Source: Paenirhizobium naphthalenivorans
GTDB taxonomy: Bacteria > Pseudomonadota > Alphaproteobacteria > Rhizobiales > Rhizobiaceae
Assembly: GCF_007992095.1 (NCBI RefSeq)
Contig: NZ_BJZP01000011.1
Coordinates: 1 to 64,000 of the forward strand
Length of the DNA stretch: 64,000 nucleotides
Reading direction: 5' to 3'
Shown: positions 1 to 64,000 of the stretch, piece by piece
Layout: the number at the start of each line of letters is the position of its first letter
Numbering within the stretch: position 1 is the stretch's first letter
Position numbers and translations under genes: made by a program
Notes under the pieces: model-generated
Seen by the model: only the letters and a program-made list of their open reading frames with translations
Told to the model about the DNA's origin: nothing
Database searches by the model: none

Positions 1-957
1 GATAAGGCCATGCTCGGGGCTATCCCAGTTCGCCTGAACGATCCGGTCGACGTCGGCATCTAGCAGGTCATCGGGATCGAGATCGGCGTGCAGGTTCACG
101 ATGCGGCCGACGACGGTGACGGTTTGCGCGTCGTCCTCAGTGGTCAGTCGGGCTGATGCATCCTTCAGCAGCTCCCGATACCGGGCGTCGATGTGGAAGG
201 CCGGCGGTGGCGGAACGTCGGGCTCCCACTCGGGAGAGAGCACGAAAGCGATATCGATCCGGGGGATCTCTGTCCGATCGATTATGCTGACCAGCTCGCT
301 GCACATGTTTGCATTGAGACCATCGGCAGCTTCGAGGATCGGGGATACGCTGTCCTCATTGAAGGACTTCACAACCGACTGGAGGCCATTCGCGATGCGG
401 CGGATCACCTTGCGACCAAAGGGGATCGTTGGTTCGATGAAGGCAAGTTCTGCCTGGTCATTGAATCCTACAGGAGACTCGATGGCGAGACCGAAGCTTC
501 CCTTGAAGGTGTGCGCGAAACGGCACCTGTCCGCGTAGTCCGACGCTTCCTTGTTCGTTCTCCGGAATGTCCGCTCGCCTGTCAGCTCGCTCATCGCGGA
601 TGCTGCGATCAGTCCCTTCATCCCATTGAGGTAGGATCTGGCTGCACGAAGCTCTATGGATTCGTTTCTGATGTAGTCGTCGGGGATCGTGGCGAGGATC
701 TTGTCGAACGCCAGGGACGTCAGGCCCGCTCGCAAAGCCGGTTCGGACAGGCTGTAGACCTGCCTGATCACCTCCAGTGCGGCAACAGCTTCGTTCGCTC
801 GCACGTCGAGATCGTCGGTGGTCGAGAAGAAGATGTTCACCGCTCCGTTCAAGCCTTCGCCGTCAGTGAGCTGGTACCTTATCAACGACGCGTCTGCGCT
901 TAAGGGAAAGACCCTCGGAAACAATGTCGAATTGTCCGAACTCGTGCTCTCTCGCAT
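1..957 (-). CDS. Hypothetical protein, 3' end cut by the window edge
   Basis: An uninterrupted minus-strand frame runs from an ATG at 957 to the left edge of the window without a stop (at least 319 codons). Its translation has ordinary soluble-protein composition, including a segment reading DRTEIPRIDIAFVLSPEW near the left edge, and no membrane helix or signal peptide that I can see. I do not recognise a family. The start is uncertain: the ATG at 957 has no clear ribosome-binding site, and a GTG at 840 is an alternative. The first 40 codons lie opposite the start of the HNH-like gene on the plus strand, so one of the two genes probably starts later or is truncated. The opposite plus frames of 1-800 contain repeated stops, so this strand is the coding one. 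Confidence 0.55.
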   Translation of the reverse strand, partial: MRESTSSDNSTLFPRVFPLSADASLIRYQLTDGEGLNGAVNIFFSTTDDLDVRANEAVAALEVIRQVYSLSEPALRAGLTSLAFDKILATIPDDYIRNESIELRAARSYLNGMKGLIAASAMSELTGERTFRRTNKEASDYADRCRFAHTFKGSFGLAIESPVGFNDQAELAFIEPTIPFGRKVIRRIANGLQSVVKSFNEDSVSPILEAADGLNANMCSELVSIIDRTEIPRIDIAFVLSPEWEPDVPPPPAFHIDARYRELLKDASARLTTEDDAQTVTVVGRIVNLHADLDPDDLLDADVDRIVQANWDSPEHGLI

Positions 958-1318
958 GATGATGACAATCAGGGATACTGTTCGGAATGCCAAAGGTCAG
1001 CAGGTGCTCCGCACCCTCAAGGACAAGAGGCTCCTTTGCTCCGAGCCGGAGATGAAGGCTCACCTCGCCGAACTGATGGTCCGACAGGAAGGTCTCTGTG
1101 CCATCACCAGACTGCCGCTGCATGTCGATGGGCAGGAGGATCTCGACTATGACATGCTCGCATCCGTAGACCGGATCGACAGCAACGGGCACTATGAGCC
1201 GAAGAACGTTCAGCTCGTCTGCCGCTTCGTGAATTTCTGGAAGTGCTCGCAGGAGAACGGCAAATTCATGGAGCTGCTGGACAAGGTCGTGTCGAACAGC
1301 CTCCAACCTCAAGCCTGA
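833..1318 (+). CDS. HNH endonuclease-like protein
   Basis: About 161 residues. The C-terminal half has a segment CAITRLPL, then an acidic stretch, then SVDRIDSNGHYEPKNVQLVC and FVNFWK. This is the layout of small HNH-type nucleases in which DRID..G.Y...N.Q.VC follows a Cys. The classical zinc CxxC pairs are incomplete, so the metal site is inferred. The ATG at 833 is preceded by GAGAAG. A GTG at 818 in the same frame is an alternative, and three consecutive Met codons occur at 956-964. The N-terminal segment YLINDASALKGKT looks like real protein, which argues against the later start. It is convergent with the KAP gene region, and its 5' part lies opposite the unknown gene on the minus strand. 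It may be the 3' part of a once longer gene. Activity is not shown by sequence alone. Confidence 0.6.
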   Translation: MFTAPFKPSPSVSWYLINDASALKGKTLGNNVELSELVLSRMMMTIRDTVRNAKGQQVLRTLKDKRLLCSEPEMKAHLAELMVRQEGLCAITRLPLHVDGQEDLDYDMLASVDRIDSNGHYEPKNVQLVCRFVNFWKCSQENGKFMELLDKVVSNSLQPQA

Positions 1319-1497
1319 GCTGATCCCCGCGCTCTCAAGTACCTGTCAGACGCCCGCCGTAGTGCCGCCGCACGCTCCTGCAGCGTGCGGATCTTAGCAT
1401 CACTACGCCGTCCTGCATGAGGGTGATAGGTGAACACCGAGATTGCGTCACCTAAGAACGGCGCATAGTCATCGATAAAGGCCCGGCACCTTGCGGG
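1309..1497 (-). other. Open frame in phase with, and directly after, the KAP ATPase stop
   Basis: After the TAG of the KAP gene (1498-1500) the same minus frame stays open for about 62 codons to a TGA at 1309-1311. It reads like protein (FIDDYAPFLGDAISVF, then a basic helix rich in R, A and L). No ATG start is visible in it. It may be a former C-terminal extension cut off by a nonsense change, a readthrough tail, or chance. Confidence 0.25.
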
Positions 1498-3522
1498 CTA
1501 CGAGGTCGCAGCCGTTCGCTTCGTTGCTTTCCGTGGGCGTTTAACAGGCGGCTCCTTTGTCGGCGTGATAGGTGCCGCACGCCTCGCAGCCCGTACCTCC
1601 GCATCGCGGCGCATCTCAACGGCATCTTCTATCAGAGGCGGGATTTCTTCCCGTGCTCGTATCCTCTTTATGCGCAAGCGAAGCATGGCTGAATCTGTTG
1701 CGGCTTCCCGCTCCTGAAGAAGCTCGAGGACCCTCGTAATCCATGGCAGCTCGTCAGAGAGTTTGTCGAATAGAGACATCGGCTTGTAACGGCTCGCCAG
1801 GCCACCACTGATCCAGTACCAATTCTCGCCGGGCGCCTGCATCCAAGCATCCACGAAAACGACAGGGTCTACCGCAGCCAAGACTGGCACGACCGATAAC
1901 GGATCGGTTTGTACGTTGCTGTCGCAGACGCGTTCGAAGAACGCGGTTGCTCCTGCGTTCAACAGGGCAACGAGTTCGGCTCCCCTCTGGGGAAATGTCG
2001 CCTCCAACGCGCGGGACCGTGCTTCGTGGATGTAAGCGTCGATCTCCTGGAATTCTGCGCGGTATGAGTCTTCAACCCAATAGGCGATCCCTTCAGAGAC
2101 TTCACGTCGCCCGGCGGGCCTGCCGTACCATACGCTTTCGACGACCTCGATGCGCCCCTGCCGCTGAAGGTCGTCGACGTAGGACTTGCACTGCGCCAAG
2201 ACATCCGCGCGGCCCGCATCGATCAGACCGTGTTCGGCCATCATGAAACGAAGCGCGAAATGGTGCAGTAGATTGCCGTGCCCATCGATCTGCCGATCCT
2301 CGAACTCCTTGAGAAGGGTAGCCTGTGCTGCAGCGGACTGAGCTTCAGGAAGGCTGTCGAAATCCATGAACATCCGCCAAGCTGGGACAGTTCCGAGCGA
2401 AGCGAAATGAGGATGGCCATCGAGGGAGGCTGCTATCGCTTCGTGGTCGAAGTGTCCCGCGAACAGCATATCCTCCAGCACAGCGTCTTTCAGAAGTGTT
2501 CCCGAGAGATCGGAGGCCGGATACTTCTCCTGGGCCTTGCCGAAGGCTGACATCTCTACTTCCTCGTTTCCACGACGATTCACACGAGCAACCGTGTTCT
2601 GCATTCTCGCCCCGGCGCGGTTGCTGATTTCCGTTTGCGTGAGGTTGCCCATTCGAACCTCCAGAGACAGGGCCGTGAACAGTCTCACGAGTTCCGTCAT
2701 CGCGGAGGCGTTAGTAAGGTGCTCTGTGCGGAGGCTCGCACGGAGCCGGCACAGATCATCAACGGCATTACGGAGATTTCTCAGCGACGCGCAACCGGAA
2801 GACTTGAAGATGTCGATGATTTCGGAGCGGTGGTTCGCAAGAAAGAGCGCGTCCGCCTGCAGGTCGTGACGTTTCACGAAGGCATCGAAGGCACCTTCGA
2901 TCTGCACCGAGACGCGGATCGTTTGGCCAAACACCTTCTCTTTTATCGGCCCGAGACCGGCCACTTCCTCGTCGTGAGCGATCACGACAACTCTACATTT
3001 ATGATGCTCGACATAGCGATTGATCACGCCGAGAACATCGTTGATCGGTAGCTTGCATCGCTCGAGGTCATCAAAGATGATTATGCGATCGGTCTCGACA
3101 TTGTTCCCAACCAGTGCGCCGACTATTGCCGAGGGTAAGCCCTTTGTACCTAGTGTGCCATAGCCTCCGGTCGAAACGTTCACGCCGTCAGCGAAAGCGG
3201 CTATCTTCTTGAAGCGATCCTTCGTCGGATACATGGCAGCGAATACGGACGCCCGTATTTCATCAGCGGACTGGAGCCCAAACAGGCTGAGATAATAGTA
3301 TTCCGCGGGAGCAAGCGCATTCTTGATCTGGTGCGTCTTTCCAGATCCCCATGGCCCCGTTACGAGTACCGCGAAACCTGGCTCGATCATGCCTTTGTAG
3401 TGGTCCAAGTACGACGTGAGGTAGGATTCGATGCGCTCTCCACCGGACGGCGTGGGGTCTTCTGCTTTTACGGTTGCCTTCATTCGGCGTAAGAATCCTA
3501 TTGCCATGCTCTCGCTTGCCAT
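1498..3522 (-). CDS. KAP family P-loop NTPase
   Basis: About 674 residues. A Walker A motif, VLVTGPWGSGKT, lies near residues 52-63, followed by YYYLSLFG. A Walker B-like IIIFDDLERC lies near residue 150, then a segment VVVIAHDEE. The G-W-GSGKT loop with the LSLFG strand and FDDLER is characteristic of KAP NTPases. Some of these are membrane-anchored and several are linked to phage exclusion. No transmembrane segment is evident here, so this would be a soluble KAP protein. The C-terminus is a Lys/Arg-rich tail. The start has GGAG placed for either of two adjacent ATG codons (3525 or 3522); spacing favours 3522. It is transcribed toward the HNH-like gene and lies inside the defence-rich island. 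A defence role is inferred from context only. Confidence 0.8.
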   Translation of the reverse strand: MASESMAIGFLRRMKATVKAEDPTPSGGERIESYLTSYLDHYKGMIEPGFAVLVTGPWGSGKTHQIKNALAPAEYYYLSLFGLQSADEIRASVFAAMYPTKDRFKKIAAFADGVNVSTGGYGTLGTKGLPSAIVGALVGNNVETDRIIIFDDLERCKLPINDVLGVINRYVEHHKCRVVVIAHDEEVAGLGPIKEKVFGQTIRVSVQIEGAFDAFVKRHDLQADALFLANHRSEIIDIFKSSGCASLRNLRNAVDDLCRLRASLRTEHLTNASAMTELVRLFTALSLEVRMGNLTQTEISNRAGARMQNTVARVNRRGNEEVEMSAFGKAQEKYPASDLSGTLLKDAVLEDMLFAGHFDHEAIAASLDGHPHFASLGTVPAWRMFMDFDSLPEAQSAAAQATLLKEFEDRQIDGHGNLLHHFALRFMMAEHGLIDAGRADVLAQCKSYVDDLQRQGRIEVVESVWYGRPAGRREVSEGIAYWVEDSYRAEFQEIDAYIHEARSRALEATFPQRGAELVALLNAGATAFFERVCDSNVQTDPLSVVPVLAAVDPVVFVDAWMQAPGENWYWISGGLASRYKPMSLFDKLSDELPWITRVLELLQEREAATDSAMLRLRIKRIRAREEIPPLIEDAVEMRRDAEVRAARRAAPITPTKEPPVKRPRKATKRTAATS

Positions 3523-3682
3523 CATTGACTCCGCGTTTCCGCGAATAGGATCGGAGCATGAGGTCTGAGTTGCAATCGAAAACTGAGGACGACTGGCCCG
3601 GAAAACGCTTCATCGATGCGGCAGTTGTCGGTCATGGGCTTTCGCGTATCGCGCTCGATATCCCCGTTGTATTTTTGACCCG

Positions 3683-4012
3683 TCACTGGAAATTCCGCGC
3701 CTTAACCTTCAAGCGGTCGATATGCAGGTCTCTGATGTAGATGTCCCTCGCCTCCGGCATCGGCTTCGGTCGGTCCTCGCATCACCGCCTCCCGCAGATC
3801 CGTGCGCGATCTCGTCGCCGCGTCCCGTCGGAAGCTTGAAGTCGATGTCGCGGTCAGCCAGCCCGGACAGATTTCCAGAAAGATCGAGGAGCTGCTGCGC
3901 GACCAGATGAACGACATCGCCCTCACGCTGGATCCGGCCGTTAATTGAGATCATGCTGGAACAGCTTCGGCCAGACCACGAGGTTCGCCACTCCGATCGC
4001 GTTGGTCGGAAG
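3683..4012 (-). pseudogene. dnaE2: Remnant of the 3' end of dnaE2 (error-prone DNA polymerase III alpha)
   Basis: Three minus-strand pieces in different frames together match the C-terminus of DnaE2. The upstream piece reads GVANLVVWPKLFQ. The middle piece, from 3954, reads INGRIQREGDVVHLVA and continues to LPTGRGDEIAHGSAG. The last piece, in another frame, reads PMPEARDIYIRDLHIDRLK and ends KARNFQ at a TGA (3683-3685). Intact DnaE2 ends with exactly this order (OB-fold ANLVVWP, GRIQREG, GRGDE..HGS, RDIYI.DLHID). At least two frame changes and loss of everything upstream make it a dead fragment. DnaE2 normally belongs to the SOS mutagenesis cassette with imuA and imuB; neither is visible here. 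Confidence 0.8.
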
Positions 4013-4306
4013 TGACGACATCATGCCACCGAGAATGCTTTACGCTCCCCTTCCGTTCCTTCATGTGAACGGAGCCAAGTCGGTCCGATTTAGGAATATT
4101 GTCACATTCCGTCAGCGATTTCGCAGATTTTCTTTTTGAATCAGCCTGCTAGGACACACCGGTAAGTGACCGGCTTTATTGAAGAAAATTTCGTCGACCT
4201 AGCCAAGAGAGGCTGTCGGGACCTTGAACGAGTTCTCCACCAGGATATTGTCGGCCGCTCGGACTGACGGACGTCCGCTTCGCACCTTCGTTTCCGGAGC
4301 CGCAAC

Positions 4307-4465
4307 ATGGCCATCTCGCTCGCACGCATTGTCGATCTCTTCCGCAGGAGGAAGCCCACGTTCGCAGAAGCTCTCGCGAAATCCGGCTTCCGGCCAGCCA
4401 AGACCGCGCGGATCGCAGTAGGAGAGCGGCGCAATCGGGAAAGGCTTCTCCGGCATCGCGGATGA
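4307..4465 (+). CDS. Small hypothetical ORF (52 aa)
   Basis: ATG at 4307 with GGAG seven bases upstream, reading to TGA at 4463-4465. The product is basic (VDLFRRRK and a C-terminal RNRERLLRHRG). I recognise no family. It sits between two pseudogene fragments, so it may itself be debris; the ribosome-binding site is the main support. Confidence 0.3.
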   Translation: MAISLARIVDLFRRRKPTFAEALAKSGFRPAKTARIAVGERRNRERLLRHRG

Positions 4466-4587
4466 CGAGGCTCGAGGCACCGCCCGGTGGAGATGAGGCT
4501 ATCCTAGCCAGTTTTCGTGATTGTCTTTGATGCCGACGGTGAGGCCGGGCAGTATCTGTAACAACAACAGTGGATAGGGTCAGGCGT

Positions 4588-4842
4588 ATGCAGTGGAAAG
4601 ACGAGTTCGAGCGAAAGTTCAAATGCAAGGTGCATATGTGGGGGCTGAACATGCAACGCGTCATGGTTCTCATCGACCAGGAAGATGTGCCTTCGCTATC
4701 AGAAATCGACCTGTTCTTTACTCAAACGCTACCTGATGTGTCGAGCGTAAGGGTCGTCACTGACGGCGACAAATATGTCCATTTCGTCCGGCCTTCGACC
4801 GATCAGGCGTGGCGTATCTCCAAGGTTGGAACCAACACGTAA
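4588..4842 (+). CDS. Hypothetical small protein
   Basis: An 84-residue product from the ATG at 4588, preceded by an AGG-rich stretch. An in-frame GTG at 4570 would add six residues. It has alternating hydrophobic segments (VMVLIDQEDV, VRVVTDGD) suggesting a small alpha/beta fold, with no signal peptide or membrane segment. I do not recognise the family. It stands alone between the dnaE2 and SRAP remnants. There is no evidence for function. Confidence 0.5.
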   Translation: MQWKDEFERKFKCKVHMWGLNMQRVMVLIDQEDVPSLSEIDLFFTQTLPDVSSVRVVTDGDKYVHFVRPSTDQAWRISKVGTNT

Positions 4843-4929
4843 AGGGTTGCCACTCCACACATCGGGATACGTTCAACCTTGTTTTGCGCGGCCCTTAGGC
4901 TAATCTTACCTTCGTTTCGGTGGGGCCGC

Positions 4930-5181
4930 ACGACCGACGATCTCTACAACTTCCTAACGACCGATCCCAACGAGGTCGTCGCGCCGATCCACAAGGAGGC
5001 GATGCCCGTCTCAATGCTGGCCGAAGAAGAGGTCGATGTCTGGATGCGTGCCGGACGGGATGAGGTCAAGGCACTCGCCCGCCCGGAACCGGACAACGCG
5101 ATCATGGTGACATCCAGGGAGGAGTACGGATCCAGCATTATTTCGAAAGGAGGCGAGCCAGTTCAAGCTCGCTTTCTCTGA
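4930..5181 (+). pseudogene. Remnant of a SRAP (YedK/HMCES-type, DUF159) gene, C-terminal part
   Basis: The frame reads LYNFLTTDPNEVVAPIH, KEAMPV and VDVWMRAGRDEVKALARP. This matches the end of SOS-response-associated peptidases, which crosslink to abasic sites in single-stranded DNA (family pattern: F.TT.PN.VV..IH..AMPV, then the W and ALQRPLPD segment). The N-terminal catalytic Cys2 half is absent: upstream sequence in frame does not continue the fold. It is therefore a truncated remnant. Together with the dnaE2 fragment 1 kb away it suggests that an SOS-gene neighbourhood was destroyed by insertion or deletion. The C-terminal tail after position 5140 is unlike the family. Confidence 0.7.
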
Positions 5182-5198
5182 TATCGAGAGGAACACGA

Positions 5199-5825
5199 AT
5201 GATTTCGAAGCATCTAATGATTGCCGTCAACTGGTACGGCCCTTACTGGGATCTTGATGAGGTCCGGGCCGAGGCGCGGGCGAATTGGAACCACGGACTT
5301 TACATGTGTATCGGCATGCGGCCTTATCAACGGAAGGTGAGCATGCAGTACATCGGCATCGGAGGTGCGGTCCATACGCGAATGACGCACGACCATCACA
5401 AGCTTCGCGAGGTCACACGCGAGCGGGCGATATGGCTAGGCGACATTGCCACAGCGGAACCGTCCGGGAAGCGTCTCAAGGCGACTAAGACGACACTCGA
5501 CTACGCAGAGTGGGTTCATGCGCGTTTCATGCAGCTTCCGCTCAATGAGAAGAAGACGAAGAACTTGCCTTCGCGGAGCGTCACGGTCCTGAACCGCTGG
5601 TTCAAAACCGATTACGAGACGCTAAGAAAGAATCGCCCACATCCCGACTGGCCGGATCTAATCGACTATCCCGACTATGACATGCCTGCGCGGATGATCT
5701 GGTTCGGCGGCCGCCAGCAGTACTTCCATGCTCCGGACTATGCGCGGCCGGAGCCGGCAGTTCGACCGTCGAAGCGCGTGCGGGTATCCATCGAGGTTGC
5801 CGAGCAGGAGGCGTCTGAAGATTGA
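5199..5825 (+). CDS. GIY-YIG nuclease-like protein
   Basis: 208 residues. The ATG at 5199 is preceded by AGAGGA. Around residues 30-55 the sequence has HGLYMCIG, then 14 residues later QYIGIGGAVHTRM followed by HDHHKL. A GLY...YIG pair with a following Arg on a helix is the signature of GIY-YIG nucleases. An acidic residue that could bind metal occurs downstream (YAEWVHARF), then LPSRSVTVLN. The C-terminal 70 residues (Asp/Pro/Tyr-rich) are outside any domain I know. The gene is translationally coupled to the next one (TTG start overlapping its TGA). Nuclease activity is inferred from these motifs only. Confidence 0.6.
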   Translation: MISKHLMIAVNWYGPYWDLDEVRAEARANWNHGLYMCIGMRPYQRKVSMQYIGIGGAVHTRMTHDHHKLREVTRERAIWLGDIATAEPSGKRLKATKTTLDYAEWVHARFMQLPLNEKKTKNLPSRSVTVLNRWFKTDYETLRKNRPHPDWPDLIDYPDYDMPARMIWFGGRQQYFHAPDYARPEPAVRPSKRVRVSIEVAEQEASED

Positions 5826-6511
5826 GGCATTGGGTCGACACCACGACAGATGAGGAAGCTCGCGCCCTGGATCGCGGCATGTGGGAGATGGTGGGCAGCA
5901 AGCAGCCCGACGGGACTTTTGTCGCACAGGCCGCGGGACCCGCTCCTGAAGGCGGTGAGTTCTGGTACGACGCTCTCAACCGCATCAAGGACGATCCCGA
6001 CAAACGGTACGCGATGGCACGTCGCCACCTTCCGCTACCCGCAGCGTGGCGCGAGATGGCCGTCTCGCTACGAATGAAGATTCGGAAAGCTCGGAAGGCG
6101 AAGACCGGATACGAAGCCGAGCTGCGGGAACTTCATCATCTTGCAGCGATGAGCAGTTACGCTGGTTACGGCGTAATCCAGCGTGTTCCCTACGCCCGTC
6201 TTGCCGCTCTCGACCTCTCATACGACCGTGTCGGATGTGACCACCTATCTCTTCTCGGTGTCACCGATAGCAAATGGATGCGGGAACTCTGGGGTGAGGC
6301 CGATAACCATTCCACCGCCTCGGAACTCTACGAGGACATGCTGGCCGCCGACATCCAGAGGATCAAAGCGGATGAGAAGCAGGAACGGGACGAGCTGAGC
6401 GAACGCCTATTCGGCAATCTATCCCGCGAGATCGCTGAGGAAAGCTCATCGTCGGCGTCGCCGCCCGAGAGGAGGCGACGCGGAATATTCGGCTGGCTAT
6501 TCGGACGCTGA
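5822..6511 (+). CDS. Hypothetical protein coupled to the GIY-YIG-like gene
   Basis: 229 residues, starting at TTG 5822, which overlaps the TGA of the upstream gene (TTGA). This is an arrangement for coupled translation. I do not recognise a family. Visible features are a predicted helical middle rich in Arg and Lys (residues 75-110), an acidic and charged helix near residues 185-205, and a basic C-terminus ending RRRGIFGWLFGR. That tail could be a short amphipathic membrane-binding or interaction helix. Stop-to-stop distance to the convergent AAA+/M41 gene is about 10 bases. The pairing suggests the two proteins act together, but what they do is unknown. Confidence 0.65.
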   Translation: MRHWVDTTTDEEARALDRGMWEMVGSKQPDGTFVAQAAGPAPEGGEFWYDALNRIKDDPDKRYAMARRHLPLPAAWREMAVSLRMKIRKARKAKTGYEAELRELHHLAAMSSYAGYGVIQRVPYARLAALDLSYDRVGCDHLSLLGVTDSKWMRELWGEADNHSTASELYEDMLAADIQRIKADEKQERDELSERLFGNLSREIAEESSSSASPPERRRRGIFGWLFGR

Positions 6512-6522
6512 CCTGCTTCCTG

Positions 6523-8478
6523 CTAGCCCGATCGAACCGCCCGTGGCTCGACGCGACCATCGGCATCAAGTGCATCCAGCACTTCCTGCCCCGAGAGTTC
6601 GAGGCCGGCCACCAAGGCATCCACTAGCCTCTCGCACGCCGGACGATGCCGCTCCAAGATTTCCGTCGCGCGCAGGAGCTGCTCGTTGAGAACTTTGTCC
6701 ACCCTGGCGAGGACACTGCGATCCATCCGACTGACGTCGATCATCGGTGCTTCTGAAATGTCGCCGAGCGATGCCAACCCATCGCCCATCCCGAACGACC
6801 TGTCCAACAGGATTGCCGTACGGGTCGCATCATACAGATCAGATCCCAGCCCTCCAGCCACGCCATCATCGTGACACCCCAGCAGCAACTGCTCCGCTGC
6901 CATACCTCCCAATCCCATGGCGATGGCATCGAGATAGTGCGCCTTCGTCCGACGCGCCCAGGGCCGACGTCCGAATGTCGCCTTGCCGACGGGCTGGTTC
7001 TGCGTTGTCAGAAGGATCCGTGACGAGATCTCGACGCTGACCAGTTCCATGCCGAGAACGACCCCGACGACCGCGTGGCCGATCTCGTGAACGGCGTTGA
7101 TCCTTAACGTCTCCGGAGGGATCTGCGCCGGAATGGGAAGGTGCAACAGGACATCCGCCAATTCGACAGGCCTTCGAAGCCTCCTAGCCCGGCGGTGGGC
7201 GTTACGGACAATCTTCTGGATGTCGGCGCCGGAGACCCCCTCGGACAGTTCGGCGAAAGATTTGCAACGGCCTTCGTCGAGCGCGCCTCGCATGTGCATT
7301 CGGAAGATAGCGGTCCGAGCTTTCAGATCCGGAAGCGGAATTTTGACCTGCTGATCCAGGCGACCGGACCGAAGGATCGCGGCGTCAATCTTATGCGGAT
7401 TGTTGGTGGCGGCGACGACAATGACCCCTTCGCGCCCTTCAAGGCCATCCAACTGCTCAAGCAAACCGTTGATTGTCTTGGTGTCATAGGATTCATTCTG
7501 TGTGCTGCCACTGTCCCTCGATCCGAAAGCGTCGATCTCGTCGATGAACAGGATGCAGGGCGCGTTTTTCTTCGCCTCCTGAAAGCTCCTCTGCATCGCC
7601 TTGAGGAAGTCGTTGAGGTAGCCCCTCGCCTGCCATTTCGCATAGGAAGTGACCACGAGACCTGCATTGCAGGTGGCTGCAAGCGCCTTGGCGAAGATCG
7701 TCTTCCCGGTTCCCGGAGGCCCGGAAAGCAGAACACCTTTGTCGACGTCGTCCCAGGTGATCTTTCCCGAACGCCAATCATCGAGATCGCGTGCGAGGTC
7801 GAGACCCCAGACCTTGGCGTCGCCGTAGCCTTCCATGTCTTCGAGCCTGATATCGGCAAGGATCTCGCCAGTCTTACTTGGTGCGCTTGTTACACTTGGT
7901 GCGTCTGCCCGCACCATCTTCTCGACGATGGCAAGAACGCGCGGCATGGGGCGGCCCCACGTCATCGCAAGCTTGAGGCGCCGCCAGTCGCAGTTGATCA
8001 AGGCTTCGGCCTGGTCGTCGGTGACCGTGGTCTTGTAGCCCCATCTGACGACCCCGCGCACTTGGCGGATGTCGGGTGGCTCGATCTTCACAACGATGTC
8101 GAGAGCGAAGCGGAGATCTTCCGGGATCGCCTCCTCGGACCGGAAGAAGATGATGGTCTGCTTGTGCTGCAACATGTCCATCACCGCTTCGATGTGGTGG
8201 TCCGAACGGGTCTCATCGAAGATCTTGACGTGATCCTGGAAGCGGTGGTCCGACCGCTTGTCGATGAACATGACCGCCGCCTGGACATAACTTGTCTTCC
8301 GTTCCCAGTTCTCAAGAACAAGGCCGATGGCAAAATGTGGTACGCGTCTGTAAGGCCGCAGGGCCCGGCTGATGCTTGCATAGGCGAGGAATTCCGGTAG
8401 CGAGAAGCCTGCCCGGTCGCGAAGTACGTTTTTCATTGTGTGTGATCCCGAATTGAAGATGATGCGGTCGGCGCTCAT
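6523..8478 (-). CDS. Soluble FtsH-like AAA+ ATPase with M41 metalloprotease domain
   Basis: 651 residues. The N-terminal 220 residues match nothing I know. An AAA+ module follows: Walker A GPPGTGKT near residue 253, Walker B ILFIDEIDAFGSR, sensor-1 VVAATN, and an arginine-finger region SGRLDQQV. A C-terminal M41-type peptidase domain has AVHEIGHAVVG (the HExxH zinc site) and a later GSDLYDATR that supplies the third ligand Asp, as in FtsH. Unlike FtsH there are no N-terminal membrane helices, so it should be cytosolic. Start is uncertain: ATG 8478 lies 12 bases after the upstream stop, and ATG 8436 is possible. It forms an operon with the TnsA-like gene. ATP-driven proteolysis is expected from the motifs; the substrate is unknown. 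Confidence 0.85.
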   Translation of the reverse strand: MSADRIIFNSGSHTMKNVLRDRAGFSLPEFLAYASISRALRPYRRVPHFAIGLVLENWERKTSYVQAAVMFIDKRSDHRFQDHVKIFDETRSDHHIEAVMDMLQHKQTIIFFRSEEAIPEDLRFALDIVVKIEPPDIRQVRGVVRWGYKTTVTDDQAEALINCDWRRLKLAMTWGRPMPRVLAIVEKMVRADAPSVTSAPSKTGEILADIRLEDMEGYGDAKVWGLDLARDLDDWRSGKITWDDVDKGVLLSGPPGTGKTIFAKALAATCNAGLVVTSYAKWQARGYLNDFLKAMQRSFQEAKKNAPCILFIDEIDAFGSRDSGSTQNESYDTKTINGLLEQLDGLEGREGVIVVAATNNPHKIDAAILRSGRLDQQVKIPLPDLKARTAIFRMHMRGALDEGRCKSFAELSEGVSGADIQKIVRNAHRRARRLRRPVELADVLLHLPIPAQIPPETLRINAVHEIGHAVVGVVLGMELVSVEISSRILLTTQNQPVGKATFGRRPWARRTKAHYLDAIAMGLGGMAAEQLLLGCHDDGVAGGLGSDLYDATRTAILLDRSFGMGDGLASLGDISEAPMIDVSRMDRSVLARVDKVLNEQLLRATEILERHRPACERLVDALVAGLELSGQEVLDALDADGRVEPRAVRSG

Positions 8479-8490
8479 GGGCGCTATGCG

Positions 8491-9105
8491 TCATCCTCGT
8501 ATCCGGCGAACCTGGCTCTCCGGGCTCAACAGGTCATAATCGAGATCGACCTCCAGGAACCCTTGAAGGATCAGCGACGCCAGTGTTGGCATCGGCCGGC
8601 CTTCCTGGATCACCGACAGGCATTCCGCGATGGTGAGCGACCCCATTTCCTCAAGGCCGGCCAGCAGACGAATCCTGTCGCCGAGCGCCGGCCGGTAGAA
8701 CCCGTATCGGAGAAGATCCTTCGCGTTCCGGAGACGGACGCTTTCGGCGAAGTCGATCATGGCCACGGATCGGTATCGATGACCCATGGATTTAATCTCG
8801 GCGGATAGCCAGATCGGCGGCATCGGCTCCTCCTGCCCGACATCGATCAGGAAGGATCCGCCCTCTGTAAGGACCATGAAATCGAGCTGGTACTCGTCGT
8901 CTCCGTTCCGGAGTAGCGGCGGCGCCGTACTCCATCGGGCGACGTCGGGGTCGAGATCCAACAGGCAGGCGAAGTCCCTCGCCTGCTGGGATCGGAATTG
9001 CGCACGGCCATCGCACTTGATGGTCGCCATCGGTGTGTAAATTGGAGAAGGCGTGACCTTGTGCGGGACGGCATCGTCCCTTCGGTCATCTGAGACTACC
9101 TTCAT
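8491..9105 (-). CDS. TnsA-like (PD-(D/E)XK fold) protein
   Basis: 204 residues from the ATG at 9105, which has GAGGG six bases upstream; an upstream in-frame TTG at 9150 lacks this. The sequence has QFRSQQARDFACLLDLDPD, then APPLL, then YQLDFMV and SFLIDVGQEE. This is the order of TnsA N-terminal nuclease domains (E/Q helix, D-F strand, E/D-x-K strand). The usual catalytic EVK is replaced by IDVGQEE, so activity may be altered or lost. A later segment, RNAKDLLRYGFYRP, matches the family's NAKLL.RYR block. It is the first gene of a two-gene operon with the AAA+/M41 protease. No TnsB, TnsC or TniQ is seen nearby, so it is not part of an evident Tn7-type transposon. Confidence 0.6.
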   Translation of the reverse strand: MKVVSDDRRDDAVPHKVTPSPIYTPMATIKCDGRAQFRSQQARDFACLLDLDPDVARWSTAPPLLRNGDDEYQLDFMVLTEGGSFLIDVGQEEPMPPIWLSAEIKSMGHRYRSVAMIDFAESVRLRNAKDLLRYGFYRPALGDRIRLLAGLEEMGSLTIAECLSVIQEGRPMPTLASLILQGFLEVDLDYDLLSPESQVRRIRG

Positions 9106-9322
9106 GGCATCCCTCGAAAACGAAACGCAGAACAGGGCGACACCGGACAAAGCCGGAGTGCGTCAGCGTATTCGTAGCGAGTGGTGCGCGAAGGTGCTCA
9201 TGGACGGGAACGAATACAGAACATGCGGGAGGGCGTCAAGACCCATTTGCGGCGGCTGGGCTGGGTCCCGGCGGCCAACGGTTAATGCATGCCACTGGGT
9301 ATCGGCCGGTAGCATCTACCTG

Positions 9323-9425
9323 CAACATCAATATGTTGAGATTTGCGGCATTTCAACTTGCGGAATGATTTCAACTAAAGGTAATCATTGTTGTATCAGG
9401 TTCCGATGCAACGGAGGGGGAAAAG
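9323..9425 (+). promoter_or_regulatory. druH leader: palindrome, spaced repeats and ribosome-binding site
   Basis: An inverted repeat CAACAT/ATGTTG lies at 9323-9338, and two direct copies of ATTTCAACT lie at 9350-9358 and 9368-9376, 18 bases apart. GGAGGGGG at 9413-9420 sets the TTG start at 9426. The repeats are operator-like; no regulator is identified. Confidence 0.35.
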
Positions 9426-12400
9426 TTGCGTCTGAAAGAGCTTTCCGATCACGATCTGCGCATCGAGTTCAATCGCAGCCGCGATAACATGGTTCGTCTC
9501 GAGGAAATCAGCGGAGTGCTGAAGCCTCGAAAATCAGATGAGGCGATCGAACTCCACATGGAGGTTCTTGGCCTGCTCCGACGTTTGAGGAAATCGACGG
9601 GTGTCACCCAGAAAACGCCGACTAGGCATTGGAATGCCGCATTCCTCCTAAAGCGCGGTCTTCACTCTCCAGATGGACGTCCGCTGCATCAGTATCGGAT
9701 GACAGATCAGGAGTATGTAGAGCTCAGGCAGAGCTTGCGCTTGTCTACCGCGAGGTTGTTGCAGGAGGATGGTCCTGCGGCGAGCATGTTTGTGGCCTTC
9801 TGTGCGGAGTGGTTCCGACGCGAGGCAACAACGCTGTTCCTGAAATGGGACGCGGTTGCCGCTGAAGTTCTTCGCGATATCCCGGACCACACCAAACGAA
9901 ATCTGACGAGTATTGGAGTCGGCTACTGGAAGCGTCGGCTGATCAGATCGGAATCGAGTCGAGAATTCCTTCTCACGCTCGCACTTGAGGGCGGGATTTC
10001 GGCGCACCTCCTGGCAGATGGTGGATCGACTTGGCTTGCCGACTACCTGCGAACCATCATGCGGTTTGCCCTTACAGGCGTGGATCGTGAGCACATCCAT
10101 GGATTTGCTCACGACATGTCGTGGAAGGTGCCCACTTCATATCGGCAGGAAGGATTAGTCGACCTCTGTTGCGAACTTATCGTCGAACTCGTGAAATGGC
10201 GTAAAGCACTTGATCAAGCGCCGTCGAACATCGATCCGGTACGATATCTTGATGCGCACAATCCGGACTGGAAAGAAAGCCTTCCGATCTACATGTCTGC
10301 CGAGCACGACGAGATCGCGCGGAAGCTGTTGGGCGGCCTGCTCAACGAGAAGGTTGGCGCGATCTCCGGATCAGGCATCGGCGCTGAACGTTACCTCTGC
10401 TTCAATGGAGAGAGGTGGCAGCCGGCCCTCCTTTTGAACGCTGAAGGTGAAGTACCAGCTAGCCGTCTGGCGGAAATCCCGCTGAATGGTCGGTGGAAAG
10501 CGAGTCCTTCGGGATCCCTTGCGAACTTTCTTCCGAGCCAGATCGCGCTGTTTGAGCCTCCAGTTGAGGGGGCGCACGCGTGGCGGGTTCGTCCGCTGGT
10601 ATCGCTGGGAAAGCTGATTGTCGGCTTTCCATTAAGTGAAAGTGTGACGGCGAACCTTACTTGTGGATCGGAGGCCATCTCCGTTGTCTGGCCCAAAGGC
10701 GCGCCCGTCACCTCACAAATTGCAACATTCATTCCGGACGAGGGATCGGATCCGGCACTGCCTCGGAAGATGAGGCTTGCAAAGACCGGATCCGCAAGTC
10801 TGCCCCCTCCTCTCGTCTACGTTCTGGTGCCAACCGACTGGAAGGCGACGGCGGCGGACGGGACGACCCTTGGTCAAACTTGGTCCGTCGACAATTTCCG
10901 CACACTTCACGCCGTCTCCGGCACCGTCTATTTCGCGAAACCCGGCGCTTCGACCGGAGAGCGATACCGTGTCGAGGCCGGGAAAGATGAACGGCAGGAA
11001 AGCCTGGAAATACTGTCGTCGGCGTCGGCTACGATCCATACGGACGACGAGTTCGAGCTCTGCGAAGGATCGGTCAGTTTCAAGATCGCTTTGCCCGTCG
11101 GGTCGCGTCAGCCAAGACGAGGTGAACTCCAGTATCGGCGACTTGGAGAAGTGTGGAGGCCGGTTCTTGATGGGAGAATATCCGAGCATGGGCTTTTCGA
11201 TGTCTCTTGGCGAGATCCGGTCGCCGACATCCAACTGGAACGACGACGTATAGCCGTCCTACCCAATGGAGCCAGGATCCAAGGTCGGATGACAGGTGCC
11301 ACCGAGGGTGTGATTACCTGTGAATCCCTGCCCGACTGGAACGTCGAGCTTCCCGACGACATGAACCTGATCGAACAATCCGGCGAGGGATTGAAGTTCT
11401 CTTTCGTTGGGAAGCCTCGCTACAAGGTCGCAGTCAGGTTGCGGACATGCGGCGGTCAATACTTCTCGGCCACCGTTCCGCTTAGAGGCCGAGAGGCATC
11501 TATCATCCTCAGCGACGGGAAGGTTGCCTCGGCCGGGCAAGAGATCGATATCACCGCACTACGCGGTGCGATCGCGGTGTCCCCGCACACGACGACGCTG
11601 ACGGTTGCTCCTCGGATCTCGAAATCGAATTCGCTGCAGTTCAAGTTTGCTGACGAATTTCCTTTGTCGGCTCTGAAGAGAGTAATGGAGGAGTTCATTG
11701 CACAAATCGGGGATCAGGATGCCGTCTTGGAACTCGATTTCCTCGGTGACTCCCGAAAGCCGATCTGCCTGAAGCAATATCGCTACCCTCGGCCAAGGAT
11801 GCTCGATGGCGCTGTGGTGTTCTCCTCCGAATTCACCGAACAGCCCGTCGCGCGAATGATCATGAGCCCTGAAAGAGAGCATCTCCTCAGGGCTACGGCA
11901 GACGGCGCGTACGAGCTCCCGGACTGGTGTCGGGGGCCTTGCCTTGTATACCTGCGCGATGGTCCAGATGTCGTATCCCGTCCATTGCTCGTGCACTTGC
12001 AACTGGAGAAAGCTCCGAGAACACCATTGCAGTCCGCTCTCGCACAGCAGGAATACGCAAGGCTTCGGTCCGAGTTGCAGATGGCCGTCGATCTCCTGAT
12101 GGAAGGACAGCTCCCCAACGAAGATGTCAGGTTTCTGGTGGGACTCGTAGGCTCACTGAACGGTCTTCCGGCATCGGCATTCGAGGTGCTGAAACAGATC
12201 GCTCTCCAGCCTCGTGCCCTGGTCCGCTTGCTTTTGTCTGCGGCGACCGACGGTGAACGCCAAGCGATCTGGAATCTGCAGGAACAACTACCGTTCCTTT
12301 GGCTAACCATTCCTTCCAGCGCATGGGAGGAAGCCTTCGTCGCAACGCGTGATGCGCTCGAAGCTGCTCTTTCGATACTTCCCGAAGAGATGCGACAGAA

Positions 12401-12827
12401 CCTGCTTATCGAACAACTCAAATCGATGCGTGCCAGCGTCCTTGCGCTGGAACCGGGATTGGATCGAATGTTCGTGAAATTCGGCTTTCCGGAAACGGCA
12501 ATGCCTACGCTCGAGGATGTCCTGCAGAATTTCATGCGGGAACAGAGGATGTTCGACGACGACACGGTGATATCGGCCAAGCGGAGAGATCCAGTTCTCG
12601 AGCAGGTCCTGTCTGCAGGAATAAGACTGCCTACCATATTCCATAACTTCAGTGTCGAGGACTTCGACGGGGTCGTAGCTCCTGTTGCATTGGCGGCCGC
12701 GTCTCGAGGGATGCTGACGATCACCCCTTCCAGCGACATCCTGCTGCGAAAAGCTCTTCGCGAGCACAGCAGATACGTTTCATTTGCATACGCACACGTC
12801 GTGCGCCATTTCGAGGTCACAAATTGA
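9426..12827 (+). CDS. druH: Druantia type III protein DruH (STY4851-like family)
   Basis: 1133 residues, starting at TTG 9426 with a strong GGAGGGGG five bases upstream. The large protein has no recognisable catalytic motif, signal peptide or membrane segment. Its length and its position directly before a 2000-residue DUF1998 helicase are those of DruH, the only other component of type III Druantia anti-phage systems. The downstream gene overlaps by four bases (TTGA). Type I and II Druantia carry other small genes (druA-D or druM/F/G), which are absent here. The identification therefore rests mainly on architecture and on the helicase partner. The biochemical role of DruH is not established. 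Confidence 0.8.
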   Translation: MRLKELSDHDLRIEFNRSRDNMVRLEEISGVLKPRKSDEAIELHMEVLGLLRRLRKSTGVTQKTPTRHWNAAFLLKRGLHSPDGRPLHQYRMTDQEYVELRQSLRLSTARLLQEDGPAASMFVAFCAEWFRREATTLFLKWDAVAAEVLRDIPDHTKRNLTSIGVGYWKRRLIRSESSREFLLTLALEGGISAHLLADGGSTWLADYLRTIMRFALTGVDREHIHGFAHDMSWKVPTSYRQEGLVDLCCELIVELVKWRKALDQAPSNIDPVRYLDAHNPDWKESLPIYMSAEHDEIARKLLGGLLNEKVGAISGSGIGAERYLCFNGERWQPALLLNAEGEVPASRLAEIPLNGRWKASPSGSLANFLPSQIALFEPPVEGAHAWRVRPLVSLGKLIVGFPLSESVTANLTCGSEAISVVWPKGAPVTSQIATFIPDEGSDPALPRKMRLAKTGSASLPPPLVYVLVPTDWKATAADGTTLGQTWSVDNFRTLHAVSGTVYFAKPGASTGERYRVEAGKDERQESLEILSSASATIHTDDEFELCEGSVSFKIALPVGSRQPRRGELQYRRLGEVWRPVLDGRISEHGLFDVSWRDPVADIQLERRRIAVLPNGARIQGRMTGATEGVITCESLPDWNVELPDDMNLIEQSGEGLKFSFVGKPRYKVAVRLRTCGGQYFSATVPLRGREASIILSDGKVASAGQEIDITALRGAIAVSPHTTTLTVAPRISKSNSLQFKFADEFPLSALKRVMEEFIAQIGDQDAVLELDFLGDSRKPICLKQYRYPRPRMLDGAVVFSSEFTEQPVARMIMSPEREHLLRATADGAYELPDWCRGPCLVYLRDGPDVVSRPLLVHLQLEKAPRTPLQSALAQQEYARLRSELQMAVDLLMEGQLPNEDVRFLVGLVGSLNGLPASAFEVLKQIALQPRALVRLLLSAATDGERQAIWNLQEQLPFLWLTIPSSAWEEAFVATRDALEAALSILPEEMRQNLLIEQLKSMRASVLALEPGLDRMFVKFGFPETAMPTLEDVLQNFMREQRMFDDDTVISAKRRDPVLEQVLSAGIRLPTIFHNFSVEDFDGVVAPVALAAASRGMLTITPSSDILLRKALREHSRYVSFAYAHVVRHFEVTN

Positions 12828-15800
12828 AGCCGTTTGCCACTCTCTCCGAGATCCGTCGTCGATCCGCCGAAGCAATCATCTCCCAGTCCGGCATTCGAGA
12901 CACGCATCTGGTCGATCATCTTCGGCGGGTTTTCAATGCTGAAACTGCCGCCGCCGGCGGATTGCTTCAGCAGCCGATAATCGAGGGTGCACATCCATTC
13001 ATCCCGGCCGCGGTCAACATGGCTCGCGTCCCTTCGAAAGTTCTGCACCCTCGATTTGTCGAGGTGATAGATGGGCTCGCTGAAGGCAGCGATTATCGGT
13101 TTCCGAAGACCAGACGTCCGTTCAGACACCAGTTGGAAGCTTGGGAACACCTCTCGAAGCAAGGCGCCCCGCAGTCGGTCCTTGTTACATCTGGCACAGG
13201 CTCCGGAAAGACGGAATGCTTCCTCTTCCCAATCCTAAGTGACCTCGTATCGCAGGCAACCAGCAGCAATGGAAAGATCGAGGGGGTGCAGGCGATAATG
13301 CTGTACCCCCTAAACGCCCTGATCGAGAGCCAGCGCGAACGGTTGTCGGCATGGACTCGGCCATTCGGTGGAAGCATTCGATATTGCCTATACAATGGTG
13401 ACCTGCCGAACTCGCAGCCAGAAAGCCTGAAGCGCGTCACTCCAGAACAGCAGATCGATCGAGAGCAGCTCCGATCAAGCCCGCCGCCGATCCTCGTGAC
13501 GAACGTGACGATGCTCGAGTACATGCTCGCGAGGGCCGAGGATCAGCCGATCATTGAAAAATCCAAGGGCCAGCTCAAGTGGATTGTCCTGGACGAAGCG
13601 CATTCACTGGTCGGTGCCGCAGCGGCGGAGATAGCCCTGCTTCTTCGTCGAGTCCTTCTGGCATTCGACTGCAAGCCCGAGGAGGTACATTTCGTCGCTA
13701 CGTCCGCGACCATCGGATCGGGAGACGACATCCAGAACCAGTTGAAACGATTCCTCGCGGATGTCGCCGGGATTGCCGACGCGAATGTGCATGTGGTCGA
13801 GGGCGAGAGGCAGCTTCCGGTTCGACCCGCCTCTCGGGCAAGGCTACCAAGTTCTGACAGACTTGAGAAAATGGACGGCGGTGAGCTGTTCAATGCTCTC
13901 GCATCGGACGACACAGCGTGGGATTTCGTCGCGAACAAGCTGTTTGTTCGCCCTCAAACATTGTCGGAAATGGAAAACGTCGCGAGGCGGCTGGGACTCG
14001 ATGCTGAACGTTTCATGAGCCTTCTGGCGAATGCGAAGCGGACCAATCCGGAAACTGATGAGCCTGAAAACCTTGCGCCGATGAGGATTCATGGATTCGA
14101 GCGTGCCGTTCCGGGCCTATGGAGCTGCGTCAATCCCAACTGCAAAAGCGCACCAGCAGGCTGGGGATTCGGAGAAATCTTCATCGACCCGAGGGATGCG
14201 TGCCCGACATGCTCCGCGCCCGTGCTTGAGATCATAAGTTGCCAGGAATGCGGCGAGGTAGTCCTTGAAGCGCACGACGATGCAGCAAACGACAGGATTC
14301 AGTCGACGCGTCGCGGCATCGACTCAGATGAATTCGAGTTCGAAGCTCTTCGTGACCAGGACGACCCCGAAACAGATGACGAAACTCAGGGCGAGGAGAC
14401 GGTCGGCGTAGCCTATCCTGAGGTCCGTAGAACAATCCTTCTGCGGCCTGAAGGGGCAGCGGGATTTCGACCTCTGCACCTCTCGACCGAGGGATGGCAG
14501 ACTAGACCAGCCAAGGACGCTGACACCGTGACGGTGTCGTATGAAGAGAAGGCTGATTTCTGCCCCTGCTGCGGTAAGACCTCTACCCGAGGTGTTGATA
14601 GCCTGCTCAGGCCTGCCCGCTTCGGAGCGCCGTTCATGATTGCCAACGCGGCTCCAATCCTTCTGGAGGGTGTGGATCCTGGTCGGGTGGATATCTCGGT
14701 CCCATCACAGGGGCGTCGACTTCTATCCTTCACCGATAGTCGTCAAGGTACTGCGCGGATGTCGGCGAAGATGCAGGCAGAAGCCGAGCGAAACTTCGTC
14801 CGTTCATTTGTCTACCATACCGTTCAGCATTCGATATCTACAGCTACCCAGGTTGATACCACGGCGCTCAAGGAGGAGATTGCAGGGCTGGAAGCAGTTC
14901 TGGCTGCCACGCCGATCGTCGCGGTACAGAACATTCTCGAATCCAAGCGACGTGAGCTTGCCGATGCTGGTGCCGAGCGTCTGGAGGGGATTGCGTGGAA
15001 CGAGATGGTCAGCCGCCTCAGTGAAAGAAGCGAGGTTGATCGGTGGCTGAAGGAGGTGTGGGCACCTAGAGATCCGCGTCTATTTAGTGGCAGTGTGGAA
15101 CTCGCGGAATTCCTGCTTCTCCGGGAACTCGCAAGACGTCCGCGAAAAGCTCTGTCCCTTGAGACCCTTGGAATGGCGCGCTTACGCTTCCCGGTGATCG
15201 ATGGTCAGCAGGCGCTGCCCACCCCATTCGCACGGCGAGGGAAAACCATCCATGACTGGCGGGCTTTCCTTTACGCGATCACCACGTTCTTTATGCGAGG
15301 TAACGCAGCGGTTTCGGTTCATGGCGATTTGATGCATTGGATCACGCCCCGAGCCAAGACCAAGGGAATCCTGAGCCCCGGTGCAAAAACGCTTGGGGAT
15401 CGCCGTAAGTTGGCATGGCCGGGTGTACCACGAAATCTGGCCATGCTCTCAACGCCGCAAGCGTTGCTGGTGAGCGGGCTTGGGCTTGATATCACGCTTG
15501 CCGATCACCGGGCTGACATCGAAGAATGCTTCGACAGGGCTTGGCACAACCTCCTGCCCTTGTTCAGCGATGACCCGGATAAACGTGCGCTGGACCTGCG
15601 GAAATCCTTCATCGCTCCTGTTACTGATGGATTCCTATGCCACACGACGCGCAGGGTTCTCGATTTCGCTCCGTTTGGCACCAGTCCTTTCGCACAGGGC
15701 ACACAACGGTCAAAACCCAGTCCCGCCGAACCCGTCCAACTGCCGCGGCATCCGAAACCCCTTCTGGGCGAGGCAGATCCCGCGGCGGCCCGGGCAGAAA

Positions 15801-18800
15801 TTGGTCATTGGCTTGAAGAAGCCGAAGCTGTCACGCGCCTTCGAGCATCCGGAGCCTGGAACAATATCTCGGACCGTGTCGCGCTCTTCGCGGAATATGC
15901 ACGATCCGCCGAACACTCAGCTCAACAGGACAGCGCCCTTCTGCGCACGTACGAGCAGAAGTTCAAAGATGGTGAGGTCAACATCCTGAACTGCTCGACG
16001 ACCATGGAGATGGGCGTCGATATCGGTTCCGTCTCCACAGTCATGATGACGAACGTGCCACCTTCCGTAGCAAGCTATAAGCAACGGGTCGGTCGTGCCG
16101 GTCGACGTGGTCAGGCTTTCTCTCTGGCCTTTACCTTCTGCCGTGATCGTCCCTTGGACAGGGAAGCCTTCGTTTCCCCGATCAGCTACCTCAATCGATC
16201 ACTCGCCGCACCTCGGGTGGCCCTGAGCAGCCGCCCGATCGTTCAGCGGCATGTAAATGCTTTCCTGCTTCGGCGGTTCATGGTGGGTCGCGGCGGGGAC
16301 CCGATCCGGATGACCATCGGTGCATTTCTAGGTGTGCCGGCCGCTGTGGGCGAGCGGCGCTTACTGCTGGAGCAGCGTCCGATCGCGCATTTCAAGGAAT
16401 GGCTGCAGGCACCTACGACGGCAGCGGTCGTCGAGACCGAACTGGAACGTCTGGTCAGACATTCGGTGCTTGAAGGCGAGAAGGTGATGATCGACGCCTG
16501 CCTTCAGGCGGTCACGGATCTTGAGGAGTTGTTCCAGAGTGAATGGGACGGTCTCCAGGCTCTTGCCAAGGATGAAGGCGTTAAGGGTGCTGGTCGCAGC
16601 AGAATGGGCATGGAGCTTCAGAGGCTCTGCGACGAATTCCTGCTCAGTGCACTTGCTGATCGTGGTTTCCTTCCTGGTCACGGCTTCCCGACCGGGGTGG
16701 TGACGTTTCTTCCCCATCGCTCAAAATCGGATCAGCCGACGGATGGTCGGCGTGCAACTAGATTGTCCGGTCCTCAAAGGTCACTTGATCTGGCGATTAG
16801 GGATTATGCGCCAGGATCGGAGATCGTTCTCGATGGACTGGTGCACAAATCCGCCGGTGTCCTGCTGAACTGGAAGCGACCAGCCACAGAGGAGAACATT
16901 CGAGATGTTCAGAGCCTGAAATTCCACTGGAATTGCAGACGATGCGGAACGAGCGATTCCAGTCGGACAAGACTGACTGCATGTTCAGCATGTGCAGGGC
17001 CAGTGACTAGCACACAATACCTGCGTCCGGCCGGTTTCTCAGTTGATGTTCGAGACAAGGTCCACGCGGAAACCGACATGATCTCCTACGTGGCTCCCGA
17101 AGAGCCGAGTGTGTCGGTGAGAGGTGCTCCCTGGGTCTCTCTTCCTATCCCGGAGCTGGGTCGTTTCCGGAGCACAAGAGAGGGAGCTGTATACTACAGC
17201 AATAGAGGTTCATCCAAGAACGGCTATGCTCTTTGCCTCCATTGCGGGAGGGCCGCACCCGATCACCCGATGCTAGACACCGGCGATGTCGACCAAACCA
17301 CGCCATCCCCCCTCGCAGCACACGCGCCCCTGCGATGGAAGAAGGACGAGAGCGCTCTCGTGTGCGAGGGCAACAGCAATGCCTGGTCAGTCCGCAGGAA
17401 CTTGGAACTGGGCTATGAGATCACGACCGATGTGTTCGAGATCCAGCCTTCAGCTCCTTTGAGCAAGGCGGCTGCCACCGCACTGGCGATAGCGATCCGT
17501 GAGGGTACCGCTCGCGTCCTTGGCATCGAGGCCGACGAGATGGGCTTCGCAACTAAAACTTCCGAAGGCTTCCTTGGTGGGCGGGCGGCATCTTTGTTGG
17601 TGTTCGACAAGGCAGCAGGTGGCGCAGGTTTCGCGGCCTCAATTCCCGGACATCTTTCGAGGGTCCTTTTTGAAGCCACCGAGGTCCTAGACTGCGCCAA
17701 TGCTGGTTGCACAAGCGGATGCGCAGCTTGTGTTCTGGTCCGCGACGCCCCTTTCGAACCAGGTTCGCTCGATAGGATCAGCGCGCTCCGCTTCGTACGG
17801 AATCATCTCTCATTCGACTTGGAATTGAGCCAGGAGGATAGGATTTCGAAAGACTCGACGATCTCGACCTCCGTTCTCGACGAGGTCGAACGTGCGCTGA
17901 GGGAGGGCCAGAAGCCTAGCTTGCAGGTCTATCTGCCTGCAGAAACTGATGCCGGCGAGTTGGCGGCATGGCCACTCATCTCGGTACTGGATAGATGGCG
18001 CCTCCATGGCCACGCCATTGGATTTGTGGTGTCCGAAGAGTTCATGAAGGCCAGCGACACCGCCGGTCGGCTTGCCCTCTACGATCTGGGCAAGAGGTTT
18101 GCCACGAGTGCCACGCCGTTCCCTCTCTTTGTGGGGCCGATTCCTGCCGCTGGCAACGGCAGCAAGATAGGAGTTGCAGTGAGCAGCAATGGTATCAGCA
18201 TGGTCTGGGCTTCCAGGGACGACAGACCATGGCTTCCGGGGGATATGTGGGGTGCGCCAGTGGAACGACCGATCGTCAGGGGGGCGTTCGAACTTTCTCG
18301 TGACATCACACCACTGGATGAAACGGCACTCCTTCCGTCACCGGGTTCGAAGTACGAGACCATCACGAACGAACTCGACCGTCCCGCATCCTTGTTCGGT
18401 ACCGCGATGGCGAACAGGATTCGCAGCCTGGTTGCCCAGCTCGGCGTCCCGAAAGGGCAGAAAGTAACATCCATCAGGTATAGTGATCAGTATGTGCGGT
18501 CGCCACTGGTGGCGAAGCTGTTCATCGATACCGTGGCTGATTTGGTGAAAGGATCAGCTCCGACGATCGAGCTGCTTACCTCGCCTCCCACTCCTCGTAA
18601 CAACATGCAGTATCGGGTTTTCGATGACTGGCGGGACGGCCCGGAAGCGGAGCAGTCAATTCGCGCCTACGCTCAGGAGAAAGGACTGACCATGGCTGTT
18701 CAGTTCGCCCAGATCCCACATGGAAGGTACATGGATGTCATATTCGAGGGCGGCCTCACGGTGACTCTGGTCTTTGACCAAGGTTTTGGCGCGTGGCGAA

Positions 18801-18940
18801 CGACAGCAAGTGGCGGAAACATCCGTCATGATTTTGGGGCTCCCCTTGTTCGTCAGGCGAATGCGCTTGCTCGTCTTTCGATCCCTCTTGCTCGCAATGG
18901 GCACGGGCCGACGTACATCGTGGCGTCAAGGATAAAGTGA
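12824..18940 (+). CDS. druE: Druantia helicase DruE (DEAH/DUF1998)
   Basis: 2038 residues. Visible helicase motifs are Walker A TSGTGSGKTEC near residue 122, DEAH in WIVLDEAHSLVG near 255, ATSATIG near 293, and in the second RecA domain MEMGVDIG near 1060 and QRVGRAGRRGQ near 1087. Zinc-ribbon-like cysteine pairs occur around residues 430-480 and near 1370. The DUF1998 (MZB) domain, with KAAGGAGFA followed by a CANAGCTSGCAAC cluster, lies near 1595-1640. The C-terminal 250 residues contain RYSDQYVRSPL. This order and size fit DruE, the common component of all Druantia types. It starts at TTG 12824 within the stop of druH, so the two are translationally coupled. Loss of either would be expected to abolish defence. 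Confidence 0.9.
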   Translation: MKPFATLSEIRRRSAEAIISQSGIRDTHLVDHLRRVFNAETAAAGGLLQQPIIEGAHPFIPAAVNMARVPSKVLHPRFVEVIDGLAEGSDYRFPKTRRPFRHQLEAWEHLSKQGAPQSVLVTSGTGSGKTECFLFPILSDLVSQATSSNGKIEGVQAIMLYPLNALIESQRERLSAWTRPFGGSIRYCLYNGDLPNSQPESLKRVTPEQQIDREQLRSSPPPILVTNVTMLEYMLARAEDQPIIEKSKGQLKWIVLDEAHSLVGAAAAEIALLLRRVLLAFDCKPEEVHFVATSATIGSGDDIQNQLKRFLADVAGIADANVHVVEGERQLPVRPASRARLPSSDRLEKMDGGELFNALASDDTAWDFVANKLFVRPQTLSEMENVARRLGLDAERFMSLLANAKRTNPETDEPENLAPMRIHGFERAVPGLWSCVNPNCKSAPAGWGFGEIFIDPRDACPTCSAPVLEIISCQECGEVVLEAHDDAANDRIQSTRRGIDSDEFEFEALRDQDDPETDDETQGEETVGVAYPEVRRTILLRPEGAAGFRPLHLSTEGWQTRPAKDADTVTVSYEEKADFCPCCGKTSTRGVDSLLRPARFGAPFMIANAAPILLEGVDPGRVDISVPSQGRRLLSFTDSRQGTARMSAKMQAEAERNFVRSFVYHTVQHSISTATQVDTTALKEEIAGLEAVLAATPIVAVQNILESKRRELADAGAERLEGIAWNEMVSRLSERSEVDRWLKEVWAPRDPRLFSGSVELAEFLLLRELARRPRKALSLETLGMARLRFPVIDGQQALPTPFARRGKTIHDWRAFLYAITTFFMRGNAAVSVHGDLMHWITPRAKTKGILSPGAKTLGDRRKLAWPGVPRNLAMLSTPQALLVSGLGLDITLADHRADIEECFDRAWHNLLPLFSDDPDKRALDLRKSFIAPVTDGFLCHTTRRVLDFAPFGTSPFAQGTQRSKPSPAEPVQLPRHPKPLLGEADPAAARAEIGHWLEEAEAVTRLRASGAWNNISDRVALFAEYARSAEHSAQQDSALLRTYEQKFKDGEVNILNCSTTMEMGVDIGSVSTVMMTNVPPSVASYKQRVGRAGRRGQAFSLAFTFCRDRPLDREAFVSPISYLNRSLAAPRVALSSRPIVQRHVNAFLLRRFMVGRGGDPIRMTIGAFLGVPAAVGERRLLLEQRPIAHFKEWLQAPTTAAVVETELERLVRHSVLEGEKVMIDACLQAVTDLEELFQSEWDGLQALAKDEGVKGAGRSRMGMELQRLCDEFLLSALADRGFLPGHGFPTGVVTFLPHRSKSDQPTDGRRATRLSGPQRSLDLAIRDYAPGSEIVLDGLVHKSAGVLLNWKRPATEENIRDVQSLKFHWNCRRCGTSDSSRTRLTACSACAGPVTSTQYLRPAGFSVDVRDKVHAETDMISYVAPEEPSVSVRGAPWVSLPIPELGRFRSTREGAVYYSNRGSSKNGYALCLHCGRAAPDHPMLDTGDVDQTTPSPLAAHAPLRWKKDESALVCEGNSNAWSVRRNLELGYEITTDVFEIQPSAPLSKAAATALAIAIREGTARVLGIEADEMGFATKTSEGFLGGRAASLLVFDKAAGGAGFAASIPGHLSRVLFEATEVLDCANAGCTSGCAACVLVRDAPFEPGSLDRISALRFVRNHLSFDLELSQEDRISKDSTISTSVLDEVERALREGQKPSLQVYLPAETDAGELAAWPLISVLDRWRLHGHAIGFVVSEEFMKASDTAGRLALYDLGKRFATSATPFPLFVGPIPAAGNGSKIGVAVSSNGISMVWASRDDRPWLPGDMWGAPVERPIVRGAFELSRDITPLDETALLPSPGSKYETITNELDRPASLFGTAMANRIRSLVAQLGVPKGQKVTSIRYSDQYVRSPLVAKLFIDTVADLVKGSAPTIELLTSPPTPRNNMQYRVFDDWRDGPEAEQSIRAYAQEKGLTMAVQFAQIPHGRYMDVIFEGGLTVTLVFDQGFGAWRTTASGGNIRHDFGAPLVRQANALARLSIPLARNGHGPTYIVASRIK

Positions 18941-19023
18941 GAGCGTGTCCCGGCTCGTGGTCGAGAGGCGCTGACGTAGCTTATGATAGGGGAATGAACT
19001 CTGGTCGGTGAAAAGGGTGGACA

Positions 19024-19599
19024 ATGAGCCGGGATTTCGACGGTGAATTTGCGACGGTTAATCTGATACTCGAATCCGAATGTCAAACCCGCGCCGTGGA
19101 CGGGTTCTGCCTCGCTTGGATAAAGCTCGAGCGGCAACTACGAAAACTCACGGCTTATCTGCTTTACCAGGCATCAGAGATTACCGTACGCGATGCAGGG
19201 AAACTCCGAGAGGCGTTCTATGGGCACGGAAGTCTCGACTACACCAGCTTCATCGGAGCCATACATCATTTAAGTGGCGTTTCCGTCGGCAACATGATCG
19301 GAGAGCGCTACCGTCCTCTGAGGAAGGAAATCCAAGGCTGCTACCGGATCAGACAGAAGATTTTTCACGGCCAGCAAACGGGTCAGAGCCTCGACAGAGA
19401 GGCTCTGCTAACCCGCATTGCCGCAATTCGGGAATGGTGCCGACTGTTATCGTCCGGAGCCGCGGATCATCTTGGATATGATGGCTTCTCCGGGAACACG
19501 TCACTTTTCAAGATCGATCGCCCTGATATTGTCACCGCTGTCGACAAAGCGCTCCTGCGTCGTGGCTGGCTGGAGTACGCCAAGACGTTCCAACGCTGA
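19024..19599 (+). CDS. HEPN-like protein next to Druantia
   Basis: 191 residues, ATG 19024 preceded by AAGGGTGG. The predicted all-helical protein contains CYRIRQKIFHGQQ near residues 106-118. This gives an R-x4-H motif at the end of a helix, the signature of HEPN RNases and toxins (Rx4-6H). A preceding helix is rich in Arg, Leu and Lys (WIKLERQLRKL), as in HEPN proteins. It lies 83 bases after druE on the same strand. It may be an added effector of the Druantia locus or an independent abortive-infection gene; no antitoxin partner is adjacent. Its stop is one base from the convergent patatin gene. Assignment is by motif only. Confidence 0.5.
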   Translation: MSRDFDGEFATVNLILESECQTRAVDGFCLAWIKLERQLRKLTAYLLYQASEITVRDAGKLREAFYGHGSLDYTSFIGAIHHLSGVSVGNMIGERYRPLRKEIQGCYRIRQKIFHGQQTGQSLDREALLTRIAAIREWCRLLSSGAADHLGYDGFSGNTSLFKIDRPDIVTAVDKALLRRGWLEYAKTFQR

Positions 19600-19600
19600 C

Positions 19601-20659
19601 TTAGACGGGGCAGCGCACGTACGGATCTGCCGGCGTCTCGAGGAACATCTGCTTGACGAGAATACCATTCGCTTCCGCCTGGCTCCTCGCCATACTCGGC
19701 AGTTCCTTCTTTGCTCGCCGGACATCATCGAGGCCCATGTGTTCATCGCGTTCGTCGAGATCGACGCGGAGAATGTTGGGCTTCCCTGCAAGCAGATAAG
19801 CCTGGCCGAGGGCGTTCTTGTTCTGAGCGCGAGCGGAAAGCCTAAACAGAAGCGGCACCGTCGAAGACAAACCCCACGCGAGCTTGCCTCCTTCGAAGTG
19901 ACGTTTGGCAAGGGTGACGGTCTCTTCTCCGGTGCCAATGGACAGGATTCGGATGTTCTCGCGCGGGACATCGTAGCAGGCTAGCGCGTCAACCAAAGCA
20001 TTCATGATCGGGTTATTCGCCCATATGCCGCCGTCCAACATGAGATGACCGTGACTGTAGACGGCTGACATATACGAGGGAGCGGCCGAGGTGTGCAAGG
20101 CGATGTCGACCAAAGCCTTGTGGCGATCCTTCTTATAGTCTGGATGATGCGGCGTCTTGTAAATGAATGGTTCGCCGTGAGTTCCTTCAAAACAGGGCAC
20201 AACTGCGCGGCAGGTAGAGGAATCCAGAACCTCGTGACCGAAGACACGGAGCAGCTCGTCCCGAAGGTTGGAGCTTTGATGCTTCGGACGGAAGAACGAC
20301 CTTACGCGATGCCAGAGGCCTGTCCCGAACTTCGGATCCGGGAAGATGAACTCGCCTCGCTCGCTGTAGATCTTCGAGATTTCCGCAGCCGACTTTCCGG
20401 TTGCGAGGCCAAGGGCAATGATGCCGCCAGTCGACGTGCCGGCGACCATATCGAAGTAATTGGCAATGGATTCGCCGCCAAGATACTTTCGCTCGATCTC
20501 GGCGAGATAGGCGGCTCCGAAGAGGCCGCGAATTCCACCGCCGTCTAGCGAAAGGATTCGGAACGGACGGTCCTTCGGCCACTGCTGCTTGATCCGAGTG
20601 TGTTCGGTGGTTCCATCGGAGCGCCGCGGAGGAATATAGTTCATCGGTGGTTCCCACAT
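19601..20659 (-). CDS. capV: CBASS effector phospholipase CapV (patatin-like)
   Basis: 352 residues. LSLDGGGIRGLFGA near residue 37 forms the oxyanion loop, GTSTGG near 74 carries the nucleophile Ser, and LMLDGGIWANNP near 207 carries the Asp of the Ser-Asp dyad. These are the patatin-like phospholipase hallmarks. As the last gene after a CD-NTase and an E2-like gene, it is expected to be the CBASS effector that degrades the inner membrane when bound by a cyclic nucleotide. There is no signal peptide, as expected for a cytosolic enzyme. It starts at ATG 20659. A second Met six codons in is possible. The open frame of the upstream E2-like gene continues through its first 470 bases in another phase. 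Confidence 0.88.
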   Translation of the reverse strand: MWEPPMNYIPPRRSDGTTEHTRIKQQWPKDRPFRILSLDGGGIRGLFGAAYLAEIERKYLGGESIANYFDMVAGTSTGGIIALGLATGKSAAEISKIYSERGEFIFPDPKFGTGLWHRVRSFFRPKHQSSNLRDELLRVFGHEVLDSSTCRAVVPCFEGTHGEPFIYKTPHHPDYKKDRHKALVDIALHTSAAPSYMSAVYSHGHLMLDGGIWANNPIMNALVDALACYDVPRENIRILSIGTGEETVTLAKRHFEGGKLAWGLSSTVPLLFRLSARAQNKNALGQAYLLAGKPNILRVDLDERDEHMGLDDVRRAKKELPSMARSQAEANGILVKQMFLETPADPYVRCPV

Positions 20660-21098
20660 TATGTCGGGTTCCGGTCAGCGGAGGATGTCGACCGCCCCCT
20701 TCCCACACGCCAGTCATCAGCCAGAATTCGTAACAGGCGAGCCAATCGATCGCCCAAGGAACCGTCGTTTCCGAAATCAGATCCCATCCGCTCCATTCAT
20801 GCTTTGCCGGATCGAAAAGACACATGAACGGATCCCTGTCGCGATTGTAGACGTGCGGCAGCGATCCCTCGGGATTATCCGGGAGTCGTGTCAACGACGG
20901 GCTTATCACGCAGACGCGCGGCCCTGAGATCACGAAGTCCGTGCAGTAGCTGATTGCGATGTCGTACGTCCGCATGAGAGGCTTCAAGGGGCCTCTCCAT
21001 CCGACGACATCGTTACCGACGGTCTGGCTTCCGAATGACGGCCAGGTCGCGCGCATCGCCGCGACCTGCTCCCTGATGGTGTGAGGAAGCAGCGCCAT
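20187..21098 (-). CDS. CBASS E2-like conjugating enzyme, probably with a disrupted 3' end
   Basis: Residues 1-145 match the E2-only proteins of short type II CBASS: YDIAISY, SLPHVY, DPFMCLFDP with the probable active-site Cys, TTVPWAIDWLACYE, and the terminal WEGGGRHPP. In the family the protein ends soon after GGG.HP. Here the frame stays open for another 155 codons of Arg-rich, out-of-phase sequence inside the patatin gene, down to 20187. Deleting one base in the CCTCC run after the His codon would give HPR and a TGA just before the patatin ATG. A one-base frameshift, in the genome or the read, is therefore likely, and the true end would be near 20670. It starts at ATG 21096-21098, overlapping the CD-NTase stop by one base (TGATG). 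The role is E2-like modification of the CD-NTase to enhance signalling. Confidence 0.72.
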   Translation of the reverse strand: MALLPHTIREQVAAMRATWPSFGSQTVGNDVVGWRGPLKPLMRTYDIAISYCTDFVISGPRVCVISPSLTRLPDNPEGSLPHVYNRDRDPFMCLFDPAKHEWSGWDLISETTVPWAIDWLACYEFWLMTGVWEGGGRHPPLTGTRHNVGTTDELYSSAALRWNHRTHSDQAAVAEGPSVPNPFARRRWNSRPLRSRLSRRDRAKVSWRRIHCQLLRYGRRHVDWRHHCPWPRNRKVGCGNLEDLQRARRVHLPGSEVRDRPLASRKVVLPSEASKLQPSGRAAPCLRSRGSGFLYLPRSCALF

Positions 21099-22351
21099 CA
21101 GAGGGGATCTCCGAAGAAGGTATGGCGGCTCCCGGAGACGGCAGCGGCCGCTGCCTTCGGGGCGGCGACCGCGGGTACCGCCACGGCCGCTGGAACCATG
21201 ATTCCGCCCGCTCTGGTGTACCCCTGCGTCCCGCGCTGTACGGTTCCTCCGAGTTCCTGGCCAGCCTTGCGAATGGCTTCAGTCACGACGAAGTCGCCGA
21301 AGAGTTCCTTGAGGGCAGCCGGCAGATGTGTCGGATCGAGCTTGCCATCCTTGAGCAGGCGAACTGCGTTGACAAGCCGGACGAGATCGTCAGCAAACTC
21401 ATCCTGCTGGGCGACAGACCCCGGCCAGCGGTCCGTGAACTCGTCCTCGTCCCAGGTGGGGTTGAAGACGGTGAGCGTGTGCCCCAACAACGAGGCGCGC
21501 CTTATGTCGGTAATCAGCAAGACGCAGAGGGAGATCAGTGCATCGCTCAGGGTGAGGCCGGGCCTAGAAGACCGTGCAGCGTAATGCGCGAGCAAGATCG
21601 ACGGCGCCATCCGTCCCGATCGATGCTTACGGTCGTGATTGATGTTGCGGTAGCGCTTGACAAGCTGGAGCGCCAACGTCGCCATGTTCTTCACGACGAA
21701 CGGCGTCTGGTTCGGAACATCATCCACTTCCGCGTCGGCGCGGATACGATCATAATCGTTCCACCTGCGCTGGAATGCCTCGGACACGGCGGTCTCGATC
21801 GGTGTCTGAGCCTTGTAGTGCTCCGCGAACCCGTATGCGTTCGTCGGAACCTCGCAGTCTCCTGCACCAGGGTTCGGACCCTTTGCGTGCATGATGTGAC
21901 TGCGCCGTTCCTGCGTGCCGTGCTGTCGAAACGCCGTACTGACATCAAGGTGCATCTTGTCGCTGTAGACGAGAGTGACGCACCGGGTCTGCCGAATCAC
22001 CTTCTGAACAGGATAATCCGAGAGGGCATCCTCGAGAGCCTTCAGAACTCCGAGAGGGCCCATGCGACGATACTTGGCATCGAGCTGAGCAATAATGTCG
22101 ATGTCATACTCATCGTCAGTGCCGCGGGTTGAAATCGTGGCATCGATAGCCATCGAACCCTGCGGATAGAAGTGCTCGATGCCGTCGGCAAAGAAGGTGG
22201 TCGCTTCAAGATGGCGGCGTACGGCTTCGTAACGACTGACCGCCTTGGCGTGAAGGGACGGAGGAAGTTGGATCTTGAAGGCTATCTGCGCGAGAATCGC
22301 GTCAGCCCAATCGTGGAACGGGTCAATCCCTGTGAATGCTCGAATATTCAT
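21098..22351 (-). CDS. CBASS cyclic-oligonucleotide synthase (CD-NTase)
   Basis: 417 residues. YPQGSMAIDATI near residue 64 is the nucleotidyltransferase GS helix. DDEYDIDII near residue 80 holds the two metal-binding Asp residues, and KMHLDVSTAF near 130 holds the third. This is the cGAS/DncV-like fold that makes cyclic di- or trinucleotides on phage infection. The last 60 residues are an unusual Ala/Val/Pro-rich linker (GGIMVPAAVAVPAVAAPKAA) ending SRHTFFGDPL, which could be the flexible tail used as the E2 target. It is first in the operon CD-NTase, E2, patatin, all with overlapping or adjacent ends. The nucleotide product cannot be read from sequence. Confidence 0.9.
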   Translation of the reverse strand: MNIRAFTGIDPFHDWADAILAQIAFKIQLPPSLHAKAVSRYEAVRRHLEATTFFADGIEHFYPQGSMAIDATISTRGTDDEYDIDIIAQLDAKYRRMGPLGVLKALEDALSDYPVQKVIRQTRCVTLVYSDKMHLDVSTAFRQHGTQERRSHIMHAKGPNPGAGDCEVPTNAYGFAEHYKAQTPIETAVSEAFQRRWNDYDRIRADAEVDDVPNQTPFVVKNMATLALQLVKRYRNINHDRKHRSGRMAPSILLAHYAARSSRPGLTLSDALISLCVLLITDIRRASLLGHTLTVFNPTWDEDEFTDRWPGSVAQQDEFADDLVRLVNAVRLLKDGKLDPTHLPAALKELFGDFVVTEAIRKAGQELGGTVQRGTQGYTRAGGIMVPAAVAVPAVAAPKAAAAAVSGSRHTFFGDPL

Positions 22352-22539
22352 GGTGCAGGTCCTCTGGAGGTTTCTTGGTTGAGTCGATGATAACGATGCG
22401 CATGGTGGCTCCCCTTTGAGTTCGCTATAATTTGTCTAAAACTATCGCTACTCCGAACAAGATGGGGTTGTTGCTTTCCGGAGTCAAGGCCCTTATTGTA
22501 TGGCTACACCGAACAACAAAAACAACGAGCGGTTTCACC
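22352..22539 (+). promoter_or_regulatory. Divergent promoter region between CBASS and the HTH/peptidase pair
   Basis: This 188-base region separates two divergent operons. A TATAAT hexamer lies at 22426-22431. Two copies of CCGAACAA lie at 22453-22460 and 22509-22516; the first faces a TTGTT a few bases on, giving a short inverted repeat. It is the logical operator site for the HTH protein encoded at 22540. Confidence 0.4.
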
Positions 22540-22866
22540 ATGACCCAGCCAACATTCGGCAAGAAAATCAAAGAGCTACGCACCACGAAGGGGTTGACGC
22601 TCGATCAGCTTGCGACAGAGACCGGTTCCTCCAAGAGCTATATATGGGAGCTGGAGAACAAGGATCCTCCGCGCCCGTCCGCCGAGAAGCTAGCCGCCAT
22701 CGCCGTCGCGCTCGGCGTCACAACCGACTACCTGATCGGGCGCGAAGAAGTCACTATTGCTGATGCGCAAGACAAGGCCTTCTTCCGCGAATACAGCAAG
22801 ATGCCAGACGATACCCGCGAGAAAATCCGCGCCATGGCAAAGCTTCTTGGAGGCAAGAAGGAGTGA
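22540..22866 (+). CDS. XRE-family repressor, CapH-like
   Basis: 108 residues from ATG 22540 (MTQPTFGKKIKELR). The frame is open upstream to 22432, but those codons look non-coding. A Cro/CI helix-turn-helix occupies residues 5-65 (LTLDQLATETGSSKSYIWEL, then GVTTDYLIG), followed by a short acidic and then basic helical tail. It overlaps the downstream metallopeptidase by four bases (GTGA). Divergence from the CBASS operon and the peptidase partner match the CapH/CapP control module. In that module CapH represses a defence operon until CapP cleaves it after sensing DNA damage products. The alternative is a generic XRE/ImmA pair of a mobile element. Confidence 0.8.
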   Translation: MTQPTFGKKIKELRTTKGLTLDQLATETGSSKSYIWELENKDPPRPSAEKLAAIAVALGVTTDYLIGREEVTIADAQDKAFFREYSKMPDDTREKIRAMAKLLGGKKE

Positions 22867-23771
22867 CGCCGAAGTCGCCGCGAGGCACCGCCAACAACAT
22901 TTCGCTGATGTTGAACACCGTCCTCGGAAAGGACAGGTTCGATAAAGGTCCGGTCGATGTTCAAGAGCTTGCCGTCGAATATACAAGGCAGATCGCTCCG
23001 GACAGCCACATAGAGCATGTCATTGCAGAAGATCTCCCTGGCTGTGACGGAGCGCTCGTGCCCGGCGATAGCCAGCCTCGACGTTGGGCGATCATGTACG
23101 ATCGCAAGCAGAACGCAGGGCGACGTGCCTACACCATTGCTCACGAGCTCGGTCATTTCATGCTGCATCGTGAGCTTGTTGACAACGACCCGGACTTCGA
23201 CGGCGGTTTCTATTGCTCGAAGGAAGCCGTCGAGCACGGCGCTGGCAGGGACATCGAGAAGGAGGCCAACGAATTCGCCGCGAACCTTCTAATGCCTCTT
23301 GACGATTACCGTCGACAAATCCCCTCGGATCAACTCGCCAGCTTGGAACGCCTGGGCGATGCAGCTTCTCGTTACGGGGTCTCGCTAACCGCTGCGTCGT
23401 TGCGATGGCTGGAGTACACAACAACAAGGGCAATGGTCATCGCATCCGTCGATGGATTCGCTCTATGGGCGAAACCAAGCGAGGCGGCCTTCAAATCCGG
23501 GCGCTTCCTCCGAACGAGGAGCGACCCGTTCGAATTGCCTGCGGCGTCTCTCGCCGCCCGGAAGGCTCCCGCGAAGGAATCGCTTGAGGGGATACGTCAG
23601 AATGCGGGAATCTGGTTCCCGGAGCCAACCGTTGAAATGTGCATGCGTTCCGACAAGTACGATTTCGAGCTGACCCTGCTTCATTTTGAAGGGCGGGCTC
23701 CTGCCTATCAGGCAGAGGATGAGTTCGAGGACTCGTATACACAGTTCTTCAAGATAGGAGCGCGGGGTTAA
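22863..23771 (+). CDS. ImmA/IrrE-family metallopeptidase, CapP-like
   Basis: 302 residues, starting at GTG 22863 within the stop of the HTH gene. TIAHELGHFMLH near residue 91 is the HExxH zinc site, and KEANEFAANLLMP near 130 supplies the third ligand Glu, as in ImmA/IrrE (COG2856). The remaining 150 residues form a C-terminal sensor-like domain that I cannot name. Partner and position are as expected for CapP, a protease that inactivates the paired repressor to induce CBASS. Substrate cleavage is inferred from the family. Confidence 0.82.
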   Translation: MTPKSPRGTANNISLMLNTVLGKDRFDKGPVDVQELAVEYTRQIAPDSHIEHVIAEDLPGCDGALVPGDSQPRRWAIMYDRKQNAGRRAYTIAHELGHFMLHRELVDNDPDFDGGFYCSKEAVEHGAGRDIEKEANEFAANLLMPLDDYRRQIPSDQLASLERLGDAASRYGVSLTAASLRWLEYTTTRAMVIASVDGFALWAKPSEAAFKSGRFLRTRSDPFELPAASLAARKAPAKESLEGIRQNAGIWFPEPTVEMCMRSDKYDFELTLLHFEGRAPAYQAEDEFEDSYTQFFKIGARG

Positions 23772-23814
23772 GGCGGTGACCTGGAAAGTCCTGGAGCAAT
23801 CTTGGTCGGGGCTT

Positions 23815-24285
23815 TCACCGAATGCTGGTAATCGCCGCCCTCGCTGCCGCGTCAGCGAGTTCGTTGGCAACTATCCCCGAGTGCCCCTTGCACAACTGAA
23901 TCCTGACCTGCGGATTTCGCTCGAGCAGTGCATCGAGCTCTTGCCACAGCTTCACATCCGGGATCGGCCGATGTCTTTCATGAGAGTTCGCCCTCACCCG
24001 CTTCCAACCGTTGCCGCGCCAGATCGATCGCCATCGGCTGCAGCCTTCGACCACGTGAGCGGAGTCGGTCGAGATGAACGCCGTGGCAGTCGGCGCTTCG
24101 CTGGCGAGCCAGGATACCGCCTCAACGACCGACATCACTTCGAAGGTGTTGTTCGAGGAGCCAGTGGCGGCCCCAGCGGCAGCGTGGATCTGGCGGTTGG
24201 CGTCCATAACTACGAAGGCCCAGCCTCCAGAACGGGAGGCGGCATCGAAGGAGCCATCGGCGTAGATGTGAAGGGTATCGGTCAT
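23815..24285 (-). CDS. RNase HI family protein
   Basis: 156 residues from ATG 24285 (MTDTLHIYADGSFD); a TTG at 24315 is also in frame and has GGAG very close. The four acidic residues expected for RNase HI are present: D in YADGSF, E in NTFEVMSVVEAV, D in ISTDSAHV, and D in NELADAAAR, plus the His in CKGHSG. It should hydrolyse RNA in RNA-DNA hybrids. It is convergent with the CapP-like gene, 43 bases away. It is shorter and more divergent than housekeeping rnhA and is probably an island-borne paralogue. Its use in defence is unknown. Confidence 0.8.
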   Translation of the reverse strand: MTDTLHIYADGSFDAASRSGGWAFVVMDANRQIHAAAGAATGSSNNTFEVMSVVEAVSWLASEAPTATAFISTDSAHVVEGCSRWRSIWRGNGWKRVRANSHERHRPIPDVKLWQELDALLERNPQVRIQLCKGHSGIVANELADAAARAAITSIR

Positions 24286-24375
24286 CGAGGACAGTCTAGC
24301 ATCGGGATCGAACAATGCTCCAGCTTGATGCCGGCCGTGATCGGGTCGATTCTGAGTGTGGAACAGGAGTCCATG

Positions 24376-24753
24376 ATGACGACGAAATATCCGCGCGATC
24401 CCGATTCAACGATCCGAATTTTGAAAACCTTCTACAAGATGGGCGATGTCGGCGCCATGTACTACTATAACGACCTTTGGGATCTCGAAGCCGCTGAAAA
24501 GAGCGGCGAACAAGAGGTCGCGGCCCGTGAACTCGAGGGACTAATCATCGAGATGCGAGCTTTCGAGCGAACCCATGGACGAGGTAGCTGTCTCCAGCTA
24601 GAGCACCCGTCGGTGATTGCGCTGATTGCAAAGGGCCATTACCCAGACGATGTTATAGGCAATGCCCAAGGGGTCGAATGGACGCCCGCGGCCTACCCAG
24701 GGTGGGAATATCCAGGCGTCCTTCCAAGGAATAAGGACACGTCATCGAAGTAA
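24376..24753 (+). CDS. Hypothetical protein
   Basis: 125 residues from ATG 24376 with AGGAG six bases upstream; a preceding ATG at 24373 is in frame. No known domain, signal peptide or membrane segment is seen. It is Tyr-rich in the N-terminal third (GAMYYYNDLW) and has an acidic helix EVAARELEGLI. Its last 20 codons overlap the end of the convergent gene at 24693. The frame upstream of 24373 is open but antisense to the RNase H gene and is not used here. Confidence 0.55.
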   Translation: MTTKYPRDPDSTIRILKTFYKMGDVGAMYYYNDLWDLEAAEKSGEQEVAARELEGLIIEMRAFERTHGRGSCLQLEHPSVIALIAKGHYPDDVIGNAQGVEWTPAAYPGWEYPGVLPRNKDTSSK

Positions 24754-25100
24754 TCGTAGGCGGGCGAGTTTGTGGCAGCATTCCGATAGGTGATCTTAAA
24801 CTTGCTGCCCTCACCAGTGAGATTGACATCGACTTCAAGGGCATCGAGTCCTGTCTTGCTGATATCCGCAAGCGCGAAGTGCAAGGCCGTCGCTTCCTCC
24901 TGATCCATTGCACCGAGAATGACGCGTATCAAATCCAAGCCCTCGCGATCAATGCCGCAAACAATGTGACCGCTTGCGGCCCTCGCCCAGTACAAGACAC
25001 CCTTCGTCCCCATGGAGGTTATCTCCACACGAGCCCCGTCCTGCTGCCATATCGTCAGCTTAACAAAGCTCTTGCTGAAATCGGTGATGATCGTGGACAT
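24693..25100 (-). CDS. Hypothetical protein
   Basis: 135 residues from ATG 25100, preceded by AAGGAG at good spacing. It has a beta-rich first half (VKLTIWQQDGARVEITS, VLYWARAASGHIVCGI) and then an amphipathic helix. I recognise no family. It is the rightmost gene of the island, before a 620-base gap with repeats. The 61-base overlap with the convergent 24376 gene involves only the C-termini of both. Confidence 0.6.
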   Translation of the reverse strand: MSTIITDFSKSFVKLTIWQQDGARVEITSMGTKGVLYWARAASGHIVCGIDREGLDLIRVILGAMDQEEATALHFALADISKTGLDALEVDVNLTGEGSKFKITYRNAATNSPAYDYFDDVSLFLGRTPGYSHPG

Positions 25101-33647: not shown

Positions 33648-34616
33648 ATGACGAACCTATATGGCGCACAGCGCCGCACCGCCTCGGCCCTGCTTTCCCT
33701 GGCGCTCGCCGCCTCGGGCGCTTCAGGCGCCTCGGCGGACGATCTGACGATCGAAAACCTCACGAACACCAAAGGTCTCGCCTTGCTCAATGCAGAGGAT
33801 CTGGCAAAGGCCAAGCCTCTGCCCGGCGTGGAAGTAACGCCGAAGCAATTGGAGGAGATGCGGCAGCGGTTCAGAACGCTCAACCCGAACTCGCTGGACC
33901 TCAAGGCCGTACCCGGCAAGGAAGGCACCTTACTCAAGGGAGTGCCGGAGAAGGTCGATGATCCGTCTGCCGCAGCCCCTTACTGGAGCACGGGACGGCT
34001 GGTATTCCGCGACGGTGACGGCGATCTTTCGGCCTGCACTGCCCAGTTTGTCGAAGGCGCCTCGGTCATCCTGACAGCCGCCCATTGCGTGATGGATGAG
34101 CACACGGGCAAGTGGTTCTCCAACTTCACCTTCCAGCGCGCCTATAACGATGGCCAGACGGCGCAGACGGTCGGCTGGCGCTGCGTTTCACTGTTTGACG
34201 CCTTCCACACGCCGGCCCCGAATTACGCCTATGACTATGCCTTCATCCTGGCGGACGGTGAGGATGACAAGGCGCCGCTGGAATTGGCCACCGGCACGCC
34301 GGCGAGCACAGCCCTGACCGCGATCGGCTATCCCGCCAACTTCGGCGACGGTCGCTTCCTCTACAAGGTCGACGGCGAATGGGCTGCTATCTCAGGTGGC
34401 ATCGTTACCATGCAGGGCAATCCGATGCGCTCCGGCAATAGCGGCGGTGCATGGTTCACCGACTTCAAGGTCGACGGCGGCATTGGAGAAAACCGCGTCA
34501 TCAGCCTCAACTCGCACCATGTCGTCGGCAATACACAGGACGAGAACGGCCCCTTGTTCACAGTCGACACCAATCGCCTGCTGACCCATGTCAGAGACGC
34601 AAAGTGCCTCGACTGA
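33648..34616 (+). CDS. Secreted trypsin-like serine protease
   Basis: 322 residues. Signal peptide at residues 10-31 (SALLSLALAASGASGASA). The catalytic triad is visible: His in VILTAAHCVMD near residue 147, Asp in AYDYAFILAD near 195, Ser in MRSGNSGGAWF near 265. Cys residues near the His and at the C-terminus could form disulfides. The region at residues 30-115 is a leader, possibly a propeptide. It is an S1-family endopeptidase acting in the periplasm or outside the cell. AGAGGATCAGGACA precedes the ATG. A GC-rich hairpin follows the gene. Confidence 0.85.
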   Translation: MTNLYGAQRRTASALLSLALAASGASGASADDLTIENLTNTKGLALLNAEDLAKAKPLPGVEVTPKQLEEMRQRFRTLNPNSLDLKAVPGKEGTLLKGVPEKVDDPSAAAPYWSTGRLVFRDGDGDLSACTAQFVEGASVILTAAHCVMDEHTGKWFSNFTFQRAYNDGQTAQTVGWRCVSLFDAFHTPAPNYAYDYAFILADGEDDKAPLELATGTPASTALTAIGYPANFGDGRFLYKVDGEWAAISGGIVTMQGNPMRSGNSGGAWFTDFKVDGGIGENRVISLNSHHVVGNTQDENGPLFTVDTNRLLTHVRDAKCLD

Positions 34617-34638
34617 CGCGCCAAAGCGACAGCCATAC

Positions 34639-34663
34639 GCAAACCCGCCTTGCGCGGGTTTGC
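34639..34663 (+). terminator. Hairpin after the protease gene
   Basis: GCAAACCCGC / GCGGGTTTGC, a 10-bp stem with a 5-base loop, 22 bases after the stop at 34616. It lacks a T run on the plus strand. Confidence 0.5.
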
Positions 34664-34773
34664 CTGCGAACAGGATTTATCGCACCCATTTGTCGCAGCC
34701 CCAAGCCCGCAGCCACTCTTGCCCCGAGGTCGCCAAACCGGCAAGAAGAGAGCAGTATAGCGAGGCTGACCAC

Positions 34774-35163
34774 GTGACAGAAGAAACGATTACACTCTAT
34801 GAAGCGATCGGCGGAGAGGCGACCGTGCGCGCGCTGTGCCACCGCTTCTACGAATTGATGGACACCCTCCCGGAAGCCGCCCGCTGCCGCGCGATCCATC
34901 CGGCAGACCTCCACGGGAGTGAGGAAAAACTCTACGACTATCTCACCGGATACCTCGGCGGCCCGCCGCTCTATATGGAGAAACGTGGTCATCCGATGCT
35001 CAGACGGCGTCATCTGGGGGCGGAAATCGGCCCGCAGGAGCGCGATGAGTGGTTCTTGTGCTTCCGACAGGCGCTCGATGAAACCGTGCAGCACGAGAAG
35101 CTGCGGGAGATCGTCTGGGCCCCGATCGAGAAACTCGGCTACCACATGCAAAACAAGGAATAA
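34774..35163 (+). CDS. Truncated haemoglobin (group II type)
   Basis: 129 residues from GTG 34774 (TEETITLYEAIGG); the frame is open upstream but the sequence there is not protein-like. YEAIGGEATVRAL, FYELM, then YLTGYLGGPPLYMEKRGHPMLRRRH follow. The His of RGHP is the proximal haem ligand (F8), and the later W in VWAPI fits trHb2 proteins. It binds haem and O2 or NO and is probably protective against nitrosative stress. The gene ends 8 bases before the DUF423 gene, so the two probably form one transcript. Confidence 0.85.
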   Translation: MTEETITLYEAIGGEATVRALCHRFYELMDTLPEAARCRAIHPADLHGSEEKLYDYLTGYLGGPPLYMEKRGHPMLRRRHLGAEIGPQERDEWFLCFRQALDETVQHEKLREIVWAPIEKLGYHMQNKE

Positions 35164-35171
35164 TCGCCATC

Positions 35172-35540
35172 ATGGGAATCTGTGACCGGATCCGTCCGCT
35201 CGTTCTTCTTCTGGCGGGCCTGATCGGCGCATCGGGCGTCGCGCTCGCGGCCGCCGCCACGCATATGGGTGGAGCCTTGCTGGGTCCGGCCTCGGCCATG
35301 TGCCTGGCCCATGCACCGGCCATGCTGGCCCTTTACGCCGGCCACAAGCTGATCCGGCCGGCGACCGGCGCAGGTCTTCTGATGGGGATCGGCACCGTGC
35401 TCTTTGCCGGGGATCTCGCCCTCAAACAATTCTACGGGACAAGCCTCTTTCCGATGGCGGCACCGACAGGCGGCGTTCTGATGATGATCGGATGGCTGGT
35501 AGCCGCCTTGGGTGCATTTGTTCCTCTCAAGGCGTCCTGA
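35172..35540 (+). CDS. DUF423-family small membrane protein
   Basis: 122 residues with four hydrophobic segments (VLLLAGLIGASGVALAAAA near residue 10; then AMCLAHAPAMLALYAG; GLLMGIGTVLFAGDLAL; GGVLMMIGWLVAALGAF). The LFAGDLALKQFYG and APTGGVLMMIGWL segments are typical of DUF423 inner-membrane proteins, whose function is not known. It follows the truncated haemoglobin gene by 8 bases. Confidence 0.8.
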   Translation: MGICDRIRPLVLLLAGLIGASGVALAAAATHMGGALLGPASAMCLAHAPAMLALYAGHKLIRPATGAGLLMGIGTVLFAGDLALKQFYGTSLFPMAAPTGGVLMMIGWLVAALGAFVPLKAS

Positions 35541-35628
35541 CACCCCCGAGGTCTTGCGGCACCTCGGCCGGAATGCAAACTGCACGACTGGCTGTCAAAC
35601 CGGTGAATGGGCCGGTTTCCGGATGAGA

Positions 35629-36021
35629 TCAGAGACTGGCGGTCTCGCGACGCCCAAAGAGCAGCAGGTTGCCGTGTGGATCGCGAATGTGGAAACGGGC
35701 GACCTGTCCTTCCTGGTCGTCCTCGCATTGGATGCGGCCCAAACCTTCCACATCCCGGGCGACGAACTCTTCGTAGAGCGGGGTCAACGAATCGCTGCGG
35801 ATAAAGACCGAACTGTTGACCGCCACATGCGGATCGTCGCAGCGCCAGAAATTCAGAACCATGCGTCCGCGCCGGAGCACGAGATAGTCTTCGCAGACTT
35901 CAGGCTGCCGCTCGAAACCGAGCGTGTTCACATAAAAGTCGCAAGTTTGATCATAATTGAGAGACGGAAGGATCGGCGTCACGTCGACGGCGCCAAGATC
36001 TACGGGGTTGATCGCATTCAT
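35629..36021 (-). CDS. VOC-superfamily (glyoxalase/bleomycin-resistance-like) protein
   Basis: 130 residues, ATG 36021 with AAGGA upstream. One beta-alpha-beta-beta-beta pair of the VOC fold is visible: TPILPSLNYDQTCDFYVNTL at the N-terminus and ARFHIRDPHGNLLLFGRR at the C-terminus. Length and the FYV.TLGF and RDP.GNLL..G signatures fit bleomycin-resistance-like binding proteins. The usual metal ligands are not complete, so a binding role is more likely than catalysis. It is convergent with the DUF423 gene. Confidence 0.8.
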   Translation of the reverse strand: MNAINPVDLGAVDVTPILPSLNYDQTCDFYVNTLGFERQPEVCEDYLVLRRGRMVLNFWRCDDPHVAVNSSVFIRSDSLTPLYEEFVARDVEGLGRIQCEDDQEGQVARFHIRDPHGNLLLFGRRETASL

Positions 36022-36284
36022 ACGATGCAGTCCTTAGAAGGTCCCGCTCCGCCGCAAGGGCCGGTTCTACCCATTCTTGCGCAAGGCATTCCTTTGCCAT
36101 TTCGGTGCAGGAAAGTTGATAATCGTAGCATCGCCATAGGGCAACAGCCCTGACATGGGCTTGCTTCGACGCTGATGCAAGCCCGGCAAGGGAACGACCA
36201 CTGCACCCTGTTGCAGAATTGTCTCAGAACCGACAAGGCGCTCAGGCGGGTCGATCGGCAAACCGGCGTCGAAATCATCGTTGA

Positions 36285-36692
36285 TCATGAATTTTCATTC
36301 CTATCGTTCAGGGTCTGCAAAGCCCGCTCAAGACTGGACTTCGAACCGTTGCGCAACGGAATGAAGGTCTTGCCGAACTTCTTGCAGCCACTCTTAACCC
36401 TCAGACACGCATCATGGCTGATACAGTCGATGGGGCAAAAGACACAGTCAACCGAGGGCAGAACCGTGTCGATGCGCGACACAGCCTCTCTCAGACCGCC
36501 GTCGTGGTGGATCAACTCGGCTCCGTGATCGCTGGCGATACGGCGCAGATGCGCCACCTGGCAATCGCGGCCGCCGACATAGAGAAAACTACGAACGCTT
36601 TGCGCGACCCGGGCGCTCCGAACACCGGATACGCCCGGATCGGCCTTCGCGGCCTGCCTCTGCTCTGCAAGCTTCCTGCTCTTCTTCGCCAT
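36285..36692 (-). CDS. DUF2325 domain protein
   Basis: 135 residues, ATG 36692 behind GGAGGAG. After a basic N-terminus (MAKKSRKLAEQRQ), residues 35-125 read FLYVGGRDCQVAHLRRIA, then LIHHDGG, then VFCPIDCISHDAC, then CKKFGKTFIPLR. This is the pattern of DUF2325, with conserved Gly-Gly-Arg and Cys/His residues that could bind metal. The family has no settled function. There are 264 bases between it and the VOC gene on the same strand. Confidence 0.8.
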   Translation of the reverse strand: MAKKSRKLAEQRQAAKADPGVSGVRSARVAQSVRSFLYVGGRDCQVAHLRRIASDHGAELIHHDGGLREAVSRIDTVLPSVDCVFCPIDCISHDACLRVKSGCKKFGKTFIPLRNGSKSSLERALQTLNDRNENS

Positions 36693-36875
36693 GCCCGCTC
36701 CTCCATTCTCGGCCTGCTCACACGCAGCCGTCCTGCCTGGTAGGGTTGGACCATAGTAAACATGACTTTTAGAGTAAAGATTAAAACATGATGTTTTTTA
36801 TCATATTTTTCCCGAAACGAGTTCGGCCGGCTGCAGGGCAACCGGCCGAACCATCAAAGCAGGGCTTGGGAGAGA

Positions 36876-38117
<1,242 letters not shown>

Positions 38118-38153
38118 TTATGGATAATTCGAACATGGAGCGGAGAAGTTGCT

Positions 38154-39038
38154 TTGCCCAGAGCGGTTCCAATCTACAGCCTCTACGGCGAGAAACCCAC
38201 CGAACACACGGAATTCTGGGCCCATGCGGAGACGATCTTCAGCCGCAGCTCTTTGCACAGCTGGGAGATCCGGCCACATAGGCACGAGCGTCTATTTCAG
38301 ATTCTGCACATTCGCAGCGGCCATGGCGAGGCCCTGATTGACGGTCACTGGCATCCCTTCGGGGCCCGCACGGTGATCGTCATGCCGGAGCGTCAGGACC
38401 ACGGATTCCGCTTTTCCCGTGACGTCGACGGTGCGGTCATCACGCTGGTCGCGAAGCGGTTTGCCGCCGAACTGCAGGGGCATTCGGGGCTTGGCGAATG
38501 GCTGCGGCGACCCAGCATGACCCCCATGCCGGACGACCACCCCGACAGCCGATATCTTGGCGAAAGCCTCGATCGCGCCGAACAGGCGATCGTGCAGAGC
38601 GGAGCGCGGCCCGCCCCTCTGGTCGAGCCGCTATTACGCACCGTGCTTTTGCTGACGTCGCGCCTCGCCGGCGCCGAGCGCGGTCAAGGCGAGACCGACC
38701 GCGACCGGGAACGACTAGCGGAACTGACCCGAATGATCGGTGAGAATTTCCGCACGCGCCTTCCGGTCGAGCATTATGCCCGGCGTCTCGGCATGTCCGC
38801 GACCCATCTCAACCGCATCACCCGCGCCCTGGTCGGCAAGCCGGTGAGCCGTCTGATCGCTGAGCGCATCATACTGGAAGCCAAACGCGACCTGGTCTTC
38901 AGCGCCCTGTCGGTCCAGCAGGTCGCCACCCGACTCGGCTTCGAGGACCAAGCCTATTTCAGCCGGTTCTTCGCGCAGAATGCCGGCATGCCGCCTAAGC
39001 TCTACCGGGAACGGGAAAAGGCCCTTCTGGAAAGCTAG
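38154..39038 (+). CDS. pobR: AraC-family regulator PobR
   Basis: 294 residues, TTG 38154 with GGAGAAG upstream. The N-terminal cupin-like effector domain (HRHERLFQILHI) is followed by a C-terminal pair of AraC helix-turn-helix motifs from residue 200 (HYARRLGMSATHLNRITRAL, then VQQVATRLGFEDQAYFSRFF). Divergence from pobA identifies it as the likely 4-hydroxybenzoate-responsive activator. No TTG-independent alternative start fits the N-terminus as well. Confidence 0.88.
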   Translation: MPRAVPIYSLYGEKPTEHTEFWAHAETIFSRSSLHSWEIRPHRHERLFQILHIRSGHGEALIDGHWHPFGARTVIVMPERQDHGFRFSRDVDGAVITLVAKRFAAELQGHSGLGEWLRRPSMTPMPDDHPDSRYLGESLDRAEQAIVQSGARPAPLVEPLLRTVLLLTSRLAGAERGQGETDRDRERLAELTRMIGENFRTRLPVEHYARRLGMSATHLNRITRALVGKPVSRLIAERIILEAKRDLVFSALSVQQVATRLGFEDQAYFSRFFAQNAGMPPKLYREREKALLES

Positions 39039-39082
39039 AGCCCCTGCTCCGCAAGCCTTCCGCAAACATCATCATGCAAAAT

Positions 39083-39098
39083 TTTACCGTTTGATAAA
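39083..39098. promoter_or_regulatory. RutR-like palindrome upstream of preT
   Basis: TTTACCGTTTGATAAA is an imperfect palindrome resembling the RutR consensus TTGACCANNTGGTCAA (10 of 14 defined positions). It lies 55 bases before the preT start. Confidence 0.4.
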
Positions 39099-39153
39099 TT
39101 TTTTTTCCTGAGTTAGCCTGCTCCCAATCGCTCGATAAAAAAGGGGAACCACG

Positions 39154-40515
39154 ATGCGACGACTGGAACCGGGCCTGAAGGCCGGGCGGCTGGACGCTGC
39201 CGACTATTTTGAGAATTTCTCCGATCTTCATCCGCGTCTCGACGACCACGAGGCGCTTGTTGCGTCAGATCGTTGCTACTTCTGTTATGATGCGCCGTGC
39301 ATGACGGCCTGTCCGACCTCGATCGACATCCCGCTTTTCATCCGCCAGATCTCGACCGGCAATCCGACCGGCTCGGCCAAGACGATTTTCGACCAGAACA
39401 TCCTTGGCGGCATGTGCGCGCGCGTCTGTCCCACCGAAACGCTCTGCGAAGAGGCCTGTGTGCGCAACACGGCCGAAGAGCGCCCGGTCGAGATCGGCCG
39501 GTTGCAGCGCTACGCCACCGACATCGCCATCGAGCAGGGCCGCCAGTTCTACACGCCGGCCGCGGCGACCGACAAATCGGTCGCCGTCGTTGGCGCAGGC
39601 CCGGCTGGCCTTGCCTGCGCCCACCGGCTCGCCCTGCACGGCCACCGCGTGACGATCTACGATCACCGCGAGAAGGCCGGCGGCCTCAACGAATACGGCA
39701 TCGCCACCTACAAGACGACCAATGACTTCGCCCAGAAGGAAGTCGACTACATCCTGTCGCTCGGCAATATCGACGTGCTCGACGGCCAGATGCTCGGCCG
39801 CGACTTCACCCTCGCCGACCTCCAGACCAAGCATGATGCAGTCTTCCTCGGCACCGGCCTTGGCAATGTCAATTCGCTCAACATCCCGGGCGCGAACATC
39901 AACGGCATGATGGATGCCGTCGAGTTCATCGCCAACCTGCGCGAAGCCACCGACAAAGCCGACGTCCCGGTCGGCCGCGACGTCGTCGTGATCGGCGGCG
40001 GCATGACGGCGATCGACGCCGCCGTGCAGGCCAAGCTCCTCGGCGCCGAGAACGTGACAATCTGCTATCGCCGCGGCAAGGAGCACATGAACGCCTCGAC
40101 GTTCGAACAGGATCTCGCCGCCTCCAAGGGCGTCAATATCCGCCACTGGCTGCAACCCAAGGAAGTGGCCCATCACAACGGTCACGTATCGATGATCACG
40201 CTCGAATACACCCATGTCGAAGACGGCGTGATGAAGGGCACCGGCCACAAGACCGAAATCAAGGCCGACCAGATTCTTGTCGCGATCGGCCAGAAGCTCG
40301 ATGCTCTGGGCGTGGAACAGGTGCAGATCCAGGGCGGCAAGATCGCCATCGATACCGAAGGCCGCACCTCCCTCCCCGGCGTATGGGCCGGCGGCGACTG
40401 CGCCTTCGGCGGTCAGGACCTGACGGTTTCCGCCGTCGCCATGGGCCGCGATGCGGCTGAATCCATCAATCGTTCTCTCGCCGTCCAGTCGGCGGGAGCA
40501 AGTGCTGTCGCTTGA
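39154..40515 (+). CDS. preT: Dihydropyrimidine dehydrogenase subunit PreT
   Basis: 453 residues, ATG 39154 with AGGGGA upstream. N-terminal cysteine clusters (CYFCYDAPCMTACP and CARVCPTETLCEEAC) hold Fe-S centres. A GAGPAGLACA near residue 147 binds FAD, and VVIGGGMTAIDAA near 275 binds NAD(P)H. The layout is that of the glutamate-synthase-small-subunit-like PreT, which passes electrons from NAD(P)H to PreA for reduction of uracil and thymine. preA follows 27 bases later. A RutR-like site precedes it. Confidence 0.92.
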   Translation: MRRLEPGLKAGRLDAADYFENFSDLHPRLDDHEALVASDRCYFCYDAPCMTACPTSIDIPLFIRQISTGNPTGSAKTIFDQNILGGMCARVCPTETLCEEACVRNTAEERPVEIGRLQRYATDIAIEQGRQFYTPAAATDKSVAVVGAGPAGLACAHRLALHGHRVTIYDHREKAGGLNEYGIATYKTTNDFAQKEVDYILSLGNIDVLDGQMLGRDFTLADLQTKHDAVFLGTGLGNVNSLNIPGANINGMMDAVEFIANLREATDKADVPVGRDVVVIGGGMTAIDAAVQAKLLGAENVTICYRRGKEHMNASTFEQDLAASKGVNIRHWLQPKEVAHHNGHVSMITLEYTHVEDGVMKGTGHKTEIKADQILVAIGQKLDALGVEQVQIQGGKIAIDTEGRTSLPGVWAGGDCAFGGQDLTVSAVAMGRDAAESINRSLAVQSAGASAVA

Positions 40516-40542
40516 GCCGAAGAACATTGAGAGGAACGAACC

Positions 40543-41856
40543 ATGGCTGATCTTCGCAATAATTTCGTCGGCATCAAATCGCCGAATCCCTTCTGGCTGG
40601 CCTCCGCGCCGCCGACCGACAAAGCCTACAACGTCGAGCGCGCCTTCAAGGCCGGCTGGGGCGGCGTGGTGTGGAAGACACTGGGAGAGGAAGGCCCTCC
40701 GGTCGTCAATGTCAACGGGCCGCGCTATGGCGCGATCTGGGGCGCCGACCGTCGGCTGCTCGGCCTGAACAATATCGAGCTCATCACCGACCGTCCGTTG
40801 CAGGTGAACCTGCAGGAAATGAAGATGGTCAAGAAGAACTGGCCGGACCGCGCCCTGATCGCCTCGATCATGGTGCCCTGCACCGAGGAAAGCTGGAAGG
40901 CGATCCTGCCTCTGGTCGAGGAGACCGGCGCCGACGGCATCGAACTGAACTTCGGCTGTCCGCACGGCATGTCCGAGCGCGGCATGGGCGCCGCCGTCGG
41001 ACAGGTGCCGGAGTATATCGAAATGGTGGTGCGCTGGTGCAAGCAGTACACCCGCATGCCGGTGATCACCAAGTTGACGCCGAACATCGCCGACATCCGT
41101 AAGCCGGCGCGCGCGGCGAAAGCCGGCGGCACCGACGCGGTCTCGCTGATCAACACGATCAACTCGATCGTCTCGGTCGACCTCGACAATTTCGCCCCCA
41201 ACCCGACTGTTGGCGGAAAAGGCACCCACGGCGGCTATTGCGGCCCGGCGGTGAAACCGATCGCGCTCAACATGGTGGCCGAAATCGCCCGCGATGCGGA
41301 AACCTATGGCCTGCCGATCTCGGGCATTGGTGGCGTCACCACGTGGCGCGATGCGGCCGAATTCCTGGCGCTCGGTGCCGGCAACGTGCAGGTCTGCACC
41401 GCAGCCATGACCTACGGCTTCAGGATCGTCGAGGAAATGATCACCGGTCTTTCCGACTGGATGGACGCCAAGGGCCACAAGACCCTCGACGACATCACCG
41501 GTCGCGCCGTGCAAAATGTCACCGACTGGCAGTATCTCAACCTCAACTACATCGCCAAGGCGCATATCGACCAGGACGCCTGCATCAAGTGCGGCCGCTG
41601 CCACATCGCCTGCGAGGACACATCGCACCAGGCCATTACGGCCGAGGTCAATGGTCTGCGCCATTTCGAGGTGAAGGAAGACGAGTGCGTCGGCTGCAAT
41701 CTCTGCGTCAACGTCTGTCCGGTCGAGAACTGCATCACCATGGTCGGACTCGAGCCCGGCGCACTCGACCAGCGCACCGGCAAACCGGTCGACCCGAACT
41801 ACGCCAATTGGACGACCCATCCGAACAATCCAATGGCGGTCCAGGCCGCGGAATAG
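40543..41856 (+). CDS. preA: Dihydropyrimidine dehydrogenase subunit PreA
   Basis: 437 residues. The N-terminal FMN-binding dihydroorotate-dehydrogenase-like barrel (NPFWLASAPPTDKAYN; LNFGCPHGMSERGMGAA, with the catalytic Cys in GCPHG) is followed by a C-terminal 2[4Fe-4S] ferredoxin domain (CIKCGRCHIAC and CVGCNLCVNVCPVENC). It catalyses reversible reduction of uracil or thymine to the 5,6-dihydro forms together with PreT. A terminator follows. Confidence 0.94.
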   Translation: MADLRNNFVGIKSPNPFWLASAPPTDKAYNVERAFKAGWGGVVWKTLGEEGPPVVNVNGPRYGAIWGADRRLLGLNNIELITDRPLQVNLQEMKMVKKNWPDRALIASIMVPCTEESWKAILPLVEETGADGIELNFGCPHGMSERGMGAAVGQVPEYIEMVVRWCKQYTRMPVITKLTPNIADIRKPARAAKAGGTDAVSLINTINSIVSVDLDNFAPNPTVGGKGTHGGYCGPAVKPIALNMVAEIARDAETYGLPISGIGGVTTWRDAAEFLALGAGNVQVCTAAMTYGFRIVEEMITGLSDWMDAKGHKTLDDITGRAVQNVTDWQYLNLNYIAKAHIDQDACIKCGRCHIACEDTSHQAITAEVNGLRHFEVKEDECVGCNLCVNVCPVENCITMVGLEPGALDQRTGKPVDPNYANWTTHPNNPMAVQAAE

Positions 41857-41879
41857 CAATGTTTCGGCCTTGCTTGATG

Positions 41880-41903
41880 AAGCCCCCCGAAAGGGGGCTT
41901 TTT
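41880..41903 (+). terminator. Rho-independent terminator of preT-preA
   Basis: AAGCCCCC, CGAAA loop, GGGGGCTT followed by TTT; 24 bases after the preA stop. Confidence 0.85.
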
Positions 41904-42061
41904 CTTGAGATATATTCAACGGAACCCAAGCAAGAAAACGCCGGGCGAGATTTCGTCAATGTGATTCAGCAATTCTCAAGGCTTTCATGAGAACTTGCCG
42001 ATTTACCGTAGATCAATTCATAATCCGTTTTGTTTCAGCTTACCGAGTGGAGACTTTGGGC

Positions 42062-44746
42062 ATGACGGAGAGCAGGGAAAAGAGCCATTGGGGAGCGCTT
42101 GGCGCGTCTCTCCAATACTATATCCCCGCCGTGATTGTGGTGATCGCGGTCGCCATCGCCATTTTCTATGCCGACAGCCAGAAGAACCGTCTCCATCAAG
42201 AGAATCTACGCAACCAGGTGGCCGAGGAGCTTGGGCTGATCCGCGCCAGACTGGAGGGCGGCATCAACGCCAATATCCAGCTCGTGCAAGGTATGGTCGC
42301 CGTCATTGAGACCGAGCCGCAGATAACGCAGGAACGCTTCGCCACCCTCGCGCGCCGCATCTTCAATACGCCCCACCTATTGCGCAATCTCGCCGCAGCG
42401 CCGGACCTTGTCATCCGCTTCGCTTATCCACTCGAAGGCAACGAGCGGATAATCGGCTTCGACTACCGCAAGAACCCCACGCAACGGGACGTGGCTCTTC
42501 AGGTGCGGGAAACCGGGCGCCTGGTGGTGACCGGACCGATAGACCTCATCCAGGGAGGTCGCGGCCTGATCGCCCGTTATCCGGTTGTCATTGGCAACGG
42601 CAAGGGTGGGCGGGATTTTTGGGGTATCCTTTCCGCCGTCATCGACATGGACAAGCTCTACGTTTATGGCGGGCTTCGTTCGGATGGCCTCGGCATCGAC
42701 GTGACAATCGCCGGCAAGGACAGGGACGGCAAACGCGAAAGAACGTTCTACGGCGACGGCGCGATCTTTGGCGAAACTCCCGTCGCGATGCCCATCAACT
42801 TTGGCGGCGAAAGCTGGGAAATCGCCGCCGTGCCGAAAGGCGGCTGGGACCAGCCGGCGCCGGATCTGTGGCTCTCGCGAATCCTGATGCTGCTTGTCGG
42901 AATAATGATCGTCGCGCCCGTCGCCTGGGTTGCCCGACTGCTCAAGGAGCGGCACGCCAACATTGCCGCCCTGCGCCAGCGTGAGGAGGAATTGCGTGCC
43001 CTCTCTCACCGGTTGGAGATCGCCCTCGAGGCATCGCGCATCGGGGTCTGGGAACTCGACATCGGTAGCGGCGAACTGCACTGGGACACCCGGATGCAAA
43101 AGCTGTACGGGGTGGAGGGCGATGGTCGGTGTACCTACCAGACCTGGGTCAATGCGCTGCATCCAAATGACGTCGAGGAAGCCGAACAGGTCCTCGCCCG
43201 CGCTCTGAAGTCCGGCAAGGACTATGTCACCGAGTTCCGCGTTGTGACAGCCGGCGGCGAAGTGCGCCATATCCGCGCCTACGGCACAACCTACCGCGAT
43301 CCCCGCTTCCGCAAGAAGCTTGTCGGCGTCAACTGGAACGTGACGGCGGACATCCGGCTGCAAGAGGAACTGCGCGAAGCCAAACAGCAGGCGGAACTCC
43401 GGAACCGGGAATTGGAGCAGGCCCGCCAGCACATGGAGCACAACTCTCTGCATGACGCGCTGACAAACCTGCCGAACCGCCGCTATCTCGATCAACATTT
43501 GATGCGCCTCGACGTGGAGGGCGAGATGCAGGCTCAGGCCACCGTGCTGCATATAGACCTCGATCGCTTCAAGGACATCAACGATACGCTCGGCCACGGG
43601 GCAGGAGACGCAATCCTCAAGCACGTGGCGACCAAGTTGCGTGAGAGTACGCGCATGGAGGACTTCGTCGCGCGCATCGGCGGCGACGAATTCGTCGTGG
43701 TCTGTGCCGATAATCTTACGGAAGAGCAATATGGAGACCTCGCCTGCCGGGTGATTGATGCGGTCAACACGCCGATCACCTATGCCGGATATGAGTGTCG
43801 CGTCGGCGCTTCGGTCGGCATCGCCACGCGTGAACTGTCCGACGGCAAGGCCGAACAGCTGCTGGTCAATGCCGACATCGCCCTTTACGAGGCCAAACGC
43901 CACGGTCGTAACCGCGTCGAACACTATACCGACCGGCTGAAATGCCTGACGATCAACACCAAGAAGACCGCCGACGCGATCCTCAAATCGCTGGAGCAGA
44001 ATGACTTCATCGCCTATTTCCAGCCCCAGTTCGACGCCCACACGCTGGAAATCAGCGGCGTGGAAGCTCTGGCCCGCTGGAACCACCCGGAGGAGGGCAT
44101 TCTCAGCCCGGACCGCTTCCTGGAGATTGCCGAAAGCCTGAACGTCGTGTCGCAAATCGACGCGGCCGTCCTCGAACAGGCGCTGCTGCAACGCGCCCGC
44201 TGGCTGGCGAATGACCTGGCGATAGACAAGGTCTCGGTCAACATTTCCGCCCAGCGACTGTTCGATGAGAACCTGCTCCAGCGGCTGGAGCAACTGGACG
44301 TCGTGCCCGGCAGCCTGTCCTTCGAACTGCTGGAATCCATCTCCTTCGACGACAAGGGGGCCGCGGTGACAGACAGCATCGAACGGATCAAGTCGCACGG
44401 AATCGACATCGAGATCGACGATTTCGGCACCGGCTATGCCTCGATCCTCAGCCTGCTGAAACTCTCGCCGCGCCGCCTGAAGATCGACCGTCAGTTGACC
44501 GCGCCGATCATCGTGTCTGCCGCCCAACGCCGCCTCATCAGCTCGATCGTCGACATTGGCCGCTCGCTCGGCATCGACATCGTCGCAGAGGGCGTCGAGA
44601 CCATGCAACATGCCGTGATCCTGCGCGACCTCGGCTGTCATACCTTGCAGGGCTATGCCCTCGCCCGACCTATGGACAGCAATGCCCTCATCGATTTCGC
44701 CCGAGCCCGGTCATGGATGCCGACGCACCGGGCGCAAGCCGTTTGA
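42062..44746 (+). CDS. CHASE-PAS-GGDEF-EAL membrane protein (c-di-GMP turnover)
   Basis: 894 residues from ATG 42062 (GGAG upstream); the frame is open to 41987. Order: TM helix near residues 20-38; periplasmic CHASE-type domain at about 45-260; second TM (LMLLVGIMIVAPVAWVARLL) near 282; PAS/PAC at about 320-445 (GVWELDIGSGELHWD); GGDEF domain with an intact ARIGGDEFVVV; and EAL domain with VEALARWNHP, DDFGTGYAS and VAEGVET all present. Both the synthase and the phosphodiesterase active sites look complete, so net activity cannot be told. It probably converts a periplasmic signal into c-di-GMP changes. It is a single gene after the preA terminator. Confidence 0.92.
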   Translation: MTESREKSHWGALGASLQYYIPAVIVVIAVAIAIFYADSQKNRLHQENLRNQVAEELGLIRARLEGGINANIQLVQGMVAVIETEPQITQERFATLARRIFNTPHLLRNLAAAPDLVIRFAYPLEGNERIIGFDYRKNPTQRDVALQVRETGRLVVTGPIDLIQGGRGLIARYPVVIGNGKGGRDFWGILSAVIDMDKLYVYGGLRSDGLGIDVTIAGKDRDGKRERTFYGDGAIFGETPVAMPINFGGESWEIAAVPKGGWDQPAPDLWLSRILMLLVGIMIVAPVAWVARLLKERHANIAALRQREEELRALSHRLEIALEASRIGVWELDIGSGELHWDTRMQKLYGVEGDGRCTYQTWVNALHPNDVEEAEQVLARALKSGKDYVTEFRVVTAGGEVRHIRAYGTTYRDPRFRKKLVGVNWNVTADIRLQEELREAKQQAELRNRELEQARQHMEHNSLHDALTNLPNRRYLDQHLMRLDVEGEMQAQATVLHIDLDRFKDINDTLGHGAGDAILKHVATKLRESTRMEDFVARIGGDEFVVVCADNLTEEQYGDLACRVIDAVNTPITYAGYECRVGASVGIATRELSDGKAEQLLVNADIALYEAKRHGRNRVEHYTDRLKCLTINTKKTADAILKSLEQNDFIAYFQPQFDAHTLEISGVEALARWNHPEEGILSPDRFLEIAESLNVVSQIDAAVLEQALLQRARWLANDLAIDKVSVNISAQRLFDENLLQRLEQLDVVPGSLSFELLESISFDDKGAAVTDSIERIKSHGIDIEIDDFGTGYASILSLLKLSPRRLKIDRQLTAPIIVSAAQRRLISSIVDIGRSLGIDIVAEGVETMQHAVILRDLGCHTLQGYALARPMDSNALIDFARARSWMPTHRAQAV

Positions 44747-44900
44747 CGTCTCAATGCACGTCCGCTGCGGCTTTCCTTTACCCCCGACCGCATGTTAAGC
44801 AGGCGCCTCCGCCGTTGACGGCACTCCACCTAGCCAGCTGAAGCCGTCCGTGAGCAATTCCGAGAACATTACAGGCCACTACAACCTCCACGCCAGGGGA

Positions 44901-45776
44901 ATGGAAAAACTGAAGGCCCATTTGGCGGTCCTTCTCTTCGCCCTGCTGATTTCAGGCGCCTTTTCTTTCGGCGGCGTCGCCACACGGATGATCGATCCGT
45001 TCGCCCTGCAGGCGTTGCGCTATGCCCTCACCATCCTCCTGATCGGCCTCCTCTGCCGCAAGATGGGGATTTCGCTGGCATGGCCCAGAGAACCTTGGCG
45101 CTTCGCCGTGCTCGGCTTGCTGATGGCGGTCTACATGATGACCATGTTCGTGGCGCTTCAGTTCACCAAACCTGTGGCGACCGGCGCGGTCTTCACCCTG
45201 ATGCCTTTGCTGAGTGCCGTCTTCGCCTGGTTCCTGATGCGCCAGCACACCCGCCCTGGCGTGCTCATCAGCCTGCTGATCGCGGCGGCAGGTGCTGTCT
45301 GGGTGATTTTTCGTGGCGACATCAACGCCCTGCTCGCCTTCGATGTCGGCCGCGGCGAAATGCTCTATTTCGTCGGCGTGCTATGCCATGCGGCTTATGT
45401 GCCTTTGCTCAGACTGTTCAATCGCAAGGAGGCTCCGCTCGCCTTCGTCTTCTGGACAGCGGTGGCAACCTTCCTCTTCATCCTGCTGCCGGCGGCACCC
45501 CGGCTCGTCGAGGTGGATTACAACAACCTGCCTCCGATGGTGTGGATCGCCGTGCTCTACCTCTCGGTATTCGCAACCGCCGTAACCTTCTTCCTGCTGC
45601 AATACGCCTCGGTCCGCCTGCCCGCATCCAAGGTTCTGGCCTATGGTTACCTGACGCCAACCTTCATCATCGTCCTCGAAGGACTGATCGGCCATGGCTG
45701 GGCGTCCGCCACGGTCCTGCTTGGAGCCCTCGTCACGGCCTGCGGCTTGGTGGTTCTCGCTCTGCTGCCGGACTGA
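44901..45776 (+). CDS. EamA/DMT-family transporter
   Basis: About 291 residues from ATG 44901 (AGGGGA upstream); GTG 44850 would add 17 polar residues. Ten hydrophobic segments in two EamA repeats are visible (for example AVLLFALLISGAFSFGG, PVATGAVFTLMPLLSAVFAW, VTFFLLQYASVRLPASKVL, ATVLLGALVTACGLVVLALL). It is a drug/metabolite exporter-type inner-membrane protein. Substrate unknown; position next to rutR and the pyrimidine genes makes a nucleobase-related metabolite possible but unproven. Its stop codon abuts that of convergent rutR with no base between. Confidence 0.88.
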   Translation: MEKLKAHLAVLLFALLISGAFSFGGVATRMIDPFALQALRYALTILLIGLLCRKMGISLAWPREPWRFAVLGLLMAVYMMTMFVALQFTKPVATGAVFTLMPLLSAVFAWFLMRQHTRPGVLISLLIAAAGAVWVIFRGDINALLAFDVGRGEMLYFVGVLCHAAYVPLLRLFNRKEAPLAFVFWTAVATFLFILLPAAPRLVEVDYNNLPPMVWIAVLYLSVFATAVTFFLLQYASVRLPASKVLAYGYLTPTFIIVLEGLIGHGWASATVLLGALVTACGLVVLALLPD

Positions 45777-46430
45777 TCAATCACGCTCGCGCTTTTGTGG
45801 AATCAGGCCTCGGACGAATAGGCCTTCCAGGTAGCGGGCCGCATCCTCGAAACGCGTGGCGCTTCTGTCGCCGTCACCGAGTACGGCCCTGACCTGCACG
45901 TCGAAATCGGCATAGTGCTGGGTCGTCGACCAGATCGAGAAGATCAGGTGATAGGGATCGCAGTCGTAAACCTTGCCGGCCCGGATCCAGGACCGGATGA
46001 CATCGACCTTCTCGTCGACCAATTCCTTCAGCTGCCCCTTCAACATGTCGTCGATGTGGGGCGCCCCTTGCAGGATCTCATTGGCGAAGAGCCGGCTCTC
46101 GCGAGGAAAGTCTCGCGCCATTTCCAGCTTGCGACGGATATAGGAGCGCACCTCCTGTTCCGGATCCCCTTCCGCATCGAATGCCTTCAAGGGTTCGAGC
46201 CAATTGTCCAGCACCCGGTCGATCAGCGCCCGGTGCATGCCCTCCTTGGTGCGAAAATAGTAGAGCAGGTTCGGCTTCGACATGCCGGCCACCTCGGCGA
46301 TCTGGTCGATCGTCGCACCGCGAAAGCCGCGCAGGGAAAAGACGTCAAGCGCCGCCTTCAGGATCACCTCCTCCTTCTCTTCCTGGATGCGGGTTCGCCG
46401 CTGCGTCTTGGCCGCTCTGGGTATCGCCAT
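45777..46430 (-). CDS. rutR: TetR-family regulator RutR
   Basis: 217 residues, ATG 46430. An N-terminal HTH (GATIDQIAEVAGMSKPNLLYYF) is followed by a ligand domain with ESRLFANEILQGAPHI and WSTTQHYADFDVQ. Both segments are characteristic of RutR, where the Trp and Gln region contacts uracil. RutR represses pyrimidine degradation genes and is released by uracil or thymine. It is divergent from the amidohydrolase gene, with a good RutR-type palindrome between them. Confidence 0.9.
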   Translation of the reverse strand: MAIPRAAKTQRRTRIQEEKEEVILKAALDVFSLRGFRGATIDQIAEVAGMSKPNLLYYFRTKEGMHRALIDRVLDNWLEPLKAFDAEGDPEQEVRSYIRRKLEMARDFPRESRLFANEILQGAPHIDDMLKGQLKELVDEKVDVIRSWIRAGKVYDCDPYHLIFSIWSTTQHYADFDVQVRAVLGDGDRSATRFEDAARYLEGLFVRGLIPQKRERD

Positions 46431-46576
46431 GCAATCTGCCCCAACTCTCGCCTGACAAGCCTAAAAGCTTGATCTTTTTCAATTTTGTCGCTGCATCTTT
46501 TTCAGGCAGATGCTCGCTATTTTGTCGTGTTTTTTTCGTCTTTTCCGTCTTGAGTGCCACGACGGAAGCTGTAATG

Positions 46577-46592
46577 TTTACCAGTCGGTCAA
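46577..46592. promoter_or_regulatory. Probable RutR operator
   Basis: TTTACCAGTCGGTCAA differs from TTGACCANNTGGTCAA at only two defined positions. It sits in the rutR/amidohydrolase intergenic region, 139 bases before the amidohydrolase start and 147 before rutR. Confidence 0.6.
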
Positions 46593-46730
46593 ATTATCGG
46601 ACAGGTGCCAATCAAAGGCAACCGGCCATTTTTCCAGCCAAAGAAGCAAGAAACAACGGCTGGGACGACAAGGGGAATAACAGGGCATGCCGTTTGCATG
46701 ACCCTTTGAAAACAGATGAGGAAAACTGCA

Positions 46731-47984
46731 ATGACGGCTCAAACCGGCGTGAACTTGCGCGTGAACGGCGATCGGCTCTGGGACATGCTGATGGACATGG
46801 CCAAGATCGGTCCTGGTATCGCCGGTGGCAACAACCGCCAGACCCTGACCGATGCAGACGCCGAGGGACGCAGGCTTTTCCAGACGTGGTGCGAAGACGC
46901 CGGCATGACCATGGCTGTCGACAAGATGGGCACAATGTTCATGACGCGTCCCGGCACCGATCCCCACGCCCTGCCAGTCTATGTCGGCTCCCATCTCGAC
47001 ACCCAGCCCACCGGCGGCAAATATGACGGCGTGCTCGGCGTGCTGGCCGCGCTCGAAATCGTCCGCTCGATGAACGATCTCGGCATCAAGACCAAGCATC
47101 CGATCGTCGTCACCAATTGGGCCAACGAGGAAGGTGCGCGTTTCGCCCCGGCCATGCTCGCCTCCGGCGTCTTCGCCGGCGTCCATTCGCTCGACTACGC
47201 CTATGCACGCCAGGATCCGGACGGCAAAACCTATGGCGACGAACTGAAGCGCATCGGCTGGCTCGGAGACGAGGAAGTCGGCGCGAGAAAGATGCACGCC
47301 TATTATGAATACCACATCGAGCAAGGGCCGATCCTTGAGGCCGAGGAAAAGCAGATCGGTGTCGTCACCCACTGTCAGGGACTGTGGTGGCTGGAATTCA
47401 CGCTGACCGGTCGCGAGGCCCATACCGGCTCGACACCGATGAACCTGCGCGTCAATGCCGGCCTTGCCATGAGCCGCATTCTTGAGATGGTGCAGGATGT
47501 CGCGATGAGCGAGCAACCCGGCGCCGTCGGCGGCGTCGGCCAGGTATTCTTCACGCCGAACTCCCGCAATGTTTTGCCCGGTAAGGTCGTCTTCACCGTC
47601 GACATCCGCACACCGAGCCAGGAAAAACTGGACCGCATGCGCGCCAGGATCGAGGCGGAAGCCGCCAAGATCTGCGAGGCGATCGGCGTCGGTTGCTCGG
47701 TCGAGGCCGTCGGTCATTTCGATCCGGTCACCTTCGATCCGAAGCTGGTGGAAAGCGTCCGCAACGCCGCCGAACGTCTCGGCTACAGCCACATGAACAT
47801 CATCTCCGGCGCCGGCCACGACGCCTGCTGGGCCGCCAAGGTCGCCCCCGCCACCATGATCATGTGCCCCTGCGTCGGTGGTCTCAGCCATAACGAGGCC
47901 GAGGAGATCTCGAAGGACTGGGCCACCGCCGGCGCCGACGTACTGCTGCAGGCCGTGCTGGAGACGGCGGAGATTGTGGAGTGA
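46731..47984 (+). CDS. Zn-dependent M20-family amidohydrolase (probable beta-ureidopropionase)
   Basis: 417 residues from ATG 46731, with GAGGAAAA upstream; ATG 46716 is in frame but contains that ribosome-binding site. PVYVGSHLDTQPTGGKYDG near residue 80 and NWANEEGARFAPAMLAS near 128 carry the metal ligands of the M20 carbamoylase/allantoate amidohydrolase family. HYEYHIEQGPILE and SGAGHDACWAAKVAPATMIM follow. Between RutR and dihydropyrimidinase, the likely reaction is hydrolysis of N-carbamoyl-beta-alanine to beta-alanine, CO2 and NH3. N-carbamoyl-L-amino-acid hydrolase is the alternative. Confidence 0.88.
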   Translation: MTAQTGVNLRVNGDRLWDMLMDMAKIGPGIAGGNNRQTLTDADAEGRRLFQTWCEDAGMTMAVDKMGTMFMTRPGTDPHALPVYVGSHLDTQPTGGKYDGVLGVLAALEIVRSMNDLGIKTKHPIVVTNWANEEGARFAPAMLASGVFAGVHSLDYAYARQDPDGKTYGDELKRIGWLGDEEVGARKMHAYYEYHIEQGPILEAEEKQIGVVTHCQGLWWLEFTLTGREAHTGSTPMNLRVNAGLAMSRILEMVQDVAMSEQPGAVGGVGQVFFTPNSRNVLPGKVVFTVDIRTPSQEKLDRMRARIEAEAAKICEAIGVGCSVEAVGHFDPVTFDPKLVESVRNAAERLGYSHMNIISGAGHDACWAAKVAPATMIMCPCVGGLSHNEAEEISKDWATAGADVLLQAVLETAEIVE

Positions 47985-48445
47985 GCGCCAACATCACTGT
48001 CGAAAAGCCAGAAACGGCAGACGTCCTTGAACTGATCGACCGGTCAGACGCTTATATCGCGAGCCTATACCCTCCCGAGGGGAATTTTACGGTCGACGTA
48101 GGTGCCCTCAGGCAGCCCGACATTTCCTTTGTTGTCGCCCGGACAAAAGGACAAGCGGTCGGCTGCGGAGCGATAAAGTGGCTTGAAGACGGCACGGCAG
48201 AGCTGAAACGCATATTCGTCGCCGATGAGGCAAGAGGCAAAGGGATTGGCCGGCAGATCATGACAACCTTGCTGGAGATGGCCGAAGTGCACGGCATTGA
48301 ATGCCTGTATCTTGAAACAGGGCCACGCAACACCGAGGCTGTCAGCCTCTATCAAACTCTAGGCTTTCGTGAGTGCGGCCCTTTCGCCGGCTATCAGGAA
48401 AATCCCTACAGCCTGTTCATGGCAAGACAACTCGTCAACGCATAA
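47981..48445 (+). CDS. GNAT-family N-acetyltransferase
   Basis: 154 residues, GTG 47981 overlapping the previous stop (GTGA). The acetyl-CoA-binding motif A is clear: LKRIFVADEARGKGIGRQIM near residue 70, then LYLETGPRNTEAVSLYQTLG and FRECGPFAGYQENP. This last block is typical of PhnO/ElaA-like GNATs of small substrates. Translational coupling inside a pyrimidine-degradation operon suggests a nearby metabolite (for instance beta-alanine or an amino-acid analogue) as substrate, but this is inference. Confidence 0.85.
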   Translation: MSANITVEKPETADVLELIDRSDAYIASLYPPEGNFTVDVGALRQPDISFVVARTKGQAVGCGAIKWLEDGTAELKRIFVADEARGKGIGRQIMTTLLEMAEVHGIECLYLETGPRNTEAVSLYQTLGFRECGPFAGYQENPYSLFMARQLVNA

Positions 48446-48460
48446 TCAAAGGGTAACAGC

Positions 48461-49915
48461 ATGTCGAAGGTTATCAAGAACGGAACCATTGTCACCGCCG
48501 ATCTGACCTACAAAGCCGACGTCAAAATCGAGGGCGGCGTGATCGTCGAGATCGGACCGGACCTCCAGGGCGATGAAACCCTCGACGCGACCGGCTGCTA
48601 CGTCATGCCGGGCGGCATCGATCCGCACGTGCATCTCGAAATGCCCTTCATGGGCACTTATTCCGCCGACGACTTCGAAAGCGGCACGCGCGCGGGTCTG
48701 GCCGGCGGCACAACCATGGTGGTCGATTTCTGTCTGCCTGCTCCCGACCAGTCGCTGCTGGAGGCGCTACAGATGTGGGACAACAAGTCGACCCGCGCCA
48801 ATTGCGACTATTCCTTCCACATGGCGATCACCGGCTGGAACGAGCGCATCTTCGACGAGATGAAGACCGTCGTTCAGGACAAGGGCATCAACACCTTCAA
48901 GCACTTCATGGCCTACAAGGGCTCGCTGATGGTGAACGACGACGAGATGTTCGCCTCGTTCTCGCGCTGCGCCGAACTCGGCGCCCTGCCGATGGTCCAT
49001 GCCGAGAACGGCGACGTGGTGGCGGCGATGACGGCCAAGCTCCTGGCCGAAGGCAACAACGGCCCCGAAGGCCACGCCTACTCGCGCCCGCCCGAAGTCG
49101 AAGGCGAAGCGACCAACCGCGCCATCATGCTGGCCGATATGGCCGGCGTGCCGCTCTATGTCGTGCACACCTCCTGCGAACAGAGCCATGAAGCCATCCG
49201 TCGCGCCCGCCAGAAGGGCATGCGCGTCTATGGCGAGCCTTTGATCCAGCACCTGACGCTCGACGAGAGCGAATACTTCAGCAAGGACTGGGATCATGCC
49301 GCCCGCCGCGTCATGTCGCCCCCCTTCCGCAACAAGCAGCATCAGGATTCACTCTGGGCCGGCCTGCAGTCGGGCTCGCTCTCCTGCGTGGCGACCGACC
49401 ATTGTGCGTTCACCACCGAGCAAAAGCGCTTCGGCGTCGGCAACTTTGCCCAGATCCCCAACGGCACCGGCGGCCTTGAAGACCGTCTGCCCATGCTTTG
49501 GACCTACGGGGTCGCGACCGGTCGTCTGACGATGAACGAATTCGTCGCCGTCACCTCGACCAATATCGCCAAGATTCTCAACATCTACCCCAAGAAGGGC
49601 GCTATCCTCGTCGGCGCCGATGCCGACCTTGTGGTCTGGGATCCGAAACGCTCGAAGACCATTTCGGCCAGCAACCAGCAATCGGCGATCGACTACAACG
49701 TGTTCGAGGGCAAGGAAGTGACCGGCTTGCCGCGCTTCACCCTGTCGCGTGGCGTTGTCACGATCGAGGAATCCACGATCAAGACGCAGGAAGGCCATGG
49801 CCAGTTCGTCAAGCGCGAACCGTTCCAGGCTGTCAACAAGGCGCTGTCGACCTGGAAGGAACTGGTGTCACCCCGCAAGGTCGAGCGTACCGGCATTCCG
49901 GCATCAGGGGTGTAG
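48461..49915 (+). CDS. hydA: Dihydropyrimidinase
   Basis: 484 residues, ATG 48461. Metal-dependent amidohydrolase fold with GGIDPHVHLEMPF near residue 55, the carboxylated Lys in FKHFMAYKGSLMV near 148, MVHAENGD near 180, YVVHTSCEQSHEAI near 236, and CVATDHCAF near 312. These are the two-metal ligands and match dihydropyrimidinases/D-hydantoinases of full length. It opens dihydrouracil or dihydrothymine to the N-carbamoyl amino acid. It lies 15 bases after the GNAT gene and forms an operon with the amidohydrolase. Confidence 0.94.
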   Translation: MSKVIKNGTIVTADLTYKADVKIEGGVIVEIGPDLQGDETLDATGCYVMPGGIDPHVHLEMPFMGTYSADDFESGTRAGLAGGTTMVVDFCLPAPDQSLLEALQMWDNKSTRANCDYSFHMAITGWNERIFDEMKTVVQDKGINTFKHFMAYKGSLMVNDDEMFASFSRCAELGALPMVHAENGDVVAAMTAKLLAEGNNGPEGHAYSRPPEVEGEATNRAIMLADMAGVPLYVVHTSCEQSHEAIRRARQKGMRVYGEPLIQHLTLDESEYFSKDWDHAARRVMSPPFRNKQHQDSLWAGLQSGSLSCVATDHCAFTTEQKRFGVGNFAQIPNGTGGLEDRLPMLWTYGVATGRLTMNEFVAVTSTNIAKILNIYPKKGAILVGADADLVVWDPKRSKTISASNQQSAIDYNVFEGKEVTGLPRFTLSRGVVTIEESTIKTQEGHGQFVKREPFQAVNKALSTWKELVSPRKVERTGIPASGV

Positions 49916-49950
49916 GGCGAAGAGTGGCAACGGTCGTGGCAGTTTCCCTC

Positions 49951-50198
49951 ACCACCCCCTCCCCGCAAGGGAGAGGGGGGCGGAAAAGCCGGCGAAGCCA
50001 CTCAGGTCTCACTTGCCTTCATCTGCGCTTGCGGGCCAAACGAACCGGCAGGTGGGTTTCGATGAGGTCCCCGTGCCCGCAGTGCTCGGTAATGGTCGAA
50101 ATTGCCGCAAAGTCTGATAGGCCGGCCCCGACCGGCCATGTAATGATAGCATGCAAGGGGCCCTTGGCCTTTGCAACAAAGCCCATGGGTTTCATCCG
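49951..50198. repeat. Palindromic intergenic element and hairpin-rich leader
   Basis: CCCCTCCCC GCAA GGGAGAGGGG (49956-49978) is a C/G-rich palindrome of the type scattered between rhizobial genes. Further inverted repeats follow: GGCCGG/CCGGCC near 50120-50138 and a CAAGGGGCCCTTG palindrome near 50154. This 283-base gap has no gene; the hairpins just upstream of the ABC ATPase start could affect its expression. Confidence 0.4.
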
Positions 50199-50987
50199 AT
50201 GACCGCTCCATTCTCCGTCGTATCCGCCAAGGACCTCTGTCTCACCTTCCAGACGGGGGACGGGCCGGTTCATGCCCTGTCGAACGTCAATCTGGATGTG
50301 AAGAAGGGGGACTTCGTTTCCTTCATCGGCCCCTCTGGCTGCGGCAAAACCACCTTCCTGCGTGTCATCGCTGATCTGGAAAAGCACACCAGCGGCGAGA
50401 TCACCGTCAACGGCATGACGCCGGAGAATGCCCGCAAGGATCGCTCCTACGGCTACGTCTTCCAGGCCGCCGCCCTCTATCCCTGGCGCACCATCGAAAA
50501 GAACGTCGCCCTGCCGCTCGAGATCATGGGCTTCTCGAAGGAGGAGCAGAAGACGCGGGTCGAGCAGACGCTGGAACTGGTCAATCTCACCGGCTTTGGC
50601 AAGAAATTCCCCTGGCAGCTGTCGGGCGGCATGCAGCAGCGGGCCTCGATCGCCCGCGCGCTCGCCTTCGATGCCGATCTGTTGCTGATGGACGAGCCCT
50701 TCGGCGCGCTCGACGAAATCGTCCGCGACCATTTGAACGAACAGCTGCTGAAGCTCTGGGACCGCACCAACAAGACGATCTGCTTCGTCACCCACTCGAT
50801 CCCGGAAGCCGTCTATCTCTCGACCAAGATCGTCGTGATGAGCCCGCGCCCCGGCCGGGTCACCGACATCATCGAATCGACGCTGCCGCGCGAACGCCCA
50901 CTGGAGATCCGCGAAACCGAAGAGTTCCTGCGGATCGCCCACCGCGTTCGCGAAGGCCTGAAGGCGGGGCACAGCTATGATGAATAG
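50199..50987 (+). CDS. ABC transporter ATP-binding protein (nitrate/taurine/NMT1-type)
   Basis: 262 residues from ATG 50199; the longer frame from GTG/ATG upstream is not protein-like. Walker A GPSGCGKTT near residue 42, Q-loop YVFQAAALYPWRT, signature LSGGMQQR, Walker B LLLMDEPFGALDE and H-loop FVTHSIPEA are all intact. This form of Q-loop and length fit SsuB/TauB/ThiZ-like importers. First gene of a four-gene ABC operon. Confidence 0.92.
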   Translation: MTAPFSVVSAKDLCLTFQTGDGPVHALSNVNLDVKKGDFVSFIGPSGCGKTTFLRVIADLEKHTSGEITVNGMTPENARKDRSYGYVFQAAALYPWRTIEKNVALPLEIMGFSKEEQKTRVEQTLELVNLTGFGKKFPWQLSGGMQQRASIARALAFDADLLLMDEPFGALDEIVRDHLNEQLLKLWDRTNKTICFVTHSIPEAVYLSTKIVVMSPRPGRVTDIIESTLPRERPLEIRETEEFLRIAHRVREGLKAGHSYDE

Positions 50988-51029
50988 TGTGGCCGTCGTG
51001 TCTGACATCTGTCCGCAAGGGGGCCGAGC

Positions 51030-51914
51030 ATGACCTCCCCTTCCCTCTTCCGTGACCGCATCCTGCCGATTCTGACCGTTGTCTTCGCCATTCTGGTGAT
51101 CTGGCACATCTTCGTCGTCTATCTGAACGCGCCCTTCGTGCGCGACCAGGCGGCGCGGGCCAATGAGACGATCAGCTTCTCCCAGCTCGTCGAGCGCACC
51201 TTCGCGCAGGACCGGCCGGTGCTGCCGGCGCCGCACCAGATCGCCATCGAGCTGTGGGACACCACGGTCAACAAGGCGATCACCTCGAAGCGCAGCCTCG
51301 TCTATCATGCCGGCGTGACGCTTTCGGCCACCCTGCTCGGCTTCCTCATTGGCACCGCTCTCGGCATCCTGCTTGCCGTCAGCATCGTCCACAATCGGGC
51401 GATCGATCGATCGCTGATGCCTTGGGTGATTGCCAGTCAGACCATTCCGATCATTGCGATCGCGCCGATGGTTATCGTCGTTTTGAACGCGATCGGCATT
51501 TCCGGCATACTTCCCAAGGCGCTGATCTCGACCTACCTCTCGTTCTTCCCGATCGTCGTGGGCATGGTGAAGGGCTTGCGAAGCCCGGACACCCTCCTGC
51601 TCGATCTGATGCACACCTATAACGCCAGCCCGAGCCAGACGTTCTGGAAGCTGCGCTGGCCCGCCTCCATGCCCTATCTCTTCACCTCGCTGAAGGTGGC
51701 GATCGCCATCTCCCTGCTCGGCGCCATCGTCGCCGAACTGCCGACGGGGGCTATCGCGGGTCTTGGTGCCCGACTTCTGTCCGGCTCCTACTACGGCCAG
51801 ACCATCCAGATCTGGGCGGCCCTGTTCATGGCCGCCGGCCTTGCCGCCGTGCTCGTGTCGCTGGTCGGTTTTGCCCACACACGGGTGCTGAAGCGTATGG
51901 GAGCCAAGCCATGA
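51030..51914 (+). CDS. ABC transporter permease (BPD_transp_1)
   Basis: 294 residues with about six membrane helices and an N-terminal periplasmic stretch (residues 35-85). The EAA loop reads YNASPSQTFWKLRWPASMPY near 195. VTLSATLLGFLIGTALGILLAV and IPIIAIAPMVIVVLNAIG fit the SsuC/ThiX permease type. The stop overlaps the next gene by four bases. Confidence 0.9.
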   Translation: MTSPSLFRDRILPILTVVFAILVIWHIFVVYLNAPFVRDQAARANETISFSQLVERTFAQDRPVLPAPHQIAIELWDTTVNKAITSKRSLVYHAGVTLSATLLGFLIGTALGILLAVSIVHNRAIDRSLMPWVIASQTIPIIAIAPMVIVVLNAIGISGILPKALISTYLSFFPIVVGMVKGLRSPDTLLLDLMHTYNASPSQTFWKLRWPASMPYLFTSLKVAIAISLLGAIVAELPTGAIAGLGARLLSGSYYGQTIQIWAALFMAAGLAAVLVSLVGFAHTRVLKRMGAKP

Positions 51915-52777
51915 ACGGCTATTTCGTCTTCGCCATCGTCTTCTGGCTCGCCGCCTGGGGGCTCAACGAATGGCTGGTGCGCCAGCACTTTAAGGATCGT
52001 TCGGTTCGCCGCATGGTCAACATCGCCGTGCCCGTGATCTTCGGCGTCACGCTGCTGGTCATCTGGGAATGCGTGGTCAAGGGCTTCCACATCCCCGCGA
52101 TCCTGCTGCCGGCGCCTTCGATGATCTGGGCACGCCTGATCAGCTCCGGACCGACGCTCTGGGCCGACTTCCGGCAAACCTTCCTCAAATCGGTGATCAC
52201 TGGCTATGTGGCCGGCTGCGGCCTCGGCTTCATCGTCGCGATCCTGGTCGACCGTTCGCCCTTCCTGCAGAAGGGCCTGTTACCGATCGGCAATTTCGTC
52301 TCGGCCCTGCCGATGGTCGGCGTCGCGCCGATCATGGTCATGTGGTTCGGCTTCGACTGGCAGTCGAAGGTTGCCGTCGTCGTCATCATGACCTTCTTCC
52401 CCATGCTGGTGAACACCGTCCAGGGCCTGTCAGCGGCGAGCCACATGGAGCGCGATCTGATGCGCACCTATGCAGCATCCTGGTGGCAGACGCTGATCAA
52501 GCTGCGTCTGCCGGCCGCCTGGCCATTCATCTTCAACGCCCTGAAGATAAATTCAACGCTCGCGCTCATCGGCGCCATTGTCGCGGAGTTCTTCGGCACG
52601 CCGATCGTCGGCATGGGGTTCCGCATCTCCACCGAAGTCGGGCGCAGCAATGTCGACATGGTCTGGGCCGAGATTGCGGTTGCAGCGCTCGCCGGATCGA
52701 TCTTTTATGGTGTAGTGGCGCTCGCCGAGCGCGCCGTCACCTTCTGGCATCCGTCTGTCCGTGGTGGACAGGCGTAA
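51911..52777 (+). CDS. ABC transporter permease (second subunit)
   Basis: 288 residues, ATG 51911 overlapping the stop of the first permease (ATGA). There are two additional N-terminal helices, then PMVGVAPIMVMWFGFDWQSK and the EAA loop YAASWWQTLIKLRLPAAWPF near 195. Two distinct permeases indicate a heterodimeric channel, as in riboflavin/pyrimidine-type NMT1 importers. Confidence 0.9.
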   Translation: MNGYFVFAIVFWLAAWGLNEWLVRQHFKDRSVRRMVNIAVPVIFGVTLLVIWECVVKGFHIPAILLPAPSMIWARLISSGPTLWADFRQTFLKSVITGYVAGCGLGFIVAILVDRSPFLQKGLLPIGNFVSALPMVGVAPIMVMWFGFDWQSKVAVVVIMTFFPMLVNTVQGLSAASHMERDLMRTYAASWWQTLIKLRLPAAWPFIFNALKINSTLALIGAIVAEFFGTPIVGMGFRISTEVGRSNVDMVWAEIAVAALAGSIFYGVVALAERAVTFWHPSVRGGQA

Positions 52778-52799
52778 ATAAGAAAGAGGGAAACAAAAA

Positions 52800-53792
52800 A
52801 TGAAATTGAAAATCGCAACCCTGCTGCTCGCTGGCGCCGTGTCGCTGACGGCCATGCAGGCGGCCGCTGCCGACAAGGTGACGCTGCAACTGAAATGGGT
52901 GACCCAGGCTCAGTTCGCCGGCTACTACGTCGCCAAGGACAAGGGCCTCTATGAGGAGGAAGGTCTCGACGTCGAGATCAAACCCGGCGGCCCGGACATC
53001 GCACCGGCACAGGTTCTCGCCGGCGGCGGCGCCGACGTGATCGTCGACTGGATGCCATCCGCTCTGGCCACACGCGAAAAGGGCGTTCCGCTCGTCAACA
53101 TCGCCCAGCCGTTCAAGGCCTCGGGTATGATGCTGACCTGCCTCAAGGAAACCGGCATCACCAAGCCGGAAGATTTCAAGGGCAAGACGCTTGGCGTCTG
53201 GTTCTTCGGCAACGAATATCCGTTCCTGTCGTGGATGGCGCACCTGAAAATCCCGACGGACGGCGGCCCCGACGGCGTCACCGTCCTCAAGCAAGGCTTC
53301 AACGTCGATCCGCTGCTGCAAAAGCAGGCCGCCTGCATCTCGACCATGACCTACAATGAATACTGGCAGGTCATCGACGCCGGCATCAAGCCCGAGGACC
53401 TCGTCACCTTCCAGTACGAGAAGGAAGGCGTCGCCACCCTCGAAGACGGTCTCTACGTTCTCGAAGACAAGCTGAAGGATCCGGCCTTCAAGGAAAAGAT
53501 GGTCAAGTTCGTCCGCGCGTCGATGAAGGGCTGGAAGTGGGCCGAAGAGCACCCGGATGACGCGGCCGAAATCGTTCTCGAGAACGATGCCTCGGGCGCC
53601 CAGACGGAAGTTCACCAGAAGCGGATGATGGCGGAAGTCGCCAAGCTGACGGCTGACTCGAACGGCGCGCTCGACGTGGCCGACTACAAGCGCACCGTCG
53701 CCACCCTGCTCGGCGGCGGTTCCGACCCGGTCATCACCAAGGAGCCGGAAGGAGCCTACACGCTGGACATCACCAACGAAGCGCTCAAGTAA
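52800..53792 (+). CDS. ABC substrate-binding protein (NMT1/THI5-like)
   Basis: 330 residues, ATG 52800, with AAGAGGGAAAC upstream. Signal peptide LLLAGAVSLTAMQAAAA. VTLQLKWVTQAQFAGYYVAK near residue 28 and GLYEEEGLDVEIKPGGPD are the signature of NMT1/THI5-like solute receptors, which bind pyrimidine, thiamin-precursor or flavin-like compounds. Placement after the dihydropyrimidinase gene suggests import of a pyrimidine or a breakdown intermediate. The ligand is not proven. A terminator follows. Confidence 0.9.
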   Translation: MKLKIATLLLAGAVSLTAMQAAAADKVTLQLKWVTQAQFAGYYVAKDKGLYEEEGLDVEIKPGGPDIAPAQVLAGGGADVIVDWMPSALATREKGVPLVNIAQPFKASGMMLTCLKETGITKPEDFKGKTLGVWFFGNEYPFLSWMAHLKIPTDGGPDGVTVLKQGFNVDPLLQKQAACISTMTYNEYWQVIDAGIKPEDLVTFQYEKEGVATLEDGLYVLEDKLKDPAFKEKMVKFVRASMKGWKWAEEHPDDAAEIVLENDASGAQTEVHQKRMMAEVAKLTADSNGALDVADYKRTVATLLGGGSDPVITKEPEGAYTLDITNEALK

Positions 53793-53814
53793 AAGCCAGC
53801 ACTTTTCTCAAAAG

Positions 53815-53847
53815 AAGGCGTCGGGATTTCCCTCCGGCGCCTTTTTT
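53815..53847 (+). terminator. Rho-independent terminator of the ABC operon
   Basis: AAGGCGTCGG ... CCGGCGCCTT followed by TTTT; 23 bases after the stop at 53792. Confidence 0.85.
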
Positions 53848-54138
53848 CATGTCAGTTCGCAGCCAAGCCGTGCAACAGACCGCAATAGTTTCCAGGCGGA
53901 CCGCACATTGCTGTGTGCAGCGCCGAAACCGAAAAAGTATATGGCTCCAGAGCCGGATAGAGGACTTGTAAAAGGCCGCGGCAATACCAACTAAAGTCCG
54001 GACCACCATAACCACCAGAATTGTCGTGCCGCCGCAAAGAAGCTATATCCCATGCTTGGGCGGGTGATGATCCACGCCGCCCGACACGCGTATTGGAACT
54101 GCTTTCGATAGCCTGCCAAGAAACATCGGAAAGGCCAT
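53848..54138. other. Non-coding gap before the efflux genes
   Basis: Nothing gene-like on either strand; no RNA gene recognised. It should contain the promoter of the RND operon. Confidence 0.4.
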
Positions 54139-55326
54139 ATGGTTCGCTTAACGAACGTCACCGCCGGATTGCTCCTCCTGTCCGTCGCCGTTTTCCCCTT
54201 GATCGCAGCGGCGGAAGACGTACCCGAGACCCCGTCGACGCTATCGGTGCCGTCCATCGTCGTCACCGAGGCGAAAACGCGTCTTATGGTCGACCGGATC
54301 ATTGCCACCGGTACGATCAAGGCGGTCGAGGAGATCTATGTCCAGCCGCAGGTCGAGGGCCTGTCGATACGCTCGCTCGAAGCCGATGTCGGCGATCGCG
54401 TGCCGGCCGATGCGGTCGTGGCAAGGCTGAATACCGATACGCTTCTGTTGCAGAAAAGCCAGCTTCTCGCCGGCAAGGCAAAGGCAGAGGCATCGCTTGC
54501 CCAGTACAAGGTTCAACTCGGCGACGCGCAGTCCGGTGCGGCCGAGGCCGAACGCCAGTTCAGACGCGCCGAAACCCTCGGCAAGTCGGGTACGCTGTCC
54601 AAAGCAGCGGTCGACCAGGCCGAGACCGCGTTGACCAGCGCTACCGCCAAGGTGGCAAGCACCGATCAAGCCATCGCCATTGCCGAGGCCGAGATCAAGG
54701 TCGTGGAAAGCCAGCTCGCCGACATTGATCTGAAACTGGCGCGCTCCGACGTCAAGACCCCGGTTGCCGGCCTCGTTGCCGCCCGCAATGCCAATGTCGG
54801 CTCCATCGCCAGCGGCGCCGGCCAGCCGCTGTTCACCATCATCCGTGACGGCGAGATCGAACTGGTGGCCGACGTCTCGGAAACCGATATTTTGAAGATC
54901 CGCGCCGGTCAGAAGGCGAAGATCACGGTTGCCGGCGGAGCTGCGACCTTGTCCGGTGCGGTCCGGCTTGTCTCGCCGGTCGTCGATCCGCAGACGCGCC
55001 TCGGCGCTGTCCACATCGCCATTGATGACGATCAGGGCGCCCGGTCCGGCATGTACGCCAGTGCCGAGATCATCATCGCCGAGGCCAATGGCATAGCGCT
55101 CCCGGTCTCTGCCATCACCTCGGGCAGCAACGGCACCACAACCCGACTGGTGAGCGACAACACCGTCAAGCAGGTCAAGATCGAGACAGGCATCCAGGAC
55201 GGCGCCTTTATCGAGGTGAAGACGGGGCTGAAACCGGGCGACGTCGTGGTCGCCAAGGCCGGAGCCTTCGTGCGTGACGGTGACCACATCAATCCGGTCC
55301 GCGACGAGACGGCTGTTTCGAACTAA
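54139..55326 (+). CDS. RND efflux periplasmic adaptor (membrane fusion protein)
   Basis: 395 residues, ATG 54139 with GGAAAGG upstream. Signal peptide (AGLLLLSVAVFPLIAAA), lipoyl half-motif VQPQVEGLSIRSLEADVGDR near 70, a coiled-coil hairpin (residues 105-195, ALTSATAKVAS region), the second lipoyl half SDVKTPVAGLVAARNANVGS near 203, then beta-barrel and membrane-proximal domains. It bridges the inner-membrane pump and an outer-membrane channel. The pump gene follows after 13 bases; no TolC gene is in the window. Confidence 0.92.
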   Translation: MVRLTNVTAGLLLLSVAVFPLIAAAEDVPETPSTLSVPSIVVTEAKTRLMVDRIIATGTIKAVEEIYVQPQVEGLSIRSLEADVGDRVPADAVVARLNTDTLLLQKSQLLAGKAKAEASLAQYKVQLGDAQSGAAEAERQFRRAETLGKSGTLSKAAVDQAETALTSATAKVASTDQAIAIAEAEIKVVESQLADIDLKLARSDVKTPVAGLVAARNANVGSIASGAGQPLFTIIRDGEIELVADVSETDILKIRAGQKAKITVAGGAATLSGAVRLVSPVVDPQTRLGAVHIAIDDDQGARSGMYASAEIIIAEANGIALPVSAITSGSNGTTTRLVSDNTVKQVKIETGIQDGAFIEVKTGLKPGDVVVAKAGAFVRDGDHINPVRDETAVSN

Positions 55327-55339
55327 GCGAGAGGGCAGT

Positions 55340-58300
55340 ATGAACTTTTCCGCCTGGTCCATCCGCAACCCCGTTGCGCCGATCCTTGCCTTCGTCTTGT
55401 TGATGGTGGTCGGGCTTCAATCGTTCTTTGCACTACCGATCACCCGTTTTCCCAACATCGACGTGCCGCTGGTCTCCGTCACGGTGACGCAGAGCGGTGC
55501 CTCTCCCTCCGAGTTGGAGACCCAGGTCACCAAGGAGATCGAGGACGCAGTGGCGTCGATCACCGGCGTCGACGAATTGCAGTCCACGGTGACCGACGGA
55601 CAGTCCCAGACCGCCGTGATGTTTCGCATGGAAGTGCCGACCGACCAGGCCGTGCAGGACGTCAAGGACGCCATCGATCGCATCCGCGGCAACCTTCCCG
55701 CCTCGGTCGACGAACCGATCGTCACCAAGGTCGATGTCGAGGGCGCGGCGATCCAGACCTTTGCCGTAACCGCTCCGAACATGACGCTCGAGGAATTGTC
55801 GTGGTTCGTCGATGACACCATCAAGCGCGCCCTTCAGGGCCAGCCGGGCATCGGCAAGATCGACCGCTACGGCGGCGCCGATCGAGAGATCCGCGTCGAG
55901 CTAGACCCCGACAGACTCAATTCCTTCGGCATTACCGCCGCCGACGTCAACCGCCAGCTGCGCGGCACCAATATCGACCTCGGATCAGGCCGCGGCCAGG
56001 TGGCCGGCGCCGAACAGGCGATCCGCACACTGGGCGACGCCCGCGACGTTGAAACGCTCGCCAAGACCACTATCGCTCTTTCGGGCGGACGCTTCGTCAC
56101 ATTGTCCGATCTCGGGACCGTCAAGGACACCTACGAGGAGCAGAAGTCTTTTTCCGAGTTCGACGGCAAGCCGGTGGTCACCTTCGCGGTCTACCGCGCC
56201 AAGGGAGCAAGCGAGGTGAGCGTCGCCGAGACGGTCGCCGCGAGCCTTGACCAGGTGCGCGCCGACAATCCGGACGTCAGGATCGAACTGATCAACGATT
56301 CCGTCTACTTCACCTATGGCAATTATGAAGCAGCAATGGACACCTTGCTCGAGGGCGCAATCCTCGCCGTGATCGTCGTTTTCCTGTTCCTGCGCAACTG
56401 GCGCGCCACGCTGATCGCAGCTGTGGCGCTTCCCCTGTCCGCGATCCCGACCTTCTGGATCATGGGCATGATGGGCTTTTCGCTCAACCTCGTGAGCTTC
56501 CTGGCGCTGACGCTCGCGACCGGCATCCTGGTCGACGATGCGATCGTCGAGATCGAGAACATCGCCCGCCATATCAAGATGGGCAAAACGCCTTACCGGG
56601 CAGCGATCGAGGCTGCCGACGAGATCGGGCTCGCCGTCATCGCCACCACATTCACCATCATCGCCGTCTTCGTGCCGGTGTCGTTCATGCCCGGCATCCC
56701 CGGCCAGTATTTCATCCAGTTCGGCCTGACCGTCGCCTTCTCGGTATTTTTCTCGCTGATGGTCGCGCGTCTCATCACGCCGCTGATGGCCGCCTATCTG
56801 ATGCGTGCCGAAGATGGAATGGAAGACCATCATGACAACGACAGCGCCTTTATGAAGGGCTATACGCGGCTGGTGCGCGCCACGACGACCCATTGGTACG
56901 CCCGCTATGCGACACTGATCGGCGCCTTTGCCTTCCTCATCGCCTCGATCATGCTGCTGGCTCAGGTGCCCGGCAGCTTCCTGCCGCCTGAGGACGCGGG
57001 CCGGATCACTCTGTCGATCGAACTGCCGCCCAATGCCACGCTTGCCGAGACCGAACGCAAGACCAGGGCAATCCACGACGCCGTCAAGGACCTCGACGGC
57101 GTGGAGAGCGTCTTCGTCCTCGGCGGCGCCTCGCCGAAGGGCGAGATGGAACTGCGCCGCGCCAGCGTCACACTGAACCTGGTGAGGATCGAGCATTCAC
57201 TGCTCAAGACCATCATCAACAAGGGCATCGGTGCCATCCCCCTGATTGGCGACTACATGCCCAAGCTGCCGGTGGAAGGACGCACGCGCCCGCAGTGGGA
57301 AATCGAGAACGAGGCTTTCGCCAGGCTCCGTCCGATCGCCGACATCCGTGTGATGAAGCTCAACGATCGTGGTGACCGCGATATTTCCTTCAACTTCCTC
57401 TCCAAGAACGAGGGGGAGCTGAACGAGGCGGCAGCAATCCTCGAAGCCAAATTGAGAACCGTACCGCAGCTGGCCAATGTCAGCGCCGACGGCGCCCTGC
57501 CCCGGCCCGAGCTACAGATCCGGCCACACAAGGATGAGGTGGCCCGCCTCGGCATCACGTCGCAGCAAATCGCCGAGACCGTCCGCGTCGCGACGATCGG
57601 CGATTCGGACGCCGCGTTGAGCAAGATCGCGCTCGACGGCCGCCTGATCCCGATCCGGGTCCAGGCCTCGCTCGATTTCCGGACGGATCTCGCCGCCATC
57701 CGCGCCCTGAAGATCCAGACGGCGGCCGGTGCGATTGTGCCACTGTCCAGCGTCGCCGACATCGACTATTCCGAAGGCGTCTCCTCGATCAAGCGCAACA
57801 ACCGCAACCGTGTCGTGACCATCGGCGCCGACTTGCCGCAAGGGGTGGCTCTGGACACCGCGACCGCCGCGTTCCGGGCAGCCGTTGACCAGGCCGACAT
57901 CCCCGCCTCGGTAAGACTCGCTGAAAGCGGCGACACCAAGGTGCAGCGGGAAATGCAGGAGAGTTTCATCAACGCCATGCTGCTCGGCCTGCTGCTGGTG
58001 CTCACGGTGCTGATCCTGCTGTTCAAGGACGTTATCCAACCCTTTACCATCCTCCTCTCGCTGCCACTCGCGATCGGAGGCGTGGCGGTGGCACTGATCG
58101 TCACCAACAATGCGCTTTCCATGCCGGTGCTGATCGGCATCCTGATGCTGATGGGAATCGTGACGAAGAACGCCATCCTGCTCGTCGATTTCGCCATCGA
58201 GATGCGGCGTCACGGCATGGCGCGCGTCGAGGCCATGGTGGAGTCCGGACGCAAGCGTGCCCGGCCGATCATCATGACGTCGATCGCCATGTCGGCCGGC

Positions 58301-58666
58301 ATGCTGCCCTCGGCACTCGGCGTCGGCGAGGGCGGCTCGTTCCGCGCGCCGATGGCGATCGCGGTGATCGGCGGCATTATCGTCTCAACCGTGATGAGCC
58401 TGCTGGTCGTGCCGGCCTTCTTCCTGATCATGGACGACCTGTCACGCCTGCTCAGCTGGCTGTTCAGCCGCATGGTCGGCAAGAAGGAAGAGGAGGCGCA
58501 GCCTCTCTCCGCCGAGGCGCTGACGGAACTGGCGGAGAAGAACAGAACAACGCTTTCGACCCTCGAAGGCCGCCTCACCGCCGTGGAGACGCGCCTGCCG
58601 GAGCCGCAACGCAAGGGCGGCGATGGCGCAAAGCTCATCGCGCTGCCGCCGCTCGCGGCGGAATGA
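55340..58666 (+). CDS. RND efflux pump inner-membrane transporter (HAE1-type)
   Basis: 1108 residues from ATG 55340 with GAGAGGG upstream; the frame opens earlier at 55274. WSIRNPVAPILAFVLLMVVG gives the first TM helix. FPNIDVPLVSVTVTQSGASP in the porter domain follows, then LTLATGILVDDAIVEIENI with the proton-relay Asp pair of TM4, and the second-half TM block GIVTKNAILLVDFAIEM near 960. RARPIIMTSIAMSAGMLP is the terminal conserved block. It is a proton-driven exporter of drugs or lipophilic compounds; substrates cannot be read from sequence. Confidence 0.94.
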   Translation: MNFSAWSIRNPVAPILAFVLLMVVGLQSFFALPITRFPNIDVPLVSVTVTQSGASPSELETQVTKEIEDAVASITGVDELQSTVTDGQSQTAVMFRMEVPTDQAVQDVKDAIDRIRGNLPASVDEPIVTKVDVEGAAIQTFAVTAPNMTLEELSWFVDDTIKRALQGQPGIGKIDRYGGADREIRVELDPDRLNSFGITAADVNRQLRGTNIDLGSGRGQVAGAEQAIRTLGDARDVETLAKTTIALSGGRFVTLSDLGTVKDTYEEQKSFSEFDGKPVVTFAVYRAKGASEVSVAETVAASLDQVRADNPDVRIELINDSVYFTYGNYEAAMDTLLEGAILAVIVVFLFLRNWRATLIAAVALPLSAIPTFWIMGMMGFSLNLVSFLALTLATGILVDDAIVEIENIARHIKMGKTPYRAAIEAADEIGLAVIATTFTIIAVFVPVSFMPGIPGQYFIQFGLTVAFSVFFSLMVARLITPLMAAYLMRAEDGMEDHHDNDSAFMKGYTRLVRATTTHWYARYATLIGAFAFLIASIMLLAQVPGSFLPPEDAGRITLSIELPPNATLAETERKTRAIHDAVKDLDGVESVFVLGGASPKGEMELRRASVTLNLVRIEHSLLKTIINKGIGAIPLIGDYMPKLPVEGRTRPQWEIENEAFARLRPIADIRVMKLNDRGDRDISFNFLSKNEGELNEAAAILEAKLRTVPQLANVSADGALPRPELQIRPHKDEVARLGITSQQIAETVRVATIGDSDAALSKIALDGRLIPIRVQASLDFRTDLAAIRALKIQTAAGAIVPLSSVADIDYSEGVSSIKRNNRNRVVTIGADLPQGVALDTATAAFRAAVDQADIPASVRLAESGDTKVQREMQESFINAMLLGLLLVLTVLILLFKDVIQPFTILLSLPLAIGGVAVALIVTNNALSMPVLIGILMLMGIVTKNAILLVDFAIEMRRHGMARVEAMVESGRKRARPIIMTSIAMSAGMLPSALGVGEGGSFRAPMAIAVIGGIIVSTVMSLLVVPAFFLIMDDLSRLLSWLFSRMVGKKEEEAQPLSAEALTELAEKNRTTLSTLEGRLTAVETRLPEPQRKGGDGAKLIALPPLAAE

Positions 58667-58684
58667 GCCGCCAGACAGCGACAG

Positions 58685-58712
58685 AAAGCCGGGGGATTAC
58701 CCGGCTTTTTTA
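58685..58712 (+). terminator. Rho-independent terminator of the RND operon
   Basis: AAAGCCGGG, loop GGATTA, CCCGGCTTT, then TTT; 18 bases after the stop. Confidence 0.88.
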
Positions 58713-58761
58713 TTGGTTTCACGAAAATTTCCGGCGAAATCACCTGATCCGGCAAAGGTGG

Positions 58762-58775
58762 TTGATCGAAATCAA
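58762..58775. promoter_or_regulatory. Perfect anaerobox (FNR/FixK-type site)
   Basis: TTGATCGAAATCAA matches TTGATNNNNATCAA exactly. It lies 284 bases upstream of the Crp/Fnr-family gene start at 59059, in the otherwise empty gap 58713-59058. Confidence 0.7.
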
Positions 58776-59058
58776 TTCACTCAATCGCGACCGTGCCTAT
58801 CCTCTATTTCGCTGAGAACCGATAGAAGTGAAGGTGGTTTTCTGGCGTGGGAGTGAAACGGGGAGGCTAAGGCCGATCCCCTTCTCTTTAGCCATTTTCA
58901 CCGCAGCAGCGGGAGAGATCGTACACCGCATCATGGTGTGGCGATGACGACCTATGGTTGGGCGAGATGAATGCCCGCTTCCTCGCCTTGCTTCGTCGTT
59001 CTTTGGCATGACTGGCCACCGCGCTCCACCAGGAACGCAATCTGGAGCCGTAAGAACT

Positions 59059-59745
59059 GTGAACAAGATTTTGAAGTTGAACACGCGCGACAAAAATACC
59101 CTGCTCAGGACGCCTTTCATGGCATCCCTTGGTGCGACCGCGTTGGCTCGCATGCTTGAGATCGCGACAGTGACGAACTACGAGGCGCGCGACATTCTGT
59201 TTCGCGAAGGCGAGAACGCGGAGTATTTCTACTGCGTACTGAGCGGCTATGTTCGTCTGTTTCGGCTAAACAAGGACGGCCGCGAGGCCGATATCCGCAT
59301 CTGCGGCCCAGGCGACACATTCGCCGAATGCCTGCTGTCGGTGGGCGACCGCTATCTCTACAATTCGCAAGCCGCCGAGACCATCACGGTCGCGCGCTTC
59401 GAGTTGCAGAAGGTGCGGGCACTCGCCGAACAGGAATCGGATGTGGCCAAGGCGATCATCCAATGCCTGTCCGACCATCTGCGCAACACCATGGACTGCA
59501 TCGCCAATGATCGGCTGCAAACCGCACCGCAGCGCGTAGCCCACTACCTGCTCAACAATTGCCCGGTCGAAGAAGGGACCTCGGCCTCGATCCGCCTGCC
59601 GTTCCAGAAGAGCCTGCTGGCCGGGAAGCTAGGCTTGGCGCCGGAAGCCTTGTCGCGGGCCTTCTCTTCGCTCCGGCGAGCAGGCGTGACAGTTCGCGGC
59701 AGGATCATCCAGATTTCGGACATCAGCGCGCTGAAGCAGATTTGA
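59059..59745 (+). CDS. Crp/Fnr-family transcription regulator
   Basis: 228 residues from GTG 59059 (VNKILKLNTRDKN); the frame is open to 58954. The cyclic-nucleotide-binding fold domain (ILFREGENAEYFYCVLSGYV; FAECLLSVG) is followed by a helix-turn-helix near 180-205 (KSLLAGKLGLAPEALSRAFS). The recognition helix has E-xx-SR, which in FNR, FixK and Dnr proteins reads TTGAT half-sites. The four-Cys Fe-S cluster of FNR is absent, so it is closer to FixK/Dnr/NnrR types. A perfect anaerobox upstream suggests oxygen- or NO-linked control or autoregulation. Confidence 0.88.
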   Translation: MNKILKLNTRDKNTLLRTPFMASLGATALARMLEIATVTNYEARDILFREGENAEYFYCVLSGYVRLFRLNKDGREADIRICGPGDTFAECLLSVGDRYLYNSQAAETITVARFELQKVRALAEQESDVAKAIIQCLSDHLRNTMDCIANDRLQTAPQRVAHYLLNNCPVEEGTSASIRLPFQKSLLAGKLGLAPEALSRAFSSLRRAGVTVRGRIIQISDISALKQI

Positions 59746-59781
59746 CAGGGCTCCTACCGAATCTATGGAACCAGCAGGCCT

Positions 59782-60393
59782 TCAAAGCCCGCCCGTTTGC
59801 TTGAGGAAACGGACAATCTCGCCAACGCCCTCGCCGCGTTTCATGTCGGCGAAAACGAAGGGCCGGGAGCCGCGCATCCGCCCCGCATCGCCATTCATCA
59901 CATCGAGATCGACGCCGACATAGGGCGCCAGATCCGTCTTGTTGATCACCAGAAGATCTGAGCGCGCGATGCCAGGCCCGCCCTTGCGCGGGATCTCCTC
60001 GCCCTGACAAACCGAGATCACATAGATCGTCACGTCGGCAAGGTCGGGGGAAAAGGTGGCTGCGAGGTTGTCACCGCCCGATTCGATGAAAACGATGTCG
60101 AGGTTCGGAATGCGGGCGTTGAGATCGGCGATCGCCCGCAGATTGAGCGAAGCGTCCTCGCGGATGGCGGTGTGCGGGCAACCGCCTGTCTCGACACCGA
60201 CCACGCGATCGGAGGAAAGCGCCTGCATGCGGATCAGAGCATCAGCATCCTCGCGCGTGTAGATGTCATTGGTGACCACGGCGACGGAATAGTCGTCGCG
60301 CATCGCCTTGCACAGCTTCTCGGTAAGCGCCGTCTTGCCGGAACCGACCGGTCCACCAATGCCGACGCGCAAGGGCCCATTCTGGGATTTCAT
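59782..60393 (-). CDS. ureG: Urease accessory GTPase UreG
   Basis: 203 residues. P-loop [12 protein letters not shown] at residues 12-23, then [12 protein letters not shown], the metal-binding [17 protein letters not shown] with Cys-Pro-His near 66-76, [19 protein letters not shown] near 100, and [12 protein letters not shown] near 150. Full-length and canonical. It is a SIMIBI GTPase that delivers nickel to apo-urease with UreF, UreD and UreE. Last gene of the minus-strand cluster ureE-ureF-ureG. Confidence 0.96.
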
Positions 60394-60433
60394 TGTTCTG
60401 TTCCTGTCTTGGTAAAGGTTATGGCGGGGACCG

Positions 60434-61123
60434 TCATGACTGGAAGAGCCGCGAATACTGGGTTTCGTGCCGCATCGACAACAGGTCCGCCGTCACCGTC
60501 GCCGAGCCGAGATCATCAAGTCCCAGGTCGACCGTCAACCGCGCTTGCTGGAGGATAGCGGGCTCCAGCCCCGCCAGAATAGCCACTCCATGGCTCTGAC
60601 CGATAATGCCGAGCCGGATAGCGGCGGAAACGAGCTGGCCGCACTGGGCCTGCAAAAAAGCGGCGAGCGTGTCGCCAAGGGCAATACCATTGGCCATCGC
60701 CACCGCCCCGACCGCCACGCTATAGGGCGTGCCGGGGCCGAGCACCGACAGAACATGCTGCGGCCAGGCGGAAGCAGCCGCCAGAAAGGCATCGCCCTGG
60801 CCAGTCGCCTCGTGGTAACGTTCGGCGGTTGCTGAAAGCGCGGAGGCAAGAGCGACCGTTTCCTGCAAACGAACCGGATCGCCACAAGCACGGTAGCCCT
60901 CCGCCAACAGGATCACGTCGTTTCGCAGCGAACCCGCGTGCAAGAGCGTTTCTATCCAGACGGCTAGATCAGTGACACCCGTGACATGCCCTTCGACGAC
61001 GGCGCTTTCCAGCCCACCCGAATAGGCAAAACCACCGACCGGGAATGCTGGCGACAGCCATGTCATCAGCCGCACAAGGCCAAGCGGATGGCGAGCAGCG
61101 GCCACCGTTTCAGGCATGGTCAT
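60434..61123 (-). CDS. ureF: Urease accessory protein UreF
   Basis: About 229 residues from the ATG at 61123; the open frame reaches 61168 but its first 15 codons lie inside ure[21 protein letters not shown] near residue 20 and [12 protein letters not shown] plus [15 protein letters not shown] near 130 are UreF hallmarks. All-helical chaperone that docks UreG on the urease-UreD complex. It overlaps the 3' end of ureE by 14 bases, indicating coupled translation. Confidence 0.93.
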
Positions 61124-61580
61124 GATCGTGGTGACCATGTCCGCCGCCATGCGAATGATAGGCGCCACGCATCGGCTGGAAGCGCTCGGTCACCTCGACG
61201 ACCGTAGCGCCGAGACCGATCAGCATATCGCGAATGACATGGTCCCTGAGGATCAGGATGCGCTCCGCCTCGATCTGCGCCGGCAGATGACGGTTGCCGA
61301 GATGCCAGGCGAGTTCGACAAGGTGCCGTTGGTCGCGCGGGCGGATTTCGAAGAGTTTTTCTTCAACGGCCCGGACCTCTATTGCCGTACCGTCATCGAG
61401 CAGCAGCAGATCGCCATGCGCCAATTGCACCGGCTGCCTGAGGTCGAGCATGACCATGTCGCCATCCTCAAGGTGCAGGAGCTTGCGCCGTAAATGCCGC
61501 TCGTCATGGGAAAGTGTGACGTAGCCGGAGAGCGTCTCTTCGGACGTCCCGGCGGGAAGATGGGATAAGGCGCGACGCAT
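61110..61580 (-). CDS. ureE: Urease accessory nickel chaperone UreE
   Basis: 156 residues from ATG 61580 ([11 protein letters not shown]) with GAGAAAA upstream; TTG 61628 in frame would add 16 residues. [13 protein letters not shown]-type N-terminal peptide-binding domain, then [20 protein letters not shown], and a His-rich tail ([14 protein letters not shown]) that binds nickel. It donates Ni to the active-site assembly complex. Confidence 0.93.
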
Positions 61581-61645
61581 GGTTTTCTCGAACTGTTTAT
61601 TTTTCAACCATGCAAAAACAAGAGGCAAACAGCAAGGCCGAAGTT

Positions 61646-62515
61646 TCAGCCTGCCGCAGGCGCAGGCCCGTCTTCGAAGAACAATGCCCCGGACCGCTCA
61701 GAGACAACCGCGGGTTCCTCCGGGAGAACAAGACTGCCCTCCTCGGCCTCGTGGACAATCCTGTTGCGACCATTCGCCTTGGCCCGATAGAGGGCGCGAT
61801 CCGCAGCCGAATAGACGCTCCCGGGGCGACGCCCCGCCGAGAATTCGGACATACCGGCCGAAATGGTTATGTTGACCGTCGCGCCCTCGCAGCGGATGGC
61901 ACGTGCTTCGATCAGATTGCGCGCCCGCTCCACCAGGCCGATCCTTTGTGCCACCCCAGCGCCGCGAACGACCACTCCGAACTCCTCACCGCCGAGCCGC
62001 GCAACGAGATGCGGCTCTCCGAACACCTCGCGCAGGATCTCCGCGACCGCCTGGATCACGGCATCGCCGACGCAATGCCCATGACTGTCGTTGACGGCCT
62101 TGAAGCGGTCGAGATCGAGGATAGCCAGAGACCCTCCTGAATCCGTCTCAGCCAGAACCTCATTGAAGGCTCGCCGGTTGAACAGACCGGACAGCATGTC
62201 GGTCCGGCTCAACCGCTCGAATTCGGCGCGTGAGAGCGACAGATCGCGAATCACCTGGCCAGTCACCAGCGCAAGCGCGCCGGACACGGCGCCGCCGAAC
62301 AGCCAGGAACAGGCCACGGACAATTTGATCGCGTCGGCGAGCGACAGCGGCACAAGCCCCAAGGCATAGCCGAGCGGAAGAACAGCAAGATTGAACACAA
62401 ATGCGAGCAGAACTGCCCGAAACGTCATCTTCAGCGCAAAATTATAAACAGACGCCTTGCTGTCGAAACTGCCAAGATCGACCTGAAGCAATACCCATCT
62501 CTCAAGAAGATCCAC
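61646..62515 (-). CDS. Membrane diguanylate cyclase (GGDEF)
   Basis: 289 residues from GTG 62515, which has AAGGAG seven bases upstream; the frame's first start, TTG 62572, has no ribosome-binding site. Two membrane helices ([20 protein letters not shown] and [21 protein letters not shown]) precede a GGDEF domain with [26 protein letters not shown] and an active LGGEEFGVV signature. An RxxD inhibitory site is not obvious. It synthesises c-di-GMP. It lies between the peroxiredoxin and ureE, where urease clusters usually have no regulator of this sort. Confidence 0.9.
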
Positions 62516-62847
62516 CGCGCCGCTCCTTGTTCTTTGCAGCACTGATCGGAATAGGCTTGTTCTCTTGGCCAATTGCTAATGGAATCACTAGAATTCTAGC
62601 AAAAGCCAAATAGAATTGAAGTTCTCCCGGCAAATCAAATATAACCTTTGATTGCATAAAAGGCAATATTCACGCATTCCTAAACTTGTGTATTAACCGT
62701 TCAATTGTCCATAAATACTCCCATTCTGGTCGCTAAAGCGCCGAATCACAATTCTCGAGCCGCTGAGAGACCGGAAACCACGGATGCTACCTTCCAAAGG
62801 CCGGACACCGGCGCCGAAGCGCCGATCGGACTGGCGGCGTTAACGAA

Positions 62848-62877
62848 AACAGGCCCGGGTACATACCCGGGCCTGTT
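62848..62877 (-). terminator. Terminator of the peroxiredoxin gene
   Basis: A perfect 13-bp stem (AACAGGCCCGGGT / ACCCGGGCCTGTT, 4-base loop) 25 bases beyond the minus-strand stop at 62903, followed on that strand by TTTT. Confidence 0.88.
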
Positions 62878-62902
62878 CAATAGATTTCGGTAGAAAACGG
62901 CC

Positions 62903-63442
62903 TCAGGCGGCGACCTTGGCCTTCAGCTTTTCCATAATGTTCTGCGGCGAGGAAACGCCATAGGGGTCGCTCTCGCAATTGTCGGAATAGCCTTCTTCCT
63001 CGAACCACTGCTCGATCTGGCCATCGTTGATGATGGCGGCGTAGCGCCAGGAGCGCATGCCGAAGCCGAGATTGTCCTTGTGCACGAGCATGCCCATCTT
63101 GCGGGTAAACTCGCCCGAGCCGTCCGGGATCAGCTTGACGTTTTCAAGATTCTGCGACTTGCCCCAGGCATTCATCACGAACGCGTCGTTGACTGCGATG
63201 CAATAGATCTCATCGATTCCTTCAGCCTTGAACTCCGGATACATCTTTTCGAAGTCCGGCAGCTGGTAGGTCGAGCAAGTGGGGGTAAAGGCGCCCGGCA
63301 GCGAGAACAGAATGACCCTTTTGCCCTTGAAGTAGTCGTCCGAGGTCATGTCCTGCCAACGGAACGGATTGGGGCCGCCAATTGATTCGTCGCGAACGCG
63401 GGTGTGGAAGGTGACATCGGGAACTTTCTTGCCGATCAACAT
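62903..63442 (-). CDS. Peroxiredoxin (Prx5/AhpE-like, 1- or 2-Cys)
   Basis: 179 residues from ATG 63442, with AAGGAG at the correct distance; the frame is open to 63493. KRVILFSLPGAFTPTCSTYQ near residue 38 contains the peroxidatic Cys in the PGAFTPTCS motif. YCIAVNDAFVMNAWGK near 75 and FGMRSWRYAAIINDG near 125 are Prx5-family blocks. A second Cys lies in SDNCESDPYG near the C-terminus and could act as resolving Cys. It reduces peroxides with glutaredoxin or thioredoxin. Single gene with its own terminator. Confidence 0.93.
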   Translation of the reverse strand: MLIGKKVPDVTFHTRVRDESIGGPNPFRWQDMTSDDYFKGKRVILFSLPGAFTPTCSTYQLPDFEKMYPEFKAEGIDEIYCIAVNDAFVMNAWGKSQNLENVKLIPDGSGEFTRKMGMLVHKDNLGFGMRSWRYAAIINDGQIEQWFEEEGYSDNCESDPYGVSSPQNIMEKLKAKVAA

Positions 63443-63651
63443 GGCAATCTCCTTGACTGTGAAACAATGCGGTCCATCACGCAAAAGCGGCATGAAGGGC
63501 TTTCAGATTAGAATTAAACCAAATTAGTTTGCGACGCAGCATAAAACCACCCCGCGAAGGAAAAGCATGGCAGCCATGCAAAGAACGCATAGCGACGCCA
63601 TAGCACGGCATCGCCTGGCAAACGATCGGCGGCCAAGTGTCGGCGATCGTC

Positions 63652-64000
63652 TCAGAACAGAAAGTACCGCTGCGCCATCGGCAGGACCGTGGCAGGTTCG
63701 CAGGTGAGCAATTCCCCGTCGGCGCGGACCTCGTAGGTTTCCGGGTCGACCTCGACATGCGGGGTCAGGTCATTGAGAATCATCGACTTCTTGGAAATGC
63801 CGCCACGGGTGTTTTTCACCGCCACCAATTGCTTGGCGACGCCCAGTCGACCGGCAAGGCCGGCATCGAGCGAGGCCTGGCTGACGAAGGTGACGGAGGA
63901 ATTGGTGAGCGCCTTGCCGAAGGCACCGAACATCGGCCGATAGTGCACCGGTTGCGGCGTCGGGATCGAGGCATTGGGATCGCCCATGGGAGCGGCCGCG
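63652..64000 (-). CDS. ureC: Urease alpha subunit UreC, C-terminal part (cut by the right edge)
   Basis: 116 residues of the C-terminus are visible: [20 protein letters not shown], a segment [40 protein letters not shown], and the terminal [13 protein letters not shown]. These are invariant in bacterial UreC. The active-site half is outside the window. Direction is the same as ureE-F-G, with peroxiredoxin and diguanylate cyclase genes between. Confidence 0.96.

Follow-up and report, generated by a model that had tools for sequence, protein, structure and literature searches.

A predicted catalytically dead TnsA paralogue is paired with an FtsH-like AAA+/M41 protease, often near Tn7-like transposition genes, in relatives of Rhizobium

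A paralogue of the transposase subunit TnsA that is predicted to be catalytically dead (DEG) and an AAA+/M41 zinc protease (PROT) are encoded side by side and travel together in soil-dwelling relatives of Rhizobium. The pair is proposed here, with a probability of about 0.38, to be an operon accessory to the Tn7-like transposons of Hyphomicrobiales in which the dead TnsA would serve as an adaptor to an unfoldase-protease, and it may be a tool to dismantle transposase complexes or police them, rather than a proven antiviral system. One copy lies in the window, i.e., the whole 64-kb stretch of DNA that was analysed, where both open reading frames, on the minus strand and 12 bp apart, were found as the first-pass annotation had given them. 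The features of this region are as follows.

884..1318, plus strand: 3′ part (about 137 codons) of a TniQ-side gene, the full copy of which lies directly behind TniQ in the related locus L124 (85%, tblastx)
3683..3960, minus strand: 3′ remnant of dnaE2 (about 93 codons), named by reading the full-length protein in L124
5199..5825, plus strand: gA, no Pfam match, with a 4-bp overlap with gB
5822..6511, plus strand: gB, protein of no assigned function, convergent with PROT
6523..8478, minus strand: PROT, AAA+/M41 zinc protease of 651 aa, with an N-terminal alpha/beta domain (about 1–200), an AAA+ ATPase (about 245–440) and an M41 protease (about 455–632)
8491..9105, minus strand: DEG, TnsA paralogue predicted to be catalytically dead, 204 aa from ATG or 219 aa from an upstream TTG at 9150
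9426..18940, plus strand: Druantia type III (DruH 9426–12827, DruE3 12824–18940), a neighbour outside the pair

PROT matches the Pfam families AAA (E 4e-34) and Peptidase_M41 (E 5.5e-14), and the zinc site of the window protein consists of HEIGH (464–468) and Asp547. These M41 residues (HEXXH plus Asp; H464, E465, H468 and D547) are unchanged in all 51 aligned PROT sequences, dereplicated from 66 of more than 600 residues, and the ATPase residues K259, D313, E314, R370 and R373 are kept in the same 51; R370 and R373 are taken by us to be arginine fingers, and Walker A and Walker B are also intact. The first-pass annotation had read the product as a cytosolic FtsH-like protease with an intact HEIGH and a third-ligand Asp, which is borne out for the window protein by these residues and by hydropathy, the highest 19-residue Kyte-Doolittle mean within residues 1–250 being 0.78, with no membrane-like segment. 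Solubility is less certain family-wide, because this maximum exceeds 1.6 in the first 250 residues of 10/51 aligned sequences. FtsH provides the closest PDB matches (best E 1.2e-24) and shares the AAA+ plus M41 architecture and the zinc site, but it has N-terminal membrane helices, whereas the window PROT has none and its N-terminal domain, of about 200 residues, is a different one. PROT scores 195.4 bits against the FtsH equivalog TIGR01241, for which the cut-off is 600 bits, and, unlike FtsH, is in an operon with a TnsA paralogue. Its N-terminal 205 residues gave no solved structure in a sequence search of the PDB (best E 0.32) and have no Pfam family. In PADLOC, PROT matches general AAA parts only, and its AAA domain scores best against IetA (8.9e-28). 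The partner of IetA, IetS, is a subtilisin-type protease; PROT differs in having no such partner nearby, with no S8 (subtilisin-type) domain among the seven window proteins scanned, and in that its own protease, a zinc M41 domain, forms one chain with the AAA domain. Comparison of the window PROT with that of L030 indicates purifying selection (dN/dS 0.118), as does that of DEG (dN/dS 0.055).

DEG is hardly recognizable by primary sequence: it has no Pfam match at E 0.1, its score against the NCBIfam model TnsA_like_Actin (26.5 bits) is under the cut-off of 110, PADLOC holds no family matching it, and a sequence search of the PDB returned no usable match (best E 1.1). A fold search succeeded; the top PDB matches of an AlphaFold2 model (pLDDT 93.7) are the Tn7 TnsABCD transpososome and TnsA, with Z 9.2–9.5 to the TnsA structures 9bw1, 1f1z and 1t0f. 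Like TnsA, DEG has a two-domain fold, and its profile is homologous to that of co-resident TnsA over the whole length (hhalign 95%, E 3.5e-8). As judged from the alignments and the model, DEG keeps both TnsA domains and has lost the cutting residues. Unlike in TnsA, the catalytic Glu is replaced by Ala and the Lys is missing in 57/57 aligned sequences, while the Asp is kept in 55/57 (57 of 61 dereplicated sequences were aligned; L039, L064, L069 and L101 were left out). Comparison TnsA sequences, 17 picked with weaker candidates (e.g., L065, L072, L078, L081 and L091) omitted, have the Glu and the Asp in 17/17 and a Lys in 14 or an Arg in 3 at the third position. The replacement of EVK by IDVGQEE that had been pointed out at first pass was thus read correctly, and the catalytic Glu is lost as well. 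DEG also differs from TnsA in its operon with a protease and in often being additional to a TnsA, a separate copy of which is retained beside DEG at many loci. The mean net charge of DEG is −4.3, compared with +3.2 for the 17 TnsA; this acidity is a weak sign against DNA binding, because the TnsA charges vary widely, one being −7. Proteolysis triggered by DNA recognition, an earlier suggestion, found no positive support, the partner being without catalytic residues and on average acidic.

Adjacency of the two genes, proposed in the first-pass annotation as a check, is widely kept: PROT lies directly downstream of DEG in 72/80 loci of other genomes (best 80 of 85 relatives), 66 by a strict script and the other six (L035, L043, L063, L082, L099 and L109) with a PROT frame that opens upstream. 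PROT frames are split or shortened in at least 7 of the 72. The scan of named genomes, which relied on one peptide pattern, retained the best 80 of 85 relatives, so that distant relatives elsewhere may be missed. Three genomes have two pairs near each other on the same contig (Aquibium L044/L057, M. sophorae L054/L059 and AFS084561 L038/L099). PROT relatives without DEG occur in L170, L171 and L173, with no tns gene in the examined flank, and in L172 (Bosea), where tnsABC-tniQ is present; a DEG match is likewise absent from 8 of 21 plasmid records carrying PROT. Viral contigs yielded 15 pattern matches to DEG and no true relative. In a class-level sample, the DEG profile matched 6/385 genomes, of which the five besides the window's own were weak (E 3.9e-10 to 2.7e-4); the only weak match opened, in G750, was the TnsA heading a TnsABC-TniQ operon and was rejected.

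Tn7-like transposons, whose accessory and target-selection genes are swappable, are described in two accounts as having a TnsABC plus TniQ core and defence cargo (PMC8649781, PMC10293859). TnsB, TnsC or TniQ is present within 10 kb of the pair in 31/80 loci (best 80 of 85 relatives), all three in 23/80, and in a further 18 loci TniQ lies 13–48 kb away on the same contig, giving 49/80 within 50 kb. The other 31 have none within 50 kb of searched sequence, which in some stops at a contig edge. A wider TniQ search covered 38 of the 49 loci without tns genes within 10 kb (left out were L039, L059, L066–L069, L079, L084, L085, L099 and L103, the last counted via L032 of the same genome), and TniQ exceeded the cut-off in 33 of 37 host genomes, G000 excluded; these hosts were a chosen set, so the figure can be set beside the order sample for description only. 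In that sample of 397 genomes, TniQ was found in 6/6 genomes with an intact pair versus 41/397 overall (Fisher p 8.6e-7). All six carry TnsB too, and four genomes with only a fragment or a weak DEG match have no TniQ. No TniQ match was found in the genomes of L062 and L075, which have an apparent pair (the protease frame of L062 is split), nor TnsB or TniQ profile matches in the 20-kb flanks of four DEG–PROT loci on plasmids (L110–L113, 0/4). The genome to which the window belongs has another pair on contig C48, which heads the order DEG-PROT-TnsA-TnsB-TnsC-TniQ. The tns operon reads towards the pair in the genomes that host L030 and L032, both among the 18 loci counted by distance alone, and the pair there may therefore belong to a neighbouring element. 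Of the possible defence module first suggested, the conserved two-gene unit among defence genes stands, whereas its being a stand-alone defence module is not supported. The opposite case named with it, a TnsA-like protein always found with TnsB/C, agrees with these 49 and with the six order-sample genomes, and is at variance with the 31 other loci, the window and the four plasmid loci, which show none.

Trees of the pair follow those of the transposase only weakly, with Mantel r of 0.23 for DEG–TnsB (29 loci) and 0.16 for PROT–TnsB (28), compared with 0.85 for TnsB–TnsC (27) and 0.61 for DEG–PROT (69); sequences had profile scores of at least 100 (TnsA at least 60), and L033, L056, L079 and L103 were dropped. 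This weak tracking suggests that elements swap the pair among themselves, as they would cargo or an interchangeable module. Both ends could be proposed for two elements among eight relatives tried (L072, L078, L074, L081, L070, L071, L088 and L106), and the pair lies inside each. The R. palustris JSC-3b element is 21.5 kb long, with terminal inverted repeats alike at 16/20 positions and only a 4-bp repeat, CCAC; the A. vitis CG78 element is 26.5 kb long, with a 5-bp direct repeat, GAGTG, chosen among the many end pairs scanned. Ends were searched by pattern and every end pair was selected from many scanned combinations, so the short direct repeats may be due to chance, and clustered inverted sites are better evidence for ends. 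Repeats downstream of TniQ reach at least three copies in 6/31 elements.

The pair in the window is intact and sits in a rearranged island in which no tns genes turned up: TnsB, TnsC and TniQ profiles have no match in the 64 kb, the contig begins 6.5 kb from PROT, and TnsB of the closest relative's type was not found in the window's genome. gB also adjoins PROT in L030 (90%, tblastx) and L034 (75%). That defence genes flank the pair, as noted at first pass, is correct, with Druantia III, PDC-S49 and CBASS genes nearby. The TniQ-side gene is HNH-type by eye, NCBIfam and PADLOC giving no match. Its position at 884–1318 first hinted at tns genes just past the contig start; the homology to the relative ends at nucleotide 884.

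In the proposed mechanism, DEG would dock on TnsB/TnsC as TnsA does and serve as a substrate adaptor for PROT, which, presumably a hexamer like FtsH, would unfold or degrade transposase subunits. Either the post-transposition complex would be dismantled, a task attributed to host ClpX for Mu and proposed for it in CRISPR-associated Tn7-like systems, or transposase levels would be held low. In wider terms, it is somewhat short of an even chance that a mobile element here encodes its own machine for transpososome disassembly or turnover, with a dead transposase paralogue as adaptor of a dedicated AAA+ protease, the target being Tn7-type integration complexes of the resident or of a rival. We know of such control of transposition only for host factors, such as ClpX. 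PROT resembles ClpX/ClpXP in that both are AAA+ unfoldases for which the taking apart of a transposase-DNA complex is proposed; ClpX is host-encoded and general, whereas PROT is encoded near or in the element, has its protease fused to the ATPase and has a putative dedicated adaptor. MuA is a ClpXP substrate, according to the part of the source covered (PMC5415555). In the part covered of a study of CRISPR-associated Tn7-like systems, ClpX is proposed to act on the transposase; host ClpX, a protein toxic in human cells, benefits wild-type PseCAST and is no longer needed by evolved TnsB variants, and how the Tn7-type product complex is disassembled in cells is as yet presented as hypothetical (PMC12326709). 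An unfoldase that brings its own adaptor and lies beside Tn7-type operons would be a directly testable natural candidate for this step; if the pair acts on rival elements or phages instead, it would be an example of a subunit of a transposase turned into a sensor in proteolytic immunity. As the first-pass annotation had held, the pair fits no named system in the literature covered: no description was found in the texts searched, nor in the passages covered of PMC9371665 and PMC13345079. A term search found no FtsH in the main texts of PMC8649781 and PMC10293859; "protease" is absent from the former and occurs in the latter, in the passage shown, as reagents only.

The weak tracking between the trees of the pair and of the transposase makes defence cargo a serious rival, only somewhat less probable than the accessory operon. 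The pair would then be an anti-phage or anti-plasmid module often carried on Tn7-like elements, in which the dead TnsA senses a phage protein or a DNA-end complex and the protease destroys proteins of the invader or the cell. The tns-free plasmid loci agree with this, and so does the company the genes keep: Druantia III, PDC-S49 and CBASS are neighbours of the window pair, a CBASS-type operon is next to the L112 pair, TIR proteins lie beside the DEG-less PROT of L171, and 4/10 tested cargo ORFs of the two delimited elements match PADLOC families (OLD-like, Ppl/mad3-like, E1-E2-JAB and PDC-S73). However, neither the enrichment near Tn7 genes nor the descent of the partner from TnsA itself would be expected of generic cargo, and the PADLOC results place neither protein in a specific defence family. 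A distinctly less probable reading is that DEG mimics TnsA to capture TnsB/TnsC of a rival Tn7-like element, which PROT destroys, shielding the resident from displacement or tandem insertion. It would account for the TnsA ancestry, for the poor match of the pair to the TnsB tree of the resident itself, and for an intact pair under selection (dN/dS 0.055–0.118) that persists, as it does in the window, where tns genes were not found; the three genomes with two close pairs on one contig, however, mean that such exclusion is at least incomplete.

Catalytically dead TnsA makes Tn7 replicative. DEG might accordingly replace TnsA as an alternative subunit, so that the 5′ strand is not cut and cut-and-paste turns into replicative transposition, with the protease controlling the switch. 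The full TnsA fold of DEG and the TnsA retained beside it in many elements are compatible with this, but it offers no clear reason for a protease, and DEG tracks TnsB weakly; we consider it improbable. The truncated dnaE2 and TniQ-side gene in the window, where tns genes were not found, could be taken as signs of a chance adjacency or a decaying, functionless remnant. Such a reading is very improbable and, as far as the sequences tell, already contradicted by the conservation data, namely the adjacency in 72 of the best 80 of 85 relatives, the active-site residues invariant in 51/51 and dN/dS well below 1. The preferred reading remains an accessory operon of Tn7-like transposons.

Two neighbouring genes were also considered. 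A metallophosphoesterase was rejected as a third member of the unit, eight loci in the cluster count plus several plasmids being too few. A PIN-domain-like gene, recognized by eye, is present in 28 loci and tracks DEG (r 0.55), and it may belong to the exchanged block.

The pair consists of two genes read in the same direction, annotated, where an annotation is given, as 'hypothetical protein' and 'AAA family ATPase'.

8491-9105 (-): DEG, TnsA-like protein of 204 residues, 12 bp upstream of PROT
6523-8478 (-): PROT, protease of 651 residues, comprising an AAA domain (E 4e-34) and an M41 domain (E 5.5e-14)

The DEG alignment was scanned against one genome per species, and the best 80 of 85 relatives, from genera that we take to be Hyphomicrobiales, form the locus set. 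PROT is the next gene downstream of DEG, in the same orientation, in 72 of the 80 loci (66 by a strict script and 6 with a PROT frame opening further upstream), and its frame is split or shortened in at least 7 of the 72. Among the remaining eight, L064 and L066 end at contig edges, L084 has a partial PROT, and no PROT lies beside DEG in L039, L067, L069, L080 and L101; DEG itself is broken in L067 and L069. In three genomes a single contig carries two pairs, with some 21 kb between them (L044/L057, L054/L059 and L038/L099), perhaps through tandem insertion of related elements, and the equal spacing may stem from the listing of non-overlapping loci only.

The DEG family as a whole appears to be a catalytically dead paralogue of TnsA, because the Glu and Lys of TnsA are lost throughout and its profile aligns with that of TnsA. 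The predicted DEG structure (pLDDT 93.7, pTM 0.84) retrieved at the top ranks the Tn7 TnsABCD transpososome, the TnsA/TnsC complex and TnsA (E 2.7e-6 to 1.3e-4), with Z 9.2-9.5 across 178-185 residues vs Z 6.9 across 59 for the next chain. At the positions that we take to be catalytic in TnsA (Glu, Asp and Lys), Glu is replaced by Ala in 57/57 aligned DEG sequences (from 61 dereplicated), Lys occurs in 0/57, and the central Asp is retained in 55/57. All 17 TnsA proteins hand-picked from the same loci have Glu and Asp, and at the third position 14 have Lys and 3 Arg; profile comparison of DEG with these 17 aligned 178 columns at 95% probability (E 3.5e-8). By eye, a 463-aa protein in the TnsA position of a region from the host of L030, the closest relative (L124:18581-19972), has IDFLH where Lys is expected, so that it may also be without the catalytic Lys.

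The PROT model (pLDDT 88, pTM 0.66) matches FtsH structures, mostly across about 445-455 columns (best E 1.2e-24), and its active sites are intact: the Walker A lysine, the Walker B Asp-Glu, two arginine-finger positions, and HEXXH with the distal Asp are all kept in 51/51 aligned sequences (dereplicated from 66). Both window copies are under purifying selection relative to L030 (dN/dS 0.055 for DEG and 0.118 for PROT).

At a profile score of at least 50, one or more of TnsB, TnsC and TniQ lie within flanks of up to 10 kb in 31/80 loci, and all three in 23/80. Two arrangements are typical: the order DEG-PROT-TnsA-TnsB-TnsC-TniQ runs in one direction in L058, L063, L065, L072, L074, L076, L078, L081, L091 and L109, and TniQ-TnsC-TnsB-TnsA points away from DEG-PROT in L061, L070, L071, L077, L088, L106 and L107. 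For 38 of the 49 loci without such genes nearby, the host genomes were searched for TniQ, which exceeded the cut-off in 33/37, the window's own genome aside; in 18 loci of this kind TniQ is on the pair's contig, 13-48 kb off (contig identity judged by length, or for L044 by position). Of 397 genomes drawn evenly from the order, 41 had TniQ over the cut-off and 31 had TnsB (E 1e-10). DEG matched in 10 of the 397; the six with an intact pair, including the window's own genome, all have both TniQ and TnsB (Fisher p 8.6e-7 for TniQ), and both are missing from the four with no more than a weak match or a fragment of DEG. On contig C48 of the window's genome, another pair, whose PROT is 40% identical, heads a TnsA-TnsB-TnsC-TniQ operon.

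Both ends of an element were obtained in two of eight relatives tried, and in each the proposed ends enclose both the pair and the tns genes. Repeats located behind TniQ in Rhodopseudomonas palustris JSC-3b reappear in inverted orientation at a distance of 21.5 kb; TGTGGGTCACCCCATAAAGG and TGTGGTTCACCTCATAAGGA, the ends proposed there, are alike at 16/20 positions, and the direct repeat next to them has 4 bp where Tn7 usually has 5. Agrobacterium vitis CG78 has proposed ends 26.5 kb apart, GAGTG as the 5-bp direct repeat, and inner repeats alike at 13/18 positions. From both elements together, 10 cargo ORFs were compared with PADLOC families and 4 matched: an OLD-like and a Ppl/mad3-like protein in R. 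palustris, which also carries a metallophosphoesterase, and an E2-E1-JAB protein and PDC-S73 in A. vitis.

Tree comparison argues against a tight bond of the pair to the transposition machinery. Mantel r is 0.61 for DEG-PROT, 0.85 for TnsB-TnsC and 0.76 for TnsB-TniQ, and tracking is weak for DEG-TnsB (0.23), DEG-TnsC (0.28), DEG-TniQ (0.33) and PROT-TnsB (0.16; permutation p 0.001-0.043 for these four), from which we infer that the pair passes between elements. A PIN-domain-like gene (VapC-like by eye) recurs near the pair in 28 loci (e.g. L070:7716-8408, L076:12806-13408), and its tree follows that of DEG better than the Tns trees do (r 0.55, 28 loci). A protein resembling cytosine DNA methyltransferases by eye recurs in 18 loci (e.g. 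L107:14505-16520).

Beyond gene order, active-site conservation, predicted folds and location, we propose, with a probability of about 0.53, that the protease acts on a transposase, whether of its own or of a rival element. DEG would bind TnsB/TnsC or the product complex and also PROT, presumably through the N-terminal domain that PROT appears to have in place of the membrane part of FtsH, and PROT would unfold or degrade the subunits so bound. The TnsA ancestry of DEG, its intact two-domain fold and the frequent location near Tn7 operons point to such a role. That the pair is defence cargo is less probable but a serious rival; the first-pass annotation had suggested a possible undescribed defence module, with proteolysis that could be triggered by DNA recognition. 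Movement of the pair between elements would be explained by defence cargo, or by a pair that excludes rival elements, no less well than by service to the resident transposase. No description of a protease-TnsA pair in Tn7-like elements was found in the literature searched, supplementary tables aside; the components and the element type are already known, and their combination appears new.

The closest relatives of the window pair among the best 80 of 85 are L030-L034 (DEG 85-96% identical), three of which have TnsB, TnsC and TniQ on the pair's contig, with 10-18 kb separating the pair from the closest tns gene. The window island is rearranged, since its colinearity with L030's host is partial (DEG, PROT, gB, a short conserved stretch at 3997-4198, about 93 last codons of dnaE2 at 3683-3960, and 884-1318), homology breaks off at nucleotide 884, and the window's genome yielded no TnsB of the type present in that host; its tns genes may have been lost or left out of the assembly. 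The stretch 884-1318 corresponds to the last part of the gene located behind TniQ in L030's host; the PDC-S49 gene sits between it and the dnaE2 remnant, and gB adjoins PROT also in L030 and L034.

1498-3525 (-): KAP-type NTPase, candidate defence family PDC-S49 (E 2.2e-133)
5199-6511 (+): gA and gB, overlapping and convergent with PROT; no Pfam, NCBIfam or PADLOC match
19601-23771: CBASS locus, beside Druantia III
19601-20659 (-): CBASS patatin-type effector
21098-22351 (-): CBASS oligonucleotide cyclase
22863-23771 (+): CBASS CapP-like peptidase
25723-26493 (+): gene encoding an 'NAD glycohydrolase translocation' domain

The last is followed by a 1415-residue ORF without a match in Pfam (E 0.001) or PADLOC (E 1e-5), and the two, within 25723-30737, are possibly an unrecognised two-gene system.

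The plasmid copies, and PROT relatives lacking a DEG partner, speak against the link to Tn7-type genes. Among plasmid records, DEG occurs in 16 and a PROT relative (E 1e-60) in 21, with 13 records common to both; four plasmid pair loci (L110-L113) gave no TnsB or TniQ profile match in 20-kb flanks. The PROT relative has no DEG partner in L170, L171 and L173, nor in L172 (Bosea), where it lies ahead of tnsABC-tniQ. Metallophosphoesterases are found near these four, and TIR proteins as well in L171.
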